A stretch of DNA of 64,000 nt from Branchiostoma lanceolatum. Its lineage: Eukaryota; Chordata; Leptocardii; Amphioxiformes; Branchiostomatidae. The DNA lies in contig NC_089728.1 of the NCBI RefSeq assembly GCF_035083965.1, positions 16,803,955 to 16,867,954 of the forward strand, read 5' to 3'. The notes beneath the pieces were generated by a model, which was not told where the DNA came from, ran no database searches, and worked only from the letters and a program-made list of their open reading frames with translations. The position numbers were made by a program, and so were the translations under genes. The stretch's first letter is position 1; each line of letters begins with the position of its first letter. Below, one piece after another: positions 1-64,000 of this stretch.

Positions 1-267
1 ATTGTTGATCTTTGACGTCATATTCAACAATGTAGAACAAATATTTTGTAGATTTTATTGGTTGCAGCACCAGTGGATTGTGCACCCAAGGTTACAGATT
101 TATAAAACTGTATATTAATTTTATTCTTAAATATTGCATTGCTCTTCCATTTTTCTATTAGCCCTGCACTTGCACCCCCGAGAGGCATGTTGAATGGAAT
201 AACCCTTATCAAATGACATAATGCTTATGCATGTACATGAACATGTTGAATAAAAAGCTGTATACAA

Positions 268-485
268 TACTGTAAATGCATTTAAGTTTGCGTGGTTTAT
301 ATTTCGCACTAAGGGGAAAATGGAGTGTTCGCAGTGGTCTTTAAGTTCGCGGCAGTGCTATAATCACATCCTGCTACAGTATTGGACAAAAATGTTCGCC
401 TTGGCTTTAAGTTCGCGGTGAAAAGTCGCCGCGAAAACCGCAAACATACATGTAAAACCACCGCGAACATTTCTGCATTTACAGC
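268..485. mobile_element. TIR MITE, 'GTTCGCGGTG' family
   Basis: TACTGTAAATGCATTTAAGT at the left is mirrored by CATTTCTGCATTTACAG at the right. The interior holds repeated TTCGCGGTG / CACCGCGAA. It is the same family as 5262-5474 and the fragment at 60255-60350. Confidence 0.7.
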
Positions 486-917
486 ATCTTTTTGAATGTA
501 AGCTTTTGAGGCCATTGTGCTTGAAATATGAACACTTAAGACAAATTTCTTTCTTTTGCAACGATTTGTTGCCTTTAAGAAGTCAATTTAGTTGGTAGTA
601 CCCTCATTGAAACCTCAAATGCCTTTAAGGGTTATTTATGAGTTTTCCGGAAAGTCTAGCATCTACTAAACATAATTCCACGAAGGCTACATAATTATAC
701 CACCCTGAACAGATCTCCAACCCAACGTCCCCCAGTATAATACACTCCTGTATATCTAAACTGTGCATACCTGGGGGGGTGCTACACTAGAGATCTCTCA
801 AACCTAACTGTTTTTCAAAGTGGCGGATTTATGTGTAACCTGGCGGATTAATGTTAATGAAGGTTAGACCCAAAAGCAACCAAGAACAGAAATGCGATAT
901 TATAATGACATTAACTT

Positions 918-1302
918 TGAAAGTTGTGTGGCATTCGGCTGTCAGACAAGGGGACCTGAGTTCGATCCCGGCTTGCCCCCAGACATGCCTGGACATGCGC
1001 CCGTACGATGTGCCCTTGGGAAAGGCACTTAACACAAATTTCCTCACTTCACTCAGGTGTAATTAAGTACCTACTTGTTAGGGACGTCCCTCGGATAGGA
1101 CGTTAAATGGAGGTCCCGTGTTTGGGGAGAGCCACACCCCACGCACGTTAAAGAACCCACCACACCTTTCGAAAAAGACTAGGGGCATGCCTCGGTGTGC
1201 GATGGTCCAAACCTTACAGACAGGTTTTACCCGATACATGTCAGTAATTGCCGATTTCTCGGCAGATGGACATAGGTGGTCAGGAAGAAGAAGAAGAAAT
1301 AT
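918..1302 (+). mobile_element. tRNA-derived SINE abutting gene A's stop codon
   Basis: The head has GTGTGGCATTCGG (A-box-like) and GAGTTCGATCCCGG (B box). The body includes AGGGACGTCCCTCGGATAGG, ACGTTAAATGGAGGTCCCG and CACGTTAAAGAACCCACCAC. The tail is (GAA)n at 1280-1298. The gene A stop codon (minus strand) is at 1306-1304, so gene A's 3' UTR starts in antisense SINE sequence. Confidence 0.75.
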
Positions 1303-1303
1303 C

Positions 1304-3343
1304 TTATTTACACTCATCATTCTTTTCGGGTAGGTAAACTTCAAATGCCATGGATAAATAAAATCCACCTGGAAATGGAGTCAGGCCTTGTACCCATGTC
1401 TCAGAATCCGTGATGTAACTGACAGTGTCTTCGTGGTTTAAGACGTAGATGACACCGTCTTTAACCCCGCACCCCTTGTCGTAAGATATGGATTCGGTCG
1501 CTGGATGTTCTTCTAAGACAGACCACTGGTTAGTGCTCACGTCGTAGCAGTCTACCCCGGGTACGTGTCCGCCTAAGATGTAGATGACGTCATTGACAGA
1601 AGCCATGCAATGGCGGTCTCGTTCCCTGGGTAACTCTGACACAACTTCCCACTCGTCCCAAACCGGGCTATATTTCATCAGAGAAAATATGGACGTGTCA
1701 TAATCTTCAGAACTGATGTAGATGTCGTCTTTACAGACCACCGCCATTCCGTAGTCGGTGGCAAAATTTGGTAGTGGCTCAAGATACGTCCACTTGTCCT
1801 GCAAAGGATCGTATCGTTCGACACTTTGTACGCCATAGTCAAAGTGGAAGCCGCCAATAGCATAAAGGCGTGCCTTGTACTGAATAAATCCAAAGAAGGC
1901 CCTAGCCTCGCCCAAGGGGCACACCTCGGCCCATTCGGAACTGAGAGGATTGTAGGTGTAGACGGTGTGTTGAGGGTCCCCCAGGCCTGAAGCGTGGTGG
2001 CCGGAGCGAGGCTTGCCGTGCCCGCCGGCGATGTAGATGTAGTTGTCTAAGGCTGCAACGGCGAAACCTCGGCTCGGGGTGTCGTCAGGTTTAGAGGCAA
2101 ACGTACTCCAGGTATCCTGTACATACATGGGGCAAGAACAGACATATTTTATATACTACACCACAGAGCAAAGAGAGCGTTTCTTCTAGTTTTGAAAAAT
2201 AAAACACGCTTTCAGTTGTGCCTGAATCTCTGAATGGATTATAAAGCAGGTACATGTTTACGTATCTAACTGGACTGCGCCAAAAGGCCAATTGGCGCAA
2301 TTTGTCTCCAGAAATTGAGATTTGTTTTAGATTTAAAAAAAAGCAATTGACGAAATGCTGGCAATGGGCGAAAATGGCGCAAAACGGTGAATTTTTAATC
2401 TTTGTAAATTTATTTTTTATTCAGTGGCCAACACTGCAATTTCCAAAAAAGTTCTCTCGTATCGAAACTGAAAATGTGACATTTTGTTTGTGTGACCGCA
2501 AGAATTCCCAAAATTGACGCAATTTCATCGCGCAATTTGGCGTAATCCAGGGAGACACTCGCTAGTGAAACTGTATGATGACAAGATATTACACTTTTCT
2601 GCAGTTAAGTTGTATGGTGACATGTATTCGTTGCATTGTTACCATTTTAATTTTATCAGAAACAAAAAGATTGACATTTAAAGGAAACAAATGACACATG
2701 GAAAATACAATCTCACCTTCTTTTCGTCGTACTTCATAAGCTCCCTCGGTCCCGGCTCTGGCCAGAACACGTATCCGTTGTTAATGGCTCCAAGATACTT
2801 CCGGTGGTTAAATCTCGCTTGCAGTAACTCATCCTGCTGTTCCGGCAACAACCGCTTGAAGTCCTCAGTGCGCAGGAACTTGTAATAGTTTCTAGTGATA
2901 ATGTCACCTGCCACTTCTTTGAGTTCTATGGCGTTATAGGCGTCGGCAAGGATGTATAGATGTACACAGTTTCCTTTATTCACCTTTCCCTTCATGTACT
3001 GTAGCAAAGGATGGACTTGAAGGAAGTTGGCCAACTCTAGAATGTAGTCTAAATTCTCGTCTATAACGACTGGCTCGGGGGAATACAAAAAGTCGAGAAT
3101 GATTTCAAAAGCGTCGGCGTCGAAGCCTTGAAGATCAACGTAGTTTTCGAGGCTTTCTCGCATGCCGCATTCCAACATGGCGTCGAAGTAGCCACAAGTG
3201 TGGATGAGGACTACTTTGTGTACGCGGAAGGTCCGTGATTCGACCTTGACCTCCAGGTCAGGGTCACCGTGAACGTGCTCGTATGTGATTTCGTTGCTTC
3301 CGCGCCTGCGCAAATATCGGCGAGTTTTTGGGGCCTCGGCCAT
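1304..3343 (-). CDS. BTB-BACK-kelch protein (gene A), two exons
   Basis: Join of exon 1 (3343 down to 2717, 209 codons) and exon 2 (2116 down to 1304, 270 aa plus TAA), 479 aa. The donor GTGAGA follows 2717 and the acceptor ACAG precedes 2116; the intron is phase 0 and 600 bp. Exon 1 gives a BTB domain (about residues 28-125, containing HVHGDPDLEVKV and FRVHKVVL) and a short BACK region ending in WPEPGPRE. Exon 2 gives kelch blades marked by YIYIAGGH, LYAIGGF, VIYILGGH and VIYVLNHE. The start has A at -3 and G at +4. The family usually supplies substrate receptors for Cullin-3 ubiquitin ligases; that role is inferred. At 479 aa it is shorter than typical KLHL proteins (about 570-620 aa). It is clearly diverged from the three similar genes at 31.7, 34.6 and 58 kb but shares their exon layout. 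The specific orthologue is not recognised. Confidence 0.9.
2270..2550. mobile_element. MITE in gene A's intron
   Basis: The left end CTGGACTGCGCCAAAAGGCC and the right end, read in reverse as CTGGATTACGCCAAATTGCG, form an imperfect inverted repeat, with more GGCGCAATTT / AAATTGCG pairing inside. No coding potential. Confidence 0.6.
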
Positions 3344-3932
3344 TATAGTTTTGATGTGGAAAATCCTTTTAGAGATATGTAAGAAATTTTCAGACTTCGA
3401 TGGAATACAGGGCGACTTTAAGAGCTTCGAATTCCGGATTTAGCTTCCTTCGATATCTCAAAGATTAAGAAAAACGACAATACTGCCCTTGATACATAGG
3501 ATTGCATCAAAGTCGGCGCAAAAGCATGCCTGAAGTTATGGAAACTTTCCTAGTCGGTTTCACGTTGATTTGTTGCCGGGGAGTTGTCTTTTGCCCATAT
3601 TTGGTATCTTTCTGAAAAAGAAATGCAAAAATTATACATAATTATACAAGTCTCAATTTTGTTCATTAGGTCATGACGTCAAAATTAGGTGCATGTATTC
3701 CATGTGTTGGAGCAAAGTTAATCTTCTACGTACCGCGTTAAGTACTGTAGAATTTGAAATGTTAAGCCTCTACCAGGCTTCAGAGGCAACAAACTGTACT
3801 CCTTCAGCGGACTAACTTCTCTGGCATGTTATCTGTCTACTTAGCCAATTTCTACTCTTTCCAGCCGCCTCTGGAGCCTGGTTGAGGCTACGAAATGTTC
3901 GCGGGGATTTAGTTTCGCACACAAGCGAAAAT
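3344..3932. other. upstream of gene A, no gene seen
   Basis: AT-rich sequence that should include the gene A promoter. I see no clear TATA box or repeat apart from a CTCTACCAGGCTTCAGAGGC-like partial palindrome around 3770-3900. Confidence 0.4.
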
Positions 3933-4270
3933 AAAGGGCCCAAAGCAATGTAAGGGCCCGAAAATAGGATTTTGAAAGTCAATTCATTTAGTAATTTCTA
4001 TACATGATTAGTTCAAACAACACTATCACAATGTATAGCGATGTCCATGATGCAAAAATACGACGTCGTTGTGGTGTGAGAACTCACTGAAAAACGTCCC
4101 TGGGGTTTTTTGTAGGCTCGCGAAACTATTCATATAGCACGTTTTTACAATTGCAAGGTTTTAAAATGCTCAAAGTATGAAGTTATTACGGTGTAAACAG
4201 TGTCTCTACCATTAAGATTTCAGATTTTTTTTATTTCCATTTTTTGGGCCCTTATATTGCTCTGGGCGCC
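3933..4270. mobile_element. TIR MITE, 'GGGCCCTTATATTGC' family, copy 1
   Basis: AAAGGGCCCAAAGCAATGTA at the left mirrors TTGGGCCCTTATATTGCTCT at the right. Interior blocks (CACAATGTATA, GTCCATGATGCAAAAATA, TTTTAAAATGCTCAAAGTAT) are shared with 28535-28868. Confidence 0.8.
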
Positions 4271-5261
4271 TGTTACTACGGTACACAGGCTATTTCTCTG
4301 CAGCTGTCTATACTACACTTGAAACTTGACTCCTCACTTCTATAAATAGTGCGTTTTATGAGCTGTTACCTCATGGTAACACTTGTTTACACAGGATGCC
4401 CAGTATTGGTACGACTCGCTATAACTTTGAGTTAGCCCTGGAATGTGAACCCAAGTCGATCTGGAAGATAATTTGTGGACGGAGAGGACAACATCTAGAA
4501 ATCAAAATCCAGAATCTAGAAAACCCAGAAATCCAAACTGAGTTATCAAAATCCATCTATATCTGCATGTGAACTATCCTTTATTTACATTCCCCTTTGT
4601 AGATACATTTTTGTGTTCAATGACCGGTAGTGCATTAAAAGGACATTTTCGTCGAAGGTATATGTCGTTACAAGAACTGGCTTTTGTGATACAACGAGTG
4701 TCAGAGTTGGTATCGAGCTAGCTAGGGGGTTTCATTCAAGATGCAAATTCAATGCACATAATATTTATACAGGCAATGCCTTATCTGCAGCTAATGTTAT
4801 AAATACAACGTAACCATAAGCTTTTATCGCTACGCCCTGTTGGTCTAACTAACTAATAGTGAGCAAGTTATTCTTAAATTCGTGTAGTCTATTCCATGAT
4901 GTCCACTAACAGTAAAAGCGAATGAGACAGCTCACATGAACGTACCGAGTCGTGACTTTGCCCCGGGCGTCTTTCTGCATTGCAGGCTGATGAATGATAC
5001 GTGATCTTTATATTGGGACGACCTGGAATGTGACGCATAGCTACAGGCATCTCTCAACAGCGCCACATAGCGATATTGAGCAGTATTGCAAGTAAGACTG
5101 TATGTGCAGATATTTCTCCGGAGGAGACACTGCAGACACTCGGACAGCGAAAAGCTCTGAGAAGATAGTATCGTTTTCACCAGATCTTTACCCCCAAACC
5201 AAGCTACATAGACATAGACATACTAGTAAATAAAACATCATATAAACAAGATCCGAGACTG

Positions 5262-5474
5262 CTGTAACTGCAGAAATGTTCGCGGTGATTTTATTTCGCG
5301 GTGGGGAGAAAATGAAGTGCTCGCGGTGGTTTTGAGTTCGCGTTTGAAACTATAGTAGCGCTACAGTCACATAATGGAACGGCTTTTCGCGGTGGTATTA
5401 AGTTCGCGGTGAAGACTTCACCGCGAAAACCGCGAACATATATAAAACCACCGCGAACATTTCTGCAATTACAC
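5262..5474. mobile_element. TIR MITE, 'GTTCGCGGTG' family
   Basis: CTGTAACTGCAGAAATGTTC at the left matches the reverse of GAACATTTCTGCAATTACAC at the right. Internal copies of TTCGCGGTG in both orientations make the element strongly self-complementary. Confidence 0.8.
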
Positions 5475-6464
5475 TATCCAAATTAAAGTTTGGATGTTAT
5501 TTGAATATATCTACAGTTCTGTTATGATAAGGGGAAATAATGTTGTTTTTTAGGAATGCACTAAGTCGATGTTAAAGATTTCTAAGGACACACATTTCCA
5601 CAGATACTTAATTTTGTCGGATATGCAGACGACTAGAAGAAGATCATAGACTAAGCCTACTTGTCAAAAGCAGACATGACGTGCTTAATGTGTAGACGTG
5701 ACATGTTATTCGCAACCTCCATCTCATTCTGCACCGCCTTTCCCAAACCATACTCTCCGCACATATTAACCAGTGCAGAAATTGATTAATCAGACATCGA
5801 TAGAGATATACAGTGCATGATTTAATAACGAAAAGAATCCTAAAATATGTCACTGAAAAAAATGACGGACATAAAGCATTTTAATCTCTTTCTTTATGAA
5901 AAGTCCTGGGAGCCTTCATTGGTGTTTACAGTCAGCACGACAAGAAGTATGTTAACCATCCCCCGATTGGCCTCTCCAAGCAAGTCGTTTGCGAAGACCC
6001 TGACACGGCAAATTGACGGCAAACTATGGACAGGGCATCCCGATAGTAGTTTGTCTGGCGGGCATTCGCATGTACTACATACACATGATGGTGACCTCCT
6101 TGCACTTAATTACAACCTCTGGGCGTGTTGGCGGGCCGTAATGGGACCCGGCCAGCCTCCAGTCGACTCCGATACAATCGTGGCCCGCAGCGGGCAATTC
6201 TGTATGGAGGGGCCATCTTTTTTGTCTTCCCACTTCCCGACGTCCTTATGCATACTCACTTCTGTGATGTGTTATTGCAGCAGTAACTGTAGAGAGAAGT
6301 TGTAAAACGCTGACGTTTTGTTTTTTGCATATTGTAACGTTACTGTGTAAAAACGGGCAAGTTGGGGCAAGATGAGGGCAGATGTTTTTTTAATTTTATT
6401 TTTAATTTTATAAGAATTGCAACAGGAAGCTATTGCTGGTGTCGTGACCCACACATAATATACC
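5475..6464. other. no supported gene; one orphan 152-aa frame
   Basis: A plus-strand frame at 5847-6305 is open for 152 aa, but it shows no domain, has no clear splice sites, and is probably chance or old transposon sequence. Confidence 0.4.
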
Positions 6465-6608
6465 CTTTTTTACACTGGGGTGGAGTGAGGAAAGCCGTGT
6501 AGTGTGCCTTTCCCAAGGGCACGACATGCATGGGTGGCGTCAAGGGATTCGAACTCGGGACCACTGGGTTCAGGGCCGAAAACCCAGCCGTTATGCCACA
6601 CGACTCAC
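6465..6608 (-). mobile_element. tRNA-derived SINE, short copy
   Basis: On the minus strand: GTCGTGTGGCATAACGGCTG (A-box region), then CCCGAGTTCGAATCCCTTGA (B box), then GTGCCCTTGGGAAAGGCACA. It ends in the shared ACTCCACCCC block. Confidence 0.75.
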
Positions 6609-6749
6609 AAGCAAGTTAACACTGTTCAACGTTGCAACACTTTTTAAAATCTGACATCGAAGGTGTTAACAGATAGTTCCTTTTTTATTAGTAGCCGTAA
6701 GGAAATGTTTTCAGTTCCGTTGGCTGGCTACATAAATATCTAACGTTAG

Positions 6750-6918
6750 AAGGAAGGAAGGAAGGAAGGAAGGAAGGAAGGAAGGAAGGAAGGAAGGAAG
6801 GAAGGAAGGAAGGAAGGAAGGAAGGAAGGAAGGAAGGAAGGAAGGAAGGAAGGAAGGAAGGAAGGAAGGAAGGAAGGAAGGAAGGAAGGAAGGAAGGAAG
6901 GAAGGAAGGAAGGAAGGA
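6750..6918. repeat. (AAGG)n microsatellite, about 42 units
   Basis: An uninterrupted 169-bp purine tract on the plus strand. It creates artificial Pro-Ser-Phe-Leu open frames on the minus strand and could adopt triplex structure. Confidence 0.97.
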
Positions 6919-7462
6919 TAAAAAGGCCACCCTCTACCGTTGCAGATAGAAGATGGTACACTCCTACAAGTCCTTTAAGATGTCATTCCAAGACGTATAG
7001 CCTGCACTGAGGATGCTTGAGAGACGTGTCACTGGGCATCCGTGCAAGGTGACATTTTTCCTTTTTACGCGAGGAAAGTCTTTTCGAGTTGAGCCCCGGA
7101 CATAACGCGGTAACGGGTGTGTGATGCCCTCTGACACCTGCAACAATCCACGCCTCTCATCATACAGACATAAGCCCGCTATTCGTAGCAGGCAGATTAA
7201 CCTTGCAATGTCTATTAGCATTACGGGTCTTCAGACCGAGTAAGATATATCAATGTTGACTATGTATAAATAATGGCTGACACTTGATGGTGATAATGTT
7301 ACTGTCAGCAGCTGCAGTTCAAGGATGGGGCTCTAGAGGGTGTGTGAAGAATGAATAAGAAATCATGATATTGGGAGGCCTACTTTGGTATCAGCCAGGA
7401 GACCGTGGATGTGTATTTCATAGGATATGCACAGGTCTGGGCGATAAGGGCCAGGTTTCATT

Positions 7463-7642
7463 CGTCGTACGATCGTCGTACGATTGCAAACCGTCGCACG
7501 ACGATAGTACGATTGCAAATCATCGTACGATCGTCGTACGATTGCAAATTGTTGTACGATCGTCGTACGATTGCAAATAGTCGTACGATTACAAATTGTC
7601 GTACGATTGCAAATCGTCGTACGATCGTCGTACGATTGTAAA
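7463..7642. repeat. TCGTACGATTGCAAA short satellite
   Basis: Units of 17-34 bp built from TCGTACGATTGCAAA and CGTACGATCGTCGTACGAT. The palindromes TCGTACGA and CGATCG recur, so either strand can form hairpins. Scattered TACGAC motifs continue to about 7800, and a similar set lies at 30340-30520. Confidence 0.9.
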
Positions 7643-8034
7643 CCAAGGACGCCCTTAGGATCGTGCATGTGTCGTACAAAATCCAGTTGTCTTGTTACAG
7701 GAATGCTGTCTTTGATTCTTTTTTGGCGGTCTCTTCTGGCACAGCTTCCTTAGACATTCTACGACATCAAAAATGGTACGACGTCCTAACATTACGACGA
7801 ATGAATGTGACCGGATCGTTAAGAGCAATGAAACATAAGTCATCCCAGTATCGCCCCATGTAACGCGAAAAAGCAAGTATAGACGCAGTGTGTTCTACTC
7901 TGTTAGATGTTACAAAGAAGAAGTCCACAAAAGCTCTCTAGATCTTTGCCGTCATGCATTTTACTCCACCCAACCTAAACCTAAAACGATTCCACTCGAT
8001 AAGATTTTACACGCCACAACCTACAGAGACAGAT

Positions 8035-8340
8035 TTTCTTTTATCGCCTCCATGAAAAATGGAGGTATAGTTTTTGGCCTGTCTGTCTGTCTGTGTCCTT
8101 CTGTGGGTGGGCATTTTGTGATCAGATTATATAACTTAAGAACCTCTGGATGGATTGTAATGATTTTTGGTTGTGGGTAGGTCACGGTCGACTTTAAGCC
8201 CCCTTGTGTGTGACCTTGGTACTGCAGCAGAACTGCCGATTTTGTATGATTTGTACTGGACATGCCTTGTTTTTTTAACGATTTCCTCACAACAATACAG
8301 CTAGAATTACAAACTTTGACCAGCACATGTGATACGCCTC
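8035..8340 (+). mobile_element. interspersed repeat with CTGTCTGTCTGTG and GGTACTGCAG blocks
   Basis: AAAAATGGAGGTATAGTTTT, GTCTGTCTGTCTGTGT, then TTGGTACTGCAGCAGAACTG. The last block is the reverse complement of the core at 22.9, 25.5 and 38.5 kb. Confidence 0.5.
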
Positions 8341-9830
8341 AGATCCTGTTGATTTGAAGCAATGCTTCAAGTGCCTAATACGTATGATAAGTTTCAATGC
8401 AAACGTCTAGCCACTAGAAATAATCCAAACGTCCACGTCAAGTTTATAGCCCTGTATACGTAAAGCAAATTGTAGTGTATCTTGGTTTGTATTTCTGTGA
8501 TACGCCTCTATACGTATTTCTCAACTTTTTTGTGTGTGCATCTGTATATCAGTCTTTGAGCCTGTAGTTTTAGGAGGAAGCTAGCTTTTGTTGAACGTAA
8601 CGTAAGCAGTAAGGAGAGAGAATACATCGCTCAAAAAAGAGCAAGTGAACTCGATAAATTGCATACGCCCACGGGTATACAACACTGGCGCTTTAAGAGT
8701 GTTCGAATTCGTGTCTGTGCGAGCTAGAGTTTCGTGCCGATATCGGACATGGGACGAACATCATTCAGCTCCAGCACTAGCGCTCCGACGATCCAGAAAA
8801 GTCGTTACGGGGTGAAAAATTGCAGTTCCCAATAAAATCTGACGGCTTGCACTCTCCCCTGGGACAAGTGCACAAGGTGTGGTACTTGCACTTTTACCGC
8901 GCCGCGTTGGCGCCAACGGTTTCTCGGGGCTTAAAACTCGCTGCTTTCGCGCCTTTTCTCGATCGCGCTCCCCTCCGGCAAGAATCAAAAGACTACAGCC
9001 TGAGATATTTAACGCCAACATTTCGTCGCCTTCCGGGGATGTACCCTGATGTAATAAATGCCCTATTTTTCAAACATAAGCAGGACTAATTCGGCACCTT
9101 TCTAGAAATGACCGTTGCTGTTTTAAAGTGGGTGTCATTTGAGGATGAATGCTCCATTAAAAACGAGGCGGTATATAGGAAGGTGGTAGCGCGAAGGCAC
9201 AAGGTGTTTATACTCGCTCTAAATGACGATTAAAGTCGTCTGGGACACTTCCCGTACTAGCCGCAAGGCTTGACCAATGGCGCTGCGCTAACGTCGCCAT
9301 AACTTCTGGCGATAATATAAAACTTTTAGTCGCATATTTCCGACGCCATCGGAGCAGCCCTCATTTCTCACGAGAAGTTTGGGAACAGGTAGAGAGTTAG
9401 GAAAACACAACTTCGCGAGACGTTGACAATGGTTGAAGGCACTGCAGTTCAATGACGCCTGTATTTCAAACCGTCCTTTTTATATCAGTAATGAATAAAA
9501 GCAGTTCAAGGAACACTACATTCCTTCACATTTAAGTTAAGGCTTCGTGACTTTAATTTCGTGGTTCAAAGATACCCCCGCTTCATTTTTTTTCTGATTT
9601 GAAATCAACAACAACAACAACACCTGTTTCGTTCAGCATATGACTGTTGACTTTGGTACAAGTATGTTCGTACATGTACGTTGCGACATTGTGACCCTGT
9701 ACTCTATAGCTAGTCAGTTCAAGTTGATTTGATTTCGCCTGCTGCCCGCTCCATTAATTTCCTGCAAACATCCGAGAGACAATAAGTCAATTTGTTGTGG
9801 TCTAATTATAGTGCTGTACGCATGTAGCCC

Positions 9831-10134
9831 TTACACATAGCCGAACATGGCTCCCGACCACTAGCCAACCAAGGTCGGCGGTAAGTCGGGAGCAGTCTGA
9901 CTAGTTTTAGATCAACTTACAAACACACCCTGACCACTAGTGACGTACTCCCAACCGCCAGCCAACGCATTCTAGACCTCCCGTTCACAGCCGAATGTTT
10001 TGAAAATTTCAAAACATTCGGATAGCGCAGCTAACCGCGCCGAACGCCAGCCGACCACAGCCGACCTAGCTCCCAAACCACTCTCAACCATGGTTGGAAG
10101 AAGGTAGGGAGGCCATGTTCGCGGCTATGTGTAA
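9831..10134. mobile_element. 304-bp TIR MITE with central palindrome
   Basis: TTACACATAGCCGAACATGG at the left; the right end in reverse reads TTACACATAGCCGCGAACAT, a 2-bp indel apart. The centre has CCGAATGTTTTGAAAATTTC followed by AAAACATTCGGA, a near-perfect hairpin. Confidence 0.85.
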
Positions 10135-10139
10135 TTCAC

Positions 10140-10312
10140 TTTATCTTCACGGTAGCTAAATTTCACGATGTAAGGAAAATGGACATTTTCACTGAACTTT
10201 ACGTTCACGGTGGTGGCAATTGGTTTACAAAACAGATGTGTGAAGGAATCATAGATAATTACAACACGTTTTTGACCGTGAAAACAGTAAACATTAAGTT
10301 ACAGTGAAAGAA
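10140..10312. mobile_element. possible MITE rich in TTCACGGT
   Basis: ATTCACTTTATCTTCACGGT at the left is loosely mirrored by CCGTGAAAACAGTAAAC and ACAGTGAAAGAAAC at the right. The symmetry is imperfect. Confidence 0.35.
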
Positions 10313-10679
10313 ACAAGGACTACGGTATGTGTAACCGGGGCAAACTGAGGACCGTGCGCGGTGCGTTTGGTTTGCAAAACCGCCCAAGAGGACTACACTT
10401 CTCTCGCCCGGGGCGATGTCTGTCAAATTATGGTTGTCCTTGCTCGAAAACCCGTTCGCCTCCAGTCAGGCTTCTCAACTCAACCGATGAGAATCAGAGT
10501 TCTGTCAATCAACAAAGAAAGCACGCGTCATAATTGCATAATTTGGCAATTAACAGAGGTCGGTAGCCTGTCTAATTGGTGCCAAAGAAAAGTAGGACAA
10601 AGAAAAACTACCAAGTCGCGCCTGTAACTCGAACAGGTCACGCACCTAACTTTAAGTTGCTAATTGCTTAGGCCCCCCC

Positions 10680-10905
10680 ATTCCACTAGACGGCGATCGC
10701 GCTGCGACATCGCAGCGACCTACATCAGATTTGTTCAACCCTTGACTTCATAATCATAATATCACACAAAACGTAGAAGTATGACTGGCAAGACAACAAA
10801 GCTTACAAAGCGTAAAATTATTCGTTTTTATCTAAGAAACTCGTTGAGCACGGTGTCAAATCACTCGGTCGCAGCGAGGTCGCTTCCCAGGTGGATTAGG
10901 GGTGT
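10680..10905. mobile_element. diverged MITE related to the one at 47.16 kb
   Basis: GCTGCGACATCGCAGCGACC near the left and GGTCGCAGCGAGGTCGC near the right. The interior ATATCACACAAAACGTAGAA resembles ATATCACGCAAAACGTACTT at 47.24 kb. Confidence 0.5.
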
Positions 10906-11029
10906 AACCGATCCGACAGGTGTCACAAGAATAGCTGTGCTATTTTCGCAGGTCTTAAGAGCTTTCTCCTAATTGTTATCGCCAGGTACGTATAGCCGCT
11001 AAGCTGCCAGCAGTCCTCACATGTTGTTT

Positions 11030-11420
11030 GTAAGTATTGCATATCCGGTAAACCGCCTCATGGCGTTACACACCAGGTTTGTACTGAACAGTACAAGCTG
11101 CATATCCGGACAGATTTATTTGATCCACTCACATCTGGAAGGACCCCTACTCTTTTCGATAACTTAAGTGTGATTGGTTCTTTTACGTGCTCGAGATTTG
11201 ACTGCTCAAATAAGGGACCCCTCAAATAAGGGACTCCTCAAATAAGGGACCTCCATTTAACGTCCTATCCGAGGGACGCCCCTAACCGAATCCAGGTACT
11301 CTTTTTCGAAGTGAGACAATTTGTAGGCACAACGTCAACGAGACATGTCAGGGGATTCAAACCCAGGACCTCTGGGTTCTGAGCAAATAAGCACCCTGCC
11401 ATAACGCCACACGACGCCAC
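11030..11420 (-). mobile_element. tRNA-derived SINE, long form
   Basis: The minus-strand head is GTCGTGTGGCGTTATGGCAG with B box CTGGGTTTGAATCCCC. The body has GGGACGTTAAATGG-type blocks, three tandem copies of CTCAAATAAGGGAC (11205-11250) and a tail CGGTTTACCGGATATGCAAT. Confidence 0.75.
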
Positions 11421-11528
11421 ATTTGGGGGTAACTTAACCCTCGAATGACCTGCATCGCATGTACATGCGTTCCTATCATAGAATGTGGTATTTATACTCA
11501 CGTGACTATGACGTAGGCTTTAACCATC

Positions 11529-11595
11529 CAGGATGGCGGATGATGCTTACGTCATAATCACATGGCTATGACGTAATGTATTATCCGCCATGCTG
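11529..11595. repeat. 67-bp hairpin with CRE-like arms
   Basis: The left arm CAGGATGGCGGATGATGCTT ACGTCATA pairs with a right arm that reads CAGCATGGCGGATAATACAT TACGTCATA in reverse. The arms contain TTACGTCAT/ATGACGTAA. A partial relative lies at 39158-39215. Confidence 0.75.
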
Positions 11596-11654
11596 ATTGA
11601 TTAAACCCGTTATAGTAGTAGCCATTAGCTTTTTGTATATCATTACAGTCAAGG

Positions 11655-11900
11655 ATGTCCCTGTAGCTCAACTGGTAGCTACCTCAAAGTTGAGGCTCCT
11701 GGTTCCAATTAGTTGGTAACTGGGAGACGCCTGTTCAAATCTTGGGCAGGACATCTCGGTTGGGGCTGCACACATCTTTTGGAAGGGACGTAAAATGTGG
11801 GTCCCGTTTTCAAGGAGGTGCTAGGGAAGGGCTAGCAACCCCTCCCTGTAAAAGAAATATACCCTGCTACAGAGAACAGCAAGATAAACAACAACAACAA
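11655..11900 (+). mobile_element. tRNA-derived SINE, 'TGTCCCT' type
   Basis: TGTCCCTGTAGCTCAACTGG (A box) and CCTGTTCAAATCTTGGGC (B box), then TCTCGGTTGGGGCT and GGGACGTAAAATGTGGGTCC. The tail is (AAC)n at 11885-11901. The same family as 23215-23415. Confidence 0.85.
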
Positions 11901-11999
11901 GAAATATAATTACAGCCACGTGAGGATAAGATTATACACAAGCAAGTTCATTGGTCTAACCACTTTACGTTCAACCAATCAGCGTGGCGTCTGTGTGAC

Positions 12000-14900
12000 G
12001 TCACGTAAAGACGCCCTATTGACCATGACTATGATAATTTACACACGGGAACTTTCACAGTGACACTTCTACCATCGCAGTGTCCCCGCGGCCGATGATT
12101 CAGAGTCCAGATGATTCTCACAAATATCCTCACATTCTCGCCCCCTTTGTGACCAGATGGCGATCGTTGATAACGCGGGAAAGTACGGAGTGTGAACGTC
12201 AAAACGAGGAGAGATTTGACTTTTATAAAATTGTTGGAAAGCCCCACTCCAGGGCGTTTTTATACGTAGGTATATGAGAAATAAAAACATGATGGAAAAC
12301 CATCGCATTTTCAAGATCGAGGTCTCTGCATTACAGAAATTCGATAGCAATATGTCTCTCTTCAACGAACATAACCGCCTTGTAGTCTGTATAAAGAATC
12401 ATATCGGCGTTACCTCCAAGACCGAACTTTCACGGTAAGTTCTCTGGCTGTCACGTATACGTTTTGCAATAACTTGTTGGTGATGTTTTGAGGACACCCT
12501 TGCCTTTTCCGTACAAATTTCAGTTTCAGGTTGTCGAAGGTCCTTGTCAGTTATGTGACAGGCTATCTGATTCTAAGCGTCCAACGTCAAAACTTGGTGA
12601 GGCGTTCTCTTTGAACAAGCTTATGTAATTCGAAGACATCTTACATATATAACTTGATAAGGCATACGCGTGCTTTTAAAATAAGGCTCCGGTGTATGCT
12701 ATAGATGTGCATATGCATTCAAGTTGAAAACAAAAGCAGTATTTGAAACCAAGATTATGTTTTATTCTCTCTGCAAAGCACACACCAGGAACGCATCATT
12801 GGTTTTATATCTACATGTCTACTTGTTTTTATACACATCGAGCGACACGGCTAAGAAGACGGAAGAAGACTTATGTCTGTCGAAAGCTCACAAGAAGGCT
12901 TCGCGATTAAATCTCTTCCCAGCGAAGGAAAGGGAAAATAAGGAGAACTGGTAAGATGTATGTATCTTCCATGGCGCACCTAGCTTGCCCCGCCACCTTA
13001 CCGCAAATCTGAGGGATAGAGCCACGGCTAACACCCGGGGCTAAATGTCCAGACTCCGCGGCAGCCACAGGCTAGGTTTACCGCAAACCGTCTAAACTCC
13101 TTTTCTTCTTCGGAAAGATCTTTTCTTAATGTAGCCCCCAGGGAAAAGACGCTGCGATTTTGGCGTGCCGCCATTTGAAGACATCCGCTCAACAAGAGAT
13201 AGGCCGGGTTGCGGAGACTGAAACATAATTTTTCGGTTACTGCGGAGAATTAAGTATTCAGATTTAGTCAGTTGTGGTAGATGGTAGAGAGAGCGGTGTG
13301 TATTTTGTGGAGATAGCTCCATAGTAAAGTGTACACTTAGCGTGGTATTATGTTGATGTTGTAAACAAACAATACGCAAGTTATCACTGAAACTATAAAA
13401 TGATACTGATATAACGTTGAATTTTACAGTTTTGATATTCTGTCTTGCAGTGGCCATATATTGATACACATATAACATAAACAGGATATAATTGTGTGTA
13501 GTTATTTACGTTCATAATACATGTACAACGTATGCCATAAAGATATGTCATTATTGGTAAGATATACTGTGTTTTAACGTTACAATTCAACCGTACGTCC
13601 AATGTGGTATGTCATGTCTATACAATCTACCTTCGATGAAAAGGAGTTATACAATTATCATATTTCACAGCGTGTTTTAAAAGAAGAAAAAAATGCTAGT
13701 TACACAACGGAATACTAAATGAGAGAAAACCATTTGATATATATCTAGAACAATCGATATAACACATTCTCATAGTAGTAAATTATCTGAAAATGGGACG
13801 AATTGAGTGACAGGGCCTGTTTCTAAAAACCAAGAGGCCTGAAAGAGAAGTGAAATGTGCGGAAATTCAAGCGAAACTATCTCCCTCGCTTCTGTTTGAA
13901 CCACAGCATGTACAAACGACCACATCAATCGTTCCTTGCCCTTTTTGATGTTACCACACGAATTTTTAAAGCTAGCCGGTCCCTGCGAGCTATGTAGACG
14001 CCTAGTTTTCCCCTGGTCCATCCTAGAATCTTATCTTTCCGTTATGATCTACGGCCCAACAGTATTGACAGACCTACAATAATGCTGATTTTATCCCGGC
14101 TTCTTGACAGGCGATTCAATTGATTGTGGCGCGAAACCCACGGTGGGCGATCTCACTTCCTAAATTGGAGGGGTGTGATTTTATTTTAGATTCCCCTTTG
14201 ATGCGGAAAGATTCCTCAGAAATTACGATACGAGACGTGATATCAGTACAGTGAAACTATAGAAGTATAATCAAAATCAAACTGTGGAGAGAGGGAGGGG
14301 GGCACTAATGTTTCAAATGCGAAAGTCGAATGTCGTCTGCAGCTGGCATGATACCCACAGTTACGGACATGTTTTTGGTCGTACGTACGAAGCTAGAAAT
14401 GTTTGCAAACTCTCCAAAACACATACACGTCACCATGAATAAATATGGGCTTCTAATAATCTGAAAAGATCATGTGCAGACGGATGGAGATATTCATTGG
14501 CAACTGTGATCAGCAACAACCGATTCCTTCAGGCTCTTTGATAATAGCTTTGGCGTCGGCTCGTTACTCCCGAGGGCATGTCTCTTGTACTTGAATTCAG
14601 GGGCGCTTAGCAGTCAACTTGTCTTTTCTGGGCGAAACGACAAAGGATTATGATACAAGACGACTAGGGCTATGCTCTTCTAACCGGTTTATTCAAGCCT
14701 TCCTATGATCTGTGTATGGAGATTTCTGTCACAAAGTGACGTTGCTCCCGTTCTAACTTTTCGTAAGCCTGTATGGTGTAACGTAAAGTCATACAGAGAT
14801 GGCATATATGAGTAGAACACAATTTTACACAAGGCTTATTTGATAACACCGATTTGCTGAGTAAAACAGCAATTTTCTGAGCCTTGCCTTAGCGTCATTG

Positions 14901-15059
14901 TCAAAATCTTTTTGATATAACGTTACATGAAATGATATATAGGATATGCTACATGTACGGAACACTAATATTGCCTGAAAGGCGAGCCCACAATTCAAAT
15001 GCTTAACGAAGCATGTTACAGTAGTCTACAGTGTAATTAGATGGTACTTTTTTCACTGC
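12000..15059. other. noncoding, no repeat family recognised
   Basis: Short open frames only (up to 128 aa at 13092-13478, minus) with no recognisable domains. A GACGTCACGT CRE-like site is at 11998. Nothing else is supported. Confidence 0.4.
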
Positions 15060-15443
15060 TATAATCTTTTGCGGGGCGAAAGTTGTTGTTGAAAGGGCGT
15101 GGTCGTCACGGGTTGCCATGGTAGCGGCCGTTGCCCCTGACCTGACGTAGCTGGACTCATCTTTAGATTTTTTGTCTTATCCGTCCTGTGTTTCCTGAAA
15201 CAGGATTTTTGTCCTGACGGGAGATGAGATATATCGGCACCGACTGGGCGCACACAGAGCGGCTTAGAAATGCGCGTCGCCCCCGGCCATAATATTGTAT
15301 TTCGCCCGCAGCCAAAATTCTTTCCGCTCTACCATTAGCAGCGGCTCAGCCCCGAAGTAAACGCGCACGAATTTTCGCCACAGCCACGTTGCAGGGTTTT
15401 TCAGCCGTTTCTTTGCAGAGTTTCCAGATTTCTTGGCGTCCAG
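15060..15443 (+). other. candidate noncoding first exon or CpG-richer promoter
   Basis: This stretch is richer in G, C and CpG than its surroundings. It ends at CAG|GTAAGTG (exon end 15443), a full-consensus splice donor on the plus strand. No convincing protein is encoded. The next plus-strand gene is the KCTD gene at 20994, with an acceptor-like site at 20974, so a noncoding first exon for it is plausible. No TATA box was identified. Confidence 0.35.
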
Positions 15444-15699
15444 GTAAGTGTTGTTCACTCAAGGACCACACTTGGGAACCGTTCTAGTCCGTAAGGTGTC
15501 GGGAAACGGTCGAAAATCGTCTCGGTTCCCTCGCATTTCTGTCGTGTTTCCCGGGCTCTGGGTCTATGCCTCCGGGGTACGATTCTGCATACTGCCTGGC
15601 GCAGAACGGTTTTGCCTCTGCGATCTTGGGCCCAGCTGTTTTCAAAACATGTTTTCCTGGGCTACTTCACCGCAAAGTTAGCGAAAATCGTACACGTTA

Positions 15700-18600
15700 G
15701 AATCTAGTGATTGCTGGGTACAGTTATGGTAGTGGTTAGAGAGAAGGGAAGACCGCTAAGTCGGCATTGTCTTACCTGTGTGTGTGCGCCAAAGTCAAAG
15801 GGTTTGCGGTATATGTTTTAGCGAACAGGTCAACCGGATACGCCCTGTGAGTGCGTTTATCAAAGTCGACAACTTCCGCACACAAATTTGTGTACCGTTG
15901 CCTTGCTAGAGATTTTAGGCTCGAGGTTCAAACGCTTCTCTCTTTCTCCTTTTTTTTCCTGAATGGTTTCTCCTGCTTCGTGAGTTACGGTTTCCCATTC
16001 TCCCTATAGATAATCACAGCCTGGGGTTGCTTTCCCCAACTGATCTTGAATACAGACATCTGTTATTTATTCAGAGAGATGGCCTCGGGCGACCAATTTT
16101 CTTTTAGCCCTGACAGGCCTAATGCCTTATACCAAATCAAACTACTGGGGCAAATCGCGGGGACCGTCGGGCTAACGCTAGTGTGCCGCGCCACGAAATT
16201 GAGTTCTAAGCGTCGCTAGGACGGTGTCCGCGGGCAGAATTTAATACCCCGGTCGCTTTCTACTTGAAATTAGCGTCGGGGACCAAACAGAGATGAGCAA
16301 GGAGTTAAATCTTCTGAAATCTGCGTTGGCGTACATTCATCTCGGTGCACAGACGACTTGACTACCGTGTGCAGCCGGCAGGGGCAGTCACCTTTAGGCA
16401 ATACTGGGGCGAAACCTCATAAGATGTTGTTTTCCTCCAAAGGTCGGATGCCTTGAGGCGGGGTTGCCCCTACTGGCGCGAGCTGTGCGTTAAAAGTCTG
16501 GAGAGCTCCTACGACGGCGGCTGCCATTGGCTCGGGCGGGTAGGAATATCCTTGGGAGAGGCTTGCGGCCGTGGCAGTTGCCAGGCCGCCGTAATTCGAT
16601 TTAGTGGGAATGGCGGGGCTCGAAGGCAGCGAGCGCGCCATGTCCGCCGGGTGGGTTACGCAGGGCGCAGCAAGGAGAGAAGAGATAAAGGTTCGGAGAC
16701 GAATCATTACAGCAGGAACCGGTAACCTTTGCTTGGGTTGGCCCGCCAAATTGTGCAACCCAAGTTTTCAGTCGCCACTTTTGAAGACGGCGGCTGAGCT
16801 GTGACTCGAGGGCTTGTATGGGGGTTTGTCATCAGATGATCTCTTAATAGCATGATAGAAATTCAGATGTGGCACTCGGCGTGGTAGCAAGGTTACGCCA
16901 CCGCACAGCAAGGGACTTTCTATTGTGTACCACCGGGGAACGGACAAAAGACGGGGACACGGCATGCGTAGTTGGACAGAGTTCCTCATAGAGGAAAACC
17001 GCCTCGCCACAAATTGTCAATTTTAGTGGCAGTCCTTTAACGTGATGCTTCACTAGTCGTTCATATTCGAGACGGGAAAGATCGTTAACCTTCTCCCTGC
17101 TGCCTAACTCTGTAACCAATAGGAAATCGGGTGCCAAGCGTCTATTTCAGAGTGTAAAGGATTTTTAAAAAAGTCCATGTGAAACAACAAAAGACGTCTT
17201 GCTTTATCAGTGAGTTATCATTGATTGCATCAATACGAGAAATTATGAAATGGTAGATTTGATAAAATTAGTCTACAAAAAATATACACATTTTAGTTGT
17301 CTATAAAAGTTAAAACTTGGCCGTATCATCTTTAAAACACGTATACATAACGGCCATATCCGGAAACGATATCTAGTTACATTGCCCCGTGAATCATACA
17401 CGCACCAGTCAAAAGTACTCCACCGCAGAGAGTTACGCTAGACTAGCAAACTTTATACCATCCACTACCGCCTAGGGGGTAGGGCACTGCGGGCTGCGCA
17501 TACGTACCTATCCTGGACTACGGGATGATATTACGGCATGTCTGTCTCGCTGTTGACGGCGTCACTGAAACGGTGAAGTCCCTATTGATGGATGACGTTT
17601 TGATGCTCGGAGATATGAAAGATGAAATAAACCGAGGGGAAAGAAATCTGGCTAGTGTAGACAGTCGTCTTTAAGGTGTTGTGTGTGCGCGGGGGTTGAG
17701 GAGTCGTTCCATTGCTTAGAAACAGGTGGGCAGACGTTTTTTTTGTGGTGTAGTTGTTCTTTTCAAGTATGGAAATTGTGAAATAGGATTTTATATGTTC
17801 TTAGCGTGTTTATAAACATTTTGTCGGTGATTTTGGCGTGCATGGTTGTATAGGATGTCATATCGGTTTGCAGTGCGAGCTTGTATGCCAAACGCAAGTC
17901 AATGACAGTCGATCGTCAAAAGTAGCTATTTTTGTAGCGATTGTGCTTTAGATAGAGCCTGATAATCTATAGGTGAGTCATTTCAGCAAATATTGCACTG
18001 TAGTTTTTATCTATGGTATCTTTTTTGTCGAAACCTACTGGTATATCACATGTTGATTTAGATGAAAACACTCCTCTCTAAAAGAGTGTTCCATCATTTG
18101 CGAATTTTTTTTTGTCGTGTACGGTTTTCAGCGAAGCCATGACAGATTAGACCGTTGACAAGAATCTCTAACGATATTTACCGTGAGAAGACAGCTGAAT
18201 TTTCCACGACAAATCCACGAATATCTTAAGAATGTCTTGAACTTGTCTTGCGACATACATGGCAGGGTCCTTATTGAATAGCCAAATGGGTATGCTAACG
18301 TAGCCAAGTTGTGTCTTATTGCAGTTTGTTCGTTTGTTTATTTGTTTGTTTGTTTGTTAACAAGATACCCGAAGATGCTCTGAATAGATTACAATGCTTT
18401 TTGCTTCAGGTGGGCTTTGTGTCAAAAACAAGTAGGGTTTTCGGGTACTAGTGTTGTTTTCTTGTGTTACCTGTGCTTGTCTGGACGTGGTGACCAGTTC
18501 TTGGTTCCACTAGCGTCTCTGAAACTTCACTGTGGTTGTCCCACCATTTATATTGTGAACATGAAACATCGTATGTGACATATGAATTTCGATGGCTTTG

Positions 18601-19884
18601 TTATGAGGGTAGTGCTTGTAGAAAGAGTCGGTTTATTTTTGTTGCAATTGATTTTGATTTCGATCATATTCAATGTGAGCGTGCGTTAAGGCTGTAGGGC
18701 TATAGTCCACCTCTGCCCTCCCTCCCACGATAAATGTATGGTAATGTATCAGAAAAAGAGCAAACTTGCTAAGAATGTTGATTATCATAATAAGTGATCA
18801 TAATTCACCAATCTCACAGTTACTGTACTAATACCTCATACAAAACATCGACATAAATGTAGTACAGAGTTACAGAGGTCAGTGCCCCCTCCCTCTGCCC
18901 CCCTCCCCAATTTTCATAATCTCTTGACTCAGATTTTGAACTCTGAGGCCCTCAACTCGATTAAGACATCCCGAGGCGTTCGGCAGACATATAAGAACCG
19001 TTTCTTTTGATCTAAATCACACGCTTTACATGGCCAATTATTTTAATCATCGCCACTTAGGATCAAAGATAGTTCAAGCTGCGTCTTAGGTTTTCCCGGT
19101 CTGAGCCGATATTAATGTCGGACAAATTGATGTCTGGTTTAAAAGAAAGGTTGCTTTCAGTGTCAAATATGGGAATGAGTCAGCATAGACATGAATATAA
19201 ACATGGCATTATCCTTCCGACCGCCTTGGTGGCAACATGTACAAACCCGGTGTAACAGACCGGAATATACCCTTGGTCTGGTTAAACCCCGACAGTGTAC
19301 ACTATGGCTAAGGGTACATTCTGGCTTGTAACACATACACGTTCCAAAACTGCAGCAACCAAGCAGAAGTAAGTTTGCTATTCAAACTGAATATCATAAT
19401 GGGACACGTAGGCTAGATTGAATTGTCTTTTCTCATATATTTCAGCACACATTATTAGATATGGGCAAAACGTCATACTGCGTCCGTACCCAAATCATAC
19501 ACATTCCGACTTTAAAGACCGGACTTACGTCATAATTACAAGGCTGCCCGTAGACTCCTGTATAAAGAGGATAATTGGTGAACTATTGTATCACTCAAAA
19601 CAGCGGAACCTGTTATCTGTTAAGACAGTGCCAGACAAATAGGACAAACAAGGCGGGTTTTATGTGTCATGTCTTAATCGGATTTTTATCAGAAGCTCAC
19701 TTAAGGTTTAAGAAGACGTCTCAATGTCTAGGGAACTGTTCTCTGAGTATCAGGAATCTAAACAAGGTGATTGGGTGGCAGACTTCATCCCCTTACCCAT
19801 ACTGCCCTTGGACCCCTCCAGTTTCACAGACATAACTATATCAGCACTGCCTTTCGTATATTCAAGGAGTTTATTGGGAATCAC
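15700..19884. other. noncoding region upstream of the KCTD gene
   Basis: 16400-16760 is GC-richer and open in several frames, but no domain is seen. A TTTG run is at 18330-18358. If the donor at 15443 is used, this is part of a 5.5-kb 5' UTR intron. Confidence 0.35.
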
Positions 19885-20265
19885 AGATCCAGAGGGTGGA
19901 GGTTCGAACCCCAGAACACAGTGGAAAGGTTGCATTAGTCCTTTCGAATGGTGACGTAAAAATGGTGGCTATGGGGGTAGCTTCATGCATGGACTCAAAC
20001 CTCTGCTCATAACATAACCCAACACTTTTATCGAGAAGAGTAGGGGTGACCTACAGGTCCAAACCCCATTCAGGCGCAGTGTAAGGGGTTGCATTTGTTC
20101 TTTCGGATGGAGACGTAAAGCCGGTGGCTATGGGGATAGCTTCAGGCGTTAGACTTTGGCGTCAAACCTCTGCACGTAAAATGACCCAACACACTTGTCG
20201 AGAAGAGTAAGTATGACCAGTCTGCTTGGCTGAAAAATGGAGCTGTGACACGACGAGCTATCGAC
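19885..20265 (+). mobile_element. two tandem SINE bodies
   Basis: GGAGGTTCGAACCCCAGAAC (B-box-like) then TCGAATGGTGACGTAAAAAT, ATCGAGAAGAGTAGGGGTGA; a second body follows from about 20055 (GGATGGAGACGTAAAGCCGG, GTCGAGAAGAGTAAGTATGA). Confidence 0.6.
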
Positions 20266-20324
20266 AAAACGCCACGCTTTGCCTCAGTCCGATGACAACT
20301 AAACTAACCTTGTTATTTGTGTTT

Positions 20325-20935
20325 GTTTGTATTGCACATCCGGTAAATCCGCCTCATCACGTAACACACCAGGTTTTTTAAAATTTTTTATTTACCATGT
20401 GACACGTCGCTTATCTGTAGTGACTCATGAGGCAGAGACCGTAGATGCTGCTATAACCTTGTATTCTAGTCTTGGGTTAGTAGTGTACATTGCCGTGTGC
20501 TCAGTCCCGAGTCCATGTGGGAAGAGATCGTATTACTTCAAACTGTCTTTCTTGGGGCACTCCTTATTCGATATTCATGGTGGGCTATTCTAAGTCACAT
20601 AAGTGCTGAAGGTTTGTACTGAAGAGTACAAGCTATATAGCCAGACAGATTTATTTGATCTACCGACACCGAGAAGGACCCCTACTCTTTTCGATAAGTC
20701 TGGTGGGTTCTTTTACGTGCTCGATGGGGCACTCCTCAATCACCGGACTTCCAGTTAACTTCCGAGGGACGTCCCTAACCGAAGCTAGGTACTATTTTTA
20801 CCTGAGTGTAGGGAGGAAATGTGTTTTTCTCAAGAGCACAACACGGCAAGTCAGAGGACCCAGGATTCGAACCCAGGAGCGCCATGTTCTGGGCCAAACA
20901 CCCTACCATTACGCACCATTATTCGGCGACACCGC
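20325..20935 (-). mobile_element. long-form SINE split by a nested insert, just upstream of KCTD exon 1
   Basis: 20325-20378 and 20608-20935 together match the SINE at 11030-11420 (CATCCGGTAAATCCGCCTCA; GGTTTGTACTGAAGAGTACA; minus-strand B box CTGGGTTCGAATCCTG). About 230 bp at 20379-20607 interrupts it. The SINE head ends about 60 bp before the KCTD start codon. Confidence 0.65.
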
Positions 20936-20974
20936 GACCTTGACTGACTACAAATGTTTGTATACCACCTTCAG

Positions 20975-20993
20975 GTCCGTATTAGTCGTCGCC
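20975..20993 (+). promoter_or_regulatory. possible 5' UTR of the KCTD gene after an acceptor
   Basis: The bases CCACCTTCAG end at 20974, 19 bases before the KCTD start codon, and look like a moderate splice acceptor. This would let a noncoding upstream exon, such as one ending at 15443, join here. The pyrimidine tract is weak, so this is a suggestion only. Confidence 0.3.
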
Positions 20994-23900
20994 ATGGAGA
21001 CCAACGGGGTTCAGGTGGTAATGTCGGGGATCCCCAGGGTGGCGTCCCCGTGTCGGGAGAAGGCGCCCGTGCACATCGACGTGGGCGGGCACATCTACAC
21101 ATCCTCCCTCTCCACACTCGCCAAGGTACGATCACTCACACCTCCTCCGTCCCTCCAAACTCGCCAAGGTACAACCACTTACACCTCCTCCCTCCCTCTC
21201 CACACTCGCCAAGGTACGATAACTTACACATCCTCCTTCTCCACACCCGCCAAGGTACAACCACTTACACCTAGGCCTCCGCCCTCTCCACACTCGCCAA
21301 GGTACAACCACTTACACCTCCTCCCTCTCCACACTCGCTAAGGTATGACCACTTACACATCCTCCTCCCCACACTCATCAAGGTACAACAACTAACACCT
21401 CCAGCCTCTCCACACTCGCCAAGGTACAACAACTATAGCACCTCCTCCTCTCTCCACACTCGCCAAGGTACAACCACTTACACATCCCCATTTCTCCACA
21501 CTCGCAAAGGTACAACCACTTACACCTCCTCGCTCTCCACACTCACCAAGGTACAACCACTTACACCTCCTCCCTCTCCACACTCACCAAGGTACAACCA
21601 TCTAAACCTCCTCTCTCCGAAATCCCCAAGGTACAACCACTTACACATCCCTCCTCTCCACACTCGCCAAGGTACGATAACTTACACCTCCTCCCTCTCT
21701 CTCCACACTCACCAAGGTACAACCACCTACACCTCCTCCCTCTCTCTCCACACTCACCAAGGTACAACAACTATAGCACCTCCCCCTCTCCACACTCGCC
21801 AAGGTACAACCACTTACACCTCTTCCCTCTCTCCACACTCGCCAAGGTACAACCACTTACACCTCTTCCCTCTCTCCACACTCGCCAAGGTACAACCACT
21901 TACACCTCTTCCCTCTCTCCACACTCGCCAAGGTACAACCACTTACACCTCTTCCCTCCCTCACCACACTCGCCAAGGTACAACCAGATTTATATATTGC
22001 AAGAACGAATATGTTAGTCTTTTGAATAGAAATAACGAGAGAGATACATGTATAAAGAATAAAAGATAAGAAGAAAGAGAAAGACCATAACGGAAAAAAG
22101 CAAGAAATTAAATAACCAAAGCAAGGAAGAATGCAAGAAAGGAAGAAAGGAGGCTAGAGAAACATATAATAATGCTCCAAACATTGTCCTTCCGTCTCAA
22201 TGTCAGTGCTGGCTACATACATGTACGTAGGCTGTTTCTGTTCCAACTTTTACTTCAGTTCCAACCGTCTCTGAAGTTAACATGTGTGCATATTTCAGTA
22301 TCCGGAGTCCCGGCTGGCACGGCTGTTTAACGGCAGCGAGCCTATCGTGTTGGACAGTCTGAAACAGCACTACTTCATCGACCGGGACGGCGAGATGTTC
22401 GGCTTCATCCTCAACTACCTCCGCACGGGCAAACTCCTTCTGCCGGACGACTTCGGCACGTTCGACAACCTTTATGAGGTATAGAAAAATCTTTATCTAT
22501 TGAAAAATTTTTACACGTTATTAATTCCGTACATGTACACAGATTTAGACCAGTACTCTGGTCCTTCCCAAGTTGGTTTGACCCGAAGCCTACGTCACTT
22601 GACCTGAGCGGAAGTGTGACGTCAGCAACAGCTCAAAGGTGCCCGGAAGTCGGTGTCGGCCCCCGTCTCTGTTGAGGGATAGTCGATAGGCTCTTATGTA
22701 GATCGCCTCTTTCACTCGTCTTAGAAAATAATTATTTTCTCCATCTATATAATTAAGGACATGCCCAAAGCCATGATATAAAATCCATCTATCTCTTCTT
22801 GTGTTATCCTCTTTCGTAGTCTCCAACAAAAACGCCCCTGCAGTTTCCGAGAAAACTGTTAGGGGGCCCAAACCGACACCACTTTTTCAATAGTCCAAAA
22901 GCTATATTCCACCAAAACATTGTGACCACAGAAGGTTAACAACACGGGATACAAAACACAGAAGTTCTGCTGCAGCACTGTTCAAAGCCACTAGGGGACC
23001 ATGATCGACATTTTGCTTTGTTTTACTGATGATACCCACATAACGTACCAGACGTCGTAAAGATCCATCTTCAACCTTTTCAGTTATGCTATTCTCCTAC
23101 TGATATTCCAGGTAGTTGAATTCGTTCGCTCGCTCAGACCCTTGGCACATAAGGTAGCGGGTCTTCTTGCTGCACCAGTAGCGGGGTATATTTCTTACAG
23201 TGAGAGATTGCTAGCCATTCCCCTTTATGTTTAACGTGCTAGAGGCACCTTCTCGAACACGGGACCCCCATTTTACGTCCCTTCTGAAAGGCCAGTGTAG
23301 CCCCAACCGAGATGCCCTTACCCGGGATTGAACTGGGGTCCCCCAGTTATCAACTATTTGGAACCAGGAGCTCAATTGTGAGGCTTGTACCAGTTGAGCT
23401 AGAGGGACATCCCTGGTAGTTGAATACACAGAAGGAGAAGACGAACTTTATTGCGCGACAATTGTAACTGGTACAATGCTTGGCAACTAACACGCATACA
23501 AGAACAATGATTCAGCCAATCAAACCGTCATAACCTCCCTCAGACCTAAACTTCAAAGCGTTTGACATCCGCACAGTGACAGTATAATGGTGTGCTAGCT
23601 AATGAGTATGCGTGCCGTGATTTCCGGGACGTGTACAGACGTATGGACAAGAAGTCAGCCAGGCTGTACCCCAGAGTGCGCAGGCTGTCTGGAAAAGAAG
23701 GCTTGATCAATATTCCGCGACGTCTTGTCGATAGCTCTTTGCGTAGAATGATTTCTGGCACTCTTGTTATTGAGGTCTTTCAGATCCATCAGAATGCGCA
23801 GTACAATTGAGACATTTTCTTTTTTTACCATCTCTTAAGCTTTGTTTTTCAACCTTTATTTCATGGCAAAATAATTAATACAGGTTGAATGGACCTTAAT

Positions 23901-26789
23901 ATTTTCTTTGACTTGCGATTAGACGGAATATTTGGGTTTCCAATCTAGTATTAGTAGCTTATATTTGTTCGTGTCTTTTTTGTTATCAAACTGTGATTTT
24001 GTTGTTGTTGTTGTTGTCGTCTTCTTGATCTTTTCTTAATTTTGTTTCTGAATATATTTACTAACAGTTCTAAGGTTTAACATTGATGTCTCTGTTCGTA
24101 GGTAGAAATATAATACATATATAAGTATGCAAGATAACATTTACTGAAGCAGAATGCATCTCATTATTGCAGCACAGGTATCGCTGCTTATAGATGCGTT
24201 CCCAAACGCAAAGTATTTACATATATACAGTCACAATGTTTTTTGCTCGATAGTTTTGTATCTAACATCTTAACTGTCTCTTCCGTAGGAAGCACGATTT
24301 TTCGAGATCCACCCTTTGGTCGCCGACTTGGAGAAATGGCGGGAAGGAAAATACTACCACAAGATCTGTGACGTCATTGTGGTACACGTCAGCCCCGAGC
24401 TCGGCGAAAGGGTGAGTATGACGTCATCAGCTATAAGGTTATAAGTTATAATGATTGCTACACATAGAATACAACACGGTGTATTCCGTATCAACCGAGG
24501 TATCACACTGAACACCTAACTTTCACACATCTAGCTGCAAACGTCGTTTTTAGTGAATATGTCTCTACTGAACTAAGTATTTTTAACACACCAATGCTAG
24601 GTTGATAACTCTATCACTTGAAGGAATGACTAATCCATCACCGTCATCATCATAATCATTTTTTTCATTTTTTCCATGAAAGATGTTGTCAGTTGTTTGT
24701 TGTGTATTTGGTGCTATGTGTACGGAATTTCCTGAATGTTTCCACACACAACTAAGCAATTTAATACTTCATCATCTTGGAGTAGGGGTCCTTCCCGGTG
24801 TGATTGGATCAAATAAGTTTGTCCAAATATGTAGTTTGTACACTTCAGTACAAATCTTGTTCGCAAAGCAAGCAAACTAGAAAAAGACTTTTAAAAAAAA
24901 TTTGTCGTTCTGTAGGTGTGTGTCAGCGGGGAGAGAGCGCTGATCGAAGAATTGTTTCCGGAGGTCAGTGGTGCCGTGTGCAACTCTGCGCATGCGGGGT
25001 GGAACCACGACGCGCACCAGGTCATCAGGTTTCCGCTGAACGGGTTTTGCAGTCTCAATTTCGTGCAAGTGAGTCACAAGATTTTTCTAACGGGTTTGTT
25101 CAATGCAAGGCCAAAATCGACTACTTCTACAACTATGTTGATGGGATATGGAGACGATCATTAAAAGAGATAGCGATGAACATTAGTTGTGAAGGCTTGC
25201 AGGTTATATGCGTGAGGGAAACAGTTGTCATCGAGAAAGTTTGGCAGTTCGTGGAAAGAACTTGTTGCTGTAGAAAGACTTTGAGACTTGTAATTGAAAG
25301 GTGTAACAATATGAGCTAGAGGAAAACCTAGTGTCGCGCTGAAAGATTCTCAATGGAGGGACAAAGTGTGTTATCCTTTTCCGAAGTCTCTTAACAGAAA
25401 CGCCCCTGCAGTTTCCGAGAAAACTGGTAGGGGTCCCAACCGACACCACTTCTCCCAGAGGCCAAACGCTATAGTCCACCAAAACATTGTCAACTCAGCA
25501 CGTTCAGAACTTGGAATACAAAACACAGAAGTTCTGCTGCAGCACTGTTGACAGCCGCTAGGGGACCGTGATCGACATTTTACTTGTTTTGCCGACATAA
25601 CCCACTTACAAAACGTCGTAAACATCCACCCACAATCTATTGAGTTATGCTTGTAAGATTATTGAAACAATGGCCGTAAAAGCACCGATAGAAAAGAGAC
25701 AAGTAGGCAATGTTTTGCCTGTGAGAGAGGGACCAGGCTTTGATGTCAACTGATATCATGATAGGCAATGTCCGTACCATCCCGTGGTATCCCGTGCCAT
25801 CTTGGCATCCACTGTAAGACCGTCGATTTGCTGAAAGGAGAATTGCCCTTCTATTAAAACCTTTCCACAAAAATAACCTTGGCTAAAACAAAGCAATTCC
25901 TTACTAGGTAAAGGCTACAGTTTCCCCGTGCATCCCCCCACCCCTATGATCTATCACTGTATGCTGAGCAAAATATGAACCTTCCGAGTAAACATTTTGG
26001 TGTCAAAATTTTCATCCTCGTGGAACTCAATTCCAGGTTTAATAGTCATCAAGTTACGATTCCACGTTATACAGAAAGACTTAGGAAGCAGATTTAGGGA
26101 AAGCCTTCTAAAGACGTGGTATATTGGCATCAGAGTAGAAAAAATCCAGACGTGTCGGCATTGTTGCCTGCAGCGGTTGTCACGTTTAGCTGACAGGGCA
26201 CAGATGATCAGAGAGGGCCCGCTGCCAAGCCAGGCAAGCTGCGGGGCGAAACCTCGCCCCCAACCGCCCGTTATGCACACTTGAATCGGGCATCAATGTT
26301 TGTCTTTCTTAGAGCTATAAGGTCGTCCACACTTTAAAGTACACATGTGCAGCAACAGGAATTGGTGAAGGCGCCTAATCTGTAAACAGTTTTGGTCTCG
26401 ACCGTTGTCCGATTTGCATAACATTGAATGTTCAGGCGTGTTTTGTTTATGCCTCCGGGCCTTCACCTTTGACATTACCCACAATTCCTGTTGTCGTGCA
26501 TGCGTACTCGAAAGTGTGAACGACCTTATTGACGAAAATATGATGACTAATGGTCGTAGATTATACACGTTTGTGTCGTTCAAAGTGATTTTTTTAATCT
26601 TAGAAGATCTGCTAAAGTTTTGAATGTTTTATTTTTTTACAGGTGTTGCAGAGGATGTTACAGAACGGACTGAGGATTCGTGCATCATGTGGGGGAGGGG
26701 TGGAGAACTCCCAGTTCAGCGAGTATGTGCTGTGCCGTGAACGAAGAGTCCCCCCTGTCAAAGTAAAGGAAGAGCCCATCGAAGACTGA
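20994..26789 (+). CDS. KCTD15-like: KCTD1/KCTD15-like BTB protein, five exons
   Basis: Join 20994-21125, 22299-22478, 24289-24411, 24916-25068, 26643-26789; 44+60+41+51+48 = 244 aa, and every junction is phase 0. The BTB/T1 domain begins at [25 protein letters not shown] residues (about 24-44) and continues through [19 protein letters not shown] in exon 2. Exons 3-5 give the C-terminal domain ([30 protein letters not shown]). The last residues [10 protein letters not shown] hold VKEE, a psi-K-x-E SUMO consensus like the tail of vertebrate KCTD15. In vertebrates KCTD1/15 are nuclear BTB factors that oligomerise and repress AP-2 dependent transcription in neural crest; transfer of that role is inference. 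The start has a GCCATGG context; a second in-frame ATG nine codons on (MSGIP) is an alternative. The upstream open frame is repeat-derived. Intron 1 begins inside a minisatellite that duplicates its own donor. Confidence 0.93.
21085..21985 (+). repeat. minisatellite derived from KCTD exon 1 end and splice donor
   Basis: About 20 imperfect units of roughly 38-50 bp run from the last codons of KCTD exon 1 into intron 1. Each unit carries a version of CTCTCCACACTCGCCAAG followed by GTAC and then a CACTTACACC-like stretch. The first unit is coding (SSLSTLAK) and contains the real donor AAG|GTACGA at 21125/21126. I count 21 AAGGTA sites up to 21981. Unit boundaries vary because the CTCC tract changes length. 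Confidence 0.92.
22800..23100 (+). mobile_element. interspersed repeat 'CTGCTGCAGCACTGT', KCTD intron 2
   Basis: CCCCTGCAGTTTCCGAGAAA, CCAAACCGACACCACTTTTT, AGAAGTTCTGCTGCAGCACT and CCACTAGGGGACCATGATCG. Collinear with 25380-25640 and, more loosely, 38380-38730. Confidence 0.75.
23215..23415 (-). mobile_element. tRNA-derived SINE, 'TGTCCCT' type, KCTD intron 2
   Basis: On the minus strand TGTCCCTCTAGCTCAACTGG, then CCCAGTTCAATCCCGGGT (B box), then GGGACGTAAAATGGGGGTCC. Collinear with the copy at 11655. Confidence 0.85.
24765..24870 (-). mobile_element. SINE 3' fragment, KCTD intron 3
   Basis: AGTAGGGGTCCTTCCCGGTG and GATTGGATCAAATAAGTTTG then TACACTTCAGTACAAATC match blocks of the long-form SINE at 11.1 kb in opposite orientation. 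It ends 45 bp before exon 4. Confidence 0.55.
25380..25645 (+). mobile_element. interspersed repeat 'CTGCTGCAGCACTGT', KCTD intron 4
   Basis: CCCCTGCAGTTTCCGAGAAA, CCAACCGACACCACTTCTCC, AGAAGTTCTGCTGCAGCACT and CCGCTAGGGGACCGTGATCG. Apparent open frames here are repeat-derived. Confidence 0.75.
26317..26529. mobile_element. TIR MITE in KCTD intron 4
   Basis: ATAAGGTCGTCCACACTTTA at the left; in reverse the right end reads ATAAGGTCGTTCACACTTTC. Pairing continues to CAACAGGAATTG on both sides (about 48 bp). It lies about 110 bp before exon 5. Confidence 0.85.
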
Positions 26790-27029
26790 CCTAAACGTGA
26801 GAAGATCCGTAGGGAGTGACAAAACCATTCTCAAAATTCCCGTCTCAAAACAGCTCGGTCACCCTTACGTATAGAAACTCCAAAGTCTAAATGAGTTGCC
26901 ATAATATACATTTTAAAACTTTCGTGGAAGTGAATTTCAACGGAATGTCCCAAGGACTAATCCGTTTTCACTGCACAAAATCAAACGTTTCAGCGCGCAT
27001 TAAAGCATGCGTAAAGGCACGTTCTTTTA

Positions 27030-27035
27030 AATAAA
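27030..27035 (+). promoter_or_regulatory. candidate poly(A) signal of the KCTD gene
   Basis: AATAAA lies 241 bases after the KCTD stop codon, the first canonical hexamer I noticed downstream. Use is inferred from position only. Confidence 0.4.
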
Positions 27036-28534
27036 GGCATACCTTTACGTATGGTTTACGAATGCTTTACGTGTGCTAAAATCTTACATTTCGCGGATAG
27101 ACTTTCTGTGTACATGCTGTGCAGTAAACAACCAATACACAACCTATACGCAGACATTAATATAGCTGAATTGAAGTCTTCTTAGTAAAACAACTCTTAC
27201 TGTATCGCACCGTAGACATATATTTCTGTTTCACATGTGTAAAAACTTGTTCTGTATAAAAAAATCACAAGTTAATGTTGATGATCTTCTGTATACTAGC
27301 ATCTAAAACAAGGTCAATCATGTTTCAGTGCTAACTCACCATAAGTTGCATCAGTATATGAGCCACAACAAAGTTTCGCAGTATTTTATGACTAACCCGT
27401 AAAGAATAATTCTAAAAGAATATATAATGGTAATATTTGTATATGTACATATGTAGTAAGCCTGAAGTGATCTACGTCTGTATTTGTATGTTGCGTGTTG
27501 GGCTATACCATCTCGTAGATTCGTCAGAGGGGTGTCACCAAAAATCATTTCAGACTAATACTATCAATTGGTTTTACACTAAGAATGTGATTTAGATCAC
27601 ACAAAGAATGTGAATCTATACTAAGTTATGTAATGTTATAGAATTCGTTCATGAGAATATATTTCGATCAAATTTTTCTCTTACATACATTTGATTCTTC
27701 TCGAAAGTCTATGGACTATCGCCCCCCGAATCTTGTAGGTGGAGTAGCCCATACGGATAAGGCTTGCCAAGTGCATGGGGGTCTCTGCGTATTTGCAGAG
27801 ACACGGTGTGTGTCTGTGAAGTTATTTGTAAGGCGATCAGACTCCTCAAATTCGCCAGCGGGTAACATCGCACGAGGTTGGACCACGGTGCCAAGAAGTC
27901 GAAAAAGCTCACTGAACCAGAATAACCCTAGAATCCTCCGAATCGCCGTGTATTTTATCATGTGTGGAAAAATACAAATTAAAGAGGAATAAGCCTGCCT
28001 GCGAGCGTCCGTTCCTACACAATTCCTTCCCGCGTATTATTGACGTGTGTGTACGAGATTGAAGTTTGCGCTGAATATATAGATCTGAATGTTTGACGTA
28101 TTTCTTTTCATTACGTTTATTTGAGATCCCTTTGCTTCTTCCGGCTGGGCCCGAGGGCGGAGGATTCCTCCAGAGAAAATCCCGGACTTTGATTTGATGG
28201 CAGGCAAAAGTAATAATGAGAACGCGGGATGAGTACCGCTCGTAGAGCCAGGCTTGGCGGGCCTGCGGGCGACACCGCCGCAGCCCCCACAGAGAAACTA
28301 CGCCCCCATGGCGCCGGCTCAACTTTTCTTCGTCGATCATTGCCAAGAACCTCACCAGAAACTTTTTGAAATACGCTCCGAACTTCGAACAAAGCATTGA
28401 AATCCCCGCGATATGACATGGTTTGATAAAGAGGCTTTAGACATCCATATTTCATTGTTTCCTTTAAAGTTTCGTCGTCGATGATAACAGCCATGATTCA
28501 CAAGGGACAGTAACGGCTCAAAGCGGACGAGTGT

Positions 28535-28868
28535 TAAAGGCAACCAAAGCAATATAAGGCCCCAAAAATGGAAATGAAGAAAATGCTGAAATTTCATCGT
28601 AGTGACATTTACTAACACTCATTAGCACATTTTCTTCATAACTTTATACTTTGAGCATTTTAAAACCGCACAAGTCCGATAATTCCCTAAGTTTCATGAG
28701 CCTACAAAAACGCCGGCGAAGATTTTCAGTGAGCTCTCACATCACAACAATGTCTATTTTTGCATCATGGACGTTGTTATACATTGTGATGGTGGTGTTT
28801 TAAGTAATCATGTGTGGAAATGACTAAAATCTGATTTTTGGGCCCTAATATTGCTTGGGTTTCCTTTA
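28535..28868. mobile_element. TIR MITE, 'GGGCCCTTATATTGC' family, copy 2
   Basis: TAAAGGCAACCAAAGCAATA at the left mirrors TATTGCTTGGGTTTCCTTTA at the right. Relative to its ends, the interior runs opposite to the copy at 3.9 kb and carries CATTGTGATG, TTTTGCATCATGGAC and ATACTTTGAGCATTTTAAAA. Confidence 0.8.
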
Positions 28869-30164
28869 ACAACATCTGTTGTGTGGAACATGGTTACTTT
28901 GGAATCGTAAGAACGCTGCTATCTCGTGCATTACTGACAAATTAAAGAAACTACTAAAAATCGACAGAAAACTATATTAAAAAACGGTTATGTCGTATGA
29001 TTAGACTTGCCCACTTTGCTTGTATTCACCACTTTTCAAATATCAAATTTCTCTGAGGCGTTTCAACGGGGCAAATTAACAAAGCGCTATATCTTAGCCT
29101 ACAGAAGAACACATTTCAAACGATACATAATTTGCATCAAGCAAAAACGCCCCAAGCATCTAAGTCAATGACACTTTGTGCAGAATTTCCCGGGGTGTTA
29201 GTGTAGAGTCTTATTTGATTTTCTTTTAAGTATATCATACATGTATATCTACAAATGGCCACGTCAACAGCACTATAATAATGCAATTGGTGAGAAATGA
29301 TTACTGATATCAAACTTTCTTCTCTATGATATGCAACAAGAAAATGCAAGTCTACTATAATAAAAGGAATCGTATAGACTGAAATTTCATCTGTATTGGT
29401 AAATAACATTACGGAAAGACTAAACCTTACACAACCAACGCTGAAGTAACCGGTACTCACCCAAATTTTTAAAACAAAATTTACAACAAAAGTAGGTGAA
29501 TTCAATTATTTCAGTGTTGGCTATGTAAAGTGTAGCCCTTTCATAATACATAAACAGAATCATACCACACCATTATGTCATCCTTAAACGGAAGCATACT
29601 ATTGTTATTCTTTGAAGGAAGCGTGAAGAAGAACCATGCATGTGTACCAACCAACGTTAACGTTACACTGTGTAGAATATACCCCCAGCGTATCTATGGC
29701 ATATCTTTCCGCCGTAAGCTGGCAGAGGAAGTGTAGTCATTTAGATAGTCTTCTGCGCACAAATTTTCTCATATCCTGTCGCTCAACGACACATGTCAAT
29801 AATGTTGCCCAGAAGGGTTGCTGTCATTTTCATCAGCACCTTTGGAATCTATGGAAAATCCTTCCTTTTTGTTGCATCGTGTGGCGTTTTATCTATTCAT
29901 ATGTGCAGAAAACGACCACAGTCACAGGCCTGATAAGATGGCGTTTTCCATACAATCTGAAATTCTTACCCCGCAGGTTTCTCCTCGGGCGAAAGATTTA
30001 GACCCAAGATTGTACTAGCACGAAATTGGCCACACATACATTCGTTTCCGTTATCTTAGGCTACGATTTTCACAATAAAACCTTGTCAGGATTATCCTAT
30101 TGGCGGGGGAGGTACGTTATAGTGGCAGGCTAGGGAAGGAGAAGGGCTGACAAAATGTCGTGTG

Positions 30165-30335
30165 GTCGTGTGTTGTAACGACAGGGTGTTTGGCCAAGAA
30201 CCCAGTGATCCCCGGTTCGAATCCCCTGACATGCCACCGATGTTTTGCCCTTGCAATTGGGTAGAACACTTAACACGACTTTCCTTACTCCACCCTGGGG
30301 TATAAATGGGTACCTGACTTCGGTTGGGGAGGTGA
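30165..30335 (+). mobile_element. tRNA-derived SINE, short copy
   Basis: GTGTTGTAACGACAGGGTGT, B box CCCCGGTTCGAATCCCCTGA, then ACTCCACCCTGGGGTATAAA. The same family as 6465-6608. Confidence 0.7.
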
Positions 30336-31489
30336 TTGTATGTCTGTCGTATACGTCACAGCACGACTGTTTTACGACAAAAACATTCTTAGGACGGTTG
30401 TGGGAGTGTCGTACAAAACCCTCGTGACGTTGTATATCTTTGCCGTCGGTCCTTTCACAACCTCGCTGAAAATCATACGAAACAAAAATTATACGACGTT
30501 GTTACGACAGAGTTACGACTTAGTCTTAACTTTATTGGTCGTAAATTGTATCGCAATGATATTGCATGGGCATCGTGATCATTCTGTGTGATATCATATA
30601 GACTGGGCGATGTGACAATCAACATGTCATCAATATACCAAATTTAGATCTACCGGCTCACTCTTTACCACATATCATTAACATGATTATCATAGAGCAG
30701 AGAGATGCTTGAAATTTGAATATTACCTGACGTTTCCTTAATATCTAACTCTTGATATCTAACTCTGCATTACATCATACGCCCACGTCAAGAATGACAA
30801 GCACACAGTACAGCGCAGTCTATTAAAGTGGTTTTGTCTGGAAAAGTATATCATAATCGTAATTTTTTTGCAGTATGCCATTTGACCACTGGTTCTTAGT
30901 TTTGCTTATGTTATGAAAAAAAAAACGAAAAAAAACAAGCAAGCTAACAGCCCAGGTATTGATGGTTTGGTATAAAGATTTCCAACCACTGTCTTGTCGG
31001 CGGCATGGTTCAATATTTGGGTGACATTATCGTAACGCCAACAGCAGCTTCAGTCAAAATCATGTGAAGAACGCCACCTTGCGAAAAGATTGGCAACTAC
31101 CGAATCATCTTCAAACGAACACCGACTGAAGTGACGTAGATAAAATGCAAATCATATCTCAGGACTTCTTTGCTATTAGCAGCAACAAGCTAGTCAAAAC
31201 AAGAAGATTCGACACTGAACAGAGTCAAAGTTCGTCTGCTGAAGTGAAAGAAACAACTAAGCAAGTTTACTAAGAATATTGAACAGCGTTTATTGTTTTA
31301 TTGACCTCTTAAGGTACCTAGTACCGTGTGTCTTATCTTCACTACTTAGTGCGTAACGACATCTTGGTACAAGCGACTTATAATTCAATCTTTCCAGCCC
31401 TACATACAAGCTGGCAATGCAAAGGGGCATCGCCAGGTGTCGCTTTTGACCTGTCCACAACACTATCTTTTGCATGGCTCTGCTACATA

Positions 31490-31495
31490 TTTATT
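31490..31495 (-). promoter_or_regulatory. candidate poly(A) signal of gene B
   Basis: TTTATT on the plus strand reads AATAAA on the minus strand, about 200 bases after the gene B stop codon. Two more TTTATT-type hexamers lie near 31275-31285. Confidence 0.35.
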
Positions 31496-31694
31496 GCGTT
31501 GCTGCCTTACTCTATGAAACGCTAAGGTAGGCTAAAGATAGTGCGACGTGCATTTTCTTGTAGTGTTTTATATCTGTATGCGTAGTCCGTAAAATCACAA
31601 TATATGGCAGATTTGAAATAAAATAGCCGATTGCAAAACGTAGCCTTCCAATAAAACGAATCTCAGAATGACGACGTATAATACACCCGAAATT

Positions 31695-33383
31695 TTATAT
31701 ATCCTGCCGTTCAGGAGGCAGATGCACCACGATTGCTTTGTTGGCGTTACACCCTCCCGGGAAGGCTGACAACCCCTGCACCCAAGTCTGCGCCTCCAGG
31801 ATATAACATGCCATGTCATCACTGTTTAACACGTAGATCGTCCCGTCCATTTCTGTACACCCCCTCTCATAGTGAATCGCTTCCGTGGCCGGATGGTCTG
31901 CAAGTACAAACCATTGTTTTGTGGTGACGTTGAAGCAGTCAACACCGGGAACGAGTCCACCAAGAAGGTAGATGGTTTCTCCCACCGCGACCATACTGTT
32001 CTTGTCCCGTTTTCTGGGCAGGGGAGACAGAATCTCCCATTGGTTGATGCCTGACACATACTTCAGAAGTGCAAACTTCTCGGTCTCTTCGTCTTCCGAG
32101 TTGACGTAGATATCTCCCTTGCAGACGACGGCTAGATCGTAGTTAGTCCAGTCTCCAGGTAACGACCGTCTGAACTCCCACCTGTCCTGTTCAGGGATGT
32201 ATCGTTCCACAGATTTTACCGTATAGTCGTACTGGTAGCCACCGATGGCGTAAACAGACCTATCGTGGATTACAGCTCCAAAGTAAGCCCTAGCTTCGTT
32301 AAGGTAACGAATCTGGAACCACTTGTTCTTGACAGGATCGTAGCAGAAGCACACGGATAGGACGTCTCCGAGGCCGGAGGCATGGCCGAATCGCGGTTTG
32401 CCGTAACCGCCAATGACGTAAATGTAGTTGTCCAATACAGCTACACCCCATCCCCGTCTGCAAGCTTGCTCCGGCTTTTCTGTGAAGGTTTTCCAGACAT
32501 CCTGCCGATAAAAACACAGAAAAGTGTTACATGACGTTACATACATAAGTAGAGTGAAGTCATAAGCTCGTTCAAACTTCCGAGTGCGCATGCGCCGCAT
32601 GCAGTTTGATGCAAGTTCCTTGTTCTGAACTTTTCATCTCACCGACCAAACTCCGTCTACTCATATGTATGTCGCCGTTGTGTCACAAGCAAGTTTAACA
32701 AGAACTGTACGCCTATTAATTTGCATACATTTCCTTCCAGCCACACTTTGTCCATAATTTACCTTGCAGTGATCGTAATACATGAATTCCCTCGGACCCG
32801 GCTCTGGCCACGTCACATACCCCGTGTTCATACCGCACAAGAACTTCTGGTGTCTGAATCGCGTCTTCCGAACCTCTTCTCGCTGTTCCTCCCTCAGCTC
32901 TTCGAAAACTTCCGAGCGAAGAAACTTCAGATAATTATCCCCCATCAGCTGTGCTGCAGTTTCCTTCAGATCACTGATGACGTAAGTATCAGCCAGCATG
33001 TACAGATGGACACAGTTCTCACAACTGAGTTTACTCTTGATGTAGTCCAGAATTGGCCGCATCTGAAGAAACTGTGCCATCTCAAGAACACTTTGTAGTT
33101 CATCGTCCATTTTGATTGGTTTTGACTCGTACAGAAAGTCCAGGACGATTCGAAACGCTTCAGCTGTGAAGCCGTGAAGTTGGACGGAGTTTTCCCGACT
33201 TTCTCTCATGCCGCTTTCCAACATGGCGCGGAAGTATTCCGACGTGTCCATCAGGACCGTCTTGTGGACGTGGAAGGTGCAGTCTTGAACTTTGACCTGG
33301 AGGTCAGGGTCACCGTGAACGTGATTGTACGAGATCTCGCCGCCGTTTCCTCTAAAGCTGGTCTCTGGCTTTGTCAACGCCAT
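31695..33383 (-). CDS. BTB-BACK-kelch protein (gene B), two exons
   Basis: Join of exon 1 (33383 down to 32763, 207 codons) and exon 2 (32501 down to 31695, 268 aa plus stop), 475 aa. The donor is AAG|GTAAAT, the acceptor CGGCAG|GAT, the intron phase 0 and 261 bp. I chose the ATG at 33383 (MALTKPE) because it has an ACCATGG context and matches the N-terminal length of genes C and D; an in-frame ATG at 33416 is the longer alternative. BTB is about residues 22-125 (CTFHVHKTVLMDTSEYF), BACK follows (NCVHLYMLADTYV), and kelch blades show YIYVIGGY, VYAIGGY, IYLLGGLVPGVDCF and IYVLNSDD. Probable Cullin-3 adaptor by family. It is nearly identical to C and D outside a few kelch loops. It is divergent from C, with 1,261 bp between the start codons. 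Confidence 0.93.
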
Positions 33384-33406
33384 GGTTTTTATCCTATTGA
33401 TTTGGA

Positions 33407-33467
33407 CATCAATCAATCAATTAATTAATTGATTGATTAATTAATTAATTAATTAATCAATCAAACT
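33407..33467. repeat. AATC/AATT tetranucleotide microsatellite with dyad symmetry
   Basis: Runs of AATC, then ATTA, then GATT, then AATTAATC lie about 25 bases upstream of the gene B start codon. The order makes the tract able to fold on itself. It is probably in the gene B 5' UTR or core promoter. Confidence 0.8.
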
Positions 33468-34644
33468 ATTTGAACAAATCAACAAAACCATCCACACAAA
33501 TTCGTATTGCACATAGAACTAGGATTCTACGACCCTCAAATAATATAACCCTTACGACTGACGTATTACAAACGTATAGTCTCTAAAAACATAACCTTCT
33601 TGGCGAAGGTAACAAGAAGACAGTTATGGATTATATCTGAAAGATTGCCAAGCAGTTCATAACAAACACGATGCCATACGCACATGCCATCTGCCATTCC
33701 ATTCTATTTTTGGAAGGCCGGCCGCCAGGACCAAAACGTACATGTGGCTCGAGCGGGATTGATTGATTATATACAGCAGACAGGAATATTTCAGGTTTGT
33801 TCAAATTAGATGGAATTGTCTTGGAAAATTGACTTATGATAAGACATAACAAGAAGTCAAGATGAAAGTTTAGCATAGATTTTAACAGCTATTACATGTT
33901 GAAAAATAATGATCATATGGATTTGCGAATATGATACATGGGGCAGCTGTTGATTATGACACTGCCATGGCACGGGGAGTACTGTACGTTGAATCTACAT
34001 TTTTTGTTTTCAAATCAAACAATTTGCTGTATGAAAGACAAAACCAAACCTCTGTTATTGTCTGGACGATGGCGGAGGGAAGTGACACATCTGCTTTTAG
34101 AACTCAAGGTCAGAGGGCAGCTCCAAAACGGTAATAAACTTGTGACTTGTGTGCAATCAGGTCACGCTCGTGCGTATGTTGACATCTGGCGATACGCAAT
34201 TGTCTTTTAGTAAGTAGAGGATCGACCTATTAGTATCTTGGTTCTAGTTGCAACATCAAGCTTATAAGTCTGATGATTTTGGTAACGCCCCAGGAGTTAG
34301 CCTAATAGTATACCATATGTCCGTTTGCTGCTGTTGCAACCAAAAGCATGGCAGTTATGAGAATTCTTCCCGTCACTATAGCGGATTTAGATCTGATATA
34401 CTAGACTAAAGATTGATCCATTCAGCAGCCAGAAGACGTTCATGTGATTGAAGTAATTAATGGAAGACAAACGCTTCATGTTCAAGATATAGCCAACTTC
34501 TTTGGGAATTAACAGCAATAAGCCATAAACACATTATTTCAAACACTATGCCAACAACGTTTTTTTCAGCAATCATAACATTACCTAAAACGTTCCATGG
34601 TATGTTGACATTACGTTCTTGAACTTGCAGGATAGGAAACTCTA
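33468..34644. other. intergenic space between divergent genes B and C
   Basis: It should contain both promoters. A GGCCGGCCGCC block is at 33717 and an acceptor-like TTGCAG at 34630. No gene or TATA box is supported. Confidence 0.35.
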
Positions 34645-36571
34645 ATGGCAAAGCCTATTGCAATCTCCAGCGTCGGAAGGCTCAGTGATGAGATCTCGTA
34701 CAATCACGTTCATGGTGACCCTGACCTCCAGGTCAAAGTTCAAGACTGCACCTTCCACGTCCACAAGACGGTCCTGATGGACACGTCGGACTACTTCCGC
34801 GCCATGTTGGAAAGCGGCATGAGAGAAAGTCGGGAAAACTCCGTCCAACTTCAAGGCTTCACAGCTGAAGCGTTTCGAATCGTACTGGACTTTCTGTACG
34901 AGTCAAAGTCAATCAAAATGGACGATAAAGTACACAGTGTTCTTGAGATGGCACAGTTTCTTCAGATGCGGCCAATTCTGGACTACATCAAGAGTAAACT
35001 CAGTTGTGATAACAGTGTCCATCTGTACATGCTGGCGGATACTTACGTGATCAGCGATCTGAAGGAAGCTGCAGCACAGCTGATGGGGGACAATTATCTG
35101 AAGTTTCTTCGCTCGGAAGTTTTCGAAGAGCTGAGGGAGAAACAGCGAGAAGAGGTTCGGAAGACGCGCTTCAGACACCAGAAGTTCTTGTGCGGTGTGA
35201 ACACGGGGTATGTGACGTGGCCAGAGCCGGGTCCGAGGGAATTCATGCACTACGACAGTTCAAAGGTAAGAATATTGTTGGATATGAGATGGCTCACCAG
35301 TATTTCAATTTGTACAGACCATTTAGTGATACGAGGGGAAAGAAAACGACACACACATCCGACTCATAGTTCGAAGATCTCAAGCCTCCGTTAGATATCT
35401 ATAATCATAATAGAGTGTCTTGTTTGATTATTGAAAGTATGTGATGCATTACTTTTGCCATCGACAAACCTGTAAAGACACAAACAGACAGAGCAAAAAT
35501 GATATCTCCCCGGTGAATAAGTAGCCTCTTCCATTGACCCCATGACCTGGAATGTTTGTCATTTTTTATTTTCAAAAAATAGTTCTACCAGCTCTGAACT
35601 CTATTTCCTGTCACTCCCAGAAGTCTGACCTTTGCGCTGACACAATCTTTCTCACTCACTTCCTGTCACTAATGTATTCACATAACTACGAACATACCAC
35701 CACCATATACTGATCATAAGTAAATATTTCTTGTTGTTCTTTTTACATGTCTGTCCGTCTACAGGACGCCTGGAAAACGTTCGCTCACAAGCCAGAGGAG
35801 GCGGGCAGAAGAGGATGGAGCGTGGCCGTTCTGGACAACTACATTTACGTCATGGGAGGGTACAGCAAACACTTTCTAGGACACCCCTCTGGCGATGGTG
35901 CCGTCCTAGGGGATTCCTTCTGCTTCGATCCGGTAAAGAACAAGTGGTTGGAAATACGTCCTATGAACGAGGCTAGAGCCTATTTTGGAGCTGTGGCTTG
36001 GAATAACTCTGTTTACGCTATTGGAGGGTTCCAGTATCACTATCCTGTCAAATCTGTGGAAAGATACATCCCTGAACAGGACAGGTGGGAGTTCAGACGG
36101 TCGTTACCTGGAGACTGGACTAACTACGATCTAGCTGTCGTCTGCAAAGGAGACATCTACATCAACTCGGAAGACGAAGAGACCGAAAAGTTTGCACTTC
36201 TGAAGTATGTGTCAAACATCAACCAATGGGAGATTCTGTCTCCCCTGCCCAGAAAACGGGACAAGAACAGTATGGTCGCGGTGGGAGAAACCATCTACCT
36301 TCTTGGTGGACTCGTTCCCGGAGTTGACTGCTTCAACGTCACTACAAAACAATGGTTTGTACTTGCAGACCATCCGGCCACGGAAGCAATTCACTATGAG
36401 AGGGGGTGTACAGAAATGGACGGGACGATCTACGTGTTAAACAGTGATGACATGGCATGTTATATCCTGGAGGCGCAGACTTGGGTGCAAGGGTTGTCAG
36501 CCTTCCCGGGAGGGTGTAACGCCAACAAAGCAATCGTCGTGCATCTGTCTCCTGAACGGCAGGATATATAG
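34645..36571 (+). CDS. BTB-BACK-kelch protein (gene C), two exons
   Basis: Join 34645-35265 (207 codons) and 35765-36571 (268 aa plus TAG), 475 aa, exactly the length of genes B and D. The donor is AAG|GTAAGA; the acceptor is CTACAG|GAC after a good pyrimidine tract; the intron is phase 0 and 499 bp. BTB spans about residues 18-125 (CTFHVHKTVLMDTSDYF), BACK to about 195, and kelch blades are seen at YIYVMGGY, VYAIGGF, IYLLGGL and IYVLNSDD. The kelch C-terminal half from EFRRSLPGDWTNYDLAVVC onward is nearly identical to genes B and D, which suggests recent duplication or gene conversion. The ATG context is weak (C at -3), and TTGCAG|GA at 34630 looks like an acceptor, so an upstream noncoding exon is possible. 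Probable Cullin-3 substrate adaptor by family. Confidence 0.93.
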
Positions 36572-36908
36572 AAGTTCCCGTGTGTTAGTACTTCTTCATT
36601 CTGAGATTGTTTTTTTGTTGGAAGACTTTCCTTTCAATTGGCTGTTTTTTTCTGCCTGGAAAATCTTATGTTGTGATTTTCACGTTATACGCAAACAGAT
36701 ATAAACACTAAAAGGACTAGTTATTCGCCGTATATTTATAACATCTCTTCTCTAAAACAGTAAGTACATAAAAAGAACCATGCATAACATGGTGTAAGTA
36801 TGTAGTACAAAAGCGACATCTGGCGATGCGCCTTTGCATTGCCACCTTTGTTGTCCAGGTACCGCACTGGCCATATCCAATCATCACTGATCCTGTTTGG
36901 CCTTGGTA

Positions 36909-36914
36909 AATAAA
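36909..36914 (+). promoter_or_regulatory. candidate poly(A) signal of gene C
   Basis: AATAAA occurs 338 bases after the gene C stop codon. Assigned by position only. Confidence 0.35.
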
Positions 36915-37679
36915 AAGCGCATGGATGAGACCTCCGACTCGGTATCTTTATTTCGGTCTGAAGGATGCACTGAGGACTGGAGACAGACCATCCATAGGAA
37001 ATATGAACATTTTTATGAGATATGATCTAAATGTAGAAACTGATGACTATGGCTTATATAGGAGATAGTTGCATTGTTTATTCGCATTAGATTAAGAATC
37101 TCTAGAAGAAACATTGGAGATCTGGAAACCATTTGCATTTTCATTTCGTCGCCACGCGCCACGGTATGCTACGACACGAACGGCTATTTATATAATCAAG
37201 GGAAAATCTGTCTCCGCCTTTTTTTCTTGTGCATGTAAATAGTAAACTGCGCCGAACTTCTTTCGATAGAATTTGGAAATTTTCGTTTAGTTTAGGACTG
37301 CATTTGGTATACTGCAAAAGCATAATGTGTAGCTATGGGCACCTTCTTGCTAAACTAAACTATTTAATAGGGGTCCGCATGTCTAATCTCACTGTATGAG
37401 TGCATGTTATAATGTCGAGTCAGAAATCTGTGCACGTTTGGTTCATATATATGACCATGTTTTGAAAAAATCATTTGTACTAATCTTTTCCAGTCTAGAG
37501 ATTCCCTGGAGATATGGATAGATCACGGTCAGTGTATAAATCATGGTAGGTATTTTGTGATGAAGAAAATGAATGTACACATGATTAACTAGAGTTCCAC
37601 GACCTCATACATTCGCCAAATGATTTTAACCTTTTTGAGTGTTACTCATCAATTATAAATCATACCAGTTGATCTTCTT

Positions 37680-38340
37680 CACCCAAAAAACAAAAGTATG
37701 AGCTTAACAAAGAAGGTTATGCTAACAAAGTAACATTTATCATGAATTATGCAAAAGTAACATTTATCATGAATTATGCAAATGAGGTCCTTATTAGCAT
37801 AATTTGATTCAACGATGCTCACATTCACATAACTTCCAAATGACAAAAGTATGAAATTGCCATCATTTACCTGTATGGAATTATAGTAGTTTGTCATTAA
37901 TTATGCAAATTAGGCCTTCATTTGTATATTTTCTATGTATCAAAATTCCTTAATAACAAATGTCACATATTTCAATAGTCATATCATGGAACACAACGGG
38001 TTTTTAAAATTGTCTCATTAATTATGCAAATTAAAATCTGATTTGCATAATTATCGTCCAATCATTCAAAGCATCACGTAAGCTATCTACATACCAGAAT
38101 CATAAACATCCATCAAGCCCATCTTGAGTTACAGTATTTTCTCATTAATTATGCAAATGAGGTCTTCATTTGCATAATTGATATGTATTAATATTTCTCT
38201 CTTCTTCAGTTAGGTATGTCACATGTTTGAGAGTCCTATGGTGGAATTTGGCGGATATATAAACTTTCCTCATTAATTATGCAAATTAGATACTGATTTA
38301 CATAATAAGTATTTAATCATGTACATCATCACTCAAACTA
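37680..38340. repeat. higher-order tandem repeat, about 125-bp units carrying ATGCAAAT
   Basis: ATGCAAAT occurs at 37776, 37903, 38024, 38151 and 38279, a spacing of 121-128 bp. ATTTGCAT on the same strand follows at 38041 and 38168. Units alternate in type (ABAB): those at 38024 and 38279 share CATCCATCAAGC, those at 37903 and 38151 share CTTCATTTG and ATGTCACAT. Confidence 0.85.
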
Positions 38341-38379
38341 TCTACTTACCAAAAATCATAACCATCCATCAAGCTCTTC

Positions 38380-38735
38380 TTGAGTTATTCCCTTTCAAAG
38401 TCTGAACCAAAACCTGCTCCTGCAGTTCCAATGCCGCTATGGGCCCAAAACCTATACCACTCACTCTCTGTCCAAAGAGCTATCTACCACTCAAAAATCA
38501 GTTCCATAGCTTGTCCAGAACACGAGATATCGAAAAAGGAAGTTCTGCTGCAGTACCGTAACAAGCCGCTAGGGGACCCAAAATCTAATCATTTCCTAGT
38601 CTCATCAAGACCTACCCACCTACCAAATATCAAGACAATAAATCCAAGCCTTCTCGAGTTATGCTGTTGGTTACAAACATACATACATACAAACGCTACC
38701 CTCTGCATAACCTTCTCGGCGAAGGTAATTATGTA
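38380..38735 (+). mobile_element. interspersed repeat 'CTGCTGCAGTACCGT'
   Basis: CCTGCTCCTGCAGTTCCAAT, GGAAGTTCTGCTGCAGTACC, GCCGCTAGGGGACCCAAAAT, AACCTTCTCGGCGAAGGTAA. An open frame of 118 aa across it is repeat-derived. Looser copies lie at 40480-40640, 43140-43380 and 44640-45200. Confidence 0.7.
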
Positions 38736-41700
38736 GCTGTATTGTTGTCAGTGTGTGTATAAATGTAGTCTTTGTTTGTGTATAAATCATGACCTAGCTG
38801 TGTCAGTATTTACGCATGGCAGTCCGCATTACTTAAGATACGCAGTAAATATTGTGACTCTATTCAGTATTTTAAGGTATTGCAAACGTTAACCAATATA
38901 TGTGAGGCCTTTGGAGGCGATAATGATGTCAAATTCTGTAATAAGAAAACCAATTGTAATATTTCTCATGTCTCCGCCTACATTCAAATGGTGCACCATC
39001 ATCAAATTTCCCCCAACCTATCCGATGACGATTCTGTTAGAAAAATAACTATACAGCTCTACGCAAATTTTCTCTCACGTAGATTCTACATCAGTTATCG
39101 ACACGGGAGAAGGTCCGCGACGGAGATATTAGTAACTTTAATACAACAGAGCCATAACCAAGATGGCGGATGGGTACCACCTGGGCACGTGACCATTACA
39201 TCATAACATTACGTCATAACATTAACATAATACATGTGACGCTACCTATGCTCAGCCGAGGTGAAGCGCATTCTTTCTATGTCACTCCGCTTTGCCATGA
39301 ACTGCGCACAACTTTGGACCAACCACAGTGCCGGTGCTATGCAGACACTTCGGGTGGCGCACGGTGACGCTTTTGAAATGTTAATGTTCTAGCCAAGGAA
39401 TCTCATTGAGACTTGTATATATATCACCCAGCACATGTTGTAAGTGCTCATTATCATTCAAAACTTTATTTATGAATCACTACTCTAGACAAATTATCGA
39501 AGAGGTTTTTATTGCTGCAAAATCACACTTACATGACGATGTAGAAAATTCATCCTCAAATTTCGGATTAGCATTTTGACTCATTAGATATGTCCCTGAT
39601 TTTGATAAAATAATCCAGAATTTATATACTTTGGTGTCTGTTTCGGCTGTAGTATATTTATTTGCGACTGGTGGGGTGTCGATGTAACTACACTGTACAT
39701 TGTTGCCCAAACTTGAGTGTATAAGAAGGCTTTGGAAAGTGGAAACACAACAGGAGTGATTCAAGAAACATTAATCTACACCCCTGTATCGTGTATACAT
39801 ATAACAATGAGTCCTTCAAACGCGTTAAGCTTTTCAATATTCACAAACTGACGCAAGTTATCCGGCATGCAGGAAAACAAGTCGGCCATTTTCCTATTCT
39901 GATCTTGTTTACATTATCAATGAAAAATAATCCCGCAAAGAAATAGATTACACAACATTTCGCTATGTTTTTAGATAATCAATGAAAAGATTTTACTCCA
40001 CAACATATACAAGCTGTTTACCTTGTCCATGAAAATTAAAGTGAATACAAAAATGACGGGTAATACAAGGTAAGTCACACGTGCTGGTTATGCATGTAAA
40101 CCACAACATCCACTTTCGAGACAATTTAAGTTGCTACTATTCATGATAGGCCAGTTCTTGACACCTCTACGCATGCGCTTTGGGAACTACACCTCAGCGT
40201 GTGCGGCCCAAAATCCAGGACAGTGAATACGAAAGTAACCGGTAATACGTGGCAAATTACATGTCTTGCTTATGCATATAAGCCACAACATCCACTTTCG
40301 AGACAGTTAAAGTTGCTACTATTCATGAGAGGCCAGTTCATGACACCTCTACACATGCGCTTTGCGACCAACACCAGAGCGTGTGCGGCCCAGAATCCAG
40401 GACGGTGGGTGCACTGGTAGACTAACTACCAGAAGAAAATAGCACATCAAAACAGCCAGATGTCATAACGATCCATCTACCCCTTTCTTGAGTTTTTCCT
40501 TCAAAGTTTAAAACAAAATCGGCTCCTGCAGTTCCCAAATTACGGAATACGAAATACATGTATGACAATCCATTCAGGCATTCTCGAGTTATCGTGTTGA
40601 AAAATTAAACAGACACACACACAAAACCTTCTCGGTGGATGTCATAAACATTGAAACAATATAAAACAATTGCATGGTTTCTTAATCAGTTGCGCCATGT
40701 TGTTTATGGATTGAGGCAAAACTTTAGGGACTAGTATTTAATCATTTCAACAACATAGGAATGTTGATATTGCAAACTATTGTTACTGCTCAAAACAATA
40801 GGCTAAATGTTGTGTCCATTACAGGAAGTTTTAGAACTGTATTTCTCCTAGCATATGGTGTAAGTGTTTATAATTATTCAAAACTTTATTCATGTATCAA
40901 TAGACCGTAATTCTCGAAGAGGTGTTTCTTACTGCAAATCGATTCTTAGATTTTGGATTAGGATTTTAAGATATTGGATATATCCCTGATTTTGATAAAA
41001 AATAAGCAATAGTTTATATAATTTGGTGACTGTTTAGGCTGTAGTACATTTATTTTTCAATGCTGGGGTGTCAATTTTACTTCCTTGTTGTCCAAGCTTG
41101 TGTATAAGAACGTTTTGGAAAGTGGAAACACAACACGAGTGAGTCAAAGAACACTAGTCTACACCCCTGTATCGCATACATATAGATATGAGTTATTTGC
41201 GCTTTTCAAAGATTTTCAATATTCACAAACTGACGCAAGTTATCCGGCACGCAGAAAAACAAGTCGACCATTTTCCTATTCTGATCTTGTTTACGTTACC
41301 GATGAAAAATAATCCCGCAAAGAAAAATATTACACAATATCTTGCTACATTTTTTAGCTAATCAATGAAAAGATTTTCTCCACATTATAATGTCCACAAC
41401 ATAAACGAGCTCTGTTCCTAGCCAGGAAAATCACTGTAAATGCGAAAATAACGGATAAAACGTCGCAAGTCACACGTGTTGGTTATGCATATAAACCACA
41501 ACACCCACTTTCGAGACAATCTAAGTTGCTACTATTCTTGAGAGGCGAGTTCATGACACCTCTACACATGCGCTTTGCGAACAACACCAGAGCATATGAG
41601 GCCCAAAATCCAGGACGGTGAATACGAAAATAACGGATAACACGTTGTGTCACACGTGTTGGTTATGCATATAAACCACACCATCCACTTTCTTGACAAT

Positions 41701-42196
41701 TGAATTAGCTACCATTCATGCTATTTATTTATTTGTGATTGTTTCGATGTCAATTTTACCCCCCTGTTGCCCAAAATGCTTAGTGTATAAGGAGGCTTTG
41801 GAACGTTGGTACACAACACGAGTGAGTCAAATTTAAAGAACATTCATCTACACCCCTATGTCGTATACATATGAAAATGAGTTCTTCAAACGCTTTAAGC
41901 TCTTCAATATTCACAAACTGACGCAAGTTATCCGGCACGCAGGAAAACAAGTCGGCCATTTTCCTATTCTGATCTTGTTTTCGTTATCAGTGAAAAATAA
42001 CCCGGCAAAGAAACAGATTACACAGTATCTTGCTACTTTTTTTAGATAGTCAATGAAAATATTTTATTCCACAACATAAACAAGCTCTGTTCCTAGCCCA
42101 GGAAAATCACAGTAAAGGCGAAAATAACGGATAATACGTTGTAAGTCACACGTGTTGGTTATGCATATAAACCACAACATCCACTTTCGAGACAAT

Positions 42197-42970
42197 GGAC
42201 CGATCCAGTTCGAACACCATAAGCCCCGCCCCCTGTTCTATTTCGAAAAGTCCGTCAAAAACAGCCCTTGACGGACAAAAACGGCCGCGCGCGCATGGCT
42301 GTCGAATATGCAGACTGTCTTCTCTTGAGCTTTTTTGGCTCTGAAACCCTTTCAGAGCGGACCAAATAAAAATGGTATGCCTTCTTTGTGGACTGATGTA
42401 TCCACCGAGTAGGGTTGTTTGAGGAGGGGGTAAATGTAGTTACGGTGAGGGCGTTATGTTTTCGGTCAATGCGGAAGCGGGTTGCGTTGCATAGCATTAC
42501 CTTGTTGGTGACCATCAGTGCCCGATTTTTGACAAGCAGCCGATGCACGTGTAAAACAGGGTACGTATATCTGTGACAGCGTTCCCACTGTGTTGACTGC
42601 ATGGATTGTCGCTGCATGTCCTTTAGTAATTAACTATCAAAATGCAATTCTTTTACTTACCGTGTCGCATTCATATTAATCAGTTTCATACACAGGTACA
42701 GAAGAGGCGAAACTCTGTACTAGCGGACTTTGTAGTAGTTGGCAATGTGTTTCGAGCTCCCTCCTCATGAGTGCCCGAGCTATTTTCTTTTTCATTTCGT
42801 TTTTTCCCTGAGCTTACATGCAGCCAATACAGTGAAAAACCGTGTGACAGATGTACATACCCTGCTTAACACGTGCCATCTCTGTCCAACTAGCGCTGTT
42901 CTTGACGGAGGTATTCCAAATAGAATAGGGGGTTGTATATGTTCGATATGGTGTTCGACTGGATCGGTCC
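42197..42970. mobile_element. 774-bp non-autonomous TIR element inside the tandem array
   Basis: The left end GGACCGATCCAGTTCGAACA and the right end, read on the minus strand as GGACCGATCCAGTCGAACAC, form terminal inverted repeats of about 24 bp. Flanking bases are AT on both sides (42195-42196 and 42971-42972). Sister array copies read GAGACAATTAAAG without the insert, so the empty site is visible and the target duplication looks like 2 bp (AT). No transposase is recognisable; the longest open frame (120 aa, minus) resembles nothing I know. Confidence 0.85.
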
Positions 42971-44764
42971 ATTAAAGTAGCTACTATTCATGATAGGCCA
43001 GTTCAGGACACAGCTACGCATGCGCTTTGCGAACAACAGCGGAGCGTACACGTTTGCGGCCCAAAATCCAGGACGGTGGGTGCACCGGTAGACTAACTAC
43101 CAGACCGAAACAGCAGATCAAAACGGACAGATGTCTTAATGATCCACCTACCCCTTCTTAAGTTTGTTCTTTCAAAGTCTGAAACAAATTAGGCTCCTAC
43201 AGTTCCCCAAAATGCCACTAAGTTCTGTTCCGGTATCATAAAAAGTTACTAGGGGCCCAAAATCTTATTATTTCGAGGTCTTACAACTACATTCCCACCT
43301 ACGGAATACATGCATGACAAACCATGCAGGTATTCTAGAGTTATCGTGTTGACGAACAGTAACACACGTACAAACTCTTTGCAAAACATATGCCTATCTT
43401 TAGCTTGTGTACGTTATCGATAAAAAACAGTCCCTGCAAAGAATAACACGATATCTTGCTAATTTTTAGATTATCAACGAAAACATTTCTTTCCACAACA
43501 TAAGCTCTGTTCCTAGTGTATGAAAATGACAGTAAATACGAGAATAAAGGATAATAGTTTGGAATTAACACGTGCTGGTTATGCATATAAATCGCAACAT
43601 CCACTTTCGAGACAATCAAAGTTGCTAATATTGATGAGAGGCCAGTTCATGACACAGCTACGCATGCGCTTTGCGACCAACACCAAAGCGTGAGCGGCCC
43701 AAAATCAAGGACATTGAATATGAAAATAGCGGATAATACGTGGTAAATCACACGTGTTGGTTATTCATATAAAACACAACATCCACTTTCGAGACAATTA
43801 AAGGCGCTATTATTCATGAGAGGCGAGTTCATGACACCTCTACACATGCGCTTTGCGACCAACACCAGAGCATATGAGGCCCAAAATCCAGGACAGTGAA
43901 TACGAAAATAATAACGGATAATACGTGGTGTCACACGAGTTGGTTATGTATATAAAGCACAACATCCACTTTCTTGACAATTGAATTAGCTACTATTCAT
44001 GCTATTCATTTTTTTTGTGATTGTTGCGATGTCAATTTTACCCCCCCCCCCTGTTGCCCGAAATGTTTGGTGTATAAGGAGGCTTTGGAAAGTTGGTACA
44101 CAACACGAGTGAGTCAAATTTAAAGAACATTCATCAACACCCCTATGTCGTATACATACGAAAATGATTTCTTCAAACGCTTTAAGCTCTTCAATAGTCA
44201 CAAACTGACTCAAGTTATCCGGCACGCAGGAAAACAAGTCGGCCATTTTCCTTTTTTGATGTTGTTTACGTTACCAATAAAAAAAGCCCGCAAAGAAATA
44301 GATTACACAATATGTTGCTACTTTTTTTAGATAATCAATGAAAAGATTTTTTCCACAACACAAACAAGCTCCATTCCCTGTCCATGAAAATTACAGTGAA
44401 TATGAAAAATAACGGATAATATGTGGTAAGCCACACGTGTTGGTTATTAATATAAACCACAACATCCACTTTCGAGACAATTAAAGTTGCTACTATTCAT
44501 GAGAGGCGAGTTCATGACACCTCTACACATGCGCTTTGCAATCAACACCAGAGCTTGTGCGACCAAAAATCCAGGACGGTGGGCATGCACTGGAAGATTA
44601 ACTACTAGACGGAAACAGCTGTTATAATGATCCATCTACCCCTTCTTGAGTCTTATCTTTTAAAGTTTAAAACAAAATTGGCACCCGCAGGTCTCAAAGA
44701 GCCGATAAGTTGCGCTGCAGCGTCATAGAAAGTTACTGCTTATCTAACCATGTCTTACAAATAT

Positions 44765-45060
44765 CTATGTTCCCGTGGCGTAAGCGGTAACGCAACCCCG
44801 CTGCTTCGCCATCTGGATCAAATTCCTTGGATCCTAAGGGCCCGGGTTCGAACCTCAGTGGTCGACTCGAGCTCGGATATGTTGTAATGGATTGCATTTG
44901 TCATTTCGGATGGTGACGTAAAGCTGGCGGCCCCGTGTATGAGGGAGCTTCGGGCACGTAAAAGAACCCAACACACTTATCGAGAAGAGTAGGGGTGACC
45001 CGGTGTGCTTGGTCAAAAACGCGAGCCGTAGCGAAGCCGCATTGCACTACCACTAGCAAC
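44765..45060 (+). mobile_element. tRNA-derived SINE
   Basis: A tRNA-like head (GTGGCGTAAGCGG as A box, CGGGTTCGAACCT as B box) is followed by a body shared with the copies at 19.9-20.3 kb, including GGATGGTGACGTAAAG and CGAGAAGAGTAGGGGTGACC. It sits within the 39.4-46.3 kb array. Confidence 0.75.
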
Positions 45061-46061
45061 TTGAAAAAGTATCATGCTTCACCTCAATTGAGGATGCCTG
45101 CTTTACCTTTACTTTATAAAATACATGTATGACAATCCATTCAGGCGTTCTCGAGTTATCGTCTTGACAGACACACACACCAAACCTTCTCGGTGAATGT
45201 AATGATAATTGAAACAATACGAACAATTGCTTCCTTGGTTGCTTAAATAGTTGCACCATGTTGTTTATAGGTTTAGGCTAAGCTTAATATATTATAATGA
45301 CTAGTGTTTGATCATTTCAACGGGAATAGGAAGGTTGATATACAAAGCCATTGTTAATCATCAAAACTTAGGCTAAAATTTTGTGCCGATTACAGAGAGA
45401 GGGAAGTTTTAGAACTACATCTCACCCAGCACATGTTGTAAATGTTCATGATTATTCAAAACTTTATTTATGTCTCAAGAGACCTTCATTCTCGAAGAAA
45501 AGTTTCTTTCTGCAAATCGATTCTTAGATTTTGGATAGGAATTTGGAGATATTGGATATATTTCTGATTTTAGTAAAAAAAAATGATCCAGAATTTATAC
45601 AATTTGCTGGCTGTTTGGAATGTAGTACACTTATTTGTGACTGGTTGGATGTCTATCTAAATGCCTTGTTGTCCAAACTTGTATATAAGAAGGCTTTAGA
45701 AAGTGGAAACACAACACGAGTGATTCAAAGAACATCAATCTAGTAGACGCTCCTCAAGCACATACATATAAAAATGCGTCCCTCGAACGCTTTTAGCTCT
45801 TCTTCAATATTCACGAACTAACGCAAGTTATCCGCTATGCAGAAAAATATGTCTACGATCCGCCTATTTTGAGTTTATGTACGTTACCGATGAAAAACAA
45901 TCCCCGCAAAGAAATAGACAACACAATATTTTACTATTTTCCTATAAGTGATCACACGATTTTATATCAAAACATAAACTAGCTCTGTTCCTAGTCCATG
46001 AAAATCACAGCAAATACGAAAATAACGGATAATACGTGGTAAGCCACATGTGTTGGTTATG

Positions 46062-46070
46062 TATATAAAC
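46062..46070 (+). promoter_or_regulatory. TATA box-like site of the membrane NHL gene
   Basis: TATATAAAC lies 195 bases before the start codon, just after an E-box-like ACATGTGTTGG and before CCACAACATCCACTTTCG. The same block recurs about nine more times upstream at similar relative positions. A TSS near 46090-46100 would give an uninterrupted 5' UTR of about 170 bases. Confidence 0.5.
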
Positions 46071-46264
46071 CACAACATCCACTTTCGAGACCATTAAAGT
46101 TGCTAATATTCATGTTAGGCCGTTTCAGGACAAGGCTTATAATACACCTGCGCTTTGCGATCAACACCAGAGCGTGTGCGGCCCGAGGTCCAGGACGGTG
46201 GGCGCACCGGTAGACTAACTGCCAGAACGAAACAGCCGGCCCAAACAGCCAGATAGCCGCAGAG

Positions 46265-53538
<7,274 letters not shown>

Positions 53539-54767
53539 TTATGATGCACGGCGATGGCATTTGTACAATTGTATGATGAAGATGGTTATAACATTTGCAC
53601 TTAGTAGGTCTTATATTGTGCATTTTTGTAACTGCAGCAGAGTAACTTGTCACTTTGGATAACCGACTGTCACTTTTTAGTAATTAGATCATAATGGTTC
53701 AATTCTTTGTTTACTTGTGATGACGTTTTACAAAATATGTTTGATTTTGTATTGATATTGATACATTTTGTAATACTAAGGAGTTGAGTTCCTCTTTAAG
53801 GGTTGCATGGGATTTAGTCAGATAGTGCATTTGATTAACATTTATCTGTGCAGTTGAAAAATAGCCTCTGTATCAATTGCCTGTTTGAAGAGGAAGATCT
53901 GGATATTCTAATAGAAGCAATTAGTCAAATGGTGATATTTCACTTCAACCCAAGACGTGAATCCTAAATATATAAGCAAGTTATATAAAATTAACCAATT
54001 AATCAATCAATCAATCAATCGATCGATCAACCAACCAATCAATCAAGTAATCGAACCACCAGCCAATTCATTAATTATCCAACGGACGAATCGGGCAACC
54101 AATCAATATATTCTATCGTTCATACTTGTACATGATGCATCTATTTTTCTGGCAAAGCACTCATTTCTGAATTCATATTTTCTTTAGTTCAAAATTTCCA
54201 TCAATCAACATAATTATGAAGCTCACTTATACTCGCTACAATACGTACTCATACATGAGGTTAAACCTATACCTATCCGTCTATCTAGTGAAGAGGAAAT
54301 AGCATTTATATTCGTGAATGACATCTTGAACTTAAGTTGATGTGAAATTTAGACAAATTTGAAAGTAATAACTGCGTAGATTTATTCTTAGGAAGATGTT
54401 GCTGTTCACTCATGATGTAACATAGCAACTGATGTTTTAGATCGTGTAAGTTTTGGTCCATGTTCCATGTAGAAGTGAAATCAGGGGAAATCATGGTCTG
54501 AGTTTTGTGGAAGTATTGAACAAAATTAATGTGCACAATACTGGTATTGACGTATGTATGAAATTAGTAGTTCTTGGTGTATAAATTATGAACTAGGAAG
54601 TTCATATTGTCATATGTAACGATTAGTAATATTCCATTATGTAACATTGTGTGTACGTTCATATTTATAGAGACTATCTAATTTTGAGCTGATTCTATTA
54701 GACCAATATGGTGTAACAATTTGATCAATATACTCAATCTTACTTCTTTGTGACTTATCATAGTAAT
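53539..54767. other. 3' flank of the NHL gene
   Basis: AT-rich, likely partly 3' UTR, with an AATC/GATC tetranucleotide run at 53995-54045. No open frame of note. Confidence 0.4.
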
Positions 54768-56540
54768 TTTATCTCACAAAGTTTTATTTGAATTTCGTAG
54801 ATTGAAGGAAAGTTTTGTTCTTTGTCCATGTATCCATTGATCATTGAGTCTATAGCTCTGTTATCAACCAATTAACTATCAATGAAGAATAATTGTCAAC
54901 AATCAACTCAATCCAATAAGTGATCTTTCAGGAAAATTCTATCTACCTTTGGTTTCTATTTGGAATTGAAGCTTGTCAAAACTATATAGTCTTTTTACCT
55001 CAACAGATGGAGTTCTTGATACTGTTGGAATGATGTTTTGGAGGTTAAATACATTCCATTATTTCCATTCCCTGAGAGAGTTCATGATAGGACAGATCCT
55101 GGTCCGTTTGTGTTGAAGTAATGACCAGTATTTATCCATAAGGATACATTTGACATGTTGAACCCACCCATACATTCCGTAATGACTTGCATGTATTGTT
55201 TACTATATTCTAATGCAATTTGTTCTGTTACACTTCGGTTACTGGCTATTTGCAATTTGGATACATTTCATGTCTATACTATGTATGACTTCAAAAGTTG
55301 TTTATTTGTAACTTTTTCAGCCTGAGCTCTTTTTATTGTATTTTTGGAGTACGTATGGTGTCATACAACTGTATACGCCCAGGCGAGTTGGGCAATTCTT
55401 TTGCATGACAAAATAAAACATTTAATCAATTATTCGTTCGTTCGTTTATTCATTCATCTAATTCATTTCTTTGAATTTAATCATTCCTTCAATCATTCAT
55501 CCACATAGACCGATTATTGTCCCTAAATATCTCACCGTTTTGTATTGAAGATGACTCTTGTCATCTTCCATATGATTAATATCTAGAAACTAATAACTAT
55601 ACCATATACCAGGAGATGTATTCATTTCATCATCACCACAGCATAATACGACACATAATTTTATTTCACAATGTCTTATTTGAATTTCGTAGATTGAAGG
55701 AAAGTGTTTGATCTTTGTCCATTGTATCCATTGATCATTGACTCCACAGTTCTGTTATCAACCAATTAACCATCAATGAAGAAGAATTGTCAACAATCAA
55801 CTCAATCCAATAAGTGTTCTTTTAGGGAAAATCTATCTGCCTTTGGTTTCTATTTGGAATTGAAGTTTTTCATAATAATATAGTCTTTTTTACCTCAACA
55901 GATGGGGTTCTTGATACTGTTGGAATGATGTTTTGGAGGTTAAATGCATTCAAGTATTTCCATTCCATGAGAGAGTTCATAATAGGACAGATCCTGGTCC
56001 GTTTGTGTTGAAGTAATGACCAGTATTTATCCATAAGGATACATTTGACATGTTGTACCCACCCATACATTCCGTAATGACTTGCATGTATTGTTTACTA
56101 TGTTCTAATGCAATGTGTTATGTTAAACTTTATTACTATTTGAAATGTGGATACATTTCATATCTATATCATGCATGAATTCATAAGTTGTTTATTTGTA
56201 ACTTTTTTTCAGCCTGAACTCTTTTTCTTGTATTTTTGGAGTACGCATGGTGTCACACAATTGTATACGCCCATGCGAGTGGGCAATCCTTTTGCATGAC
56301 AAAATAAAATATTCAATCAATTATTCGTTCGTTCGTTTATTCATACATCTAATTCATTTCTTTAATCATTTTTTCAATCATTCATCCACATAGACCAATG
56401 ATTGTCCCTTAATGTATCACCGTTTTGTATTGAAGATGACTCTTGTAAAGGATCCATATGATTAATATCTAGAAACTAATAACTATGCCATATACAAGGA
56501 GATGTATTCATTTTCATCATCACCACAGTACGACACATCA
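54768..56540. repeat. 890-bp tandem duplication downstream of the NHL gene
   Basis: Copy 1 (about 54768-55655) and copy 2 (about 55656-56540) share, in order, TTTGAATTTCGTAGATTGAA, CAACAATCAACTCAATCCAA, GTTCTTGATACTGTTGGAAT, ATAGGACAGATCCTGGTCCG, TTTGACATGTTG and GCATGACAAAATAAAA. They are highly similar by eye with small indels. No open reading frame is conserved between them. Confidence 0.9.
55412..55417 (+). promoter_or_regulatory. candidate poly(A) signal downstream of the NHL gene
   Basis: AATAAA at 55412, within GACAAAATAAAACATT, is 1.87 kb after the NHL gene stop. A second copy lies about 890 bp on in the tandem duplicate. Either could end a long 3' UTR; no closer canonical hexamer was noticed. 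Confidence 0.25.
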
Positions 56541-56940
56541 GGCTAATGTTGAAGATTAAAATTGCAGGGTTTATTGAAGAAACCACAATTGCCACAAAAA
56601 AAGAAAATGACAGAAACAATTCTTCACTTTTATTGTCTGGAAAAAACACCTTATCATCATTATAAGCTGCAATTTCATATCAATGGCTACGAAGAAACAA
56701 CAGGAAACCACGATTGTTAGCACTATTTCAATTGCGCTGCTAGTAAACCATGTACATCCCAGAGTAAACAGTACAAGCTGAGACTGAAAATTATCCATTC
56801 CAACTACTAAAATACACAGCTAGTAAATTGGGTGCAACGGAAACTAGCCAAACATTCATGATGTCCGACCAATTTAATCATTTTGTAAGACTTGATTATT
56901 AATAAGTATACATTTGTTTAGTTCTGAAAAGAATGCTTGT

Positions 56941-57133
56941 CCAATTAATTTACTAGTAAGATATTTTTAGATGTCTCTTATAGCAAATTATTGGGATAAA
57001 GGGGTGATATCCCATTAATTTACTAGTAAGAGATTATTTAATGTCTCTTATAGTAAACTAATGGGATAAAGGGGTACTATTAGTAATTTATTAGTAAGAG
57101 ACTTTAAAAGATTGTCCTATAGTGAAATAATGG
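56941..57133. repeat. three tandem units of about 65-70 bp
   Basis: Each unit contains AATTTA(C)TAGTAAGAG, a T/A-rich spacer, GTCTCTTATAG or close variant, and AATGGGATAAAGGGGT. Units start near 56941, 57011 and 57075. They are AT-rich and noncoding. Confidence 0.8.
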
Positions 57134-57699
57134 GATACGTTTTGTGACAGTCGTTATCTCGTGTAAAAGTAGTTCTCACGGTTTCCGATTGAAATACTTT
57201 TTTTGAACTAAAAAATGGGATAAATAGCTTGAGCTCTTTTGTCTCTATGTGTATTATGATGATATAAAAAGATTAATACATTATGATATTACCTAATATC
57301 ATGTAGGTATGAGTGAAAGAATTAGCCTTAGATATATAAAAACTGTCTATTTTTCAAACTTCATGCCAAATGAAGATAATGACAATAATGATGGTAGCAA
57401 TAATGAAATTGATAATACCACACAGTAGTGGCATTTCATGTCATTAACAATAACATCTATGTTGAATACAGCAACTCATTGCTACTCAGGAGATGTCTGT
57501 TTTCTTCTCTTAACAGATATGCAGCCTAGCTGTTACGCTATGTTTCCAAACAGTAAAAAAGCAACAATGCCAACATATTACAAAAACTTAATACCCATGG
57601 CAGATTCATCAGCAGGGGATTAAAGTATAGAAAAACACGACCCAATACCCTCGTTAATCGGCACAAATCAGCATTCCGATTTCGAACGGCGTTAGAAAT

Positions 57700-57815
57700 A
57701 TGTTCTATGTTCATCTCAACACATCCCTTTCGAAACTCCGGCGCCATGCATTCTGGATATGCTCTCGCGAGAGCATGATCTGGCGGGAAGGCGCGTGATT
57801 TGGCACGCGAGCAGT
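57700..57815. repeat. repeat with TCTCGCGAGA palindrome, copy 1
   Basis: GCTCTCGCGAGAGCATGATC is followed by TGGCGGGAAGGCGCGTGATT. A related copy is at 59205-59290 inside gene D's intron. TCTCGCGAGA is a known palindromic promoter-type motif in animals; function here is not shown. It lies about 250 bp beyond the gene D stop codon. Confidence 0.6.
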
Positions 57816-58016
57816 AAGAAATTGTCATAGTATGCCTGTTATGATGGAGTCCCAATAGCAAGCAGGAGCGAATCTTCGGTGGGGAGATATGCTCCTCCTC
57901 CACCCACCCAATTTTATGCGTCGTAAGCGTAATGCTAATGAACTATTTTAGCGACTAGAAACTTGTGGTGCTAAAGACACAACAGGTTTGTGCAATTACT
58001 CCAAATCCTTCTAACC

Positions 58017-60101
58017 CTAAAAAATTTGGCGTTCAGGAGGCAGATGCACGACGATTGCTTTGTTGGCGTTACACCCTCCCGGGAAGGCTGACAACCCCTG
58101 CACCCAAGTCTGCGCCTCCAGGATATAACATGCCATGTCATCACTGTTTAACACGTAGATCGTCCCGTCCATTTCTGTACACCCCCTCTCATAGTGAATT
58201 GCTTCCGTGGCCAGATGGTCTGCAAGTACAAACCATTGTTTTGTGGTGACGTTGAAGCAGTCAACTCCTGGAACTAGTCCACCAAGAAGGTAGATGGTTT
58301 CTCCCACCGCGACCATACTGTTCTTGTCCCGTTTTCTGGGCAGGGGAGACAGAATCTCCCATTGGTTGATGTTTGACACGTACTTCAAGAGGGCAAACGT
58401 CTCTTCCCATCGTTCTTCCGAGTTGACGTAAATGTCTCCCTTGCAGACGACAGCTAGATCGTAGTTAGTCCAGTCTCCAGGTAACGACCGTCTGAACTCC
58501 CACCTGTCCTGTTCAGGAATGTATCTTTCCATGGTTTGAACAGGAAAGTGGTACTGAAACCCGCCAATCGCGTACACGGACTCATCATGCGTGACGGCTC
58601 CAAAGTAAGCCCTGGCTTCGTTCATTGGACGTTGCTCCGTCCATTTATTCTTCACAGGATCATAGCAGAAGTTGTAGGCTTGAACGTCACCATCGCCGGA
58701 AGGATGGATAGACCTCGGAGTACTGTACCCTCCCATAACGTAAATGTAGTTGTTCAGAACTGCCACGCCCCATCCACGTCGGCAAGCCTGTTCAGGTTTT
58801 TCAGTCAACACTTTCCAGACATCCTGAGTCAATGAAAAACAAAGTTCATTAATTTATTTCATTCGTTAAACATGATAAATTCAACGTCAGTTGCCCTTAA
58901 TGATTTAGCCAAAATCAAGACCGAATGTCCACAACAATATTTTCTACACATGATAGACACATGTACTGCAGTATTTCACAATAGAGGGGCGAAATGTACC
59001 ACCAAAGATGCATATGGCATACCTATATTGCAATACAGGCCTATAAGTAGCACCAGCTGAAGCCTCGTTTTGGTGCATGACCCCGGGATGACCCCGGAAC
59101 TTCAAAATGGCCGCCGTAATTGGCAAGAGGTCTAAAAAACTGACAACTTTTGGCACACAGCCTTGGGCAGTATGATGATATAATAGTCATCTCTTACTCT
59201 ATAGACCCCTTTCCAAACTCTCGGGGTCATTTTGAATCTGCTCTCGCGAGAGCACAATCTGGCGCGAGCGCGCGTGATTTGGTACGCTAGCGGTTAGAAG
59301 CGGTTGGAGATCTTCGAGCTCAGCGCTAATCACAGGTTTGAGGTGATCCTCGTTGCTGTAAAATATCATATAACAACACATGGGTTCATGTATGACAGAA
59401 CATTACATAATGTGATGGATGCAATTTTTTTCAAATTCAGCCATATATATATGCACATTTATGCAGATTTTTTCAATTACCTTTAAACTGTCGTAATACA
59501 TGAATTCCCTCGGACCCGGCTCTGGCCACGTAACATACCCCGTGTTCACACCGCACAAGAACTTCTGGTGCCTGAAGCGCGTTTTCCGAACCTCTTCTCG
59601 CTGTTCCTCCCTGAGCTCTTCGAAAACTTCCGAGCGAAGAAACTTCAGATAATTGTCCCCCATCAGCTGTGCTGCAGTTTCCTTCAGATCGCTGATGACG
59701 TAAGTATCAGCCAGCATGTACAGATGGACACAGTTCTCACAGCTGAGTTTACTCTTGATATAGTCCAGAATTGACCGCATCTGAAGAAACTGTGCCATCT
59801 CAAGAACACTGTGTAGTTTATCGTCCATTTTAATTGGCTTTGACTCGTACAGAAAGTCGAGTACGATTCGAAACGCTTCAGCTGTGAAGCCTTGAAGCTG
59901 GACGGAGTTTTCCCGACTTTCTCTCATGCCGCTTTCCAACATGGCGCGGAAGTAGTCCGACGTGTCCATCAGGACCGTCTTGTGGACGTGGAAGGTGCAG
60001 TCTTGAACTTTGACCTGGAGGTCAGGGTCACCGTGAACGTGATTGTACGAGATCTCATCGGTGATCTCCTCGACGCCGGATCTGGTTGTTGACATCGCCA
60101 T
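58017..60101 (-). CDS. BTB-BACK-kelch protein (gene D), two exons
   Basis: Join of exon 1 (60101 down to 59481, 207 codons) and exon 2 (58823 down to 58017, 268 aa plus TAG), 475 aa, equal to genes B and C. The donor is AAG|GTAATT, the acceptor GACTCAG|GAT, the intron phase 0 and 657 bp. The N-terminus MAMSTTRSGVEEITDEISYN leads into a BTB domain (CTFHVHKTVLMDTSDYF) and BACK region nearly identical to B and C. Kelch blades show YIYVMGGY, VYAIGGF, IYLLGGL and IYVLNSDD. It differs mainly in loops (STPRSIHPSGDGDVQAYNF; NSEERWEETF) and in its last two residues (IF rather than DI). ATG at 60101 preserves the 207-codon exon length; ATG at 60095 is possible. Probable Cullin-3 adaptor by family. The intron carries a TCTCGCGAGA repeat. 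Confidence 0.92.
59205..59290. repeat. repeat with TCTCGCGAGA palindrome, copy 2
   Basis: CCCCTTTCCAAACTCTCGGG, then CTGCTCTCGCGAGAGCACAA, then GGCGCGAGCGCGCGTGATTT. It matches the 57.7-kb copy with substitutions and lies in the single intron of gene D. Confidence 0.6.
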
Positions 60102-60254
60102 GGAACCTTTTTATTTACCCAATCTTGTTACAAAAGGATCCCAGACTACGACATTAGAACAGACAAACAACAATTCAAATGTTTACAACGTATAGAGAAC
60201 GTTAACGTTGCTCAACATATTTCAAACTTAGACAAATTGAAGAAATATCAACAG

Positions 60255-60350
60255 TACTGTAAATGCAGAAATGTTCACGATCGTTTTATGTTCGCCGTTT
60301 TCGCGGTAAAGTCTCTACCGCGAACTTAAAACCACCACGAAAAGGGCGCA
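60255..60350. mobile_element. truncated 'GTTCGCGGTG' MITE upstream of gene D
   Basis: TACTGTAAATGCAGAAATGT and ACCGCGAACTTAAAACCACC match the family ends and interior. The right end is replaced by the 60.36-kb tandem repeat. It lies about 150 bp upstream of the gene D start codon. Confidence 0.65.
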
Positions 60351-60356
60351 TGTTTC

Positions 60357-60690
60357 GTGTAAGACATCACGAAATCGCCGGCAGGGGCAGCCAGGGGTGC
60401 GGGCTGTTTCAAGCTTTGCACCCGAGTGCCACAACCTGGTGTGAGCGCCAAAGACTCGCTTTCATGTAAGACATCACGAAATCGCCGGCAGGGGCAGCCA
60501 GAGGTGCGGGCTGTTTCAAGCTTTGCACCCGAGTGCCCGTCCTGGTGTGAGCGCCAAAGACTCGCTTTCATGTAAGGCATCACGAAATCACCGGCAGGCG
60601 CAGCCAGGGGTGCCGGCTTTTTAAGGTCCTGTGCCCGAGTGCCCGTCCTTGTGTGAGCGCATGGGACGGGGTAAGATATCACGAAATCGC
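60357..60690. repeat. three tandem units of about 115 bp upstream of gene D
   Basis: Each unit has ATCACGAAATCGCCGGCAGG, GCAGCCAGGGGTGC(G)GGCT, and CACCCGAGTGCC...GTGTGAGCGC. Starts are near 60367, 60470 and 60582; a fourth partial unit begins at 60675. Confidence 0.88.
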
Positions 60691-60696
60691 CAGCAG

Positions 60697-62190
60697 TGTG
60701 ACAAGACAGACCTTTGAATGGACTGTAGTTCGCTGTAGTAGCGTAGTTGTGGAGTCACTTGTCGTTGGGAGGCTAGCGGGTGGGGAACTACTTGTGACTT
60801 GGACCGACATGACCTACCTGCCGTGGGACCATTTTAACATCCATGCAGACGGCTTTATGACAAGACAGACCGTTGAATGGACTGTAGTTCGCTGTAGTTG
60901 CGTAGTTGGGTAGTCGGTCTTGCCGTTGGGAGGCTAGCGGACAGAGAACTGCCTGTACTCGGTACGGTCCGACATGTCCTACCTGCCGTGTAAACAATTG
61001 TAGACGACCGTGCGGACGGCTCTATGAAAAAAAAAGACCTTTGAATGAGCTGTAGTTTTGCTGTAGTTGCATAGTTGGGTAGTCGGTCTTGCCGTTGCGA
61101 GGCTAGCGGACAGAGAACTGCATGTACTCGGTCCGACATGTCCTACCTGCCGTGGAAACATTTGTAGACGACCGTGCGGACGGCTCTATGACAAGACGAA
61201 CCTTTGAATGAGCTGTAGTTCGCTGTAGTTGCGTAGTTGGGTAGTCGGTCTTGCCGTTGGGAGGCTAGCGGACAGAGAACTGCTTGTACTCGGTCCGACA
61301 TGTCCTACCTGCCGTGGAAACATTTGTAGACGACCGTGCGGACGGCTCTATGAAAAAAAAAACGACCTTTGAATGAGCTGTAGTTCGCTGTAGTTGGGTA
61401 GTTGGGTAGTCGGTCTTGCCGTTGGGAGGCTAGCGGATGGGGAACTGCTTGTACTCGGTCCGACATGTCCTACCTGCCGTGGAAACATTTGTAGACGACC
61501 GTGCGGACTGCTCTATGAAAAAAAACGACCTTTGAATGAGCTGTAGTTCGCTGTAGTTGCGTAGTTGGGTAGTCAGTCTTGCCGTTGGGAGGCTAGCAGA
61601 TGGGGAACTGCTTGTACTCGGTCCGACATGTCCTACCTGCCGTGGAAACATTTGTAGACGACCGTGCGGACTGCTCCATGAAAAAAAAACGACCTTTGAA
61701 TGAGCTGTAGTTGCGTAGTTGGGTAGTCGGTCTTGCCGTTGGAGGCTAGTGGACGGGGAACTGCTTGTACTCGGGCCGACATGTCCTACCTGCCGTGGAA
61801 ACATTTGTAGACGACCGTGCGGACGGCTCTATGAAAAAAAAACGACCTTTGAATGAGCTGTAGTTCGCTGTAGTTGCGTAGTTGGTCGGTCTTGCCGTTG
61901 GGAGGCTAGCGGATGGGGAACTGCTTGTATTCGGTCCGACATGTCCTACCTGCCGTGGAAACATTTGTAGACGACCGTGCGGACTGCTCTATGAAAAAAA
62001 AAAACGACCTTTGAATGAGCTGTAGTTCGCTGTAGTTGGGTAGTTGGGTAGTCGGTCTTGCCGTTGGGAGGCTAGCGGATGGGGAACTGCTTGTATTCGG
62101 TCCGACATGTCCTACCTGCCGTGGAAACATTTGTAGACGACCGTGCGGACGGCTCCATGAAAAAAAAAACGACCTTTGAATAAGCTGTAC
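60697..62190 (-). repeat. 160-bp satellite, about ten units (orientation 1)
   Basis: Units contain GACCTTTGAATGAGCTGTAG, TAGTTGGGTAGTCGGTCTTG, CCGTTGGGAGGCTAGCGGA, CTGCTTGTACTCGGTCCGAC and CCTGCCGTGGAAACATTTGT. Starts lie near 60709, 60867, 61036, 61197, 61364, 61526, 61691, 61843, 62006 and 62169. The poly(A) run varies from none to ten. Confidence 0.92.
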
Positions 62191-62689
62191 CAAACAATTT
62201 TACAAATCAACATATGTTCTTTTGAACTTCTTCATATTGACCGAAACGGTCTGTTCACAACTTGTCAGAACTTTTATTCAAAGAATATAACAAACTCCTT
62301 TGGCCTTGCTATCAAAACTACCGGCCCTCCCGAATGATTTGTAGCATATTAGCAACTCTGTTCCAATGTATCACTTCATGTGTGGTGTTGCATGAGGATA
62401 TGAGGTTAGGAGATCAGTCACAAAATAAGCATAGACTTGGTGTACATTTATATCGGTACAGTACCGGTACTTCATGATCCAGTATTTTGGACCTGTACCT
62501 AACCGATTTTCACGGTACAGTACCGGTACTCAGCACTAGTACACACACTACACAAAAGGAACATAATAGACGTTGATAAAGGTTAGACATCCAGGTAATA
62601 AGATACGCCAAAACTACCGACGAAAGATAGCGGATGCTGTCTGAAACGTCTGACTGTTTCAAAATTTTATCCAGAAGCTTGTTTACCAT

Positions 62690-63420
62690 TGTCTGTTTTG
62701 CCTGTTAAATATGCCGATGACCTCACCAACACTGAACTACTGATAGGGTCACTACCTGGGCAGACCCAGAGAGCGCTGGATTCTGTTCCTGAATGGGGTG
62801 AAGGGTTTTCACTGTCAGCGAATGCGAAAAAAAAAAGATATCATCATATGTGCTAGAAAAAAGGAGAATGTCCCCACCCCACCCTTCAATAGAAGGCCAC
62901 CCGATTGAACGTGTCACAACATTCAAACTTCTAGGTGTATTCATTTCGTATGATATGACTTGGGACGCCCGTGTCCAGTATATGCTTACTAAAACTCGCC
63001 CAAGAATGTATTATTTAACTGTAGCTAAGAAGGCTTGTTTTGTCTACAGATGTGCTTACACGCATTTATCTAGTATCCATACGTCCCTTACTTGAATATG
63101 CCAGCCCGGTTTGGGGAGGCCTGTCCAAACGCCTATCACACCTGCTCGAAAGTGTACAAAAACGATGTTGTAAAATTATAAATATCCCCGTAGAGTCTCT
63201 GCTGTTTTCTCTGCCTTCAAGGCGGGACCAGGCCACCTTCCGTACACTACAAAATATCATAAAGGATCCTCACAACCCTCTGCTTGCTTTTGTGTCCAAA
63301 CCATAGCAGATTAACTACAATTCTGCGTCGGGCTCTTGAACAGGTCCTCCCAACACTAAGTAAAACTAAGCGACATGAATTATCTTTCATGCCGCAGGCA
63401 CTGAAGCTACTGTCTAAAAA
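62690..63420 (+). pseudogene. decayed LINE (CR1-like) reverse transcriptase fragment
   Basis: Frame pieces read VKYADDLTNTELLIGSLPGQ (YADD at 62710-62721), FKLLGVFISYDMTWDARVQY, IYLVSIRPLLEYASPVWGGL and LLESVQKRCCKIINIPVE. These are hallmarks of the catalytic palm and C-terminal region of non-LTR reverse transcriptases. Frameshifts near 62825 and 63050 and an early stop near 63304 break it. The 5' part is absent, and it ends directly in satellite units. Confidence 0.82.
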
Positions 63421-63424
63421 GAAT

Positions 63425-64000
63425 TCAAAGGTCATTTTTTTTCATAGAGCCGTCCGCACGGTTGTCTACAAATGTTTCCACGGCAAGTAGGTCATGTCGG
63501 ACCGACTACCCAACTACGCTACTACAGCGAACTACACCCGAGTCAAAGGTCGTTTTTTTCATAGAGCCCTCCGCACGTCGGCGGTCGTCAAGGAATGTTT
63601 TTGCGGCAGGTAGGTCATGTCGGACCGAGTACAAGCGGTTCCCCATCCGCTAGCCTCCCAACGGCAAGACCGACTACCCAACTACGCAACTACAGCGAAC
63701 TACAGCTCATTCAAAGGTCTTTTTTTTTTATAGAGCCGTCCGCACGGGCGTCTACAAATGTTTCCACGGCAGGTAGGACATGTCGGACCGAGTACAAGCG
63801 GTTCCCCATCCGCTAGCCTCCCAACGGCAAGACCGACTACCCAACTACGCAACTACAGCGAACTACAGCTCATTCAAAGGTCTTTTTTTTTTATAGAGCC
63901 GTCCGCACGGGCGTCTACAAATGTTTCCACGGAAGGTAGGACATGTCGGACCGAGTACAAGCAGTTCCCTGTCCGCTAGCCTCGCAACGGCAAGACCGAC
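63425..64000 (+). repeat. 160-bp satellite, about four units (orientation 2)
   Basis: The same satellite as 60697-62190 but inverted: CTACAAATGTTTCCACGGCA, GGTAGGACATGTCGGACCGA, GCTAGCCTCCCAACGGCAAG, CGAACTACAGCTCATTCAAA. Units start near 63430, 63541, 63708 and 63871, and the array runs off the window. Confidence 0.92.

Follow-up and report, generated by a model that had tools for sequence, protein, structure and literature searches.

The KCTD1/15-type gene and the array at its first splice donor

The window (the whole 64,000-nucleotide stretch of Branchiostoma lanceolatum contig NC_089728.1 that was analysed, to which all positions refer) contains a gene of the KCTD1/15 type, a family with developmental roles, in which five phase-0 coding exons give a protein of 244 amino acids (Table 1). 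The joined translation of exons 1 and 2 aligns gap-free across the junction with solved-structure KCTD1 chains, covering residues 11-104 at a best E of 5.6e-41; the top matches of this kind are chains named KCTD1 and KCTD15, which we take to be human, plus two designed proteins. Because the alignment with KCTD1 runs gapless through ...TLAK|YPESR..., the predicted canonical junction is 21125|22299. Exons 3-5 were located with an approximate KCTD1-like query, and a Pfam search, for which a version of the predicted protein carrying three wrong residues was used, identified BTB_2 (residues 26-115) and KCTD1-15_CTD.

Table 1. Features of the KCTD1/15-type gene and of the minisatellite at its exon 1 donor
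Feature	Position	Strand	Basis
Coding exon 1, 44 codons, phase 0 end at AAG|GTACGA	20994..21125	+	Translation; gapless KCTD1 match across the junction
Exonic part of unit 1, coding for 10 residues	21096..21125	+	Unit alignment; aligned with YTSSLATLTK of KCTD1
Intron 1, 1,173 bp, acceptor TTTCAG|TAT at 22298/22299 not repeat-derived	21126..22298	+	
Intron 1 part of the minisatellite with its 20 later units, all containing AAG|GTA	21126..21986	+	Tandem Repeats Finder; AAGGTA count; unit alignment
Unit 4 AAG|GTA; donor 21254, sole alternative with an open reading frame (+43 aa)	21252..21257	+	Frame analysis
First in-frame stop on the exon 1 extension; donors 6-21 lie beyond it	21339..21341	+	Frame analysis
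Three consecutive identical 43-bp stretches (donors 21803 to 21932)	21804..21932	+	Sequence
Exon 2, donor GAG|GTATAG	22299..22478	+	KCTD1 match
Exon 3	24289..24411	+	KCTD1-like query
Exon 4, KCTD1/15 C-terminal domain	24916..25068	+	KCTD1-like query; Pfam
Exon 5 with stop codon	26643..26789	+	KCTD1-like query

The last ten codons of exon 1 are the start of a minisatellite (21096-21986; 21.0 copies, period 41, 83% matches, score 1103 in Tandem Repeats Finder) that fills 861 bp of intron 1, and each unit comprises about 30 exonic and 11 intronic bases from around the exon 1 donor, so that the repeated segment lies across the exon-intron boundary. AAGGTA is present in all 21 units, at spacings of 39-47 bp between neighbouring AAG|GTA sites, the last exonic-type bases being 21125, 21168, 21213, 21254 and so on to 21977. 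Elsewhere on the forward strand of the window AAGGTA occurs 18 times, which corresponds to 0.26 expected per array-length stretch against the 21 observed. An earlier note on this DNA had described the end of exon 1 and its donor as the first unit of an array with about 20 further copies, each retaining AAGGTA, and this description is borne out, as are the positions it gave for donors 1-4 and on the acceptor side; its interpretation of the array as an amplified functional exon-intron boundary is supported. The array most likely arose from unit 1, judging from the position of its exonic part within a stretch conserved with KCTD1. A search of the window for further copies of the unit at up to 3 mismatches gave 13 matches, all within the array, and the unit has no exact match in viral_contigs, a collection in which an animal repeat is not expected. 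Rfam gave no match at gathering score in 18000-26000.

Divergence of the units

The units have a mean pairwise identity of 83%, and 19 of the 21 are distinct, differing outside AAGGTA. Similarity is uneven along the array: units 18-20 are identical, units 15 and 16 are 96% alike, and units 21 and 1 share 89% and 82%, respectively, with their neighbours. The identical stretches are a sign of recent homogenisation or expansion. The exonic parts of the copies look free of coding constraint: the 10-residue peptide of unit 1 is still encoded by only one of the 20 copies (unit 6), and two copies (units 5 and 17) have a stop codon within the 30 nt before the donor.

In the unit alignment, the six columns of AAGGTA are the sole run of that length in which nothing varies, the 45 inferred changes being spread over 40 columns. 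The probability of such invariance depends on the null model: it is 0.0007 for the AAGGTA columns themselves, 0.017 if a run of six may lie anywhere and 0.11 when column counts are shuffled, all based on a single neighbour-joining tree built from short units. The units were delimited by AAGGTA itself, and no spacing is long enough to conceal a lost AAGGTA. The invariance is not firm evidence of selection; some constraint on AAGGTA may exist.

Donor strength and consequences for the reading frame

At position +5 of the donor, units 1, 3, 6 and 14 have G and the remaining 17 have A, so that 17 of the 20 copies have A where the authentic donor (21125) has G. By an approximate donor matrix, which underlies all scores given here, the units with +5G score 7.5-7.9 bits versus 3.7 (3.68) for those with +5A, and units 3, 6 and 14 equal or exceed donor 1. 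The inferred donor of exon 2, at 3.58 bits, is no better than the +5A copies, and those of exons 3 and 4 score 10.0 and 9.15 bits; the inferred donors at which the BTB exons end in four KLHL-type genes of the window (see below) score 8.38-10.83 bits. Donor 1 is therefore weaker than six of the seven other inferred donors of the window, and weak donors such as the +5A copies cannot be called dead. The G at +5 of the true donor could be due to chance, since G is found there in four of the 21 units, the true donor included. U1 duplex energy was rejected as a discriminator, all 21 units falling between -5.6 and -5.7 kcal/mol.

Use of a later donor would extend exon 1, and according to the frame analysis 19 of the 20 alternatives would truncate the protein. 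By length alone, nine of the 20 alternative donors are in frame and 11 shift it (13 of the 20 spacings in the array are not multiples of three), but eight of the nine lie past the first in-frame stop at 21339; from donors 2, 3 and 5 a stop is reached in exon 2. The sole alternative donor that keeps the frame open is donor 4, whose 43-aa insertion would fall after residue 44, inside the predicted BTB domain. If truncated products are not tolerated, donor 1 should therefore be the one favoured by selection. Because most copies both truncate the protein and carry the weaker +5A, the sequence leans against their routine use.

Acceptor-like features of the units

The exonic part of the unit is pyrimidine-rich, so that each AAG|GT resembles a weak acceptor with a donor directly attached. 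Pyrimidines make up 75-85% of positions -24 to -5 before AAG|GT in all 21 units, a level of at least 75% that is found at 12 of the 412 AG|GT sites elsewhere in the window (both strands, array omitted), and a branch-point-like yTnAy lies 27-34 nt before the boundary in 16 of the 20 copies; as the units are copies of common origin, these counts amount to one observation repeated. If 21125 were spliced to any of the later AAGs, AAG|GTA would be restored at the junction, so that stepwise shortening of the array could still give the canonical exon 1-exon 2 join, and the array would then be a series of zero-length recursive splice sites, self-erasing, which would explain its tolerance. This is quite improbable: the acceptor offered by the array is AAG, a weak acceptor trinucleotide, whereas the gene's own four inferred acceptors, with 50-75% pyrimidine, end in CAG or TAG.

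Relation to known repeats at splice sites

Repeats of this anatomy, called mirages, are known from lancelets in Adh3, the globin genes BflGb6 and BflGb9 and troponin C, with similar repeats in PGBD5; the published accounts report that they involve a 5' or a 3' boundary, that AG/GT signals are kept in many copies, and that regular splicing is undisturbed (PMC3087553, PMC3902484). Differences in length between haplotypes and somatic instability at Adh3 have been described (PMC3087553, PMC3902484), and the units of the Adh3 mirage are given as 10-72 bp. A further mark of mirages is homogenisation of the inner units to the exclusion of those at the boundaries; in the KCTD1/15 array, units 18-20 are identical and units 15 and 16 are 96% alike, and units 21 and 1 match their neighbours at 89% and 82%, values to be set beside the mean of 83%. 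BflGb6 is stated to have 6 and 3 units of 150-160 bp in two haplotypes and BflGb9 a 157-bp duplicate; splicing of the globin mirages was examined by RT-PCR, and the authors suggested that the copies could serve as cryptic sites (PMC3087553). The KCTD1/15 array resembles these mirages in that its units span an exon-intron boundary and keep AG/GT in every copy, and by its anatomy it fits among them, although it differs from the globin examples in having 21 units of 39-47 bp. It would thus be a further locus for a kind of repeat already known, with more units than in the globin genes. The claim of the earlier note that a minisatellite at a boundary is unusual in kind does not hold against these precedents and that of human IFI6. 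No KCTD mirage was named in the literature searched at the level of titles and the starts of abstracts, from which absence from print is not claimed.

A donor minisatellite in human IFI6 (6-16/G1P3) was reportedly described by Turri et al. in 1995; its unit is 12 bp long and keeps the reading frame. One account of this repeat states that it supplies alternative donors, of which two downstream units are used (PMC4526556). The KCTD1/15 array is like it in starting at the end of an exon and in having units that resemble donors, and unlike it in that the unit does not preserve the frame, given its spacings and the truncation that would follow from nearly all copies.

Interpretation of the array

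The array is probably a largely neutral, unstable minisatellite of the mirage kind that was seeded at a splice donor and is spliced mainly from unit 1. A 41-bp segment over the exon 1 donor, comprising 30 exonic and 11 intronic bases, would have undergone tandem duplication and then grown into intron 1, through either unequal exchange or slippage during replication; most pre-mRNAs would be spliced from the first donor, with its +5G, to 22299, the copies leaving with the intron, and occasional use of a later copy would yield mostly truncated products. The route of expansion, the preference for donor 1 and the near-neutrality are what we infer. The reading is supported by the identity of units 18-20 and the likeness of units 15 and 16, as in tandem turnover; by the shared anatomy of published mirages, which reportedly leave splicing undisturbed; and by the unconstrained exonic parts of the copies together with their prevailing +5A versus G in unit 1. 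It is weakened by IFI6, in which downstream repeat units do act as donors.

That precedent (PMC4526556) is the closest parallel for a reservoir of alternative donors, some of the copies being used to give length-polymorphic or regulated isoforms. Such a role would accord with the retention of AAG|GTA by 21 of 21 units, with the similar predicted strength of the exon 2 donor of the same gene and with the in-frame insertion available from 21254, but 19 of the 20 alternative donors truncate the protein, 13 of the 20 spacings are not multiples of three and the one in-frame insertion would land within the BTB domain, so that a reservoir appears unlikely. The 21 AAG|GTA sites at most 900 bases from the end of exon 1 might also form a platform or decoy for the U1 snRNP, many U1 sites near the start of a transcript slowing splicing or suppressing premature polyadenylation; with just five contiguous pairs per site to the 5' end of U1, worth about -5.6 kcal/mol, and the +5G missing in 17 of the 21 units, this is very improbable. 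The roles that the earlier note suggested for the array, namely competing donors, a U1 snRNP decoy and an effect of array length on splicing, are all judged rather unlikely.

Intron gain by tandem duplication, for which Rogers, Hellsten (2011) and Zhuo (2007) are cited in the literature, would reverse the order of events, the array having made intron 1 out of an exonic segment bearing AGGT. The array has the requisite tandem copies of an AG|GT-bearing segment, and its units combine AG|GT with a pyrimidine tract and, in most, a branch-point-like motif, as described for such cases (PMC4974935). An intron gained in this way would lie between duplicated exonic copies and take both of its splice sites from the repeat. 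The acceptor (22298|22299) and the 312 bp that separate it from the array are, however, not repeat-derived, the unit is not continued in exon 2 and there is no new intron position, which indicates growth at an existing donor and makes this origin extremely unlikely. An equally slim chance attaches to an assembly artefact, which the identity of three successive units would suggest and because of which the exact copy number may be off; 19 of the 21 units are nevertheless distinct, with scattered substitutions and indels, where simple stutter would yield identical copies. If confirmed in RNA, the locus would offer a natural multi-copy test of 5' splice site choice among 21 near-identical sites.

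Other features of the window

The window holds four BTB-Kelch (KLHL-like) genes or parts of genes, at 1304-3439, 31695-33416 and 58017-60110 on the reverse strand and at 34636-36571 on the forward strand, identified by a Pfam BTB match on 59406-60110 and for the remainder by eye from the translations; the BTB exon of each has an inferred end at AAG|GT. ARAGORN detected no tRNA anywhere in the window. An open frame of 244 aa (49978-50712), for which Pfam gave no match, contains a 117-bp (39-codon) tandem repeat of 2.8 copies at 50154-50486.

Several other repeats are present. A tandem repeat family of 163-165 bp forms two arrays of opposite orientation (60709-62189 and 63500-64000), one aligning to the reverse complement of the other over 504 bases at 91.9%, and a single 182-bp unit occurs in two arrays, 40040-40407 and 43568-44001 (331-base alignment at 87.3%). 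Perfect tetranucleotide arrays are found at 6749-6918 (GAAG, 42.5 copies) and 48105-48238 (ATCT, 33.5 copies), and an array of 29-bp units at 7462-7642 is rich in the palindrome TCGTACGA.
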